From assembly GCA_905147135.1 (NCBI GenBank), contig LR990045.1, positions 18,452,173 to 18,516,172 of the forward strand: 64,000 nt of DNA. Direction: 5' to 3'. The notes below the pieces were generated by a model that saw only the letters and a program-made list of their open reading frames with translations, did no database searches and was not told the origin of the DNA. Source of the DNA: Blastobasis lacticolella (lineage: Eukaryota; Arthropoda; Insecta; Lepidoptera; Blastobasidae). A program made the position numbers and the translations under genes. This document shows, in pieces, positions 1 through 64,000 of this stretch. Position 1 is the stretch's first letter, and every line of letters starts with the position of its first letter.

Positions 1-1346
1 TCCGAGACGAAAGTCGGCTGAAATCCATAGAAATTATCACTTACTCAGGGAACCAAGGCTGGATCGGACGTAGACCACGCTCTGTTGAGTAGTGTTAGGA
101 AACTGATTCGTGCTCCATGTACTTTTAGACGGTTTATCACCGTGAGTTTGCCACCGGATCATGGAATATATTTGCCTCGTGTCCGCTTTAAAACTTTGTG
201 CTTTTAATGCTTTAACGACATTTAATTCGCAGACATGGAAAATCGAGTTAGTTCGATAGGTGGGCTCAGCCATTATCGTCCCGACACCAATATTGATACA
301 TACCGCGTGCGCGTAAATAAAATTAAAATAATAGTCTCTCGATCGCTTGCAAGCAAAACGGTTCAGTCTCATAACGTTCAAGTTGCAAAATATCTACATC
401 TCAAAACGTTCAAGTTGCAAAATAGTCAAGTCTCCAAACATCCGTGTCTCAAAATAATCATTTTTTATTTAAGTGGATTTGTGAGTGGTGTTTTATATTT
501 TTGACATCGACCATGAAATTTCAAAAAAAAATTTGTGGATACTGTACCTAACGCTTGTTAAAATGTGTTTTTAATATAAATAATGAAAAAGTTTGTACGC
601 AATTAACTCAGGCAAGGAAAAGCACCTTACCAAGGTCACAGTTAAATAAAATAAAACAATTAAATAATAAAAGATTGTTTTGTGAAAAAAAAAATAATAA
701 TACACAAATAAATCAGAATCTAAAAGGCATATCGTACATAATTGCAAACAAAAAACAAAAATGACTGACATTTTAATCCAAATCAAATGTTAGATATTTT
801 AATTTTCTTATCAACACACATTATTACACATAATAATGTAGTTTAATGTAAAAATTAAAATAATTCGTTTCGTTGTTCTTAAAAGTAGGATATTTTCTCT
901 CGAAATCAATGTAATGATTTCAGCAGAAAATATATTGATTTACACACTTAATTTTGAAGAAGCCAAGAATAACCATGAAATTAATACAAGTCACCGCTAG
1001 TCGCTAGTAGGTATTATACTTATATGATTTGGTAAATCAATAATCGTATAAATAAAAGCTTATAAAAACATATTTTCTGACGGAATAAATGATTTTGACG
1101 CTGGAATCACAATTGGTCAATATTTCAGCGGAATATATGTGTACCTCTTTAATATTGCATAACTAATTATAGTAAAAAAATCAGAATCCAACACAATAAT
1201 TGCTAGTATTATATTATATACTCGTATGTTTATGTATTACGTTACGTATATCAAAGTATAGCTTGTGGAAAACAAGTTAAAAATTTGTAATTTTTCAAAA
1301 TAAGTTCAAGAAAAATAATGCTTTTGAGAAATCGCGGAATAGATCA
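1..1346. other. AT-rich region with no gene seen
   Basis: No reading frame here resembles a known protein. The only local structure noticed is a short direct repeat of about 19 bp (aacgttcaagttgcaaaat) at 373-391 and 405-423, with a period of 32 bp. The stretch from 500 to 1340 is strongly AT-rich and otherwise featureless. Confidence 0.5.
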
Positions 1347-2285
1347 AATATTTTGTTTTAATTTTGTCAAATACCGTTGATACTTATTGTCAAAATGCTC
1401 AGCCTCTTTTCTTAATTTAAATAAGAACAAATAAATGTTAGGTTTCTTTGGAATTCGCCGGTTCAATCGATGATGCCATCCCTCAAGTGCATTCGTCGTT
1501 CTGTGGCGGTGTCCAGCGCAGCTAAGTATATGAGAAAGCGTCTCATTTCTGGTGAATCTGGAGCGTTTTGCAATATATACTGCCATGTATCATGTATTAA
1601 TTTTGTAGGAATCAGAGATATTATTGCCGACATCCTAGTTATATTTCTTCCCTGTTTTGTAGTGTTTAATTTTACCTTTTTTGAGTACTTCCAAATAGCA
1701 TTGTTGAAATGATTATAACATCCACTAACATCTTCTGTCGGGTGAACGGATAATGCAGCATTTACTATTTCGATTTCATAATCGGATTTAAATGATTTAA
1801 TGTTCAATTGGAGCTTTTCTTTGAAATTAAAGAAGCGTACATATGTTTCTTCACATTTCTTTACGAGAAGTGCATAAACTACAGGAATTATATTTGTATG
1901 ATTTTTAGTGGAACCAATGTCCAAATGCATAGTAAAAACTTGGTAAAACGGTTTTGTTATTGTTTTAAATGCGTAGTAATTTCCAGGCCTTTTCACAATT
2001 TTTTTTACAAGATTCGTAGCAAAAACAAAAATGTTGTCATTATTATATATTAAAAAGATTTGCGACAGTACATCGGGTAGTGTTATATTTTCTGGGTTAT
2101 GATGAGTCAATAAGTCTGTATTTAAATGTTTTTTTCGAGCCCGGTATAGTGAATGTTTGACGCAGTTATATATAAGTCCAAGGTCTTGTCTAGTCTGTTC
2201 AATTTTTTCACGTTTTCATTTTTCAACTATCTTTTGCACTGCACTTAAATGTTTAGAAACAGCCCGTTTCAAGTTGCTTTTTCTT
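1347..2285 (-). pseudogene. MULE-type (Mutator-like/FLYWCH-associated) transposase remnant
   Basis: The minus strand encodes a piece of a MULE-superfamily transposase, the DDE enzyme of Mutator-like DNA transposons. The diagnostic stretch is around 1690-1800, where an EIVNAALSVHPTEDVSGCYNHFNNAIW segment matches the family pattern of a conserved acidic residue followed by a cysteine-histidine pair (G-C-Y-N-H-F). The C-terminal part (1344-1586) carries the typical TNALEGWHHRLNRRI ending. The two parts lie in different frames, overlapping near 1460-1590, so at least one frameshift is present. An in-frame stop also lies in the extended N-terminal part near 2215. No terminal repeats were recognised. 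The element is old and inactive. The family call rests on motif reading only. Confidence 0.65.
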
Positions 2286-2340
2286 TAATATTTTTTTTTT
2301 TTTTGTTCACAAATATGTATAGACTCCATGTTAGAGTTAG

Positions 2341-2670
2341 ATGGTAGAAAGCTTTTTCGTGTCCAACCGGACTCAGACATCGCTTAGCAGTTTACGTGTA
2401 TTTCACCAGAACATTGCGGGGCTGTTAAATAAACTGGATACCTTGGGCATATTGTTACAGGAATTTCAGGAGAAAAGTGAAGAGATTCACGTTATTTGTA
2501 CCACCGAGACCTTTTTAAAGAAGGGGGATGATAAGAATGTTCGCCTGGCCAACTTTAAGCTGGCAGCGTCATACTGTAGACCAAACGAGAAAAGAGGCCG
2601 CAGTAAGACTTTCGTCTCGGAAGAGATGCGCAGCACGTTACCAGAACTGATACCCATATGTGTATTCTAG
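2341..2670 (+). pseudogene. N-terminal endonuclease fragment of a non-LTR retrotransposon
   Basis: A 109-codon frame resembles the start of the apurinic-type endonuclease domain found at the N-terminus of many LINE ORF2 proteins. An asparagine in a VFHQNIAGL motif (about residue 24) is followed by a glutamate in an ICTTETFLK motif (about residue 55), matching the first two catalytic positions of that fold. The frame then runs into unrelated sequence with no further catalytic motifs and no reverse transcriptase. It is a short orphan fragment, cut off at the 3' side. Clade cannot be decided. Confidence 0.5.
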
Positions 2671-2689
2671 GTGATAATTAATTTTTTAT

Positions 2690-3520
2690 TTCTTTTAGAA
2701 GTTGAGAATTTATTTTACGGATGATTCGGATTTAATTATTTTAAGTAGTGTCTTTAAAGAGAATAACAAGATATCGATTTAATTTGACTAAACAACTTTC
2801 AGTATCTACAACACAAACTATGCCTAACTTCATCTTTCACTCTTTAGTATTACCACGTGATGGCCCTACCAAAAATATAATAACCCTAATTCTATGCACA
2901 CAAGAGATACCTAATTCTCGTACAAAACGTAGATCACCGACTCTCACACTCGACAACCCTCTCGACAGTACCACTCGTGCCTGCGCGCGCGCAGTCTTTG
3001 TATCAATGAAATATTTCTAGCCGACTAACAACTACCCAGTCCCAGGACCTTAGACCAACTGACCTCTCGTCTTGCTTCCCTTCGCCCCTCAACCACGCAT
3101 CCCAAAGCGTGGGAAAATCAGCCAATGACCAACACGTGTTACTAAATATTTCCATGAATGACAAAGTCCGCTTGTCGGCACTGTTTTTTTTTTTCGAGAC
3201 TATCTATCGCTTTTGTAATAAAAAAAATATGTCGGCGCAACACTAAACGCAATTGCAGGTCATAAAACTAAAGAAATGGTCTCACCTGCCATAAAGACAA
3301 ATGCACGTACAATTTTTTGCATAAAATATTACAATAGAGACTAGGAAACAATATGCTTGCCGGAAGGAAGGAAGTCACAGCCGTTTCTTTGTTAATTGCC
3401 GTCCCAAACCATCTCAATAAATTCTGTTTTTTTTTTATAATAGCCGACATGCGCGCAGCGGCGTCGGTTAAAATCGTGAGAAAGGTATTTCGTAAACGAT
3501 ACTTTGTTTTATTAGTTACT
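2690..3520. other. No gene seen
   Basis: Open frames in this stretch (for example at 2748-3020 and 3268-3589) show no family motif, and their composition is unlike coding sequence. Nothing else is recognised. Confidence 0.4.
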
Positions 3521-3524
3521 AGTG

Positions 3525-3722
3525 GACCCGGCGCGACTTCGTACGCGTACACCTATTTTACCCTTACCTACCCTTTTTTTCTTACTTAAAAACCTTCCTC
3601 TTGAATCACTCTATCTATTAAAAAAAAACGCATCAAAATCCGTTGCGTAGTTTCAAAGATTTAAGCATACAAAGGGACATAGGGACAGAGAAAGCGACTT
3701 TGTTTTATACTATGTAGTGATA
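3525..3722. repeat. Short dispersed lepidopteran-type repeat
   Basis: The segment running from gacccggcgcgacttcgtac to actttgttttatactatgta has the wording of a short interspersed repeat that I associate with many moth and butterfly sequences. It may be the 3' end of a Helitron or a LINE tail; I cannot assign a class. No second copy lies in this window. Confidence 0.4.
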
Positions 3723-4049
3723 GTGATATGGTATTTCCAAATTGCTAAAGCGATCACAATGCACCTCTAAATAAAACTTGCCATTAAAGATGTGTGCTAT
3801 TATTTTGTCACCCGAACATGCGCATTTAAACATGATATACGTACACTTTTCAAAATCACATACCTATAGCGATGTAGGTGATAACTAATCTACTGGAACG
3901 TAATTATGGCACATACGGAAGGTAAAATACATTTTGAATGTACACCCTCAGTTTATATATTAAAGTGTTAATCCAACTCTGTTTCTTCCTCTCCTTTTTA
4001 TCCAAAAAACACTTTCCCGTTTCCACTACCCGAATCTCTTAAATTCGGG

Positions 4050-4500
4050 TGTCCTTTAGGAGAATACTATGATATACCAACACACTCTGTTTCCTCCTCT
4101 CCTTCTAATTCAAACAGTGCTTCCCTCTCTACTTTCATCTCGTACAACCCTTCCTTATCTCCTTCCAAGCGTTATTCCTTTCCTCTCAACCCATATAGCC
4201 CTTCTTTATTCCTCGCAATCCTTATAGTCCTTCGTCATCTCCACCTATTGGTTCTTCCTTTCCTCTCAACCCAAATAGCCCTCCCTTCATTCCTCGCATT
4301 CCTTATAGATCTTCAACATCTTCACCTATGGGTTCTTCCTTTCCTCTCAATACAGATAGCCCCTCTTTCTCTCCTCGCAAACGATATAGCCCCACTTCCA
4401 CTACTTTCAACCCTACTAGGCCGTAGTTCCATTCTCGCCACTCATGTAACCCTCTCTTATCTCCATCCTACCCACATTACTCTTTTTCCTCTCCTATAAA
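4050..4500. repeat. CT-rich degenerate tandem repeat, period about 80-81 bp
   Basis: The motif ttcctttcctctcaa recurs at about 4175, 4255 and 4336, with surrounding words (cctcgcaat/cttatag, tcatctccacctat) recurring in register. At least three diverged units are visible, inside a pyrimidine-rich tract. Open frames here are an effect of this composition. Confidence 0.7.
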
Positions 4501-4591
4501 TATATAATATAGTGGTACACTATATATTTGTATAATCCTTCCATCTCTCCTCGGAACCCAAACTTTACCTCCTTCTCGCCCCCAGGTTTAC

Positions 4592-5009
4592 CAATGAGGA
4601 GTTTTCCAATAGGTATTTAAGGCATTCCTAACCGCTCACTAGATGGCGCCCCGACAATTTTGGTAATTGATAATTGCTTGAAATAGGTTATTAGCAAACA
4701 GGATATAAACCCTGGGTACGTTGTATTGGATAATATTAGTTTTGTCAATAGTTTTCAACCATTTTAGAGGTTGTAATAATAATGGAACATAGTGCCAACT
4801 TCTATAAATATTTATTTTTACACTTCGTTCAACCTTTAACAGTTACGTTTATATTAATAAACACTTTATTTTCAAGTTTAGTATTACTTGGCTGCATGAA
4901 ATCTTTATTTATTTTATTGATTTAAAGAAAATTACCAAAATTGTAGGAGCGCCATCTATTGATGCTTTTTGAAACAAACTATCAATACCTACTGGAAAAC
5001 TCCTCATTG
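4592..5009. mobile_element. MITE with long terminal inverted repeats (418 bp)
   Basis: The left end begins CAATGAGGAGTTTTCCAATA and the right end is its inverted counterpart, ending TCCTCATTG. The inverted match continues imperfectly for about 75 bp at each side and includes a shared 'agatggcgc...acaattttggtaatt' block. The centre is AT-rich and non-coding. I could not define a clear target duplication, so the superfamily is left open. Confidence 0.75.
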
Positions 5010-5671
5010 TGGTGTACCCAAGATTTTACTCTATTTTTACGGTTTGGTCTTGCCACACGCTGTTCAGTGGCCTGGTCACGTAGTCTGTTAATAATATTAT
5101 GGTGCTTGAATATTAGTTTTTCTGATTGAATTTATTTAGGTAATTTAGTATTAGATATTAGTTGTAGTTTATTGTTAGTGTATATTTGTGTTATTATTTT
5201 TCTAATTAATATGTTTAGTTGTAATTTTTTTGTAATAATTTTGTAAACAAATTTTCATTGTTATGTTTATGAATATATTTGTAATTTTTATACACACGAA
5301 TCATCTGAATAATAATAGAAATGACGAAATCGCAAAATCCGGAATTTATTACGAAAAGTTGTGTTCTCAATTGTTATAAGAAGTTAGAAAAATTATTATA
5401 CACTTTCCATAGTGGTACTCCTTGGAGCATATGAAAGGAAGCAGGTACACGTTAAAAGGATTAAGTAGCAGACTAATATCGGCTGAAAAACTGTCTCTTT
5501 TAGGTCTATCTACTACATCAACTTGCAGTGTTACCTATAACTAAAACTATATTTTTATTCTATTACTTGAATCATTGTCATTGACGTAGTGGAGTTGCAT
5601 TGCAAGTTTCTGTCATCTCATTTTACATAGACACCAGAAAGGGGAGTTACTACTACGGACTACGGGACTAC
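5010..5671. other. No gene recognised
   Basis: AT-rich sequence with a short open stretch from 5322 (about 37 codons) that matches no family I know. Small triplet-like repeats (ctacggga) occur at 5650-5690, at the 5' edge of the following LINE. Confidence 0.35.
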
Positions 5672-7190
5672 GGGGGACTACGGGAAGTTGAAAAGAATAT
5701 TTTAGCCATTAATTCTAATGCTCAAGGTGTAGACGGTATCGGTCGTAGAATGATTGTCCTTAGCTTGGATGTGACGCTTCCTATACTCCATCATATTTTT
5801 AATGTATCCCTTAGTACCTCCACTTTTCCCGACTGTTGGCGTAAAGCTGCAGTTATCCCTATTCCTAAAGTCAGTAACCCTTCCGCTCCTTCACAGTATC
5901 GACCTATCTTCATTTTGCCTTTCCTCTCCAAAGTCCTGGAACGCCTTGTTCATCATCAGCTTAGTGTGTTTGTCAACTCCGAAAACCTCCTCAGTCCTTT
6001 CCAATCTGGTTTCCGCCCTGGCCATAGCACAGCTACTGCTCTTACCAAGGTGTCTGATGATGTACGCCTTGCAATGTTCAATCAGCAACTCACTGTTATT
6101 GCATTGCTAGACTTCAGTAATGCATTCAACACTGTGGATCACGACATCCTCCTCGCAATGTAACGGTCGCTGCATCTGTCGGACACTGTTATTGAATGGT
6201 TTAGCAGCTATCTGCTTGGACGCCAGCAGTGTATTCGTGCTGATGACAGAGTCTCAAGCTATGTTGACATCTGTGCGGGTGTTCCCCAGGGCGGTGTACT
6301 ATCTCCTCTTCTTTTTTCCATATTCATTAACTTCCTTACTCCCCTCCTCTCTTGTTCTTACCATTTGTATGCTGACGACATCCAAATTTACACCCACGCT
6401 CCTGCCGATGAGCTGGACACCGCAATAGCAGCGCTAAATGGGAGTCTAAAAACTATCCTTGAGTGGAGTCTGGCTTATGGACTGGCGGTTAACCCTGACA
6501 AGTCGCAGGTTATTATAATTGGTCTAAGCAGGTGGGTCGACCTATTTATGGTAGCCTTCCGCCCGTTATTTTCAATGGCGTAGTGCTCCCCTATAGTAGC
6601 GCGGTCAAGAATTTGGGGGTTTTCTTCGACACAACACTGTCTTGGTCCCATCACGTTGCTTAACTAAGCAGACGAATTTTTGCCGCAGTTTCTGCCCTAA
6701 AAAGATGGAAAAATCTGCTTCCTATCGGAACCAAGATTGCGCAAGCCCTCCTCCACCCCATACTTGACTGCGCGGACGTCTGCCTCCTTGACCTCAATGA
6801 GGATCTCCTTGACAAACTCGAGCGTCTACAGAACATCGGTATTCGGTTTATATATGGGCTGCGCAAGTTTGACCACGTCTCTGATTTTCGTAAGAAGCTG
6901 CGGTGGCTTCCGATTAGGCTGCGGCGGGATGAGCATGTGTTGATCCCCGTTCTCCCAAATACCTAAGAGATGGCTTCAGATTCCAGAGTGTTGACCTAGC
7001 CCGGAATCTTCGATCAGCTCACGATAATACTCTGAGGCCACCGTTTACTCGATCTGGCTATTTTAAAGAGTCCTTCACTGTGAAAGCTACCGTCTTGTGG
7101 AATCAGTTACCCAAAGAGATTCGTCACTCCAAGTCACTCAACTCCTTTAAGGCAAAGTTGCGCACGCATCTACACTCGGCTGGCATATGA
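5672..7190 (+). pseudogene. CR1/Jockey-like LINE reverse transcriptase, 5'-truncated and broken
   Basis: The reverse transcriptase of a non-LTR retrotransposon, truncated at the 5' side so that the endonuclease is missing. In order: YRPIFILPFLSKVLERL (finger), a catalytic aspartate in LLDFSNAFNTVDHDILL (near 6110-6150), GVPQGGVLSPLLF (near 6275-6320), and the catalytic LYADD box at about 6366-6380. The conserved C-terminal region (LSRRIFAAVSALKRW...) follows at 6660-6960. A TAA stop interrupts the frame at 6161, but the frame stays open after it. A frameshift occurs near 6530 and further stops follow at 6661 and 6964. The last coding homology (TVLWNQLPKEIRHS...) ends near 7190. The element's 3' UTR continues to 7335, then resumes at 10423 after the nested LTR element. 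Inactive. Confidence 0.85.
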
Positions 7191-7335
7191 ATTTTGATGT
7201 CCGTAATTGGCAATTTTTATTTTATTTATATTATGTTTACACAAAGGCGATCTCTACCAGGCAGAGATCGCTTACAGCGATAAGGCCGCCTTTGCCCACA
7301 ACTAGTTATGGTTTTTTGTCGGAACTTTTAAATGT

Positions 7336-8474
7336 TGTGACGTGGTGGCGACTCAGAGGGAGCTGGCCACTGTCGCCACGGGTTTGTTTAAACCCCAGAC
7401 GGGTTGCTATCTCTGGGAATGAGGGATCTTACTTAGTGAAACCACCGATAGTAATGATTTACAACTTACGTTTATTAACACAACATATTAACCTATGTTA
7501 TACATGACACTTAACTTGAATAACTTAGTCTAGTGGGCGATACCTACGTATCAACGCTTAATTCCTATGACCTAGCTCAGCGATTCTACCGCGGGTGTTA
7601 CCCGGGTTCCTCGTTACATAACTCTCCCTAACGGACATAGACGGTTCCCGACCCACCGACGTTTATTCACTACGGGGCGATCAAGACGGAACGGACCGTT
7701 CCCCTAAGTCGCGGCTAATACGATAACCTACCCCGGACGCGTTTTCTACACGGAGTTTTAACGGGCGCGGATTGAGGACTAGCGCGGGCTAAGTCCTATC
7801 CCTAACCATCCCGGTCTAGTTTTACCTACATGGGTTGAGCCTAAGTCCTAACCTGATTTGGTTCCCCCCTCTAAGCCAGGCAGTCTACTCGGCGACCCCA
7901 AGCCGACAGTCCGGATGCCTGGTTGGACCCCTTCCTCCGGGATCACCAGTTCCTAACTCCCCAGTTGTTCCCTATCCCCACCTAATCCCCCCTAAGCCCA
8001 ACTGTCTACTCGGCGACCCCTAAACCGACAGTTAGGATACCTGGATAGACCCCTTCCTCCGGGATCTCCAGTACTTCGTCGTCTCGGCAACCCCAAGCCG
8101 ACGGAAACTAATTACTCAAAAACCGGATGCGAACCTAAGGCCAGTACCGTTAGAACTGATTTCACATCCTGGTCTCGAGCCTCTTGAGTGAACATCGGGT
8201 GCGGGTCGTTAGCGCGATGCAGAGTCGGTCGTCCCGGGGGCTGCCGTTGTTTCACCGGTCCGCCTCGTTAGCGCGATGCAGGATCGTGCGCCGGTGACGC
8301 GGCCTTGCTGCTGGGTGTGGGAGGGGCGGTGTAGCGCGGCGGCGCGGGGGGCCGTGCGGGTGCGCGCGTCACGCGCGGCGCGGTGCCAGTCCCCGGCGTC
8401 TCGCTCGCCTACCGGACAGGTGACCGCTGCTCGATGACTCGGCGGTGGTCCGGGATTTGTAACGCTTCGTTACA
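7336..8474 (-). repeat. 3' LTR (complete, 1139 bp)
   Basis: Read on the minus strand this copy runs from TGTAACG to CGTCACA. It contains internal tandem sub-repeats built on gtctactcggcgacccc, starting at about 7883 and 8004, with a third partial unit at 8081. The U3-side 389 bp (8086-8474) are absent from the other LTR and are very GC-rich around 8180-8440. Confidence 0.7.
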
Positions 8475-8490
8475 TTCCCCCCCCCCCACT
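8475..8490 (-). other. Polypurine tract of the nested LTR element
   Basis: On the minus strand a long run of G followed by AA immediately precedes the TGTAACG terminus of the 3' LTR. This is the expected position for the plus-strand primer of an LTR retrotransposon. Confidence 0.6.
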
Positions 8491-9323
8491 TGCGAAGATT
8501 TTCACCTGTGGATGAAAATCACCTGTCAGGAAAGCTGTGAAAGTAGGATAACCCCCGAAGGATCGTGGGATTACCCCTCCTATCCGGCCTATTGTCCCTA
8601 CAAGGCACGACCGTTGTGTCCTGCATGGCTCCTGTGTGACACTACTTCTGCGGTTAAAGCTGCACTATGACCATCAATGCTCTGATATCTTGGGTTTTCG
8701 TATAGTCTCCTTCCATGAAGCGTCCGTCGGCGAGGGGTGGTGTTACCATTGTTCTTTACGGTTTAGTTGTTCTACTGAGTTTACTTACTAACTTGTTTCC
8801 CCTTGGTTTAGTCTACTTTCTTGTGTTCTATGTACCCTTCCTATCGATCGTGCCTCTTTATTACTGTTTGTCTGTTAGTGTTTCGTCGGTATTTCGGTGT
8901 GCGCTCGATGATTTTGGTTGAGCGGTGTCCCTTGTCACGCTGGCGTGTTGTGACAGTGCTGACTCCGTGTTGCCCTGCGATGAGGGTAGGTGTCGCTCTG
9001 CCTCGCGTCCCTCGTTCCTGGCGTTGGTATCCTGCGGGTTAGTGTATATCTTTATTTGTTGTCTGATTTGTTTGTTTATTCATTTTTTCCTCTTGAGTTC
9101 TAACGGCCGGCCGGTTCTATGCTCCTAACCTTAACCGTAATGTCTATGTTCCGTTTGGACCCCAAAATACCCCCTTTTTGACCCGTTATATTTAAGATTG
9201 GCCCTATTGTGAAACACTAAATTACTGGTGTCTACATTACCGGTGGCTGCTGGTTGGGGGTGTGAGGTTAATTTGATTGAAACGTCCGTGGTTCCGTTGT
9301 GATCGCCTATAATTAATCATTGT

Positions 9324-9578
9324 TTAACCCGACGGTTCCTCTTGGTTTTCCTCGGCCGGTGGTGGGTCGGGTTGTTTGGTGAGCTGCTCAGCGGTGTCGC
9401 CTCTGGACTCCGGATTTGGTGTTATTCGGTTCCGTTTGTACCGGGTTAGGCGTGCGAGGCCATATTTGTTGCCCCGGTTCCTCTTGATTCCCCGTCTCTT
9501 GGTCCTCTTTTTCTGATTGTCCTTGTCGGGAGTTGGCTCCTGGTTCGGAGTGGTAGCGGTGGTGGTGGGTGGTGTCAT
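9324..9578 (-). pseudogene. Possible N-terminal Gag fragment of the nested LTR element
   Basis: An 84-codon frame begins about 95 bp inside the 5' LTR, at the place where gag would start. It is rich in Thr, Pro, Lys, Arg and Glu and looks disordered, like the N-termini of many insect Gag proteins. No capsid or zinc-knuckle motif is visible, and the coding sequence stops at 9324 with nothing recognisable downstream as far as 8490. An overlapping frame (9388-9597) is equally open, so the assignment is tentative. Confidence 0.35.
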
Positions 9579-9672
9579 TTTCGTGTGAAAGGGGCAAGTA
9601 TAATAAATATTTTCACCGAGATCCGCGTGGCGTGTTATCTAACGGCAGATTGTTGCACCTTTGTGTAATGAC

Positions 9673-10422
9673 TGTGACGTGGTGGCGACTCAGAGGGAGC
9701 TGGCCACTGTCGCCACGGGTCTGTTTAAACCCCAGACGGGTTGCTATCTCTGGGAATGAGGGATCTTACTTAGTGAAACCACCGATAGTAATGATTTACA
9801 ACTTACGTTTATTAACACAACCTATTAACCTATGTAATACATGGCACTTAACTTGAGGAACTTAGTCTAGTGGGCGATACCTACGTATCAACGCTTAATT
9901 CCTATGACCTAGCTCAGCGATTCTACCGCGGGTATTACCCGGGTTCCTCGTTACATAACTCTCCCTAACGGACTTAGACGGTTCCCGACCCACCGACGTT
10001 TATTCACTACGGGGCGATCACAACGGAACGGACCGTTCCCCTAAGTCGCGGCTAATACGATAACCTACCCCGGACGCGTTTTCTACACGGAGGTTTAACG
10101 GGCGCGGATTGAGGACTAGCGCGGGCTAAGTCCTATCCCTAATCATCCCGGGCTAGTGTTACCTACATGGGTTGAGCCTAAGTCCTAACCTGATTTGGTT
10201 CCCCCCTCTAAGCCAGGCTGTCTACTCGGCGACCCCAAGCCGACAGTCCGGATGCCTGGTTGGACCCCTTCCTCCGGGATCACCAGTTCCTAACTCCCCA
10301 GTTGTTCCCTATCCCCACCTTATCCCCCCTAAGCCCAACTGTCTACTCGGCGACCCCTAAGCCGACAGTTAGGATACCTGGATAGACCCCTTCCTCCGGG
10401 ATCTCCAGTACCTCGTCGTCTC
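9673..10422 (-). repeat. 5' LTR, lacking the first 389 bp (U3 side)
   Basis: It aligns with 7336-8085 without gaps, differing by scattered substitutions. It stops abruptly at 10422, next to the AATGT target duplication. The sequence corresponding to 8086-8474 is missing. Confidence 0.75.
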
Positions 10423-10475
10423 AATGTAATTATTCTTGTGTAAGCAATAAAGAATTTATCTATCTATCTATCTAG
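10423..10475 (+). repeat. 3' tail of the interrupted CR1-like LINE
   Basis: After the LTR element the LINE 3' UTR resumes with a tail containing an AATAAA signal (gcaataaagaatttat) and ending in a tetranucleotide run (tcta)n. This wording is typical of the 3' ends of these lepidopteran LINEs. The other half of the UTR, with gcgataaggccgcctttg, is at 7280-7300. Confidence 0.65.
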
Positions 10476-11690
10476 AAAGGAACTAACATCGCTGTTTAAG
10501 GCATTTAATAATCATCAAATCCGAATCTCATAAAGATGAATAAACTATCGTTGACGGCCTATGTACAACCCATTTTATTTTGGACTCACAAGTGACGGTG
10601 ATACCACTTCATGTTCACCACATAACCACGCTAGATTTCAATGCACGTGGTGAGTGACTAAATTGACTTTAGGACCGTGAACAGGTTAACTGCATATAGG
10701 ACCGCAGGGACCACCATAGCGTCTCATACAGAATTAATTGTATGAGAGTTAATTCACTGATTAAATAGTTTAAGAGCTCTTACAGTCCACTGATTAGAAC
10801 CCCCAAATAACCAAAGAAATTATATTCAAATTTTATTTATTTAATTCTAATGCATTAAAAGTACACTTAAACTTAAAAGCTTAGCACTTTAGTGGTAATT
10901 AACTAAGTAGCAAAAGAACATTTACTATGATTCATATTCAATTCAATATCGCTATATTTTTGTAACAATTGCCACAAGAGGTATTAGAGTGATTAAGTAC
11001 CTGGATAGGTACGAGTCGTACCGGTTTTAACACAAAAGAGGTATTTATTTAATTGCTTCTGTGGTGTTTAACACAAAAGATTAGCTACAGATTTTAACAC
11101 AAAAGAGTCATTTATTTAATTGCCTTTTTTGTGTTGAACATTACATTACCTATAAAGCTGAAAGGCAGGTAAGTAGTTAATGGGAAGGTGTGGATAACGA
11201 CAGATAAGAAAGCTTACGAAATTATGTTTAAGAGCATTGATTGGGGGTGAGAATATTGTAAAGAAAATTACCTGAATACGAAGCTAGTTAAGATAATTTT
11301 ATAACATTGTAATAAAAACAGCATAAATTAAAAACAGATTGTTTATCGATTTGCTAGCCATGGATTTCAAAAAAGTATTGAATTATTTTTGTATTGAAAT
11401 GATTTTAACCTTCGTAGGTTTTCTTTTAATATTTAATTTTGGTTAATTTAATGTTGTCTATTTATTTTGATAAGTAGTTAGTTTGAGGGCTTTAAGGATA
11501 GGTTTTTCAATGAGTTCCCCCGGTACCCAAGTAAAGTGTTTCAGTACTTTATTGGCGATGTACCGATAATAAGACACGTTTTGTGATTGAATTATAAGAT
11601 TGAAATTGTATGAAATTAGTTTTTGCCATATAAATACTAAGATTATTTTTATTCATCCATGTTACAAGATCAATCAGGGAATTATTTATA
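10476..11690. other. No gene seen; small repeats
   Basis: AT-rich. A motif tttaacacaaaagag plus tatttatttaattgc recurs near 11027 and 11093, with a related single copy near 11070. No reading frame resembles a protein family. Confidence 0.45.
11140..11225 (+). repeat. Fragment of repeat D
   Basis: The words tataaagctgaaaggcaggtaagtagttaa and gtgtggataacgacag match, with changes, the segments at about 19838-19895 and 56745-56800. This marks a third, short copy of the D family. Confidence 0.6.
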
Positions 11691-11922
11691 TTGTTCTCAT
11701 ATTCACATGATTATTCACCTCTAAAGCACTCCGCACATGACGCAACACGAACGCGACAGCGATGCGACGGAGACATGCAGGACGCATGCAGGACACATGC
11801 ACGCGACAGCGACGCGACACTGTCAACTGTCGGTTTACAAAGATCATTCGGCACGAGACCGAAATCAGAATTGACGCTGCCATCTAGCCTGGATATTCCC
11901 TTCCCCTTTTCTGATCCCACAC

Positions 11923-12695
11923 GTGTTATCACACCTGAATTCGGCGACCGGCACTTACCTGAAAGTGGCACCTCGGTGGGAAAAGGTGTTCTGGTGGCCC
12001 GACATGATAAATCGAGCGCGCGCGCCGCCTTTCACAGTCCACTACCTAGAACAGGTGTTGGTGGACACCACAACCGGTCTACCTTCCCCTCAGTCCCAAG
12101 ACATGATTCTAGAAGTCTGAAAATGTGGGGGTAGACGAAAAGCCTAAAACACTGGTCTTCGGAGCAAAATATATGTTGCGCTCTAGTTGGCGGGACTCCT
12201 CATTAAGGACTTACAAACCAGCGTGGCATAAGTGGTGTACATGGTCAAAAAGCAACTCATTGGATGATTTAAGGCAGTCTGGGTCGGATTTAGCTCAATT
12301 CCTAATAGATTTATGTATTAAACACGGTCTTGCTTACTCCACCATCCTTGTTTACAAAACTGCTATTTCCATTTTATGTGATCCTAACTATAAATATCGT
12401 GATAGTTCACATGTTTTAGTCAAGCATGCTCTGTAGGCTATATCTATTAACAAGCAAAATTCCCATATGGGACACCGAAGACCTAGTAACCTGGCTGCTA
12501 AATAATTCTTCAAAAGAAGACAGTCTTTATGAATGCTCTAAACGGGCTGCTATCCTATTTTTGCTCTGCTCAGGCCGCAGAATTCATGACCTCACTCTTT
12601 TATATATCAATTCAGACAACCTCATTGTTAAACAAAATTCCATTGTTTATTGGCCAACATTTGGATCTAAAACCGATTCTGATAAATTTTCGTGA
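11923..12695 (+). pseudogene. DIRS-type retrotransposon remnant: RNase H end and tyrosine recombinase
   Basis: The first part (11923-12120) ends like the RNase H region of DIRS elements, with a [14 protein letters not shown] motif. It is followed at 12125-12436 and 12426-12695 by the N-terminal and start of the catalytic domain of a tyrosine recombinase. The features are a WRDSSLRTYKPAWHKWCTW core-binding segment and a SGRRIHDLTLL box carrying the first catalytic arginine. DIRS elements use this recombinase in place of an integrase. Two frame changes are visible (near 12120 and near 12430). The HxxR and tyrosine motifs are missing because the homology stops at about 12695, where an RLE-type LINE on the other strand begins. 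Inactive fragment. Confidence 0.7.
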
Positions 12696-12696
12696 G

Positions 12697-14184
12697 CAGT
12701 CAGGAGGAGGCGTTCACGAGCAGTAATGGCTTCAGGAACTGCACTGAGTATAATCGGGGCTCCTAGAAGATTAAAATCGGAACAAGACAGTTCCTTGAGG
12801 CCAGGAAAAAGTCCACTGAAACCAGAAATTTGTCCACAAGCTTCGGTACCGCAGGGAAAGATCTCGCACTTCGAACGATTCACCTCCAGACCCATGTCTC
12901 TGAGACGGGAAAGCAGGACCTCTAGATCCCGTAAAACGACTTCCGGCTTACCCCCGATAATGCCATCGTCGAGATACCACACGTTTAAGGCAGATTTTAG
13001 CTCAAGTGAATAGCCAAACTAAAAACGAGCGGCCCCAGCGGGTCCCTCTGGTCCTCTCCCCTTGAAAAAAGAAGGTTGTCATCGAAGTAAAGATTGAAAG
13101 GCAGCCTGTAAACCAGATGAAGGAAGGGATAGAGAGAAGGGAGTTTTTCCTTGACCTCACTTAGCAGAACGTCTGTCTCCAAGGTGTTAAACGCGTTGCG
13201 AATATTGAGCTTCAGCAAAATACAGTCTTCGTTCTCCGGGTTCATCACAAAAATTCGCGTGGCGTGGATAGCAGCCTCGCATCCCAGGCGTGTGTTGAAA
13301 CCCAACTGGTATCCGGCCATATCCTCTTTGACGGCGCGGCAGGCTAGCTTGGCAGTCAGGCGACGAAAGACACTGCCGACAGCGATAGGTCTAATGCTAT
13401 CATCCTTTTTGGCCAACGCAAAGAGCACCGTAAAGATACGGACAAACCAAAGGGTTCAGCAGACCCATGAGTAAAAAGTTTGATAGCCTGGTTAGAGATC
13501 CCACAAGGCACCTTCCGTTCTGCCCGGCCGAAAAAGAGGTCAACTCTTTTAGGTGCCCCGGGCGGATCCCGTCTAAGTCTGCCGAAGAACCTGTATAAAA
13601 TGAACTAAGGGCCGATATCACGTCCCCTGCAGTATATGCCTTATCCGGTTCAGGCGGGAAACTGAAAGAACGCGAAGGACCTAGTTGTTTAAGTTCCATA
13701 GACGCCCACGTATCAGGATCCTCCCCACTACCTCATAGTCATGACAGTGCTCCATCGACATAATATTGGCCTTAACCTTTGTCGTCACGTTCCCAGGCAA
13801 TTCCCTAGCCGGAACTCTTAACGCTGTATACGCACAAGAAAGAAGAGCACTCCACTCCTTCACCCCATTGCTAGCAACACACAAATCTATAACATCGCAG
13901 AGCCTTCCGGCCGCCTGATTCCGGGCACCTTTAGGTATGTGCCGAAGGACTGGTATACATCTCTTTAAAGAAGCGAGCCCGGACAGGGAACCCCGGGAAG
14001 GCAGCGATGTTGGCGGCACCTGACTTGCCGATGAGGTGCCGGCCGGAGAAGCCCGCAAAACTGCATCTGAACGCAGCACATCCTTGTGCTTGCGCCCAAT
14101 ATGCACCTTTAGTCCGTGCGCGGAGAAAGTGCGTGGAGACCGCGGGCAGTGGGGGCAAGACAACTGTGAAGGCAATACATTCAT
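12697..14184 (-). pseudogene. RLE-type (R2/NeSL/Hero-like) LINE, copy 1, frameshifted and 3'-deleted
   Basis: Read on the minus strand. The N-terminal C2H2 finger is CPHC...HIGRKH (about 14060-14150). Then come RPIAVGSVFRRL, the region QLGFNTRLGCEAAIHA and the first catalytic aspartate position (LNIRNAFNT, apparently Asn in place of the usual Asp-x-x pattern), DQRDPLGPLVFSLAIH, and the catalytic WYLDDG box near 12960-12982. At least two frameshifts break it, near 13415 and near 13000. It stops at about 12697, before the cysteine-histidine and endonuclease region that the sister copy at 27827-28540 keeps. Losing the 3' end is unusual for a LINE and points to a secondary deletion. Base composition is clearly more GC-rich than the second copy, so the two are different lineages of one family. 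Confidence 0.8.
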
Positions 14185-14199
14185 ATCGGACAATAACAA

Positions 14200-15440
14200 G
14201 ATAAGGTACCCTGTACCTATTATTCTACATTATTTAGGAGAATATAAAACACTTTTGAAATACAAAAACATAGGAATACCAACAATTCATTCCATTATTA
14301 CATTAAAATTCATTATTGAATTGAAATAAATGTTAAAATAATAACAATACATTATGTAGGTGTAATATTTAATTAAAACAAACTACTATTGAAACTATTC
14401 ACAATTGCTTTGTATTAGTATACAAATGTTATCAATGCCGTCAATGAAAAAATAACCAAATCTATTAAAAAATAAATCCACGTTATGGTGTGATTTGTTC
14501 TAAATTTCAAAATTGAAAGTTGATGACTTGCTCTGCCCTCTCTGAAACCAGCTACATATCACTCGTCGCGTTGAGGCTGCAAGTAGTCTTGATCACTGTT
14601 GACCATTCAAGAGAGTTATTGACCGATCGATGCAGTGACCCACATACAGCAGAGATGGCACCTCTTTCGCGATTAAATTGAGCCAACGATTCCGCCGCAG
14701 CCGGCTGTACTGTACAACGTAAATTGGCGTGGGAGTACTTCGCAAACTGCATAGATGGCGCTGTACGCATTGAACATGGGAATGAGGAAGTGAGATTATC
14801 CCCCCCAACACAGCACAAGCTCGTCACACTCGACACTGCAGATTGCTCAGATAGCACTGTCCTTAATTATATTCGGTCAACGGCGCCTTGAAAATCTCGA
14901 TTGGGCTTGATGGTAGGTCCGGGATGGCGATATTATAAGCGATAAAAAAACCGCCGTTCTGGCTATTAGCGACGGGAAAACTCTTACAGATATGCAGGAC
15001 AACTTCGGACAATCGGCAATCACAGAAACTTTACAAAAGTACGCACTTTATATTTTTAAAGAGGGCCCACCCTTAATCCGTATTTTGAAATGTCAAAAAT
15101 AATACCTACCTGATAATTAATCCTATGATTTTGCATGTAAACTAATCTATTGCACTACTTTAATGTGATATAACACATTATGTTTAGGTGATTTTTAAAT
15201 ATATTGTATTTATACATAGTTGTACAAATGAAGAAATAAAAGCAAACCTTTATTACCATATCAGTGTTTATTATGTATTGAAAACATTATAATAATAACC
15301 TTACACATTTGTCACATACCACATACCTTAGCTATGGATTATTGGAATATAAATACTATAAGGAAATTATTATTTTTCTCTTAAATTCTTCACATCACAT
15401 TGGCATCTAGTTAATTAACCACCAGGCGATACCAAACAAA
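14200..15440. other. No gene seen
   Basis: AT-rich sequence. Overlapping minus-strand frames at 14552-14857 have no recognisable family features. Confidence 0.4.
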
Positions 15441-15446
15441 GTCTCA

Positions 15447-15556
15447 AATAATTGTAGGCTTCAAATAACGGTACATAAGCCTAATAGCAGCGTTTTACCT
15501 TGAAATAAAACGCTATTAAGCGAGTTACCTTATTCGAAGCCTACAATTTATAATTC
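15447..15556. repeat. Foldback (palindromic) repeat
   Basis: The left arm (caaataattgtaggcttcaa) and the right arm (ttattcgaagcctacaattta) are inverted copies. Between them lies a second inverted pair built on agcgttttacc / ataaaacgct. A half-copy lies at about 16003-16085. Confidence 0.7.
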
Positions 15557-16002
15557 TACCTGGTTCGTAAACAAAAAACCAGGTACGATAAAACATTTAT
15601 AGAATAATATTCACTATAGATTTAATTCTTCAACACTCATTTTATTACGAATCTCGTGTCACTTCACAACATAACTGTGTTTGTATCTGCACCTTGTTTA
15701 GTATCCACAATTTCATTATTCTTAAAATAAAGTCAAACATTACATGCACGTGTTAATAATATTCTGTACCAGTCTAACTTTTTATAAGGCATTTATGAAA
15801 ATTCGGCGGTAGTTTGACTTTTGATGTTTTACACGTAGCCTAATTTTATAATTTGACACACAATGATCCGACGGCAGCAAGTTCGCGCCGCCCTGCCTGA
15901 TGGTGGGGATCTAGTCCAACAGTGGGGGAACAACCGGTTACGGAAATAGGCAGAGGATGTGACGTATTTTCTGGCACGCAGCACGGGAAGTCAATTACGC
16001 TA

Positions 16003-16085
16003 CTCTCAAATAATTGTAGGTTTCGAATAAGGTAACTCGCTTAATATGCGTTTTATTTCAGGGTAAAACGCTGCTATTAATTCTT
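16003..16085. repeat. Half-copy of the foldback repeat at 15447-15556
   Basis: The sequence ctcaaataattgtaggtttc, followed by the aaggtaactcgctta and gtaaaacgctgctatta words, matches one arm of the upstream foldback repeat and its inner inverted pair. Confidence 0.6.
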
Positions 16086-16913
16086 TGGAAAATGCATTAT
16101 GTTTTAAAATGTAAATATTCCAGTCACCACACAGTATTATTTTCTTATTTATAAATTTTGTAGTCAGTAGTCTAGCAACTTTTTTGAATGAATGAAATGA
16201 ATGATAATTTCTTTATTATTTATACACAAAATAAAACAAAAACAGAGGAAAAAAAGCCTTTTCGCGGTTATTTTTTCATTTATATATAAAAATACCAACA
16301 TGGCCTTAAATATAAAAGACACCGGCGTCATATCTAACGATTTGTAAATGAGAAGAGCTGACCTATCTCTTCTTAATTTTTTTTAGGCATGTTTTAAAAT
16401 AGAAACTATTTTGTACCTTTCCGAAAATATTTTCTCCTTTATATTGTCCCTTAGATGACTATTGTGATAAATCGTCACACACTCTTACCAACCCAAATCC
16501 AACTCCGTCAACATATATTAATGTTGAGATGAGCTATCCTCTACCTATTGGTAGACGATGGTAGCAAGACGGGCCTTTAAAATGTTTTTGAGTGTATGTA
16601 AATATATTTAGTACCTACTGTTCACCGCATTCTGACATCTCTCCTAATTTCCACACTTTCACACACTTTAAGATTATTCTGTTGCCGTGTGCATTGTTAG
16701 GAATATGAATCAATTCAAAGTCTATCCTACAACTAAAAACAAAGTATTTGTTAATAGTGTAAGAAAAATATACTCGATTATTCTCTGTCCTAAGAAATTT
16801 TCCTGTAAAGTTCTATGGTTAATAAGGCAAATGCTACAAAATATAGAGGTATCAGATACCTGGTTAGGTAAAAGTCGAGTAGGAGTTTGACACTTATAGT
16901 ATCATGTGTGTCA

Positions 16914-16976
16914 AAAAACTTCCTGGCACTCACGCTTGGATATGACATATCCAAGCGTGAGTGCCTGGAAGTTTTT
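16914..16976. repeat. Near-perfect palindrome, 31-bp arms with 1-bp spacer
   Basis: Arm 16914-16944 and arm 16946-16976 are inverted copies with one mismatch, centred on ggatatgacatatcc. Copies B (54440-54475) and C have only one of the two arms, so copy A either gained an inverted duplication or kept one that the others lost. Confidence 0.85.
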
Positions 16977-17738
16977 GTATGTATAATAAATAAAAATACC
17001 TAAATTTCATTTAGGATACAAATTTATTTATAGTCTTTTTACAAAAATATTAAACTTAACACAGTTACTATCAAAATATTTTACTAACACTTAATAATAA
17101 AACAACACTGCTCGTTACAGAAAGTACTAGGGAAATACTAGTAGGGAAATATATAGAAAGAAATAGAATTTTAAATTGTTTTTAAAATATATGTTATTAA
17201 AGGAACTAGAGACTTCAATAATATAGGGCCTAGTATTTGAAATAGCGAAAGATAATACTTTGAACTGTGATGGTGGCGGTGATGGTGATAAGAATTCCTC
17301 GAGGTCTTTACGCCCGCTGCTTGGTTTCGACGATCATGAAGATGTTTTTGTGCCATTATGGCCTATTTGCCCTGAAACCAGGGACGCTGTGCACAGGGTG
17401 TGGCTGTGTCGTCATTACTAAGCCATGGTCAGGATGTGGAGGGCCTGCCATATCAGTCATATTTTCACCTGTAGATAAAAATAAAAATATAAAAGTCAAT
17501 GCAATACTCTCCAAATTAGAATTTTACAACAGAATCAAAAATATATTTAACATTACTGATGTTATGTCTTGTATTAAAAAATAAATTATTTAATAAACAA
17601 TAAATAGTTACTACGAATTTATATCTACATAGTGTTGTTTGTACTATATTCCAAAATATAATTAATGTTAAATATACACAAACATTTTAAAATAAACTAA
17701 CAAATGAAAAATTGTAGTATAAATATACTTACATATCA

Positions 17739-18465
17739 TCAGTGAAATTCAACGCTAAAAGTTCTGGGTCCTAAAATTGGCACGCAGAACTTTGGTTCCG
17801 GATCTGGTTCAGCGGAAGCAGGTGTTTTTGATCCGTTGTTTTTGCGTACCAAGACTGGCACACAAAAGTACGGATCCGATGGTCTTATGTGCACTGTAGC
17901 CTCGTACGGGTGGGGTTTATCTACTAAATGATAATTCCCACATGGCGGTGGATCAGCTGGAACCTTTTCGTAGCGGCTAAACCATGTCTCCACCTGACGA
18001 CAATTACAGGAACGATAAATCGACAAGTCAAAATGAATCTAAATCGAGAAAGATAACAGCACTTTTATTGCTAGGTATTTTGTAAATATTTATGTCACGT
18101 TATGAAGATTAAAGTAATTAAAAATGAAAAATTACGCACAAAATAAAAAAATGCAGTGTTAGGGTAACCGACAATGATGAATGTTTATCATGTAAATCGC
18201 CAAAGTTAAATGTCCAAGAATGCCATAAGTTATAATTATGGCAACAAATTTTGTTCTGATGATATCAAGTTAGCGTTAAAAAATATAAATTTTACTTTTA
18301 ACCAAGAGAATTAATACAAATAAAAGAGGTATAATATAGAATATAACTTACCCGCTCACAACTCGCCATATATATTTCATAACGCATCATTGCGCTCTCA
18401 TTACCAAATTCGTACAAGTATGACTGCAGGCGCTCAGACCTCAAATATTCAAAATTTGCAGACAT
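17739..18465 (-). CDS. Unrecognised small two-exon gene, copy A
   Basis: Exon 1 is 18352-18465 (38 codons, starting MSANFEYLRSERLQSYL) and ends at a consensus GTAAGT donor. Exon 2 is 17739-17993 (84 codons plus stop) after a TCGTCAG acceptor; the junction is phase 0. The predicted protein is 122 residues with no signal peptide or membrane segment. The C-terminal half is rich in Pro and polar residues and has two similar 'FCVPxL' motifs (DPYFCVPVLV and PKFCVPILG). I do not recognise a family. Exon 2 differs from copies B and C by about 4 bases in 255, fewer than the intron (about 20 differences in 340 plus an 11-bp indel). Exon 1 differs about as much as the intron. It lies in a multi-copy repeat, so it may be a captured gene. 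Confidence 0.55.
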
Positions 18466-18759
18466 TCTAAAAAAGTATTTTACTAAACAAGGAACGAATC
18501 AATCACTAGATGCACTCGTAAGCAAAGGCGAATAGCGACTGGTAAACCAGACCGGCAACGCTGCTTATTTAACGAGCGCTAGCGTACCTGGATGACTAAT
18601 GCGAGTGATAAGGAAAGCATCAATTGTTATTATTATAGTCGTTCTTTACGCTGTCCTTTTCACTCGCTGGACTTTGAACTTTCTATGTTTATTTACCACA
18701 TTGGCACGCTTTCTTTGGTATTACTTCGGTATTATTAGTCTTTATTCGGTATTACAGTT

Positions 18760-19105
18760 TATTAGTTTGCTTTAGTAACAATTTTAAATGTAAAGACGTT
18801 CATCATGCTCATGATAGTATAGACAACATTATGTGTAATGTCATATCAATCAACTACTTAATGTCTTTCACTTATTCCGCAATTTTATTCGAGATATGAG
18901 TAAAGCAACGTAAGTTCAAAATTGATGAAATAACATATAGAGCGCAACTCTATAATATATAATTATTAGAGGAAGCTAGTAAATTCTATTAGTATATTAT
19001 TCTTTTAGAGACAGAGAGTCTTTAAATCAGAAAATATATTTTTCTAAATCTGACAGTATTAATGTCACAAAACATGTTTACTATCTATGAATATTGCCAT
19101 TGAAT
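18760..19105. other. No gene seen
   Basis: AT-rich linker between duplicated unit A and the Jockey fragment; nothing recognised. Confidence 0.4.
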
Positions 19106-19107
19106 TA

Positions 19108-19560
19108 TATTACGAGCCTGTTGCTGCATAAGGCACAGGTGCGGCCACATATGGAGTAGGTATTGTTCCCATCTTTGGACCGGGGAATCTGCCGACCCGC
19201 TTAATCATTTTGACTCCATAGAGAGGCGCGCCGTATGAATTGTCGACGATCCCATACTGACAAGCAAGTTTGAACCGCTGGCTGATCTAAGGGACTTTGG
19301 CTCCCTGTTTGTGTTCTACCGGCTGTACAATGGGGAGGGTTCTGAGGAATTATTTAATCTGGTGCCCACAGCACAATTCCGCCATCGCACCACCCGCTAC
19401 CTAGCCTCAATATAAATATCCACGTCTGTGAGCTCATTCCAAGTGGGGATATATACATATCCCCACTTAACCCTCTGAGCATGCGAAGATTCAAAATAAC
19501 GTTTCTCGCTCGTACGATTCGGATGTGGAATGAGCTCACAGACGTAGATATTTATTTTGA
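19108..19560 (+). pseudogene. C-terminal fragment of a Jockey-like LINE reverse transcriptase, with foldback
   Basis: The plus strand encodes the familiar C-terminal end of a lepidopteran Jockey-type ORF2 (LLHKAQVRPHMEY near 19120, then FGSLFVFYRLYNGEGSEELF near 19295-19345, and FRHRTTRYL near 19375). After an interruption it ends with the ARTIRMWNEL motif near 19510-19535. Stops and frame breaks are present. The interruption is a nested inverted repeat: the arm aaatatccacgtctgtgagc at 19413 returns inverted as gagctcacagacgtagatat at 19533. Inside it lies a perfect palindrome aagtggggatat/atatccccactt (19442-19469). The fragment therefore underwent a local inverted duplication. Confidence 0.7.
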
Positions 19561-19582
19561 CAAATCGGATTAAACTATTCAG

Positions 19583-21156
19583 GTTTCCGCCGCACTATTG
19601 CTGTGTTCGAAAAATATTTTAATTCAAGATTTTAGAACTCTATAAAGAATTTGAGTAACACATAATTATTGTACATGACACACACTTGATTTTGGCCCAT
19701 CGGTGCCATTAAAGTTACTAGTACCAATACAGAACTGAGTGGAATAAATCCTCGAAATAAATAATATTATACAATAATTGTGTTCAGGACTTGTGACGAA
19801 ATTCCTCTATGAGCACACAATAATACCACAATACTTATAAAGTTGAAAGCCAGGTAAGTAGTTAAAGGGTAGGTGTAGATAACGTCAGGTATGAAACCTG
19901 AGGAATTCATAATATTCTCACGAAACGAGCATTGTTCGAGGGTAAGGAAAATTATTGGGATAGATAGCGTTAGGTAAGAAAGTTTTTAGAAAGCAGAGTC
20001 ACTTAATTAGAATTGGGAATTTGTTTAATGATCTCGAATTACTATTACTTTAGGTGTTACTGTCGCATGGATATTGCTTTTGACAAATTATAAAAATAAT
20101 TTAGGTTTTAAGGTAGTTTTGTAATAAGTGTTTTAGTTAATTAGATGCCAGCTAAACAAATATCATACGCAAAATGCCACTAACGGCGCTGGGCAATGGA
20201 CCTCCTTACTGTCGACACAATGTATTTTGACCAACTACCTATGGTGCATTTGCAGGAGCCGATTAAACTATTATAGCTATATTAATATATCCATAAATTT
20301 TATACATCTTTTTTTATATTCAATATAAATAATAGTAGTTTATGCAACTCTAATATAAAAAGGGCTATTAAAATATAAGTGTCTGTTTATACGAGGCGTA
20401 GTCGAGTTTGATAATAGTTTGACTTGAGTGTTTTAATACCTCATTATATTTAGTTGCATACACTTTTTTACAACACTCATATTTTCATGTTAAAATTTCG
20501 TATCTATAATTTTCTCAATTACGCTAGAAGTAAGTTTTTGTACCTTCTTGTCGAGGATTTCAAGAGACGCTTCAAACAAGAAAACACTTTCACAAACACA
20601 AACTACAACATTTAGAAAAATATTATTTTTCGCAGGAAAATAATTCCATACACACAAACATAAATAGGAGTGCTTGAATTTTAAATTTGATAATGCCATT
20701 TTTCGGTAACAAGCCTACATTTTGCGCGCTCGGGAGCTCGACAAAAATAAAAGTGTTGCAAAATGATTAAAAAGATATCTAACTTAATCTAACCTAACCA
20801 GGTACCTGCGTACCTACCTGCTGCAAACTATTTGAAGTCACTCACTTACCTTCTTATCTATTGTGATTTCTTATCTTGGTATCTATCTTAAGAATTGTAC
20901 ATTCCGTTGAGCGCCAGCGAATTTATAACAATAGAAAAGCTTTTGTTTGTTTTTTCTTAAGGAAATACTTGGCTCAACGTATTGACAGTGAAACTTTACT
21001 TCACTAGAATTAGTTTCTTTAGTATTTTGTAGTCTTTTAGAAATTACCTTACATACTTATAATAACCGAAACCGAATTGTTTTCAACGATTTTTACCCCA
21101 GAAAACGAAATTTTCTCTCATCCAAGAAGAATAAGTTGTTGTGTTAATTCTGTAAA
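19583..21156 (+). repeat. Repeat D, copy 1
   Basis: From gccgccgcactattgctgtg to gttgtgttaattctgt this segment matches 56153-59654 in the same orientation. Copy 2 contains two extra blocks: about 350 bp at 56216-56565 and the I-clade LINE at 57614-59215. No protein-coding family is visible. A short run of CCTAA-like words near 20790 corresponds to a four-unit CCTAA run in copy 2. Confidence 0.8.
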
Positions 21157-21518
21157 ATTTAAATGAAATATTATTTCAGCCTACTAATACCGATAAGAAA
21201 AATACTGAAAATTGTTCGAAGTGAGTTACGATGGCTGCAACAAGGAAAGTCTTCCATGTCGAAACTTAGAAACAGTACTCCATATTTTTGAATAAATAAT
21301 TTGCAAAACACCCACTAGCTTCTTAAATTACTGTAGACATAGTGGAGCCAAGAGCTTGTCTACATAACAACAAATGATAAGAAGCTACGTCACTTTGTTT
21401 GCAAAAAGATTGAAAGTTATTCGAAATAATTGTCTAAAAACCGCAAGATTTTCACTGTTATACTCAGCGGAGCTCTGGTGGTCTCCAGGAACTGGTGAAT
21501 GTTGCCAATTTGAACAAT

Positions 21519-22179
21519 CTACTGAAGAATATTTCGACCGGTTCTGATGTGGCGGTCTACTAACCTCCAGGGCAGGACATTTAGCATCCAGTGTACGTCA
21601 TCGATGTCAAACTTCCAGAGGACAACGAGCAGAGGATCCAAGAACGGGAAATCCTCCATCGTTTGTCCTGTAACCATTGGGCGAGGAATAAACAGCAGGT
21701 TCACTAGTTCTTGAGGACTCAGCTGGTGCGCGTTGAAGTAAAGTCCAGACTCCGTGAAGAATAAAATCTTCTTCTGTCAGTCGGTTGGCGTCTGCAGCTG
21801 AGATAAATGGTTCTCTAAAGCTCAGGTCGTCCAGGATGACCGTTGTTATTAGAAACCGATAGAAGTTTGTGTAACTTTCAGGAGCTTGATTTCCATTCAC
21901 TTGGGTCTGATTCGACGTAGAAGTGGCGACTCTAGATGGCGCCAAAGCTATCATAGATTCCGAATCGATTTCTTCTGGGATCTGTTTTCCTATCTGTGAC
22001 GTCACTGGAGGACTTTTACTTTGACCAGACAGTAACTCAATAAGACGTCGCTTTAGTTTTCTTCTTTTCGGTTCCGAGGTTCCTGGTGCTTCGTACTCAA
22101 AGCTCATTAACTCTTTCACATTACTCTGGTTCATTTCAGAGTCTTCAATCCATTTCTCGATTCGACGATTGTCAGCCAT
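21519..22179 (-). pseudogene. Unassigned broken gene in the candidate viral insertion
   Basis: The frame opens at an ATG at 22179 (start MADNRRIEKW). The protein has an acidic N-terminus, then a basic cluster EPKRRKLKRRL (about residues 37-47) that could be a nuclear localisation signal, then a Ser/Thr-rich stretch. A folded-looking segment with FREPFISAADANRLTEEDF follows at about residues 135-155. Near 21735 the reading shifts: the original frame degenerates, while another frame continues with LVNLLFIPRPM... and stops at 21519. The abrupt change in sequence character suggests a one-base indel. Bracovirus genomes carry families of short nuclear proteins of this style, but I cannot name this one. 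A host orphan gene is the alternative. Confidence 0.5.
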
Positions 22180-22399
22180 TGTGTCAGAATAAAAACTGAC
22201 GCGTTTAGTGATAGTCTGATGGTATTTATTCTGTTTGCCAGATACCACACAAAAAAATGAATATTTGTAAATAATATATCACCGCTAAATATAAATGCAG
22301 GCGAATAATCGTCGAGCACCAAACAGAGATACTGACGTAAGTTGTGGGTGTTATGATTTAATGTAACTGCAGTGTCAAAAACTTGATAATTATGCATGT

Positions 22400-23090
22400 G
22401 TTTGGGTGGTGATTATTTATTATCACTACTGGAGGTTATTGAATGGTATTACGAGTTAAGTATCGGCTTTTACGAAGATACAAAGAAACAATTTAAATTG
22501 TTCGTACAAAACTACTGTTAAAAAGTCTTTTTATTTGTATATTATAAACTACATTAACATTTAATAGACTTCTTCTACCTGGAACAAAAAAGACATTACG
22601 TTAAGTAACATCGCAAATATTTGCCTTAGTGAACCGTTATAAGCTTTTACCTCGCATAACTTAGGAATGCATTAAAGAAGTTGATAACCGAACCAGTTTT
22701 ATTCTTTTTACATTTTTTGTTGGTAAATATCGTACCGGTTCAAGGAAAATGACCAAGTCATTGAATTACAAAAAATGGATGTGGTTTTTTACGTCTATGG
22801 TAAACTTACCGGCAGGTTCCTTAGGATTGATCAGAAAATTTGCATTTCTGGATACACAGGGACAAACTGTAAAAAAAATATTGTAAGAAACTGCTTAATT
22901 TTGCCGCATTCAAAAATACCTAATAAATGTTATCATCGATTTTCCACGTGTTATCTATGTTATAAATACTAAAATATTCACAGTATAAATTGAAAAGTTT
23001 GGGATCAGTAACTGAGGTCATCGGTAATTAAAACATTAGATAAGCTAATAACAAGCGAATAATTACTTGATTAGACGAGATCGCAGTAGA
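22400..23090. other. No gene seen
   Basis: AT-rich sequence between the two degraded minus-strand genes; a 65-codon plus-strand frame at 22775 shows no family motif. Confidence 0.35.
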
Positions 23091-23113
23091 CACACAGGCT
23101 CCCTGATTTTGGC

Positions 23114-23551
23114 CTAGCAAGTATCTGAGAATCCAGGATTGCTTCCGCTAATAATTTCAATCGCATTGTTGTTTTCGTCGATATGGGAAACTAGTTCGAA
23201 GACGTCATCTTCAACGATCTGTCTGCAGTCGAAACCGAAAAGGATTTAGTACAGATTAAGATCAAATGATCTATTTATAAATATGCTTAATTTTTGGTTT
23301 CCACAATTTTGTAATAGTACTTACGCTTCAGGGACAAGTACAAACACAAATGGATAGCCAAGGTGGTTTCTTATCAACTGAGCTTAAATCTTATTTATTT
23401 GAATGACAGGATTATCTTGCTGCCTGGTTTCTATTATTCTTCTTATAGCTTTCAAAACAAAGCTTTCCATTCCGTAAATTGGCCAAGATATCGGTACCAA
23501 AACGTCGGGTGCAAGCTGGATGTACTCAATAGAAACAAATTTTCCTTCCAT
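23114..23551 (-). pseudogene. Degraded two-exon gene with one in-frame stop, unassigned
   Basis: Exon 1 runs from an ATG at 23551 to 23325 and ends at a consensus GTAAGT donor. The intron of about 100 bp ends with a TTTCGACTGCAG acceptor, and exon 2 is 23114-23222. The total length is 336 bases, an exact multiple of three. The reading stays sensible across the junction and ends in a TAG. A single TAA at 23384-23386 (codon 56) interrupts an otherwise open frame of 112 codons. The encoded product is short, with an acidic C-terminal half (VEDDVFELVSHIDENNNAI), and no family is recognised. Intron-bearing short genes are common in bracovirus segments, which fits the nearby ankyrin gene, but this is inference. 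Confidence 0.45.
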
Positions 23552-23934
23552 GGTACAAAAGAGAAAATAAACGTCCTTCTTCTACGAGTTTAAAGTATGA
23601 AATACAATACGGGAACGATATCTACTTTAGGTCATGAATAGATGTAAGAGGTGAAATAATCAATTTATGTACTTGTGATATATATTATCGGGTTTGTTAC
23701 CACGGTTAGTATTAAAAGGAGTAGTGAAAGTGTAGTGAATAACCACGAAAGTCTTAAAACCTATATTACTTGTGATATGTTAAGAGACCGTAATACATTT
23801 TTACAACAGAGTTAAGCAGAATTGTAAGGGACTATACTTTTTTTACCATAAAAAAATAATATAATAATATAAAAATATTTTTTATAAAAATTTTTCAGAC
23901 TACGGAGACTCTTGATCTTTCGCCTCGACAACAT

Positions 23935-24005
23935 TAGTCGCCTTGTACGACACCCATGAGTGTAAAGGGTTGGTGCTATTCTACTCAGCCGGACACCACA
24001 CGGCA
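23935..24005. repeat. Short lepidopteran LINE 3'-end remnant
   Basis: The words ttagtcgccttgtacgacac and ccggacaccacacggca are characteristic of a dispersed lepidopteran repeat (RTE/Jockey-type 3' region). Related inverted words occur at 52395-52465 and 60802-60872, and part of it at 33424-33452. Confidence 0.55.
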
Positions 24006-24744
24006 TTAAATTGGCATGTAAAACATGTTACGTCCAATGACTTCTACATAAAGGACCAGTTCATTGACCAAAAGAAATAGCTCCATATCATTGGAGCGTA
24101 AACTGCAATTGCGCTCCAACTACGTCTCAGTGACGTTTTGGCCACGTATACGAATGGTCGTTACTTTACAATCTAAGAATGCCGAATTGCGTAGGAAACA
24201 CATGCACTAATTCCGATAAACAGTAACCAAAAACAAGAATGGAGTATCTTTTTTCCTTAGAGTATAAGAAATATCATGTATCACTTGTAAAACTTATATT
24301 TTTAGCATTTACAATAAATATTTAAGTGTTTATTGCTACATTATTAACCGGCCATGATTAGTTGGTATGTTCAATCAAATTCAATGCACGCCATCTGCTT
24401 ATTTTTTATTTGGCAGTCTTACATTTATGCGCACGATGTGACTTTGCACCAGCGGCATAATGCCGTTGATTTTGTTTTCGCGGAAGTAATATTATTATAG
24501 ATAAAAATAGATAACAGATGAGTATACAAATTAATCAATAACAATAATATCGTTATGTAATGTAGCTTCAAACAGTCAACATAATAATAAAAACGTATGT
24601 GTTAAATCGTTAAAGAATTCTACAACAACAAAAGTGGTATAATTTTAAAGGAGGTAAAATGATAAAGATTGAAGGTTGGATGGGTAAATTGACGAATCCC
24701 AATTATTACTGTTTAGATATTTATATTTAAAGCATTACGTTACA

Positions 24745-25075
24745 ACAATTTTGTACGCTTTTACCATGTTATATATGGCGCCTTGGCGAGATTGATGACC
24801 GACGTCTTTTTTTTTTTTTTATGTTACTTAGCAGACAAACAGGCAAGCGGGCCACCTGATGGAAAGTGGTCACCGCCGCCTATGGACATCAGCAACACCA
24901 GGGGAGTCACCAATGCGTTGCCCGCCTATTCTAGTGTATTTATTTTAGTGTGTCTATTTTAGTGCTTAAAACCGGTGGCCAAAACTGGAACTAAGTGTTG
25001 CCATATTGAAATAATATGTCATTGCCAACAACAGCGACGGTGTCACCGGGTCAAATAAGTTTGTGGCACAAGAGA
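24745..25075 (+). repeat. Left member of a degenerate direct duplication (partner 25725-25905)
   Basis: Words such as accatgttatatatggcg, ggtggccaaaactggaacta and agtgttgccatattgaaat recur in the same order and orientation at 25738-25905 with many changes. The left member is split by the SINE-like repeat. Confidence 0.7.
24803..24935 (+). repeat. SINE-like dispersed lepidopteran repeat
   Basis: A T-run is followed by the words cacctgatggaaagtggtca, ccgccgcctatggacatcag and gggagtcaccaatgcgttgc. I associate this pattern with a very abundant moth and butterfly repeat. It interrupts the left member of the duplicated segment at 24745-25075. Confidence 0.65.
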
Positions 25076-25117
25076 CTGCGCCATTATATTTAATATGGTA
25101 TGGTTTATTTATACTTA

Positions 25118-25537
25118 TACAGGGTGTAAAAAGAAACATACCCGCGGAAACTCATAGTTTAGGCAGAAATCGAGATTCTTCTAAAAAGAAAAGTTTGTAT
25201 TTTTGTACTAAAAAATATCAAGTACGTATCGATACAGCTCAATTAATTTAGACACTCAAAGTTCAAATTTAAGTTGAAATAAATGCACTTTAAGTAAAAG
25301 CACGCAATGTAAAGCGTGCAGGCCGGCCGGCCACGCAGCGTCAGTGGCCACTGGTCACGTAGGCGAGCGACAGGCGTGCGCTGGACGATGTACATAGCGC
25401 GTCGCAATTAATTATTTATTTTAGGCAGCGAAATTATGAAGTCATTTCCGCGGGTATGTTTCTTGGGGAAAGTTGTTCAGTTTCATGGGTAGAATATGGG
25501 GTTTCAATTAATGCTAGCGGTCTTTTTACACCCTGTA
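25118..25537. mobile_element. MITE with TACAGGGTGT termini and TA target duplication (420 bp)
   Basis: The left end TACAGGGTGTAAAAAGA and the right end TCTTTTTACACCCTGTA are inverted copies flanked by TA on both sides. A second inverted pair (aaacatacccgcggaaa / tttccgcgggtatgttt) lies inside. The centre has an unexpectedly GC-rich block (25315-25400). TA duplication suggests a Tc1/mariner-type mobilising enzyme. Confidence 0.8.
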
Positions 25538-25905
25538 TATCCGTGAATCCATCGATGCATTACACATGGCCATTAAATACGGGTAAAACAGAAAAAAATA
25601 CTTAATACTGTGATATATTTAGTACAGCATAACTCTAAACGAACTAAAATTAAGCTCGAAAATAGCTATCCAACGACGTATTACACATACCTATTGGAAT
25701 GGTTACCACTGTCCATACAAATTCTTGTACGCGTTAACAATGTTATATCTGGCGGCTTGACAAGATTGTTGACAAACCTATTCGACCCGGTGGTCAAAAC
25801 CAGAACTAAGTGTTGCCGTTTTGAAATTAAATGTCAATGCCAACAACAGCGACGCTGTCACCCGGTCAGACATGTTTGTGGCACTGTAGACAGCGCAGTT
25901 TTATT

Positions 25906-26750
25906 TACTATGGTAACCGTCAGAGTTATTTGTTCGCTCAACCGGTTCCAGGGTATTTATTTCTATGGTTACGTCGGTATTAGTTGACCGAGATCAGTTC
26001 AAGGTTTTTGCAGCGATGACTCGTTGGGTAAATATAATAACAAATTTAGCAGACACGACTGGTACTCCCTAAATATTATTATCATATGTAAACAAAAAGT
26101 TATGAATGAATCGTGCGGTGCATAACGTACTCAAAATCGTAACCTTGGTAGTAGATGTTTGTATCTTTGTATGGTAATTTCGTTGCATAATGTTTAATCT
26201 TATGCAATCTTCTCAAGTACAATTTGGTCAACGTCTACATTAAGATATAACGGTTATCATTTGCTCCCGGATTTCAATTACCGATTAATAAAGTTACACC
26301 TCCCCATTTACAGAGTGATTTATGAGCTAAGACTGCTTCGTACATGTTTTTATAGGATGAAAGTGAGTGTTGACATTATAATGCATCGTTAAATATATAA
26401 ACCTTTCAGTTGCGAATATTATTAGAATGTTTTCGCTTGTACATGTCACAAAAACGAGCTAAATTATAGCCTTGTTTATTGGACAGAATTGCAATTTGTT
26501 TGATCACATCTTATATTAAATCGAGACTACCACGTATGCGACAAACCTAATAAAGAAATTCTTGTGCTGACTTTGGGGTAATCAGTGATACTATGCAGGG
26601 GAATGGAAAGTCATTTTAAGCGATAACCGTTGACATTTGAATGAATCTGTTATCATGCATCCACTTATACTTAACGAGCCACGAAACAAGTGATTCAGTC
26701 GTGTTCTAGCGGTTGAATTATAAACTCGTAATGTATCGCAAGGGATAACT
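25906..26750. promoter_or_regulatory. Upstream region of the ankyrin gene
   Basis: There is no other gene in this stretch. A TATA-like run (aaatatataaacc) lies at 26391-26403, about 350 bp before the ATG. Weaker AT-rich words lie nearer, so the true promoter cannot be placed. Confidence 0.3.
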
Positions 26751-27257
26751 ATGAGCGGGTCCAGGAATGAAGAAGGAGACAATCTTGCACATTATTTGTG
26801 TCGTACTGGAGGTGTAAACAATCTAATGTTTCTTCATGACCTAATAAATGAGAGCAACAGACATTGTTTGATGGGATACAATGAAAAGCAGCAACAATGT
26901 GTTCATATTGTTGCTATGGAACCTCTAGACTCTGTGGAGAAGATGAAGCTTCTGGTGCTTTGGAGAGCGGATATCAATGGGAAAGAACTAAACGATGGTG
27001 ACACTCCTTTACATATTGGAGTAAAGATCAGGAATTATGAACTGGTAAAATGGTTGTGTCAACAGCCAAATATCAACCGGGAAGCGATGAACAAAGAATG
27101 TATGACCCCATATCATATTGCGTTTGTGAACAGAGACCAGAAGATGATGGATTTGCTGAAGATAAATGGAGCCCAGTGCAAAATCCCTTTGCAATCAGAA
27201 TCTAATTCCGGGGATGAAGACTATGAACCGCAGAACAAGAGTATGAAACAAATGTGA
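26751..27257 (+). CDS. Bracovirus-like ankyrin-repeat protein (viral I-kappa-B/vankyrin family), apparently intact
   Basis: A 168-codon uninterrupted frame starts at an ATG at 26751. Four ankyrin repeats are visible at about residues 8-38, 48-78, 83-113 and 118-145. Helix-turn hallmarks include GDTPLHIGVKIRNYELVKWL in the third and CMTPYHIAFVNRDQKMMDLL in the fourth. The layout, the CVHI and TPYHIA boxes and the 'WRADING' turn resemble the short I-kappa-B-like proteins of bracoviruses. In that family these bind NF-kappa-B/Rel factors without the N-terminal degradation signal, damping host immunity. As in that family, there is no long N-terminal regulatory region. An acidic tail occupies residues 149-168. 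No intron is seen. The frame is open despite decayed neighbours. A cellular ankyrin gene is a less likely alternative, since host cactus-type proteins are much longer. Confidence 0.8.
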   Translation: MSGSRNEEGDNLAHYLCRTGGVNNLMFLHDLINESNRHCLMGYNEKQQQCVHIVAMEPLDSVEKMKLLVLWRADINGKELNDGDTPLHIGVKIRNYELVKWLCQQPNINREAMNKECMTPYHIAFVNRDQKMMDLLKINGAQCKIPLQSESNSGDEDYEPQNKSMKQM

Positions 27258-27800
27258 CGAGGTGTAGTGTTATTTGTTTTTATATTCTAGTTGATAAGAA
27301 TAGTTGTCTATAATGTGAACAAACGTTAGCTGTAAATTTATTTATCAATTCGTTTACTGAGTCACTAGAGCACTTTGGCAATGATCTATAAGTCTTTGGA
27401 ATGTAAACACTGATTGACGTTAGCATATGCATCCATATTTGATTGCGTTCGCAGAAAGACGCGTTTATTTTTGCCAGCGGTCATCGCACTTGTCACTGCA
27501 TAAAAAAGAAATAGTCTCCTTTTCCCAAATCTATAAGAAAGGATTATTTCTAATGGTTTTGAAAAGTTAAAATCTATAAAAAATACTGTCTTACTGTGCA
27601 AATATAAAATATGCAATTTTAAAATAATTTAAATCTATTGTTAAGTCTATATAGTTCATGATCATGTATAAAGATATGCATAGAACTGCGTTATTTATTT
27701 TAATTTGTTATCTAAGAAGAAATAGGTCATAGACATAATTATAAAATATTGAATATTTCTTCTTAATGTTTTTATGTTAGTTATTATCTCGTTACAGACA
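27258..27800. other. No gene seen
   Basis: AT-rich sequence between the ankyrin gene and the 3' end of the RLE-type LINE. The right end of any viral insertion should lie here, but I saw no repeat or motif that defines it. Confidence 0.35.
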
Positions 27801-27826
27801 TAAAATTAAACACTAATACTAAAATA

Positions 27827-30233
27827 TTATGTATTAAAAAAATCATCCACACCGTTGTCCCGCGGAATGGTGCCCAGAAAGCTAGCTGCGTTGCCTCGTT
27901 GGATAGCAATACTTATCCTCTGCCCGAGGAACGCGCCAGCTCTCCGGTCACCTGTGGTGTCAATCAGCTTTTTGCTTAAAACTTTGAAAAGCTTTAAAGC
28001 ATCAGGGCCCCACGGTCCCAACGTCTCAACCCCAAACGGCTGAAATATGAAGTCCTGGGATAGGCTTTCATATTTCCTACGTTTGAGATCCTCAGCAGCA
28101 GAGGCCGCAGCTCCAGCGTTGCGGGCGGTAGAGGTTACATGGGACGGCGCCAGAGTGTCCACGCAAGTAGCGTCCCACACCAGCGCCCTCCCACGTTTCC
28201 AAGCAATGAGCGTCATGCCGTCAGGCCTCTTGCCATCGTCACGTACGGTACCATTCGGCTCTAATACGGCCGGTACGTTGACGGTGACAAGCGCCCTTCG
28301 GATGACGTCATTTATTGCCGCGTGTCTAGAGATTCGGCCTGCGCTACGACTACATGACAGACCGTGGTGCCCCAGCGAATCCACATATGCACCACAGGGA
28401 CACCAATGTGGATGAACGAGGTTGACCCCCAACCTCAAACCCAAACAAATAGATAACGATAAGTTATCTAAAACGGTGCCGATATTTAGGGAAGGGACAG
28501 CTTGAAGCCAGAATCCTGACTCCCGCTCAGAAACGGCCAAGAGACGAGCACGTTCCGAAACACTAGACTAAAATTTCGAATTTTGATTGTTTTTCTTTTA
28601 AGAAAGCCGGAATAGACTCGTCCATGATGGGAGCACCCAGAAGGCGGAGGTTTTCGTCATTTAAAATTTTAATTCCCGGTGCAGTAGAGTCAAATTCAGT
28701 TATGATTTTTTCTTTGTCAGTCAATTTTGGGTCCAAATATAACTCACATTTCGAAAAATTTAAAGTAAGGCCGATTTTCTGGAATTCAGATGTTAAAATA
28801 TGTAAATCTTTTAAAACCGTAGCTGCTTCACCTCCGAGTGTCCCGTCATCCAGGTACCAAATATTAAATTTAGACTGTAATTTTGATATTATAGGATGTA
28901 TTGCCAAACTGAAAATTGCTGGTCCGAGTGGGTCTCCCTGTTGACACCCTACTTCAGAGTTCAAAACGTGAGATTTGTACATTAATTTAGAAGGGATATT
29001 GTAACATTGCCAAATGTAAGGTAGTAGTTCTGGACATTGTTGTTTAATTTCAATGAGTAGGGTGTCTCTATTTACCGAATTGAATGCGTTTTTGACGTCC
29101 ACTTTTAAAACCACCTCAGCCTGGTCGTGGGTTATACAAGCCCGCAAGGCATGTACAGCGGCTTCGCAGCCACCTTTACTTCCAAAACCAAGCTGAATAG
29201 GTTGAAACGCGGACGTTAATTTTGGTGCCAATTTTTTACAAGAAATTTTGGAGGCGAGTCTCCGAAGGGTGGTTCCCACAGCAATCGGCCTCACTCCTCC
29301 ATCTTTTTTTATTAAAGCGCACAGGTTTGCACCATACAGCGTCTCAATTATATCTGAGTTTACCCTCCCCGCCAACATGACATTGATCAGGGCGGTGAGA
29401 TCCTCCAAGAGCTTGGCTCCAGCGTCCCCGCAAGACTTGCACAACAGGTCTTTAAGATGCTGCGGTGAAAGTCCGTCGAGGCCGCCGGCTGAGCCGTTCT
29501 TGAAGGACATCACCGCCGTCAGAACATCGTCACAGTTAGCGGTGAGGTGGGCGGCGGTGGTAAGATCAGGAGGAGTCAGATCAGGCTGTGGTGCTGATGG
29601 GTGTTTATCTTTGAGTGCTATTAATGTTTCCTGAGAGTCAGGGGCGAGGGAGTCCTGCGAAAACAGCAGCTGCGCTGCACCCTTTATGTCCCCGTCACTC
29701 ACCTTCTCTTCAATTTTCCTCTGCTTATTATATGAATGATAGAAACGGCTTGTCTGGAAGAAATTATCCAAAGGGTTATTTTCGGAACAATTTAGTTTAA
29801 TTTTGGTTGTTAGAGATTTTGAATTTTCGTTATTTACATTAAGAATATAGAATGGGAATGTGAGAAGTTGTGTCCAGGCGCGCTTTGTGTTTTCTTTTAT
29901 CGTGTTTTTAATAATGGATGATAACTTGTGTGCGACTGTTATACGAGCGCCCCGTGGTATCCTTTTTATGACTGGCACTGTCCGTTTTAGGTTTGAAAGA
30001 TATGACCACAGGGGCTCGTCCTGATTTGTGCTTGATGGAGGGGTGGTATAAAAATTTGGACACGATGATGGTATGTTATTTGGGTTTTCCTTGTGTTTTT
30101 TTCCAATATGAATATTAAGGCCGCGTTTGGTATTAAAAAAGCGCGCCTGGGGGCAGAGGAAACACTGGAAAGAAGTGGCTCCATCGATTGAATGCCCTCG
30201 AATATCGGCACCGTTATTTGCACTCACTGACAT
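27827..30233 (-). pseudogene. RLE-type (R2/NeSL/Hero-like) LINE, copy 2, nearly complete with internal deletion
   Basis: A single-ORF non-LTR retrotransposon on the minus strand. From an ATG at 30233 it has a C2H2 finger (CFLC...HIGKKH), then RPIAVGTTLRRLASK and a catalytic aspartate in LKVDVKNAFNSVN. GCQQGDPLGPAIFSLAIHP and the catalytic WYLDDGTLGG (about 28855-28880) follow. This frame ends at a TAG at 28563. The homology resumes immediately at 28540 with SERESGFWLQAVPSL, then a cysteine-histidine cluster CPCGAYVDSLGHHGLSC, and a restriction-like endonuclease with KRPDG...ALVWDATCVD (PD-D type). The thumb region normally expected between the two parts is missing, so a deletion with frame change happened at 28540-28563. 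The catalytic motifs of both enzymes are intact. The 3' UTR reaches about 27780. Confidence 0.85.
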
Positions 30234-30479
30234 ATACAAAAACTATAATAAAATATGTAAAAAATGAGGCAATCTTACGGTAATTATAACAATTTAAAAC
30301 ATACAAAGCACAAACATCCATATATCACAAAAAACACATTTTCTTTGACGGCAACGGTGACGTGCGTGACGCGCAAAGTTTACTCCGCTTTTTATACTGC
30401 GCGCGCAGAATCTGACTTTATGCAGCCCTTCATTGCTATGGCGACGGCAGCGTGGCGTTATGACAATAGTTTTGTCAAA

Positions 30480-33450
30480 AAATGAATATAAAAATATTTC
30501 ACCAGGCTTGCCCTAATGCGCAGGCTCCAGCGATGTCCACAACGCACACAAGCGCTGGCGTATACTAGACACAGTTTTCAAAAGGTCAGGGGTGTTAGAC
30601 CCTCGGAACTATTTATAAAACATTATAATTCACAGTGTACAATTAGTTGGTTTTCAGTTCTTTTTTTTTTATTATTATTATCTTAAGTTGTGATATATGT
30701 CTTAGTCTAAAAACTTTATAATTTTAATTACATGTTATCTTTATTGATTTCTTGTTGACTGCAGACTTTCTTTGTAAAATTTGTTGTGCATTTTTGTTCA
30801 TTCTTTCAAAAGCTTCAAGAAATTACCATCTGTACACATATAATTCGTTTTTAAGACTCTCCTTTGTTGACCTTCATGGCTCTAAATTCACCTTATACAA
30901 AGTACCAAAGGCGGTTCGTAGCACGCGTTACTGGCCAATTTATCACTTGGAGACTATATTGAGGCCTCACCTTGCAAAGGGCGAAAAAATGAGTAAAGCT
31001 CATGCGGTCATTGATTCCTTTTGCCTGGAATATAAACAAATGTTGCACCGGATTATCTTCATTCCATAAACAATCGCCGCGCCAGACGTTCGGAAGAAAT
31101 ATAGTAAACAATGGCCTACTTTCATTGCATCGTACCAAAGGCTTGGGACTCTATTCCTGAGTTTTTTACCGATTTGCTCGTCCATTTCTATCTGGAAGAG
31201 CATTGTAAACTTTATCACTCTCTCTTCGGACTATCATGGACCCACGACGGTATCTCAGCGGTTTCTTAAAATTACCAGGATACTGCCGTATGGTTCAAGA
31301 TCATCGACGACAATGAAGATCATCCAACTCCTGAAAACTACATGACTATTGAAGTTGCTAGGATCCAGTAATCTCCTACAAGTGTCCAGTGCTAGTGTTA
31401 GACTTAAGGGTAATGTTAATAATTTTTCCAATTGTCCAAGTCCTAGTGCTAAGTAAGTTAAGGTTAATTCCAAGCGGTTATGGTCTTAATTATATTTTTT
31501 TATAAGAATTTTCCTGTTGTTTTCTTTTAATATTTTGATGCGCACCCTCAGAAAATCTCTAAACAATTCAACTCTGAATCAGAGTAGTCTTCTTCCTAAC
31601 AGTTTCGAATTCTGCCAAGTCCCTAACTTTCGAGTTTGAAACACTTCCTTGTAACCAGGGGATCGAGAGAAACCAAGAAATAGGAATTTAAAATTAGTTT
31701 TATTCAATTTTAAGAATTATTACATGTTAACAGAAATGAACTGCTGACTAACCTGCGACTATCATGACCGACCGAGAAACAGTTTTAGTCAATGTTTGTA
31801 CTTTGGACTGCACGAAATGAATGAGCTGCAAATCGATAAGATCAATAAGTAAAACGAAATACTATACAATATCTACTATCAGCAATGTATATTAAATATT
31901 AAATATTAATATTATGTATAACTCAACACATTACATTGTATTGTATTGTGACATTGTATCTATTTTAACTTTTTATATGCAGCCAGCATTAAAGGCATCA
32001 TCTCCAACAGTGACATCCATTTAAGTGATATTTACACATATAGATTTTTAGATTAGGAAATTACACTTTTTCCTAAAACACCTTAAAAAAATATGGAAAT
32101 GGCGCTGAATGGATCTTGATAGTTGGTAGTTTAGGGTTTTTACACTTCTACACCGTTTGATAGTTTGGGGTCCAACTTAGAACCAAAGATACAGCTTATC
32201 CTCTTGAATAAAATAAACTGCCTGAAAAACGATTTCCACGCGGTCGAAGTTGCGGGAAAAAGTTAGATTAGTAATAAATAGTACCAGTTGAAGTTACATA
32301 CATATTACTTAATTATGTGTACATTTGACTGCAGGTAAAATCATGGCTGATGAACAGGCGTAGCGTAGTGGCAGACCCTCCACCCTACCCGGACCAAGCC
32401 CCAATTATGGCAATACCACCACATCCCTGAAACAACGCCCCTGATGGTGGAGAATATAGGCCCAAATTGCTATAGCAATTTTACGATAACTTTTGGCCTG
32501 CACAAAGTTTGGACCTAACATCACTAACGTCCTCTAAAACATACAACGGACCGGAAGACCTCAAAGTGTACGTTTCGCCTTCACCGCGCACATGTCGCAC
32601 TCACCCTTCAGGTACGATAGTCTCCAGCATTTTCTCCAAACTTTTGATTTTGCTAATCAGCCTTATTCCCTTCCAGCCACAGAATGATTAGAAACACATT
32701 CTCTTTCAACGAATTTCACATCCCTACCACTAGACTGTCCCTTAGGTGACTATTGTGACATACCGTTACATACACCTACAAATTTAAATTCTTCCCCATC
32801 ACACAACTCTCCTACACAACACTCACTTCTCTAACCAAATCCTTTTAACACTCTACTCTCTCACTCTATTGATACAAATTTGTCGAAATTATCGAAGATT
32901 CCTCAGCTAGGTATACCAATTGTAGTATATCCGCTCTGTATGCCTAGTATACATAGTTTAGACCCTCAACAACCAGTACGATATATGCCCTGGTCGTGTA
33001 ACGATTAAAGGGGTTATATATCTTCAACAAGGAATTATTTAATTTCATTGTCCATTTTAAGGTAAATTTTTGTAAAATTGTAATTAGAATAAGTAGTTTG
33101 GTTAAGGTTAGGGTATATTGTGTATCATGTATATTAAGATTTTTAATGTAAATAAATTTAGGTTATCAATACTTGTGTAAATAAATGTTGTGTACCTTTA
33201 TTCAGTGCATTTTATTAATAATTATAATATACACATAATTCACTTCTATATCATACTCTGGCCTAGACTTTTGAGTGCCACTGTGTTTTGCCTCATCCAC
33301 ATTCATACAATTTCAGCGGAAGTGGAAGTTATATATTACTCTTCGAACAATATGTAAGTGTGCATATTTCTTTTAATACTTACCTACAAGTTTACTTAAA
33401 AGAGCTTAAGTAAATATAAAATTGTGTGGCCGTGTGGTGTCCGGCAGAGT
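30480..33450. other. About 3 kb without a recognised gene
   Basis: Several open frames (30752-31138, 31255-31473, 32509-32691) show no known motifs. A segment at 32728-32800 (ctgtcccttaggtgactattgtgaca and following) resembles the outer end of duplicated unit A (16443-16500), so a diverged relative of that repeat may be present. The rest is AT-rich and unremarkable. Confidence 0.4.
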
Positions 33451-33455
33451 AGCAC

Positions 33456-34012
33456 AAATGCCTGCAAACCATCGTCGGCGCACTACGCTTCGTGAGGAAT
33501 GACACCATTAAGAGGGACCTCCAGCAGGAGGAGCTGGACGACTTCGTCGAACAACGCCTATAGCTCGATGTTCCCTCACATCCGTGGCATCGCGCCACTC
33601 TACGCACGCCCACCAGACAGCCGGTCTAGAGCTCTCCCACGAGAGCTACTAGGACCGGCCAATGGCAATCAATCAGACGCCACAACTCCCGAACCTCCCC
33701 ACCCGGGTGAGATAAAACAGCCCCTCCAGATAGGACAGAGTGACAGCCGCTGCCACTGGACCTGCCCAACCGGGCAAGCCCAGGGCAGCACAACCCCAAA
33801 AACGACACTTCCGTCACCGCCAGTGCTCAAGAGATCACACGCAAGAAGACAGCACCCTAGCTGCAGGATGCCGCCTGTTCGCTGGTAGCTCGCCGGGCCT
33901 CCCCGAACGGGGTCCCACTCGGCGGGCTAGTACCGCGCCGAGGGCGACAAAGAAGCGCAGGCGAGGGTGCCAACCCCAAAGGCCTTAAAAGGCCATAAAA
34001 AGGCCTTTTTCA
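33456..34012 (+). pseudogene. Jockey-like LINE 3' end fragment
   Basis: A short plus-strand stretch encodes TIVGALRFVRNDTIKRDLQ (33467-33525), the C-terminal end typical of Jockey-type reverse transcriptases. It then runs on in a Pro-, Ser- and Arg-rich frame that is probably tail sequence. The 3' end has the words aaggccataaaaaggccttt and ttcagggccac, which I know from lepidopteran Jockey 3' ends. The reverse transcriptase core and endonuclease are absent. The 33424-33452 part just upstream matches another dispersed repeat. Confidence 0.65.
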
Positions 34013-34307
34013 GGGCCACATACAATTCAGAAAGTTTCCTTGAATTTCGATTCAACCACATACGATATATGAAACCAATGTCATTTTTATTATCTAAATT
34101 ATAATTATTAGGGTGGGTTGCACGATATTACTTTAACAATAGCAGGTCAGTTAGACAAAAAATGGGTTGCACTATTTTGACAATGGTCAAAATGACGTCA
34201 TAACTTAACGCTAACTTTAACTGCCCACGCTTGACCGGTTAAACTTATTGTTTACGTTAAATTCATTGTTAGTACAGTGTCAAACGTAAAAAAATTGCTT
34301 AGTAAAC

Positions 34308-36216
34308 ATGTCACTTCTTCGAGAAATAATTGAGGAAAGTTTTTCTGAAGACGAATGTGATTTGCTGGTCACCGAAAGACCTAGAAAAAGAAAAGTGTAC
34401 TTCTTCAGGCCCGATCGCTTTACAACGTGGGATGACGCATCGTTTTTAGCAAGATTTCGAGTCTCTAAAAACATGGTACGGTGGCTGGTGACAAAAGGTT
34501 GCAACGGTGGTTAAACCCTCCGACGATGAAGTAAGTTTTCTTTTGTATATAAGTACATAATATTACGTAGGTACCATTTATATATCTATCGCAAGGGTGA
34601 CCAAAGATCCTAATTTGCGTAAGTTAGCTATGACTTAGCTATTTGTATATTTCTATAATGAATGGCATGTCACTAGGTAAGTCAGTACAAAGTAATATCA
34701 GATTACTTAGGCACAGAAATACATACATACACCTTACAACTTAAATGATTTTCAGAAATAAAGCAGTTACACCAGAGCAGCAAGTACTGATAGCATTAGA
34801 ATATAATGCTTGTGGTTCTTATCAAAGATGTGTTGGCGATACAGCTGGCGTTTAGAAGTCACCGTATCACGCATAATATATAGGGTGAGCCGAGCAATCG
34901 CAAGTATGAAAACAGAGTGGATATCAATGCCACGGAGCGCTGAGGATATGGAAATGACGGCAAGAGAATTTTATAGAATAAGTGCTTTTCCTAAAGTAAT
35001 CGGATCGATTGATTGCACTCATATACCAATCAAGTCTCCAGGTGTGTATTTACTTTAGACATTGTTTCATTACCAACTATCTGTGCATCTATATAAAATT
35101 TTATTTCCAGGAGGTCCAAATGCTGAACATTACAGAAATAGAAAATTGTCATTTTCTATGAATGTACAAGCCATCTGCGATGCTAACATGTATATAACAA
35201 ATGTATATAACAAAGCAGTTACACCAGAGCAGCAAGTACTGATAGCATTAGAATATAATGCTTGTGGTTCTTATCAAAGATGTGTTGGCGATACAGCTGG
35301 CGTTCAGAAGTCACCGTATCACGCATAATATATAGGGTGAGCCGAGCAATCGCAAGTATGAAAACAGAGTGGATATCAATGCCACGGAGCGCTGAGGATA
35401 TGGAAATGACGGCAAGAGAATTTTATAGAATAAGTGCTTTTCCTAAAGTAATCGGATCGATTGATTGCACTCATATACCAATCAAGTCTCCAGGTATGTA
35501 TTTACTTTAGACATTGTTTCATTACCAACTATCTGTGCATCTATATAAAATTTTATTTCCAGGAGGTCCAAATGCTGAACATTACAGAAATAGAAAATTG
35601 TCATTTTCTATGAATGTACAAGCCATCTGCGATGCTAACATGTATATAACAAATGTTGTTGCGCGTTGGCCTGGTAGCAGTCATGATAGCCATATGTTCG
35701 ATGGTACTATATTATAAATAAGACTATAACACAAAGTTACTTCAAAAGACACTTTGTTTAAATGAGTAATTTGACATTTAACAGGGCAGACTAGAGGATG
35801 GTGAATTTGAGGGCTACTGGTTGGTCGGTGACAAAGGTTACGCAGCAAAACCCTATTTGTTGCCACCTCTTCGTAATCCAAGTACTGATGGAGAAAAATT
35901 ATATTATGAAAGCCAAATACGAACAAAAAATGTAATAGAAAGAGTGTTTGGATGTTGGAAAAGAAGATTTCCTGCCCTTTCTATGAAAATAAGGACTCGC
36001 TTAGAAGGAGTCCAGCCTATCATAGTGGCTACTGCCGTACTATACAAAATTTGCAAAAAAATGCGATATCCTATGCCAACATTGCCACTAAACTGGAATA
36101 ATGAGGATGCATATTCAACAGATGATGAGGACAATGGTATAATATATACAGGTACAGGAGATGATAGTAATAGGTCACTATTGATCAATATATATTTCAG
36201 TAGATTAAGGCGTTAA
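34308..36216 (+). pseudogene. Harbinger transposase, multi-exon, disrupted by frameshift, stop and internal duplication
   Basis: Exon 1 starts at ATG 34308 and encodes an N-terminal segment (RFTTWDDASFLARFRVSKNMV). The next exon (from about 34757) encodes TPEQQVLIALEYNACGSYQR and then VTVSRIIYRVSRAIAS...VIGSIDCTHIPI with the first catalytic aspartate. Then come GPNAEHYRNRKLSFSMNVQAI...VVARWPGSSHDSHMF with the second catalytic Asp region, and GDKGYAAKPYLLPPL...RTKNVIERVFGCWKRRFP with the final glutamate (35830-35975). The C-terminus is acidic. A 452-bp block (34761-35212) is tandemly repeated at 35213-35660. Both copies share a one-base frame loss just after GVQKS. Copy one also has a TAG in that motif. 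A further break is seen at the end of exon 1. Not functional as it stands. Confidence 0.85.
34761..35660 (+). repeat. 452-bp tandem duplication inside the Harbinger transposase
   Basis: Sequence from aagcagttacaccagagcag at 34761 recurs at 35213 with a constant offset of 452 bp through to about 35660, nearly identical. It covers an exon, an intron and the start of the following exon. Confidence 0.95.
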
Positions 36217-36263
36217 ATAAAATTATTAAAAAATGTATATAAATTGTTTTATTTATTTTAGAC

Positions 36264-37471
36264 TTATGATTTTTTTAATAAGACTATTTCTAAATGTAAT
36301 TTTTCTAATTCCAATTTGTGCCGCTCCTCGTTGTGTCTCACTTTTTGGTCCTGCACCTCCTGGGCATGTCTGATGGAGTCACTTATTTTTTGTAATTCCA
36401 GCTCCTGCAGGTTATCCATTATGGATAACTTTTTCTGGCAAAGTTGCTGACGAATAAGATTGCAGCTCTCACCAGGTTTTTGTTTTTTAGGGCGAACTGT
36501 CACATACAATTTGTAGGTTAATATAGACTGACAAGAAATTAGTTCGGATGACATTTAATTTCATTGATAATTATAGTTATTTACGTATTGGTGGAGATGA
36601 TACTGGTCGCTTGAGAGAACTGTACGGGGTGCTCGCATCAAATTCACACTTCTCTGTTATGGCCAAGTCCTTAACCTCAATCAAATTTATTTCATTGGCA
36701 GTAATTTGTAAATTAACAAATTAATTCAAATTAAAACAAAAACATACTAAAAAGTTATAATACTAAGGTGTACACTAATGTAATAAGAATAGAATAATAC
36801 TATTATCAAAATTAACACCTCTTTTTCATGAAGAGAGGACTCTTTGTCGAAATCATCATATTCATCCATTTTTCCATTTGGTTGGTTTGCAGGCTGTCAA
36901 TATAATAATACAATATGAGTAAGGAGTGAGTGTTAAGAATGTCTTCAAGGTAAAACAGTGGGTAACTATTAGGTACTTACGCAAAGAGTATCTTGGCTTA
37001 TTATGACATCGTCGTCATATGTGGCTGGATTTCCGTCAACTGACACTGGAACCATGGACCTTAGCCACTCTGTAGCATCACTCTGCTGTGGTGGCACAGA
37101 TGGTGGTGGCCTACCTCCAGTGCGGCGCATTTCTTGGCGCTCTTTACTAGCTTCCTGGAAACAGCTATTAAATTCTGATTACATACAAAGTGTCCATTTA
37201 AAATGGAAGGTATGTGTCATCAGATACAATATTAAAGCTACAAAAATATAAAAAAGTGTAGTACCTTCTTCGCAGATCTTTTCAAATTTTCGAACTTATA
37301 TTTCAGTTGTTTTAATGTGCGTGGAATATGTGCGAGAACATCAAATTCATCGTGGATCATATTCCACGCTCTCTCTTTTTGTTTGGTGCTAACACCATCA
37401 GTTGTCTTGCAAAACAATTGCCATGTCACAAATTGTTTCCCACAGTAAGTTTGGGGCAAAATAGGCGTCAT
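36264..37471 (-). CDS. Harbinger Myb-like accessory protein, about five exons
   Basis: On the minus strand, exon 1 (about 37471-37262) encodes a Myb/SANT-like helix set (TKQKERAWNMIHDEF...RTLKQLKYKFENLKRSAKK), which ends at a GTACTA donor. Exon 2 (about 37159-36982) follows a TTTCCAG acceptor and encodes EASKERQEMRRTGG...DVIISQDTLC before a GTAAGT donor. Exons 3 and 4 (about 36894-36825 and 36720-36585) are short and acidic or Ser-rich. The last exon (about 36532-36264) encodes a Gln/Glu/Lys-rich helix (LELQKISDSIRHAQEVQDQK) that should form a coiled coil. In Harbinger elements this partner binds the transposase and carries it to the nucleus and to the termini. I see no stop in the exons; exact internal borders are estimates. 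It is the better preserved of the element's two genes. Confidence 0.65.
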
Positions 37472-38378
37472 TAGACTTGCAACCCTGTTAACTTTAACAA
37501 TAGTGCAGAATAGGATGGTGCAACCCATGTCGCTACATCGGTTAAAGTTAGCGCTATTGTTACTGTTAAATTTAACTTTAACATTTACATTAACGGGTAC
37601 TATGGTACAACCCACCCTTAGTTTTTTTTAATTTAATTGTCATTGTATTTTTGCATTATTGTCATTATTTTATTTACAGACACATTTCCGTTGACATTAT
37701 TATTATATTATCTTTATTAACCCATATCGTCCTAGTGTTCCATTTATTGAACGGTATGTTTATGATTCTTTACTAACTAAAACGAACGCGCCCATAATTT
37801 TATTTTTTAATGTTGGTATTACTGCTATAAAGGGCTGCCAAAGGCGGATACTACACACACGATATATATCGTGATACGTATCGTGATCCATATTAATATT
37901 TTGGATCGCAAGTCGACCTTACACACACGATAAGAATCGTCGATATTTTCATTAGTCTTGGGTCTTTGGGTTGGCAACACCAGCTGCAACTACTAAGTAC
38001 AAGCTCCGAATTATTTAGTTTCCTATTTGCAATTTTGTGCATCTTCCTTTTTAAAAGTTTGATGGTTGTGTTCAGTGTTACCCTGTGTGCGTGTGCTATC
38101 GTTAGTAAGTGAAGGCATTCAGTATAAAGTACTAAAATAAATTAACACAAATTCTATTTTTGTACCCTCACCTTTTAATAAGTTTACGGTGACTGGTAAG
38201 AAGCATCGAAATACCCACTTTTTGCCATATTTTAAACGTCATAATCAATTTGACGTTGACACTGGCATTGACATTTGACAGTGACATTGACAGCGACTTG
38301 CAAGTGTTGCCAGCACTCATTGAATTACCCCAACATTTGGGAAATTGAACATATTTTGTTGTTTTGATAACAATACCG

Positions 38379-39284
38379 ATGAAGCGCACACCTCCAAAGA
38401 CCCCGAAGCCCCAGGCTACGCCAACTAATAGCCAGCTACCTACTGCAAGCCCGAGTGTTTCAACTGTTGACATGGAGGTCATAGACTCACAAAATATTAC
38501 TGGCCGTACAGTTGAGAGGCAGAGCCGTTCGGAATTGAGTGCATTGAAAGACGAGATATGCCAATTAATAGAAGCCCAGAACAATAAAATGGACAAGAAA
38601 CTAGAATCTCTGAAAAGAGAGATTATAGCGGAGGTCTCTGCTCAAACAAATGACATATTGAAATCGATAGAATTTATCTCAAATCAATACGATGAAATGA
38701 AGACTCAATTGGCCGATCTTGAAAATAAAAGAAGAGAAGACCGTGTAAACATTGTTAAACTTGAGAATAGAGTTGAAAATATGGAACGTGTTCTAGCGTC
38801 AACAAAAATTGAGTTGAGGAATATCTCAAGAGAGGAAGGTGAAAATAGGGAAAAATTGGCGGACCTAGTGATGAAGACTGCAAATGTTCTCGAGATGCCC
38901 CTTCAAAAGCATGAAATTAAAGATGTCTTTAGAATAAAGGATAAAACAGATAAAATACCGAGAATCGTCGTAGACTTTGTTAGTGGAACTACTAAAGAAA
39001 AAATATTAAATAGTGCCCGGAAATTTAATAAAGAAAACAATAATAATAAATTAAATACTGGCCACCTTCAAAGCAGCGGAACCATTAAACCAGTATATAT
39101 AGCGGAATACCTAACTCCTAAAATGCAGCGCATGTATTACCTAGCACGCAAGTTCGCAAGTGACAAAGGTTTCAAATATTGCTGGACGTCGTTTGGAAGG
39201 GTTTTCCTGCGCCTAGATGATAAACTGCCCCATTACTTGATAAATGAGGAAAGCGATTTTAGTAAGATCCCGATTACACCATGA
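38379..39284 (+). CDS. LINE ORF1 protein with coiled coil and FP25K-like C-terminal domain
   Basis: An intact frame of about 301 codons from MKRTPPKTPK. The N-terminal 60 residues are Pro/Ser/Thr-rich. A long heptad-like helix with many Glu/Lys/Leu follows (about residues 65-165), a probable coiled coil for trimerisation. The C-terminal part (about 175-295) has VYIAEYLTPKMQRMYYLARK and KYCWTSFGRVFLR motifs. These resemble the domain shared by ORF1 of these LINEs and the baculovirus FP25K protein. ORF1 proteins of this type coat the element RNA. No zinc knuckle is seen. The frame ends at 39284, 295 bp before ORF2. The related ORF1 at 50977-51765 has the same layout. Confidence 0.75.
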   Translation: MKRTPPKTPKPQATPTNSQLPTASPSVSTVDMEVIDSQNITGRTVERQSRSELSALKDEICQLIEAQNNKMDKKLESLKREIIAEVSAQTNDILKSIEFISNQYDEMKTQLADLENKRREDRVNIVKLENRVENMERVLASTKIELRNISREEGENREKLADLVMKTANVLEMPLQKHEIKDVFRIKDKTDKIPRIVVDFVSGTTKEKILNSARKFNKENNNNKLNTGHLQSSGTIKPVYIAEYLTPKMQRMYYLARKFASDKGFKYCWTSFGRVFLRLDDKLPHYLINEESDFSKIPITP

Positions 39285-39579
39285 CTAGCAAACTGGATGG
39301 TAATACTTTTTAAGTATATACGCTTGCAAAAATTGACAATGTTGTTCATACTTGTTTTTTGCTATTTGCTTTATTTCTGCTTTTTGCTTTGTCGCCTGTG
39401 TTTCTGCTTTTTTGCTTTTTGCTTTACTGATCTGGATGTACCTGCTATGCTTCTTGCTGTACTTTTAAAATTTATACACATGAACACAAACATAAACATT
39501 AAACACACATATTTACAAACACTAACATACTCGGTAACCAATTTCATTACTTGTACCATGTATTTTCTCTTTTCTCCTA

Positions 39580-40674
39580 ATGGCGTCCTTAGATCATAAT
39601 ATTATTAGCGAAATAGATGAGATAGCTGTGGCTACGTCTTACCTATGTGACAATAGTACGTGCAACGCTGTAATTAAACCCGTTCCTAAATCGCTTAAAA
39701 TTATTACGCAAAACATAAGAAGCATTTATAAGAATTTCGACAGTTTTTCTGCTCATCTCGCTCAGTTTTATTTTGATGTTGACGTTATTGTGTTGACAGA
39801 ATGCTGGTTGAGTAGCGATAAACCTATACCTACTTTTGATAATTACGTATCACATTTCTCAAAAAAATGTCTTAACCAAAATGATGGTATTGTACTTTAT
39901 GTGAGAAAGGACATTCAACATACTGTTCAAGAACCGGATTCGGTTGGAGCTAATTTTCTGTTACTAAATATTATCCCTGATACTTATGTGTTGTCTGTAT
40001 ATAGATCTCCATCAGTATATTGCACTGATAGTTTCTTGGATTCAATAGACAAAATTATTCGCCCATTGCATTCAGCCGCTAATGTAATATTAATTCGTGA
40101 TGTCAATATTGACATTAAGTTTCATAACACTGATCGTAACTCGTCTGCATACCTAAACCTTACATCTGAACTCGGATTACTACCAGGCCATATTTATCCT
40201 ACCAGACTTCAAAACTGTATTGATCACATATTGCTTAAAACAAGCAAGAGTGCATCAGTCTTTGTCTTGCAATCTACCATAACCGATCATGCCTCGGTTC
40301 TTTTAAGTCTATGCTGTACGTATAATAAAAAGAGGAGTGGAAGAATTGTAACTAAAACCGATTGGGATGCTGCATTATGTGATCTACAAAAAGTGAATTT
40401 TTCATTTATTTGTGACAATGCAAACGCCAACCTTGCTACTAATACTTTTGTCGAAACATTGTCGAATATAATTCATAAGAATACTAAAAAGGTTAAGGCA
40501 TCATGTCGTAAGCGCATCTTCAAATCATGGCTTACCCCAGGTTTATTAAGGTGCATTCGACATCGAGACAAATTACATAAAAAGTTTAGGAATAACCCTA
40601 ATGACTCTTTTTTAGAGATTTCATTCAAACGTTACCGAAATTTCTGTAACGCATTATTAAAAAACTTAAACTAG
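39580..40674 (+). pseudogene. LINE ORF2 truncated after the endonuclease
   Basis: From ATG 39580 the frame encodes a complete-looking apurinic-type endonuclease. It has ITQNIRSIY (catalytic Asn), VLTECWL (Glu), SVYRSPS, IRDVNIDI (usually GDxN; the Gly is replaced by Arg here), CIDHILL, and the terminal TDH in QSTITDHASVLLS. The downstream linker (FKSWLTPGLLRCIRHRDKLH) is followed by a stop at 40674, after FCNALLKNLN. The reverse transcriptase is missing. A separate frame at 40721-41011 corresponds to the extreme C-terminus of the full protein (VFVYNKINRSLNIYPLTL). The deletion therefore joined the linker to the C-terminal tail. Confidence 0.8.
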
Positions 40675-40720
40675 CTCATGACCCTACCCTACAAAGTTAC
40701 TTTACGAAAAAGTTGGTGTA

Positions 40721-41011
40721 ATGACTGTCAGACAGGTATACCTTCTACTACTAGTCTGCAAGCAGCATACTTTAACCTCGTTTGCTAAAAACAGTTATGC
40801 TAACAAGCGAACCATAAGAGATGTCTGTCCCTACATTTCTTGTAGAACCGTTTCGGCTGGACGCCAACAAGGCCCCATGGGTGTATTTGTGTACAACAAA
40901 ATAAATAGGTCCCTAAATATCTATCCGCTTACACTTCGCGAGGTAAAAGGTAAAATGAAGAAATGGTTGCTCACGAAAGACTATACCCAGACTGAAGCAT
41001 TGTTGCATTAG
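40721..41011 (+). pseudogene. C-terminal tail of the deleted LINE ORF2
   Basis: The motif VFVYNKINRSLNIYPLTLREVKGKM aligns with YIYNKINKILNIYPKCI near the C-terminus of the related ORF2 at 47622-50516. It is all that remains after the internal deletion. A short VRQVYLL segment before it matches the VRQLFIL region of the sister protein. Confidence 0.75.
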
Positions 41012-41592
41012 TTTTTACTTGGACGGGACACGGTTTCATGTTACGTAAGTACACTAAGTATATAAAACACACACACACACTCACACACACTTTCCCAACT
41101 ACAAGCAAAAACATTAAGGCAAGTGTTTTGTTTATATTATTCAGATATAATTAATTTTTAATATTAGTTTAATAAAAATGGTTTTTAATTATAACAGCAA
41201 TTCAAGGGAAGATGCAACTGTTTCTCGTAACACAGGTATGTATGTACCTAGCTCGGGAAGCAGTGTGTAAAATGTAAGCAACAATTATGGAAATAAATAA
41301 CTATTTTATTTTATTTTATTTATTTATTTTTAGTCTGTGCATTCTTTCATTCATTTTGATGGCTGAATAGACTAAGTTGCCAATGCCTAGCCTAAAAAAA
41401 AAGCATTTTTGACGCGTCGCTGGTGTATATTTACGATTTTTACGTATTTTTACCAAAATGACTGATAAAGCTTGCGTTGCTATACTTAGTATTAGCATTA
41501 AAAAGACGCGTGAAGAGAAAAAAATTAGTAACTTTATGAGGATGAGGATCTTGTTGACTTTTTATACTTTTATAGAACCTGTCCAGGTCCAT

Positions 41593-41650
41593 TGAACAAA
41601 CCCCAAAATTTCCCAAAAATAAAACAATTTAAATAAGGTTCAAAATAGAT
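41593..41650 (-). repeat. 3' LTR remnant (last 58 bp)
   Basis: It matches the distal end of the 5' LTR (45575-45632). The pol reading frame runs through it, giving a short unrelated C-terminus. Confidence 0.85.
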
Positions 41651-44600
41651 CCAATCTTTAAGCAGTTGACTCGGCAACCCGCAGTCCCATCCAATACCAG
41701 ACAACCATAGTTGCTGTATAAAAATCTTAGCTTTAGTGACAACAGGTGCTATCCAGCCTAAAGGATCAAAGAGACGTGCTATATCCGATATAACTTTCCT
41801 TTTTGTTACGAGCTTGTCCACAGTAGAAAGTTTAACTACGCATTGGAAGTAATCTGTTTCTCGATTCCATGTAAGTCCTAATATTTTCATCACTTTGTCG
41901 ATCTTAATTTCTCTAACCTCTTTAGAGTTGTTACTTTCCAATTGGAGTTGGTAAAGTAATTCTTTACTGTTACTCGCAAACTTCTGAAGAGGAAAGCCTC
42001 CTCCTTTGAGCAATTGTACAATTTGAGTATAAACTTGGACACCCTCTTCTACGGAGTAACAGCCGGTCATTAGATCGTCCATATAAAATCACGAAGGACT
42101 CTATCTGCTGCTAATGGAAAGTTGTGTCCTTCTTGGTGAGCCAATTCTTGTAGAGCGCGTACAGCCAAATATGGGGCAGAGGAAGTTCCAAATGTGACTG
42201 TTAATAGTCTAAAATGCTGTATTTCAGCACTTGGATTTTCACGCCAGAGGATGCGCTGAAAATCTATATCTTCCTCCGCTACTTTCACTTGTCGGTACAT
42301 TTTTACAATGTCTGCGACAAGTGAAATTGGATAACATCGCCATCGCATTATTAAGTGCCGTAATTCTGGCTGAAGGGTTGGACCAACCAATAAGTTATCG
42401 TTTAGTGAAATGCCGTTTGTGCCCTTGGCTGAGGCATCGAAGACTACACGAACTTTGGTTGTAGTCCTATTTTGGCGGACGACTGCATGATGAGGCAGAT
42501 AAACTGCTCCTGGCTTATAGACGTCCATTGGAGTTACCTTTTCCATGTGTCCCAAACTAAGATACTCATTAAGCACCTTGGAATATTCACTCTTTAGTTC
42601 AAGATTTTTTACCAAACGTTTCTCTAACCAAAGAAACCGGTTGTGAGCAATTTGTTTAGAATTGCCAAACTTACAAGACGGGTTTTCCGACTTGAATGGT
42701 AATTTGACAACGAATCGGCCAGAATCATCTCTTGAAGTTGTTTGTGCGAACAACTTTTCACATTTCTCTTCCTCCTTTGAGTAATGTCTCTTAATTGTAA
42801 GAGTATGATCTGACTCCAATTCCCAAAATTTCTTTAAAAGCTCATTCTCATTGAGATGAGTTAAATGCATACTGACTATGCTATTGGAAGTCACTCTGTC
42901 CTAATTCGTTGGTGCAAATTTATCATCTATTTTGCCAGAGAGGATCCAACCAAGTCTAGTATGTTGTGCAATAATAGAACCCGACAGACCCTTGAGTACC
43001 CATTCCAACAAGATCTGGCTATACACTTCCGCACCCAAAAACAGATCTATCTTATTCGGCATGTGAAATGAGGGATCTGCTAGAGTTATAGACGTGAGTG
43101 ATGTAGGCAGTACCTGAACTGACACCTTTTTACTCGGTAAAAATGTGGTAAGTCTCTTTAAAACATGAGCTTTAACTGTAACAATAAAGCTTGGATCTAG
43201 ACGAGATTGAATCTTTAGAACTACAGAGGATTTCGATCTTAAATGCGAACTCTGATCACCGCCTAAACCTGATAAGAGACTTGTTTCCGGTATTTTCCTG
43301 AGACCTAACATCTGAACTGCTTCTTCAGTCACAAATGAGGCTTGAGAACCTTGATCCAACAAGGCCTTTAAAACTACAAGAGTGTTGTTCTTGTTTGAAT
43401 TAACTTTTACTAAAGCCGTAGCTAATAAAACTTGGCTGCAATTACTTGATGAACAAGAAACAATTGGACCATTTGAACCCTGACCTTGATCCTGCAACGA
43501 CTGCTGAGTTGGCTTTTCACCAACAACGGTGGCAACCACTCTGCCGTCTATCGTTTGATTAGCTCGGGTTGAACCATTAGCTGAATTATTGGGAAGTTTG
43601 GTATGAAGCAAACTATGATGCTTTTTCTTGCAAATATGACATCTAGTGGACTGGTTGCATTGATAAACGGAATGGTTAGGAGCTAAACAATTAAAACATA
43701 ATCTGTGAGTCTGGACAAAATTACGCCTCAAATCAACATCATCTTTTGCGAACTTTTTACAGTTTGCCAATTTGTGACTATCAGAGCAATATAAACATGT
43801 AGGCTGTTGAGTAGTGGAAACATGGCTGTAATTAGGTTTGTCGTTTCTTTGTGCCTTTGTATCTAAAAACTCAATTGACCTGAAACGAGTCTCTAAAAAC
43901 TCTTGAATTTTTTTAAAAGTAGGCAAACTCTGAGATGACTCACAAACTTTTTGTTCCCACTGCTTACGTGATTCAGAGTCTAACTTTTGGCTTATTAAAA
44001 AGATTATAATAGTATCCCAAGTACTAGTATCGATACCTAAGTTTTTTAATGCGTTCAAACATTCTTTGGTTGTATCTAATAACTGCTTAACTGCAGTGGA
44101 TGATTCAGATTGTATAACCTTTTGATTAGTCAACCTTTTAAGAATACAATTAGCTTGGAACCTTTTATTATTGTAACGACCCTCTAATTGATCCCTACAT
44201 AATTTATAATTATCCCCAGTGCATGAAATGTGCCGCAATAATTGCTCTGCTTCACCGGTAACACAACCTTTAAGATAGTGAAGCTTCTGCACATTATCTT
44301 TGTGAACTAGAGACAGAAACAAATCTCGAAAACTCGGCCACTCAGAATAGTTACCGGAAAACTTAGGAATTTCGATTTTAGCAAATTTTACATTACTCGA
44401 TTGCGATTGCAATTTAGACTCATAAGTTTCTACTGTACTAGATTTTAACTGCATCTGCTTGTCTTTCAATAGCGATTTATAATCTAAATAAGCATCTTCA
44501 CATTTATAGTACATGTCGTTTACCACACTGTCATTAGATTCCAATATTTCTTTTTTACATTCATATACAAATTTTTGATGATTGCTAGTAAACACGGTCC

Positions 44601-44751
44601 ATGACTTTTCTAAAGCCTCTAACCTTGTATCAATGTAACCGGCTGATATCCTTTCTTTTGGAGACTTTTTAAAATTACTTAAACCTCTTTCAATTTTATT
44701 AATTATATCCTCCTGAAGTTTAACATAATTATCAATCATGGTTACAGACAT
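41651..44751 (-). pseudogene. BEL/Pao gag-pol: Gag, zinc knuckles, protease and reverse transcriptase, two breaks
   Basis: From ATG 44751: an N-terminal helical Gag segment, then the BEL-type Gag core (FAKIEIPKFSGNYSEWPSFR, about residues 121-140). Two to three zinc knuckles follow (CLYCSDSHKLANC, CFNCLAPNHSVYQC, CHICKKKHHSLLH; about residues 317-390), then an aspartic protease with ALLDQGSQASFV (about 464-476). A TAG at 42901-42903 interrupts the frame after FAPTN, but the same frame continues. The reverse transcriptase follows with VRVVFDASAKG, VADIVKMYRQVKV (catalytic Asp) and FGTSSAP. Near 42075-42085 one T is lost in a T-run, shifting the frame just before the catalytic MDD box (MDDLMTGCYSVEEGV). 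The protein is cut at 41651 after DPLGWIAP..., before RNase H. No longer autonomous. Confidence 0.9.
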
Positions 44752-45099
44752 TACAAGCGAAGCTAGTAGAAAACCGATAGGAAAATTCTAAGTTACAAAA
44801 TATAAGAATTAACAAAAATTTTACAAGTGTTTAACAATTAAGAAATCGCTCAAAAATCGGGCATAGGTTCCCCGTCTGAACACTTTTATCGAAACTATTC
44901 TAAGTCCATGCAATTTACTTTAAAATTTTAACTAAGTCTATGTAAACAAACACTGCAAATCGAAATTTTTCTAAGTTAATTTGTCCTAGTAAATAAAGTT
45001 CAATTTTACTCACAATTTGTTGACCACTTTCACTCACAAAGTTTCTCGATAACCAATAATCTTCCTTGTCCTTGACGGATGGCAGATGTTAGACTTCAA

Positions 45100-45395
45100 A
45101 GTGACGTTGACAGATGACTTCTTGACGTTGACAATTAGCAGCTACTTTGACATTGACGTATGTCAACACTTGACATTAACAGCTTACTTCTTGGCACTGA
45201 CAGCTAACTGTCACTTGCTATTGACAGATGTAATTTTGATCCTGACAGCTGTCACTTGACTTTGACAGCTGGTGATGTTTTGACGTTTATACCTGTCACT
45301 TGATTTTGACAATTGGTAGAACTGGACAAGTCACTGACAGCAGCTGTCACTTCCCTCTGACAGCTAGTATACCTTTGACGATGATAGCTGTCAAA
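45100..45395. promoter_or_regulatory. Array of TGACAG/CTGTCA motifs in the BEL leader
   Basis: By eye there are seven TGACAG and five CTGTCA words in about 300 bp, with one perfect TGACAGCTGTCA palindrome at 45243-45254. Many further TTGAC words lie around them. This 6-mer is the known recognition core of TALE homeodomain proteins (Meis/Homothorax, TGIF/Achintya-Vismay). The array lies between the 5' LTR and gag. Confidence 0.6.
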
Positions 45396-45574
45396 CTTCA
45401 AGTATTACTCCGTCTCTTACACACCTGAAGCGTGTGAACTTTCTGGCGTACGATGGTACTCTTGGGGAGAGTACTATAGCACCATAGGCAGTATTTCACC
45501 CCTGGTCGGCGCGGCACAAAAATCCTTTTTTTTTTTCAAATCCAAACACCAGTACCGGTATTCTCGAAGGACCA

Positions 45575-45789
45575 TGAACAAACCCCAAAATTTCCCAAAA
45601 ATAAAACAATTTAAATAAGGTTCAAAATAGATAATTTATTACAAAAACTAAATTCTATATATAATTTGTATGCGACAACTTGCTACCGCGATGTAGATAG
45701 TACACAAATTTGTAACAGCGCCATCTAGTGGCAATAGTTGGTACTACATACTATATCACCTTTATCTTCACTGTTTAGTCGTCTGAACA
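45575..45789 (-). repeat. 5' LTR of the BEL/Pao element (215 bp)
   Basis: On the minus strand it starts TGTTCAGACG next to the ATGGA duplication and ends TTTGTTCA, followed by the primer binding site. It includes an AATAAA-like word (ttttgtaataaattat). Confidence 0.85.
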
Positions 45790-46150
45790 TCCATAGTGGC
45801 CACAGCAGCTTGAAAATAATAACAAACAATGAAAATAAATTTGAAATTACGTTATTTATCTGTCAGTTTGACAGAAATCTCGTGATAAATATCGACTAGA
45901 TACTAGACGCTCGATATATATCGCACGATAGTTGATACGGATCGTAGATTTCTGGATTTTCGGAAATCCTGTGATCCGTATCACGATTCGTGATACTCTA
46001 GGCTACACACTCGATAAATATCGTGATACTGCGTGAATCACGATATATATTGTGTGTGTAGTATCCGCTAAACGCAATTCTTGCAGTTTCACATTGCACT
46101 TGGATTTTCGAGTTATTTTCCATAAGTTTGAGGAAAAAATATTGAAAATT

Positions 46151-47008
46151 ATGGCTTATCGGAAAACGTAAGTATTTTAACTATAATATAGCACAGAATA
46201 TTGGTTTTTGAGGTAATCTATATGTAGAAGTATAAGTATTCATGGTATAATTACGTTTGTGCAAAATATAAAAAGTAAAGTGTGACATGGAGTGTTTATT
46301 TGGATTGTTCCAATATTTGAGCACTAGGAAGATACATACATGTATAATACAGATTGTAACAAAAGGTGTACTTATATTTTAGGTGGTTCTTAGGGACATA
46401 AATCTGGACAAATTTCACTATGTATCCTATTTGATCAGAGCAACTTTATTTTTGACTTTCCCATACGTTTTGTTCCGGGAGATCACCTGATTTTTATGGA
46501 GAAGTGAAAAATAAAGTTGCTTTGATCAAATCGGTTTCATGGTAAAAGTTGTTCAGAATGATGTCCCTAACCGCCTAAAATATGACTAGACCTTTCTGTT
46601 ACATAACATAACATAGTGTCACGCCTTTTCTCATACGGGGCGGCAGAGGCACAACTGTGTCAGTTATTAAATACAAGTTCTGTTATGCTCTGTTTACCTT
46701 GCTATGACGATTTATTATGATTACTTTGTTACAGTTTATCTGTGAATGAAATCATATCACATCTGGAAGAAGAAGACGATGTTCTTGCCGCAGATATTTA
46801 CATCACACCCCCTTGTGGCAATAAAAGTGATGAAGATAGTGGTGACGAAGAGGGCTGTGACATAAATAATTTGTCGAAAAACCAACTTCTAGCTGAAGCT
46901 GAATTCAGAGCCACTGTATCATCGCAGTATGCCATAGATCTTGTGGATGATTTCTCAAATAATCAATTAGCCGAAGCCTCAACGAGTAACCGAAACGAAA
47001 ATGTATAA
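46151..47008 (+). pseudogene. piggyBac-type transposase, N-terminal exons only (unit B)
   Basis: Exon 1 is 46151-46167 (MAYRK plus two bases) with a GTAAGT donor. Exon 2 begins at 46735 after a TTACAG acceptor and restores the frame ([20 protein letters not shown]). The protein then has [22 protein letters not shown] and an [14 protein letters not shown] segment, the acidic N-terminal region typical of piggyBac-derived transposases in insects. The frame ends at a TAA after STSNRNENV, before any of the catalytic aspartates. What follows (47010-47240) is open in another frame but not recognisably piggyBac. The result is an N-terminal fragment of about 97 residues. Unit C carries exon 2 only, with a frameshift. 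Confidence 0.7.
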
Positions 47009-47229
47009 ACATAATTTAAAGGTATTATCATATTTATTAATATCTGCACATATTGGTGATATATTTTGTATCCAACCGGTATGTCTAGTATGTAAAATTA
47101 TATTAAAAAAATTATTTGACAACCACTCCATACTGGCGGTCGCTTTTACTAAGTTTATTGCTCTGGATACTGCGATTCCACCACGTGGTAAGTACGAACA
47201 AAATGTTTGCCATCATGACATCGATCTAT
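46660..47229 (+). repeat. Unit B, left part
   Basis: From tattaaatacaagttctgtt onwards this segment is nearly identical to 59686-60253. It is continued at 51840, after the inserted LINE. Confidence 0.9.
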
Positions 47230-47499
47230 ACAATACAATACAAAATCATTTATTTCTCTCAAAAAGGTAGGTAGGTACATTGTTATATATACACTTTATA
47301 CATTGTACATAGCATTCAAATCCTTATTGAGAGCTGGAGTCTGTAGTAGGTTAATGAAAACCTGTGTTACAGATCTCCAGGCTCCCAAACTCCTGCATCC
47401 CTTACAATTAAATATTTTCGATAATGTAATCAGAGCAATGTTTAAGCAAACAATCTTATGATGATCGAGAAAATAAAACAACAGTAAAAAAAATAAAAA

Positions 47500-47521
47500 A
47501 AAAGATGAAAATGAAAACCCA

Positions 47522-47555
<34 letters not shown>

Positions 47556-47590
47556 GTGTGTATGTGTGTGTGTGTGTGTGGTGTTTTTTG
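47500..47590. repeat. (TG)n/(TATG)n microsatellite in the LINE 3' region
   Basis: A run of tg and tatg units from about 47522 to 47582, just downstream of ORF2 on the minus strand. Open frames across it (runs of Cys/Met or Thr/His) are artefacts. Confidence 0.9.
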
Positions 47591-47621
47591 GTGTTTGTTT
47601 GTCTGTCTATATATGTTTATC

Positions 47622-50516
47622 TCAGGATACAATTGCGATAATTTTTTCTGTAGAATCATAATCAAGATTCCTCAGCCACGATGTCACAATTCTCCTACAC
47701 TCCAATATACACTTTGGATATATGTTTAGAATTTTATTTATTTTGTTGTAGATGTAGCTCCCGAGGAAATAAAATGTACGTTGGGCCAAGCTGGAACTGG
47801 TCGATACAGTGGAACAGACGGTGTAAGACCGGCGTGAGGTGGGCGGATTAGATAGGTCATAGGGGACATGACAATGAGTTCGCAGAGTAACCTGAAGTAT
47901 AAAAAGTTGACGCACTGAGAGAACGTTACATTTTCTGTAAAGTTCAAATGTAGGGAACCGGTATGGCAGTTTCCAGCCCACCTTTAGAAGCGCCCTCTGG
48001 GCGCGTTCAAGCTTTAGTAAATAGGTTTTATCACATCCACCCCATGAGTCAACACAGTAAGATATTAAAGACTGTGCGAGGGCGAGGTACACCGTTCTTA
48101 GTACCTTGACATTAGCGATATCACGAAGTGTTTTAAATATAAATATTAATTTACGTATTCTGGCTGCTAGCCCGTCAATATGCGTGTGGAAGGAAAGAAG
48201 GTTATCAAGGCTGACCCCTAGGTACTTAATTGACCTAACACTAGAGAGCTCAGGACAACCGCACAGCCTGTTTATTGATAGATCTGAACAGGAGTGAGAA
48301 AATAGGGAGAATTCGTGAGGTGCAGGCAAACTCCTATTCGACAAAGAAAACGTCATAAACTTCGTCTTGTCTACGTTTAAAGTCAGCAGATTCTCGTCTA
48401 ACCAGTCCCGTACAGAGTTGAACCCAGTCTGAGCACAGTTGAATGCCGACTCCCAAGTTTCACCGTAGAATATCAGCGCAGTATCGTCGGCGTACGCAAA
48501 AATGGAGCCACCACTAAGCTTAAACTGACATAGGTCGTTAATGTAGATTAAAAATAATGTAGGACCGAGTACACTACCCTGAGGCACACCGCAGGAGATC
48601 CCCAGCTCATTACTTAACCTATCTCCAATCCTGACACGTTGCCGTCTATTCGAGAGATAACTCCTAAAAAGTTCAAGCTGAGAGCCTCTGATACCAATTG
48701 ACTCAAGTTTGGTAATAAGTGTTGGTACAGAGACAGTGTCAAATGCCTTTGCCAAGTCAAGGAATATACCTACCACTTTTTTTTTACTATCCAGGTGTGT
48801 AACAATGTTGGTAGTAAGTTTCAGTACCGCATCACTAGCAGAAATTCCAGAACGAAAGCCATATTGTGAAGGTGACAAAATTTTATTTTTTTCCAAATAT
48901 TTTACTAGTCTGTTGTTTATTAGTCTTTCCAAGATTTTAGAGAGACTGGGTAAGATTGAAATTGGTCTATAATTAGTGACACTGTCTCTGTCACCACTCT
49001 TAAATATTGGCGTGACAACTGCCACTTTGAAAGCGTCAGGAAAAGAACCCGACGAGAAAGCACGATTGCAGAGAAAGGTAATGGGAGGGGTCAGAACTTC
49101 CCTGTATCTTTTAAGGAATGCGGTTGACAATCCATCTAGACCAGTCGCGCAGTTGTCTCGAAGATTTGCAATTAAGCTTCCTACTTCAGCCTCATTAGTG
49201 TCCAGGAGTGCAAAAGAATATGGACAAGACTGAATGACACCTGTCCGCTGTCGCAAGTCGCCAGTTGGTTTTATCTTTTCAGCCAGTATTCTTCCTATGT
49301 TCGCAAAAAAGTGATTTACCCCATTAATACTGCGGTCTGGATCTCGAGTCGAAATAAGGGAATCTGCACTAGATTTCTGTTTAGCGGTATAAGTTATATT
49401 TTTTATAGCGCTCCAAAGACGTTTATTATTACCTTGTGAATCCTGAATCAACGCTCTATCATTTTCTATTTTTGTTTTCCTGAGTAGGGCGTTACAGAAA
49501 TTTCTATACCTGGTAAATGTTGTCCTAAGTATTATATCATCAGGCGATTTTTTTAATTTAGTATGTAGTTTATCCCTGTTTCGCAAGCATTTTAAAAGTC
49601 CTGTAGTCATCCAAGGCTTTCTTAATGAACGTCGGTTTGAAGCTGCTTTTAAGGTGGTATTGGCAGTTACAATTCCATTAAGAGCATTAGTAAAAAAATT
49701 AGTGGCTTCATTTATATCCGACATATTGTACAAAGGACTAAAATTAGTTTTTTGAAGTTCTCGTTCTATTGAGTCATAGTCGATTATTTTAAGAGTTTTG
49801 AGTTTGGGCAATGCATTATTTTTTTTATAGTTAGAGGTATATAAATAGACGGCCACAAAGGCAAACGCCGGACATTTTGTTTTTAAAATGATATGGTCCA
49901 AGCAAGATTGATTGTTACGTGTGGCCAATGTGTGCGCAGGAAGCATGCCGTGACAGGAAATAAGAGTTAGGTATTCCGTAGACCGAGAGTCGCACACGTT
50001 TTCAGAGATATCAATGTTCATGTCGCCTGTCAATATTATATTTTTATATGAAGAACATATGTTTAAATGTTCATTTAATGTGACCAGAAAATCATTAATA
50101 TTACGATTACTAGGTGGGCGATAGATAGATATTAAGACCGTGTCTGTACCTAAGATCATAGTGATACAGTTAGCGTCCTTTATCTTTGACTCAACAACGG
50201 TAACACAATGATGGCTGCGATAGTACACCACTACACCTTCATTTTGCGTGGAATGCTGTGATGTAGCAGTAAAGCTGTATCCATCGAGTGGGGGAATAGG
50301 GGGAGAATTCGCCAACCAGCACTCGGTAAGCACTATCACGTCCCACACCGTATCACTCCTGTCCAGAAGCGTAAGAAATCCGTTAAAGTTGCAATTAATA
50401 CTTCTAATATTTTGACATATAAGTTTTAAAGATGAACGGTGCGTTATTGATAAACTTTTACAGTCCTCGATCGTACAGGTAGCAGACTTAGCCACCCTAA
50501 GGTCATCAAGTTCCAT
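47622..50516 (-). CDS. LINE ORF2: endonuclease and reverse transcriptase, long open frame but endonuclease motif lost
   Basis: From ATG 50516 (MELDDLRVAK) an uninterrupted frame of about 964 residues. Endonuclease: LICQNIRSI (Asn), VLTECWL (Glu), ISIYRPPS, TGDMNIDI (Asp-x-Asn), CLDHIIL. The final S/T-D-H motif is absent: after CPAFAFVAVY the sequence goes directly to LYTSNYKKN, where the related protein at 39580-40674 has STITDH. Reverse transcriptase: NYRPISILPSLSKILERL, FLDLAKAFDTV (Asp), GVPQGSVLGPTLF, and FAYADDTAL near residues 675-685. The C-terminal region has an ISYCVDSWGG motif and SYIYNKINKILNIYP. The in-frame deletion probably abolishes DNA nicking while leaving the polymerase motifs intact. 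Length fits the family. Confidence 0.9.
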   Translation of the reverse strand: MELDDLRVAKSATCTIEDCKSLSITHRSSLKLICQNIRSINCNFNGFLTLLDRSDTVWDVIVLTECWLANSPPIPPLDGYSFTATSQHSTQNEGVVVYYRSHHCVTVVESKIKDANCITMILGTDTVLISIYRPPSNRNINDFLVTLNEHLNICSSYKNIILTGDMNIDISENVCDSRSTEYLTLISCHGMLPAHTLATRNNQSCLDHIILKTKCPAFAFVAVYLYTSNYKKNNALPKLKTLKIIDYDSIERELQKTNFSPLYNMSDINEATNFFTNALNGIVTANTTLKAASNRRSLRKPWMTTGLLKCLRNRDKLHTKLKKSPDDIILRTTFTRYRNFCNALLRKTKIENDRALIQDSQGNNKRLWSAIKNITYTAKQKSSADSLISTRDPDRSINGVNHFFANIGRILAEKIKPTGDLRQRTGVIQSCPYSFALLDTNEAEVGSLIANLRDNCATGLDGLSTAFLKRYREVLTPPITFLCNRAFSSGSFPDAFKVAVVTPIFKSGDRDSVTNYRPISILPSLSKILERLINNRLVKYLEKNKILSPSQYGFRSGISASDAVLKLTTNIVTHLDSKKKVVGIFLDLAKAFDTVSVPTLITKLESIGIRGSQLELFRSYLSNRRQRVRIGDRLSNELGISCGVPQGSVLGPTLFLIYINDLCQFKLSGGSIFAYADDTALIFYGETWESAFNCAQTGFNSVRDWLDENLLTLNVDKTKFMTFSLSNRSLPAPHEFSLFSHSCSDLSINRLCGCPELSSVRSIKYLGVSLDNLLSFHTHIDGLAARIRKLIFIFKTLRDIANVKVLRTVYLALAQSLISYCVDSWGGCDKTYLLKLERAQRALLKVGWKLPYRFPTFELYRKCNVLSVRQLFILQVTLRTHCHVPYDLSNPPTSRRSYTVCSTVSTSSSLAQRTFYFLGSYIYNKINKILNIYPKCILECRRIVTSWLRNLDYDSTEKIIAIVS

Positions 50517-50976
50517 GTTTATATCGTCGAGATTATGGAATTCCAATGTGTAGGTAGGATATCGGCAGATAACTAAGTTTGTTTACGTTTAAGTGTAGGG
50601 TAGTTTGCACTAAAAATACTTGTACGAAAGATACATTATAGCTGCGAGTTAGTATCATTATTCTGTGACTATGGTTCAAAATTACAACTTGAATTTTATA
50701 TTGTGGGTAGAATAACATTAAATTAGAAATTTTATTGATTACTGGATGCATGTTTTTTAGGCCATAAATTATGTTACTGCTTGCTAATATTGCGAAATAG
50801 TTAGCTGAGTGGCCGTCCGAAGAGTTGCGATAATGGCAGTGTGAGCTTGTATGTGTGTAAGAAATGACGTAAGATGTGTATGGGGTGTGATGTGTTGGAT
50901 ATGGGTTACCTCTCAATTTGGAAATATATACGTGTAATAAGACACTAACAATATTATGATAATAATTTAAATCTAG

Positions 50977-51839
50977 TCATTGTGTTTTCGTAACTTTTTT
51001 AAGATCCAGTTCAGTTTTTATCCAAGTTGGCGACGATTCTGCCGTTTTCTTAATGAAAACCTTGCCACGGTACGTCCAACAGCTGTTGCACTTATCTTGT
51101 TTTTGTAAATTTCGACCAAGGTAATAAAGGTGTTTTCCTTGGGCGGACAGTGATTCCGCGATGTAGATCGGTGTGGGTAATCCGTCCAATTTGAGGTGTG
51201 AAGAAGATAGTTGTGCCTTCTTGTTCAGTTTGTTGAAAGACCTACTGGCTTTCATGACATTTTCCTTAAGTACAACCGAGGTGAATTCCACTACAACCGT
51301 GCCGACAGAGAAACGGTCTTTGCTAGGCTTTTTCCTATAAATATTTTTGATTTCCGTGGGTCGAATAGGTTGATTTATAATATCTCCAATCGTGGTGAGT
51401 TTGGAACTAAGGATCTCCCAGTTTTCGGGTTCGGAAGGAGGCAAGTTGTTAATTTCTATCATAGCAGATCGCGACTGACATTCCAAATTGTCCATCCTAT
51501 TTTCCAGCTGGTTAATGCGAGTTTTTAGGTTGGAATTCTCTCTTTCCGATGCGTCCAGCCGCTCAACTAGCTCATCGTATTTTTGTGAGAAGAACGTAAT
51601 AGACTCCTGGATTTTAGAGTTTTGATCTAGTAAATTATTCATTGAGGAATTCAGAGCCTCGAATTTTAAGTTTTGAGTGCGCTCGAACTTCGCAAATAAT
51701 TTAGTCATTTCAGACATAAGTAAAGCGGGGTCGTTGTTGGGATTATCGTGCGAGTCTGCCTCCAATTGTCGTCGCGCCCTACGTGTCTTTACACCAGGGT
51801 CCTTTTTATTTGCTTCACTAGGTAGTGAGCTCAGTGCAT
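50977..51839 (-). CDS. LINE ORF1, coiled coil plus FP25K-like domain, N-terminally truncated
   Basis: The frame is open from the 5' junction of the insertion at 51839 to a stop at 50977 and has no ATG before an internal MSEMTKLF. The true start therefore lay upstream of this copy. A basic stretch (VKTRRARRQ) is followed by a long heptad-rich helix (FARK/FERTQNLKFEALNSSMNNLL... to ENRMDNLECQ), a likely coiled coil. The C-terminal domain has IYIAESLSAQGKHLYYLGR and NSCWTYRGKVFIKK, as in the ORF1 at 38379-39284 and in baculovirus FP25K. ORF1 proteins of this type bind the element RNA. The stop lies about 460 bp before ORF2. Confidence 0.8.
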
Positions 51840-52394
51840 GATCTATGGTTTGTTACTGCTTCACAACTTCACATCAACTTGAATATAATAACAAAAGGTA
51901 TTAAAATTATATAGAAAATAACGTCTCCATCGCCAAAGAGAAATAAATTAATAAAATTAACAAAACCAAAAGGTATGTTAAGAAATACATAATTCGTAGA
52001 CCATTTAAAATAATGGTCGCCTCCAAACAAACATAGTATCCTCTCTTTTTCAGAACATAATATAATGAATTGCAATAACATAAGGAGATTACATTAAAAT
52101 TTTAAATTAATGTTTCAACGACGAACAGTTGTTTGAAAAGGAATCGTAATAACCGTTAGTAAAAATATAACTATTCATCAGGGCAAGGCCCTACACACCG
52201 TCTAAAATCTCTTCTCCTTTTTTCGTGTCCTGAATACACCATCATATCGTTTTGAGATTGGTATCGTATTAATGATCAAACACCTGACTGTAAAGCTGTG
52301 TATAGCGTTGGATAGTTACATTATGTTACATTACATATGTGTAACTTTCCACAATACTGAAAGTTATAATTTTTGTTTTAATAACTATAGTCGT

Positions 52395-52625
52395 GGCCGT
52401 GTGGTGTCTGGCAGAATAAAATAAAATTAACCCCTTATATTAATGGGTGTCGTATAAGGCGACTGAAGTTTCCGAGTCAAAAGTTCTGGAGTCTTCATAG
52501 GTTACAAAATGAGCAGCAGCGTTTTAATTTCTATATATATAACCCTGTGATATTCAACTCACATGCCATGCGCGGAGATTATGGCAATAACCTCCCATCT
52601 CGAGGCTATACGTCCACCAGTGGAT
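52395..52625 (-). repeat. LINE 3'-end remnant within unit B (also 60802-61033)
   Basis: The words cgtggccgtgtggtgtctgg, gggtgtcgtataaggcgact and gaggctatacgtccaccagt, ending in gatgatgaa, have the style of RTE-type lepidopteran LINE 3' ends. No coding part remains. Confidence 0.5.
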
Positions 52626-52918
52626 GATGAATTATAGTCGTATTAAAATAATTCCGAATAAAGAACGACAAAGAAAGCGTGCAAATGTGGTAAATAAACA
52701 TAGAAAGGTCAAAGTCCAGCGAGTGAAAAGGACAGCGTATAGAACAACTATAATAACAATTAGTGCTTTCCTTATCACTCGCATTAGTCATCCAGGTACG
52801 CTAGCGCTCGTTAAATAAGCAGCGTTGCCGGTCTGGTTTACCAGTCGCTATTCGCCTTTGCTTACGAGTGCATCTAGTGATTGATTCGTTTCTTGTTTAG
52901 TAAAATACTTTTTTTAGA

Positions 52919-53633
52919 ATGTCTGCAAATTTTGAATATTTGAGGAACGACCGCCTGCAGTCATACTTGTACGAATTTGGCAATGAGAACGCAATGATGC
53001 GTTATGAAAAATATATGGCGAGTTGTGAGCGGGTAAGTTCTATTCTCTTTTATTTGTATTAATTCTCTTGGTTAAAAGTAAATTGTATTTTTTTAATCGC
53101 TAACTAGATATCATCAGAACAAAATTTGTTGCCATAATTATAACTTATGACATTCTTGGACATTTGACTATGGCGATTTACATGATAAACATTCATCATT
53201 GTCGGTTACCCTAACACTGCTTTTTTTATGTTGTGCATATTTTTCATTTTGAATGTATTTTAATCCTCATAATGTGATATAAATATGTACAAAATAACTA
53301 GCAATAAAAGTGCTGTTGTCTTTCTAGATTTAGATTCATTTTGACTTGTCGATTTATCGTTCCTGTAATTGTCGTCAGGCGGAGACATGGTTTAGCCGCT
53401 ACGAAAAGGTTCCAGCTGATCCGCCGCCATGTGGGAATTATCATTTAGTAGCTAAACCCCACCCGTACGAGGCTACAGTGAACATAAGACCATCGGATCC
53501 GTACTTTTGTGTGCCAGTCTTGGTACGCAAAAACAACGGATCAAAAACACCTGCTTCCGCTGAACCAGATCCGGATCCAAAGTTCTGCGTGCCAATTTTA
53601 GGACCCAGAACTTTTAGCGTTGAATTTCACTGA
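52919..53633 (+). CDS. Unrecognised small two-exon gene, copy B
   Basis: Exon 1 52919-53032 (MSANFEYLRNDRLQSYL..., 38 codons) with a GTAAGT donor; exon 2 53379-53633 after TCGTCAG, phase 0. The product is 122 residues and lacks a signal peptide. Pro-rich segments include VPADPPPCGNYHLV, and the two FCVPxL motifs of copy A are conserved. A GTAAGT donor follows the stop (53640), and a ctacag acceptor at about 53904 suggests a further, probably untranslated exon. That exon would contain MTTQPHPVHRVPGF in its longest frame. AATAAA-type words lie near 54390. Compared with copy A, five residues change in exon 1 and three to four in exon 2. It is almost identical to copy C. Function unknown. Confidence 0.55.
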
Positions 53634-55227
53634 TGATATGTAAGTATATTCTTACTACAATTTTTCATTTGTTTGTTGATTTTAAAATGTTTGTGTATAT
53701 TAAACATTAATTATATTTTGGAATATAGTACAAAAAACACTATGTAGATGTAAATGCGTAGTAACTATTTATTGTTTATTAAATAATTTATTTTTTAATA
53801 CAAGACATAAAATCAGTAATGTTAAATATATTTTTGATTCTGTTGTAAAATTCTAATTTGGAGATTATTGCATTGACTTTTATATTTTTATTTTTATCTA
53901 CAGGTGAAAATATGGCTGATATGGCAGGCACTGTTGACCATGGCCATGACTTAGTGATGACGACACAGCCACACCCTGTGCACAGAGTCCCTGGTTTCAG
54001 GGCATATGTGCCATAATGGCACAAAAACATCTCCATGATCGTCGAAACCAAGCAGCGGGCGTAAAGACCTCGAGGAATTCTTATCACCATCACCGCCACC
54101 ATCACAGTTCCAAGTATTATCTTCCGCTATTTCAAATACTAGGCCCTATATTATTGAAGTCTCTAGTTCCTTTTATAACATATCCTTTTAAAACAATTTA
54201 AAATTCTATTTCTTTCTATATATTGCCCTACTAGTATTTCCCTAGAACATTCTATAACGAGCAGTGTAGTATTATTATTTAGTGTTAGTAGTAATATTTC
54301 AGCGATATTTTTGTAAAGCTTTGTTTTTTCTTAATATTTTGATAGTTACTGTGTTAAGTCTTAATATTTTTGTAATAAGACTATTAATAAATTTGTATCC
54401 TAATTTTTTAATTTTCACTTATTTAAATTTATTATACATACATATCCAAGCGTGGGTGCCAGGGAGTTTTTTGACACACATGATACTATAAGTGTCAAAC
54501 TCCTACTCGACTCCTACCTAACCAGGTATATGAGCCTCTTTGATACCTCTATATTTTGTGGCATTTGCCTTATTAGCCATGGAACATTACAGGAAAATTT
54601 CTTAGAACAGAGAATAATCGAGTATATTTTTCTTACACTATTAACAAATACTTTGTTGTTAGTTGTAGAATAGACTTCAAATCAATTCATATTCCTAACA
54701 AAGCACACGACAACATAATAATCTTTAGCTAGCGCTTTTTGTCACGAACAGTTAAACAGAAGTGTGTGAAAGTGTGGAAATTAGGACAGATGTCAGAATG
54801 AGGTGAACAGTAGGTACTAAATATATTTACATACAGTCAAAAACTATTTAAAGTCCCGTCTTGCTACCATCGTCTACCAATAGGAAGAGATAGTTCATCT
54901 CAACATTAACGTATGATGACGGAGTTGGATTTGGGTTGGTAAGAGTATGTGACGGTTTATCTCAATAGTCATCTAAGGGACAATATAAAGGAGAAAAGAA
55001 CACTTATTATGACATAACTTTAATAGTTAGACATATACTGTCACGACACTTTTTGTAGATAATTATGTGTTCTGCAAAGTCGTAGTACATTATTTTGTTC
55101 TATCATCAATAGTTTTCGCAGCACACGCGATGTAAGGAATTGTTTGGGTATTTTTTTACACTTTGGGTTACATTATTGGAGTTTTATTAATGATCTGTAA
55201 ATGTTTAGAAAATATTATATAGCCTAT

Positions 55228-55346
55228 GTCACCCGGGGATAGTGTAGCTTCCCAACGGTGACAGAATTTTTGAAGCCTATTCAATACAAACAAACAAACA
55301 AACAAACAAAAAATCAAACATTTCCTCTTTATAATATTAGTATAGA
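55228..55346. repeat. Dispersed lepidopteran repeat tail (also 63633-63742)
   Basis: The wording cacccggggatagtgtagct through caaacaaacaaacaaacaaa to cctctttataatattagtat is a familiar lepidopteran repeat end. The acaa repeat is shorter in unit C (one caaacaaacg instead of several). Confidence 0.55.
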
Positions 55347-57613
55347 TTGGTATTTTTTTCTAAAAATATTCTGGTTAACCAAAACCCATGATTACACACA
55401 ATAAGAATTTAAAGTTACAAATATATTCAATGATTATTGCACAACGATATCATCGCTAACATTGTCAATGTCGTGGTACAGGGCATAAGGTAATATCAGC
55501 CGACTCAACTCATACAAAAACCGAATAAGTACGACTTAGCATGAACTAGATCGAGTTGAGCGAAACAATAGTTTAGTTTGCATTACATTGAATTTACGAT
55601 TAAGATTGTTAGAAAAAAAAAAGTTAATTTTTCATTTTAATTAGTTGAGACCATAATAATTCAATTACTGGTGACCAAAAAAGCCTCCATTTTTAATATT
55701 TGCCCCGGTCCTAGGATAAACACTGTATAATTACGTAATATAGCCCTCATTTGAAATATTTTTTTTTTTATAATCCGATGTTACAGATTACAGACCCAGC
55801 AATTGTATAGCAATTCGTTAAAATTAATTTCTTATCAATAACAATTAGATTCCAATCATTAGTTAAATGCCACAAAAAGTAGAAAGATATGTAGGTAAGT
55901 ATACTAAACAATTTAAATGAACAGGACAATTTAATTAATGTAATTTTAATATCGTCAGAACCAAGATAACAACGGCGGTAATGGTAATTGGGCGGTATTC
56001 TGCAGGAAATTTTTAAAATATTTATAAGGTTTTTATTTCATTGAAATTCAGAATATATCAAATTTACAAATATTTATGATCCATTAAATACTTCTATTAA
56101 TAATTTTCAAAAACCTCTCAGCAAGCTATGGCTGCTACTTTTAGCCGCCGCACTATTGCTATGTTCGAAAAATATTTAGAATTCTATAAAGAATTTAACA
56201 TAAATAGGGGATAGTTCTTAGATAAATATTATGCTGTTAATTCGACAAAGGGTGTTGCAATAACATTGTCAAATGTCGCTGACATATAGAAAGCCAAGGA
56301 TCCGTCCCTTCAACTTAATCGACTTTTTGGACCCCCATATAATTCCGTCGTCTGACGTTATCCGTGCTTTTGACCACATCTTGGCCTATGCAGACGGGTA
56401 CCGTACATATACTGTTGTAAGTCATCTACTCTGTATTTTCAAAGGGCAAGTGTAATAAGAATAGTCCTCTCAACCGCAGGCGTGATTCCTAAACAACTGC
56501 ATCAATCAATAAAGACTTCCACCTTACCAAATTTTACTACTCCAAAGGAATCCTCGCTAGTAACACAATATTATTATACATGACACACACTTACTTGGTT
56601 TTGGCCTGTGGGTGCCATTAAAGTTACCAGTACCAGTTCAGTACTGAGTGGAATAAATCCTTGAAATAAATAACATTATATAATAATTGTGTTCAGGGCT
56701 TGTGACGAAATTCCTCTACGAGCACACAATAATACCACAATACTTGTAAAATTGAAAGCCAGGTAAGTAGTTAAAGGGTAGGTGTAGATAACGACAGGTA
56801 TAAAACCGGAGGAATACATAATATTCTCACGAAACGAGCATTGTTCGGGGGTAAGGAAAATTATCGGGATAGATAGCGTTAGGTAAGAAAGTTTTTAGAA
56901 AGCTATAAATACAGAGTCACTTTATTAGAATTGGGAATTTGTTTAATGATCTCGAATTACTCCTACTTTAGGTGTTACTTTCGCATGGATATTGCTTTTG
57001 AAAAATCGTAAAAACAATTCAGATTTTAAAAAAGTTTTGTTATACGTGTTTTAGTTAATTAGATGCCAGCTAAACAAATATCATACGCAAAATGCCACTA
57101 ACGGCGCTGAGCAATGGACCTTCTTACTGTCGACACAATATATTTTGACCAACTACCGATGGTGCATTTGCAGGAGCCGATTAAACTATTATAGCTATAT
57201 TAATATATCTATAAATTTTATACAGGGTGTAAAATTATTATTTATTATTTCATATTCAATATAAAATACTAGCAGTTTATGCAACTCTAATATAAAAGGG
57301 GGTATTTAAACAGGAGTGTATGTTTATACGAGTCATAGTCGATTTTGATAATAGTTTGGCATGAGTGTTTTAATACCTCATTATGTGCAGTTGCATACAC
57401 TTTTTTATCTAAACTCATATTTTTATGTTAAAATTTCATACCTATAATTTTCCCAACTTCGCTGGAAGTTTATTACTTTAACATTTACCTAGTCATTTGC
57501 TTCAAACAAGAAAACACATTCACAAACACAAATTAAAACAATTAGAAAAATATTCTTTTTCGCAGGAAAATAATTCCATACACATACAATCACAAATATA
57601 AATAGGAAAGCTT

Positions 57614-59215
57614 AAAATTTTTAAATACTCTCAAAGTTTTATCAGGGTCGGGATGGGGGGTTCATCCTAAACATTTGAGGAGGATATATATTTGTCAATT
57701 ATTCGCAGTCGTCTAGACTATGGGAGTTTTTTGTATGCTGATTCATGTGACTCGCACTTGAAAAAGTTAACATCTATTCAAAATATAGCTATGAGAGTCG
57801 TAGGAGGCTTTATAAAAACAACCCCTATACATGTCATGGAAAGTGAACTTTCTATTCCGCCACTACACATTCGTAGAAATTACCTAGGCTGTAAATTTTA
57901 TTTTAAAAACAAGTCAATTCATCCTAATCAATTAATCAAATCGATCCAAGTTTTGGCCAACCATTGCGATAATAATAATAATAATTGGAAAAGAAAAAAC
58001 AAACCCATATTAGTAACTATTCATAATAACTTCCGTGACATACCTATGCACACCAATACAATTTTAGAAATATTCTCTTTGGATGTGTGGGTGAACTCAA
58101 TTAATATGGCTGATATTACCAGAAATAGCATCAGTTTGATTGAAAAACCCAAACGCTTATACAACACTAGTTTTTTGGTTTGGGCAGTAGACAATATCTG
58201 TAAATTACAATACGAGTCCTTTCATATAGTTTTTACGGATGGCTCTAAGGATTCCAAGGGGTCTGGAGCAGCGATATATGATCCACAATTTAATATTCAT
58301 GTAAAATTCCAAATTACCTTTACTTTGTCTATAATGCACATTGAACTGATAGCCATAGCTGAAGCTTTATCATACATTCTGTCTGTTTCAGTATATGGTA
58401 ATAAGTTTGTAATACTTACGGATTCTAAGAGTGCTTTGCAACATTTGGCTCGGTCTACCTCGAATGTTCGATGTGTCCCGATAGCCTATCTTATTCTTAA
58501 TCTTATATTAGAGTTACACAAACAATCAAAAACTATTTACTTGCAGTGGATCCCTGCTCATTGTGGAATACTAGGTAATGAGAGAGTTGACAACTTTGCT
58601 AAGGAAGCTGTTACGGATGGCATTCCTATATCCTGTCTACCATTTTATACAGAGTGTTTACACCTCCCAAAAAGCACTGCTATGAATTGTGGAAAACACA
58701 TTTTGATAAAAGGTCTACTGATGTAGGAATCTGGTATAAGACTATTCAACCTGAACCATTGAATTCCCCTTGGATTGACAACTGCTTGACTAGAAAGGAT
58801 TTAGTAATAGCTTTAAGATGTCGTGCTGGGCACATTCCACTTAATAAATTTTCATTTTTGATGGGAAAATCGGAAACACCTAACTGCGCTGAATGTAATG
58901 TGACCGAAGACGTGTATCACATATTAATGGAATGTGTACGCAATGAATCGTTTAGAATTAATATACATAACTATTGTGATAAATTTAAAGAAGTTGGTGT
59001 ATGTAACTGTGTTCTAGCATCCCCTTTATCAAGGGCTGCTAAAGCACTTTATAAATTAGTTAGGTTGGGTTTGGAACGGAGATAATTCCTATAAGGAGTC
59101 TAGGTTTGAAACCTAGCTCATTTTTGTTTAATTTAATAATATTGGAAGCTGTACAGAGCGGCATAGTCGCAAATTGTGACCAAGCTCTTAAAAATAAAGA
59201 TTAAAAAAAAAAAAA
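57614..59215 (+). mobile_element. I-clade LINE, 5'-truncated, with 13-bp target duplication
   Basis: AATAGGAAAGCTT is found at 57601-57613 and 59216-59228. The 3' end is a poly(A) run at 59201-59217. Repeat D copy 1 shows the uninterrupted site near 20664 with three changes. Confidence 0.9.
57671..59085 (+). pseudogene. I-clade LINE ORF2 C-terminus with RNase H domain
   Basis: The frame enters at the 5' truncation and starts in the end of the reverse transcriptase region (SRLDYGSFLYADSCDSHLKK). An RNase H domain follows with all recognisable catalytic acids: FTDGSKDSKGSGAAI (Asp), IELIAIAEAL (Glu), ILTDSKSAL (Asp), and GNERVDNFAKEA (Asp). The preceding helper histidine lies in WIPAHCGILGN. 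Carrying RNase H in ORF2 is typical of the I superclade. A frame change near 58660 moves the reading to a second frame that continues to 59085. That part contains CRAGHIPLNKF and a cysteine-histidine finger (CAECNVTEDVYHILMEC). Endonuclease and most of the reverse transcriptase are absent. Confidence 0.88.
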
Positions 59216-59762
59216 AATAGGAAAGCTTGAATTTTAAATTTGCTAATGCCATAGTTACATTTCGCGTGCTCGGGAGCTTGACAATAAAAGTGTTGCAAAA
59301 TGATTAAAAAGATATCTAACCTAACCTAACCTAACCAGGTACCTGCGTACCTTCCTGCTGCAAACTAGTTAAAGTCACTCACTTACCTTCTTATCTATTG
59401 TGATTTCTCATCTTCGTATCTATCTTAAGAATTGTACATTCGGTTGAGCGCCAGCGAATTTATAACAATAGAAAAGCTTTTGTTGTTTTTTCTTAAGGAA
59501 ACACTTGGCTCAACGTATTGACAGTGAAACTTTACTTCAATAGAACTAGTTTCTTTGGTATTTTGTGGTCTTTTAGAAATCCCTTTATCTACTTATAATA
59601 AAAAAAATTAACTGAATATTTGGTTGTGTTAATTCTGTCCCATATCTGATTCAAATAGAATTAAGATCATAAACCAATAAACTATTTATTAAATACACGT
59701 TCTGTTACGCTCTGTTTACCTTGCTATGACGATTTATTATGATTACTTTGTTACAGTTTATC

Positions 59763-60050
59763 TGTGAATGAAATCATATCACATCTGGAAGAAGAAGACG
59801 ATGTTCTTGCCGCAGATATTTACATCACACCCCCTTGTGGCAATAAAAGTGATGAAGATAGTGGTGACGAAGAGGGCTGTGACATTAATAATTTGTCGAA
59901 AAACCAACTTCTAGCTGAAGCTGAATTCAGAGCCACTGTATCATCGCAGTATGCCTATGGCATCTTGTGGATGATTTCTCAAATAATCAATTAGCCGAAG
60001 CCTCAACGAGTAACCGAAACGAAAATGTATAAACATAATTTAAAGATATT
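59763..60050 (+). pseudogene. piggyBac N-terminal exon fragment, unit C, frameshifted
   Basis: It matches exon 2 of 46735-47008 (from [17 protein letters not shown]). The tiny first exon is missing because the duplicated segment begins at 59686. Near 59955 small insertions change cagtatgccatagatc to cagtatgcctatggcatc, shifting the frame and ending the protein at 59994. No catalytic region. Confidence 0.7.
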
Positions 60051-61326
60051 ATCATATTTATTAATATCTGCAAATATTGGTGATATATTTTGTATCCAAC
60101 CGGTATGTCTAGTATGTAAAATTATATTTAAAAAATTATTTGACAACCACTCCATACTGGCGGTCGCTTTTACTAAGTTTATGGCTCTGGATACTGCGAT
60201 TCCACCCCGTGGTAAGTACGAACAAAATGTTTGCCATCATGACATCGATCTATGGTTTGTTACTGCTTCACAACTTCACATCAACTTGAATATAATAACA
60301 AAAGGTATTAAAATTATATAGAAAATAACGTCTCCATCGCCAAAGAGAAATAAATTAATAAAATTAACAAAACCAAAAGGTATGTTAAGAAATACATATT
60401 TCGTAGACCATTTAAAATAATGGTCGCCTCCAAACAAACATAGTATCGTCTCTTTTTCAGAACATAATATAATGAATTGCAATAACATAAGGAGATTACA
60501 TTAAAATTTTAAATTAATGTTTCAACGACGAACAGTTGTTTGAAAAGGATTCGTAATAACCGTTAGTAAAAATATAACTATTCATCAGGGCAAGGCCCTA
60601 CACACCGTCTAAAATCTCTTCTCCTTTTTTCGTGTCCTGAATACACCATCATATCGTTTTGAGATTGGTATCGTATTAATGATCAAACACCTGACTGTAA
60701 AGCTGTGTATAGCGTTGGATAGTTACATTATGTTACATTACATATGTGTAACTTTCCACAATACTGAAAGTTATAATTTTTGTTTTAATAACTATAGTCG
60801 TGGCCGTGTGGTGTCCGGCAGAATAAAATAAAATTAACCCCTTATATTAATGGGTGTCGTATAAGGCGACTGAAGTTTCCGAGTCAAAAGTTCTGGAGTC
60901 TTCATAGGTTTCAAAATGAGCAGCAGCGTTTTTAATTTCTATATATATAACCCTGTGATATTCAACTCACATGCCATGCGCGGAGATTATGGCAATAACC
61001 TCCCATCTCGAGGCTATACGTCCACCAGTGGATGATGAATTATAGTCGTATTAAAATAATTCCGAATAAAGAACGACAAAGAAAGCGTGCAAATGTGGTA
61101 AATAAACATAGAAAGGTCAAAGTCCAGCGAGTGAAAAGGACAGCGTATAGAACAACTATAATAACAATTAGTGCTTTCCTTATCACTCGCATTAGTCATC
61201 CAGGTACGCTAGCGCTCGTTAAATAAGCAGCGTTGCCGGTCTGGTTTACCAGTCGCTATTCGCCTTTGCTTACGAGTGCATCTAGTGATTGATTCGTTTC
61301 TTGTTTAGTAAAATACTTTTTTTAGA

Positions 61327-62041
61327 ATGTCTGCAAATTTTGAATATTTGAGGAACGACCGCCTGCAGTCATATTTGTACGAATTTGGCAATGAGAACGC
61401 AATGATGCGTTATGAAAAATATATGGCGAGTTGTGAGCGGGTAAGTTCTATTCTCTTTTATTTGTATTAATTCTCTTGGTTAAAAGTAAAATGTATTTTT
61501 TTAATCGCTAACTAGATATCATCAGAACAAAATTTGTTGCCATAATTATAACTTATGACATTCTTGGACATTTGACTATGGCGATTTACATGATAAACAT
61601 TCATCATTGTCGGTTACCCTAACACTGCTTTTTTTATGTTGTGCATATTTTTCATTTTGAATGTATTTTAATCTTCATAATGTGATATAAATATGTACAA
61701 AATAACTAGCAATAAAAGTGCTGTTGTCTTTCTAGATTTAGATTCATTTTGACTTGTCGATTTATCGTTCCTGTAATTGTCGTCAGGTGGAGACATGGTT
61801 TAGCCGCTACGAAAAGGTTCCAGCTGATCCGCCGCCATGTGGGAATTATCATTTAGTAGCTAAACCCCACCCGTACGAGGCTACAGTGAACATAAGACCA
61901 TCGGATCCGTACTTTTGTGTGCCAGTCTTGGTACGCAAAAACAACGGATCAAAAACACCTGCTTCCGCTGAACCAGATCCGGATCCAAAGTTCTGCGTGC
62001 CAATTTTAGGACCCAGAACTTTTAGCGTTGAATTTCACTGA
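61327..62041 (+). CDS. Unrecognised small two-exon gene, copy C
   Basis: Exon 1 61327-61440 and exon 2 61787-62041, with the same donor, acceptor and phase as copies A and B. The predicted protein differs from copy B by a single residue (ETW preceded by Val instead of Ala, as in copy A). Frame and splice sites are intact in all three copies, although the flanking repeats have drifted. This suggests either recent duplication or constraint. The third exon seen in B is present at about 62313. No family recognised. Confidence 0.55.
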
Positions 62042-64000
62042 TGATATGTAAGTATATTCTTACTACAATTTTTCATTTGTTTGTTGATTTTAAAATGTTT
62101 GTGTATATTAAACATTAATTATATTTTGGAATATAGTACAAAAAACACTATGTAGATATAAATGCGTAGTAACTATTTATTGTTTATGAAATAATATATT
62201 TTTTAATACAAGACATAAAATCAGTAATGTTAAATATATTTTTGATTCTGTTGTAAAATTCTAATTTGGAGATTATTGCATTGACTTTTATATTTTTATT
62301 TTTATCTACAGGTGAAAATATGGCTGATATGGCAGGCACTGTTGACCATGGCCATGACTTAGTGATGACGACACAGCCACACCCTGTGCACAGAGTCCCT
62401 GGTTTCAGGGCAAATGTGCCATAATGGCACAAAAACATCTCCATGATCGTCGAAACCAAGCAGTGGGCGTAAAGACCTCGAGGAATTCTTATCACCATCA
62501 CCGCCACCATCACAGTTCCAAGTATTATCTTCCGCTATTTCAAATACTAGGCCCTATATTATTGAAGTCTCTAGTTCCTTTTATAACATATCCTTTTAAA
62601 ACAATTTAAAATTCTATTTCTTTCTATATATTTCCCTACTAGTATTTCCCTAGTACATTCTATAACGAGCAGTGTAGTATTATTATTTAGTGTTAGTAGT
62701 AATATTTCAGCGATATTTTTGTAAAGCTTTGTTTTTTCTTAATATTTTGATAGTTACTGTGTTAAGTCTTAATATTTTTGTAATAAGACTATAAATAAAT
62801 TTGTATCCTAATTTTTTAATTTTCACTTATTTTAATTTATTATACATACATATCCAAGCGTGGGTGCCAGGGAGTTTTTTGACACACATGATACTATAAG
62901 TGTCAAACTCCTACTCGACTCCTACCTAACCAGGTATATGAGCCTCTTTGATACCTCTATATTTTGTGGCATTTGCCTTATTAGCCATGGAACATTACAG
63001 GAAAATTTCTTAGAACAGAGAATAATCGAGTATATTTTTCTTACACTATTAACAAATACTTTGTTGTTAGTTGTAGAATAGACTTCGAATCAATTCATAT
63101 TCCTAACAAAGCACACGACAACATAATAATCTTTAGTTAGCGCTTTTTTCACGAACAGTTAAACAGAAGTGTGTGAAAGTGTGGAAATTAGGACAGATGT
63201 CAGAATGAGGTGAACAGTAGGTACTAAATATATTTACATACAGTCAAAAACTATTTAAAGTCCCGTCTTGCTACCATCGTCTACCAATAGGTAGAGATAG
63301 TTCATCTCAACATTAACGTATGATGACGGAGTTGGATTTGGGTTGGTAAGAGTGTGTGACGGTTTATCTCAATAGTCATCTAAGGGACAATATAAAGGAG
63401 AAAAGAACACTTATTATGACATAACTTTAATAGTTAGACATATACTGTCAAGACACTTTTTGTAGATAATGATGTGTTCTGCAAAGTCGTAGTACATTAT
63501 TTTGTTCTATCATCAATAGTTTTCGCAGCACACGCGATGTAAGGAATTGTTTGGGTATTTTTTACACTTTGGGTTACATTATTGGAGTTTTATTAATGAT
63601 CTGTAAATGTTTAGAAAATATTATATAGCCTTTGTCACCCGGGGATAGTGTAGCTTCCCAACGGTGACAGAATTTTTGAAGCCTATTCAATACAAACAAA
63701 CGAAAAATCAAACATTTCCTCTTTATAATATTAGTATAGATTGGTATTTTTTTCTAAAAATATTCTGGTTAACCAAAACCCATGATTACACACAATAAGA
63801 ATTTAAAGTTACAAATATATTCAATGATTATTGCACAACGATATCATCGCTAACATTGTCAATGTCGTGGTACAGGGCATAAGGTAATATCAGCCGACTC
63901 AACTCATACAAAAACCGAATAAGTACGACACAGCATGAACTAGATCGAGTTGAGCGAAACAATAGTTTAGTTTGCATTACATTGAATTTACGATTAAGAT

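Follow-up and report, generated by a model that had tools for sequence, protein, structure and literature searches.

Bracovirus DNA in lepidopteran genomes

Germline polydnavirus integrations mediated by the host-integration motif (HIM) were reportedly described in many lepidopteran species by Heisserer et al. in 2023. Germline insertion of bracovirus DNA in Lepidoptera is already known, and what is unusual about the insertions treated here is their scale and a 3-bp target-site duplication. The integration motif of bracoviruses is written as '8+5', that is, GAAATTTA/TAAATTTC plus ACCAG/CTGGT, and ACCAG is the form reported for CvBV (PMC8460044). According to another paper, the vankyrin and PTP segments of CtBV all integrate in host tissue, and somatic junctions without microhomology lie almost always at one exact position (PMC8549517), which resembles the fixed unit ends described below. 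The searchable texts of these two papers contain no mention of target-site duplications. Like the HIM insertions of these sources (PMC8460044, PMC8549517), the insertions described below are bounded by inverted J1/J2-like ends, agree with the inner 8-mer of the motif at 7/8 positions in two unit families (A and C), have different bodies with similar ends and carry circle-type genes (vankyrin, phosphatase). Unlike them, they are germline and multi-copy, their border 5-mer differs, and the 8-mer agrees at 5-6/8 positions in unit B and in a phosphatase-bearing unit.

Transfer of bracovirus genes to Lepidoptera has been established for BEN, BV2-5 and C-type lectins (Gasmi 2015, PMC4574769). The transferred genes are described there as ancient, rearranged remnants under mainly conservative selection, and a term search of that text finds no mention of ankyrin, vank, Cydia or Tortric. 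The present case is similar in that bracovirus DNA lies in a moth or butterfly genome; compared with those remnants (PMC4574769), whole units are found here, they are many, and they are partly young. In the titles and abstract openings of the literature searched, a scope that leaves the most relevant paper outside, no vankyrin insertion in a tortricid is described.

The vankyrin frame and its relatives

The window, by which is meant the whole 64-kb stretch of DNA analysed (G000:C6:18452173-18516172), lies in a 21.9-Mb contig of an assembly of 577,033,349 bp in 45 contigs. It contains one vankyrin frame, and a second was not found within the 64 kb.

26751..27257, + strand: vankyrin (viral I-kappa-B-like ankyrin) frame, open, intronless, 168 aa (by translation, Pfam, protein search and AF2)
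26731..26748, + strand: upstream ATG, ending after five codons here; in frame with the vankyrin in sister copies

As the original prediction had stated, the frame is intact, running for 168 codons from ATG to TGA with no internal stop. Pfam recognises ankyrin models alone in the protein (Ank_2, E=1.3e-9, residues 53-144). The AF2 model has a mean pLDDT of 77, and its helices span residues 12-138. Against a library of viral folds the best matches to this model are viral ankyrins, the named leaders being polydnavirus ankyrins; in the PDB, rank 1 is I-kappa-B-beta bound to NF-kappa-B, and many designed and natural ankyrin proteins score similarly. Binding of a Rel/NF-kappa-B dimer is a prediction from the fold match to I-kappa-B-beta only. 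Vankyrins are defined in PMC3359993 as I-kappa-B-like ankyrin domains without the parts for phosphorylation and ubiquitination, and the window protein, judged by its size only, would fit this definition.

The bracovirus vankyrins of Cotesia and Glyptapanteles are, like the window protein, short and ankyrin-only, and they have in common with it a C-terminal tail, which is acidic in the window protein. Unlike them, the window gene sits in a moth chromosome, exists in many copies and is missing its upstream start region. In full-length stop-free copies of the same unit family the vankyrin frames are longer (181-212 aa), with an in-frame start further upstream. Because the upstream ATG at 26731 ends after five codons, the open frame of the window begins at a methionine that is internal in the family. 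The one non-synonymous change private to the window copy is G72R, at a position where 12/12 other alignment rows have G.

The closest relative is a Cydia pomonella protein (85%). It came from a first protein search that gave 12 matches at E<=1e-3 from 19 candidates: five from bracoviruses or Cotesia/Glyptapanteles, two from Cydia pomonella and five unnamed. Ordinary cactus is absent from the 12, but the search was restricted to proteins of 0.55-1.75 times the query length, a range that excludes full-length cactus by design. Four Cotesia/Glyptapanteles bracovirus entries have 60-68% identity over 96-99% of the query, a pseudogene fragment of 103 aa has 70% identity across 59% of it, and the second Cydia pomonella protein is 66% identical. 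A profile search then gave 19 proteins from 1034 candidates, the seven additions being more distant or partial, with an ichnovirus vankyrin (30%) among them. The relatives of the gene would point to a tortricid-like moth. Neither the viral-contig set nor the phage set held a relative.

Kinship, and kinship only, was judged from a 43-row tree whose moth rows are the window and 26 sequences chosen from fetched copies, with four named bracovirus rows and one named ichnovirus row; more divergent bracovirus ankyrins, which exist according to the fold search, are not among its rows. In it, all named bracovirus rows fall together with a single unnamed row (89/93), nested among moth, Cydia and unnamed rows; the moth label requires three changes, and ten rows fall in no group. 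The window protein appears to group with bracovirus ankyrins, in a tree that has no cactus row for direct contrast, and the nesting of the bracovirus clade, as far as these sequences tell, leaves the direction of transfer unfixed. The original prediction had claimed a bracovirus-type vankyrin in a lepidopteran genome, to be checked by just such a search and tree, and this part of it is supported, on a contig 21.9 Mb long and next to moth-type transposons. Most likely, the window vankyrin was brought by a bracovirus insertion.

A repeated unit

A genome search with the window vankyrin gave at least 150 scored vankyrin-like matches (415 candidates), which by hand count are spread over 29 contigs. 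Among the matches listed, 14 cover at least 150 residues, the window included, and are 89-100% identical to the window protein, 12 of the 14 being stop-free; there is a second group at about 74%, and others range from 63% down to 31%, in addition to fragments. The window vankyrin is one of very many copies, so the moth has not kept just one such gene. One contig, C8 (21.75 Mb, 3.8% of the assembly), has 44 of the 150 matches listed, counted by hand, and may be a non-recombining (W-like) chromosome collecting insertions.

The limits of the units were drawn from twenty 9.9-kb stretches around vankyrin copies. Unit A is uninterrupted in four copies of 5,865-5,870 bp, and two more have deletions (5,293 and 5,799 bp); pairwise identity among the six is 99.2-99.9%. 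Two A units, L015 and L016, have one deletion in common compared with the other copies, a sign of sub-lineages. The gene content of unit A, as read in copy L012, is the vankyrin and ORFs of 253, 76 and 86 aa. Unit B, about 6.15 kb, has the layout of A at about 73% identity to it, and its copies are 96.0-99.6% alike. Unit C, about 9.4 kb, has two vankyrins and no blastn match to A or B. In group D (the 36% group), L051 has, as well as its vankyrin, a pair of ORFs (303 and 265 aa) that match Y_phosphatase (E=2.3e-34 and 7.3e-31), and the homology of L051 and L052 continues to the edge of the fetched stretch.

The companion ORFs of A, B and C match no Pfam family at E<=0.01, and the three of A match none in NCBIfam. 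No transposase was recognised in a Pfam scan of ORFs of 70 aa or more in A (L012), in B (L024), in L029 and in one L049 ORF (C), a scan outside which lie two further short B ORFs, the other short C frames and autonomous partners elsewhere in the genome. A genome search with PF00102 gave at least 151 tyrosine-phosphatase matches (150 scored, 963 candidates), on 27 contigs by hand count. Those listed are all above the cut-off and are mostly single open frames of about 300-345 aa, many with identical scores; a few are probably ordinary moth exons, for example the first row, with its frame of 1077 aa. Their number, identity and single frame suggest that the phosphatase frames are of the bracovirus kind. 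At G000:C8:16525530-16564070 phosphatase matches form an array on one strand, with a spacing of about 1.4 and 2.8 kb. The PIF-1 family, a nudivirus core family and the one family tried, had 0 matches in the genome, but its control likewise matched nowhere.

The unit around the window vankyrin belongs to family A and is laid out as follows.

21241..31651, + strand: whole unit A, 10,411 bp owing to later insertions (alignment to sister copies)
21241..21267, + strand: left end, HIM-like motif, one mismatch to sister copies
31625..31651, + strand: right end, imperfect inverted repeat of the left end
21238..21240, no strand: left target-site copy CAA, 2/3 bases matching the right copy
31652..31654, no strand: right target-site copy TAA
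21607..22179, - strand: companion ORF remnant; 253 aa in L012, frame departing after about 144 aa here
23384..23581, - strand: small companion ORF remnant; 76 aa in L012, shortened here
31113..31373, + strand: place of a small companion ORF; 86 aa in L012, frame shortened here (coordinates by offset)
23857..25967, no strand: stretch unmatched in sister copies, a later insertion or replacement
about 27790..30663, - strand: non-LTR retrotransposon (RT) inside the unit, best named relatives lepidopteran

The decayed neighbours that had been noticed beside the open frame are real, being the companion ORFs of this unit, broken in comparison with sister copy L012. The retrotransposon at 27790-30663 has its best named relatives in Lepidoptera, Cydia and Choristoneura included, with a few other organisms in the lower rows of the 120 listed; in the stretch searched its flanking repeat is 9 bp. 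Contamination from a wasp or its virus, named at the outset as a possible refutation, is ruled out because the window is part of a contig of 21.9 Mb in an assembly of 577 Mb. It is also countered by the invasion of the unit by this lepidopteran-type retrotransposon, and by the L012 unit, which lies inside a reverse-transcriptase-like frame.

Unit ends, target sites and the integration motif

The ends of the A and B units are imperfect inverted repeats at fixed positions. With the ends placed so as to show a 3-bp duplication, the duplication is exact in 11 of the 12 copies that have both ends covered, the exception being the window (CAA vs TAA). All 11 exact duplications end in A, which possibly reflects a target preference or a constant end base; in the C units a target duplication is uncertain. 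Terminal inverted repeats together with a target duplication of constant length are found here as in cut-and-paste DNA transposons. Chance repeats can be rejected on the 11/12 duplications and on a genome scan with the A left end at up to 3 mismatches, which gave 20 sites against 0 for a reversed-pattern control. Matched by hand, 16 of the 20 left ends have an A-type vankyrin no more than 17 kb away, and a large class of short, internally deleted derivatives is not seen. The four that have no listed A vankyrin nearby are at G000:C7:15922348, C8:4830152, C8:4920624 and C23:4191371.

One empty site can be reconstructed. If unit A and one duplication copy are taken out of L012, a 408-aa open frame runs across the junction, and its part before the junction resembles reverse transcriptase (18.1 bits, E=0.0023, below the curated cut-off and over the first 46 of 205 profile positions). 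Since this frame is open across the site, unit A was inserted later than that element.

Units A, B and C have similar motifs at their ends. In a phosphatase-bearing unit, for which the left end only is seen, homology breaks at a motif that agrees with the A end in 20/28 positions (P about 2e-6 for one fixed alignment, four queries having been tried), and the next 914 bp have no match to five A, B, C and D loci; similar ends thus bound unrelated bodies. The inner 8-mer, located twenty bases inside the ends, agrees with GAAATTTA at 7/8 positions at both ends of A and C, at 6/8 and 5/8 in B and at 5/8 in the phosphatase unit. The 5-mers at the ends are CAAGG, CAAGA, CTAGG or ACAGG, to be compared with ACCAG of CvBV. 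Fixed inverted-repeat ends of the J1/J2 type seem to be common to what may be different circles. Insertion of a circle through the HIM would also entail loss of the 41-73 bp between J1 and J2, and the insert would have circle genes, no nudivirus core genes and an internal direct repeat junction.

Selection and age of the copies

Between A and B, dN/dS of the vankyrin is 0.17-0.19, well below 1, and that of the companions is 0.42, 0.28 and 0.17 (one pair each). Among recent A copies it is at least 0.5 on few changes, for example 7.5 N : 2.5 S between the window and L012, and the B copies give 0.3 from 7 changes. In the 10 open-frame A copies, those with stops being left out, the private changes, each seen in one copy alone, amount to 15 N : 5 S, which is dN/dS of about 0.7 with a wide error. 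They are distributed as 1 N : 2 S in the window, a share too small to be read alone, 3:0 in L009, 4:1 in L010, 7:2 in L017 and 0 in six copies. These post-insertion counts do not differ significantly from those between A and B (Fisher P=0.14). On these small numbers, the spreading form looks constrained and change since insertion looks nearly neutral, and purifying selection since insertion is not apparent in the A copies.

The original prediction had left a choice between recent arrival and retention by selection. The former is favoured, the frame of the window being open probably because the insertion is young; the latter is not supported, in view of the 15 N : 5 S. The window gene is probably an intact-looking but neutral copy, to judge from these substitutions, and the insertion probably a young one left to decay rather than a gene kept for the use of the moth. 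The further suggestion, an immune regulator kept by the host, is not supported: there are at least 150 vankyrin-like matches, the companions are broken, later insertions interrupt the unit, and change is near neutral. A benefit for the host from this copy is unlikely.

Origin of the units

How can so many units with such ends have entered a moth genome? We put a probability of roughly 0.7 on repeated germline integration of bracovirus circles in the moth, the window vankyrin belonging to one of them. A caterpillar would survive parasitism and a bracovirus circle would enter the germline of the moth; the circle would open at the host-integration motif and be inserted between copies of a 3-bp target, and this would have happened many times with several circles, some with vankyrin, some with phosphatase and some with both. 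The vankyrin of the window, if transcribed, might behave like an I-kappa-B, binding Rel dimers while escaping degradation on signal, and so damp Toll/Imd responses. We infer a wasp source; likewise, the end motif would be a true HIM, and entry into the germline would have taken place in failed parasitism. In favour of a wasp source, dN/dS is low in all four unit genes, which argues for a spreading form at home in the wasp, where a vankyrin is of use.

The main rival is transposition inside the moth. A bracovirus-derived unit, after one or few entries, would have become mobile when a host or transposon enzyme recognised its ends and made the 3-bp duplications. Inverted ends with exact duplications in 11/12 copies, the near-identity of the copies and the common deletion of L015 and L016 are what such mobility would leave, and the weaker HIM match of B and of the phosphatase unit moves the odds slightly toward it. 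We consider it unlikely, though to be taken seriously: no transposase was recognised among the A, B and C ORFs tested, four unit genes at dN/dS of 0.17-0.42 between A and B are hard to explain as passive passengers, a swarm of short internally deleted copies is lacking (16/20 left ends are near an A vankyrin), and the phosphatase-bearing unit has a similar end on a different body. Transfer in the reverse direction, in which polydnaviruses took their vankyrins and motifs from an older lepidopteran mobile family having these ends along with ankyrin genes, is very improbable. It would account for the moth copies, which among those listed range from 31 to 100% identical to the window protein and enclose the bracovirus clade as sampled, and recruitment of the HIM from viral elements or transposons is one scenario in section 23 of PMC8549517. 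That clade, however, is sampled by four named bracovirus rows and one named ichnovirus row while more divergent bracovirus ankyrins exist, and the units are accompanied by phosphatase genes, a bracovirus gene family listed in the same paper (PMC8549517). Put together as one proposition, it is rather doubtful that bracovirus-derived units with HIM-like ends spread by themselves in this moth lineage, with an exact duplication of 3 bp at each site, or that they are what is left of a lepidopteran mobile family which supplied the bracovirus and ichnovirus motif and vankyrins.

There is scarcely any probability left for domestication, in which selection would have kept a gene from a bracovirus at the window locus for the host. 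The frame is open, the private changes of the window are 1 N and 2 S, and the 26/168 differences between window and Cydia proteins avoid conserved columns (permutation P=0.0004). This avoidance fits selection before insertion and would fit selection after it as well; against domestication, pooling the private changes of the 10 A copies gives 15 N : 5 S, companion genes are broken and equivalent copies are many. The number of copies and the near-neutral change rule out a sole gene kept by the host.

If the units are integrated circles, as we favour, chromosomes of this moth would be an archive of parasitoid virulence DNA, in which complete units bearing vankyrins or phosphatases differ in age, and rates of germline entry, the mechanism of insertion with its 3-bp duplication and the evolution of bracovirus genes would become measurable from one host genome. 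If they are self-mobile in the moth, a mobile element of a new kind would have arisen from a wasp virus. Either reading bears on the origin of the bracovirus and ichnovirus integration motifs, treated as an open question in section 23 of PMC8549517.

Other repeats in the window

Away from unit A, the stretch 51840-55606 is directly duplicated at 60247-64000 (3.77 kb, 98.9% identity), and a further copy, diverged and in inverted orientation, is at 16430-18736. At 34760-35656 a 452-bp unit is present in two tandem copies of 99% identity, and a DDE_Tnp_4 fragment is located nearby at 35782-36213.
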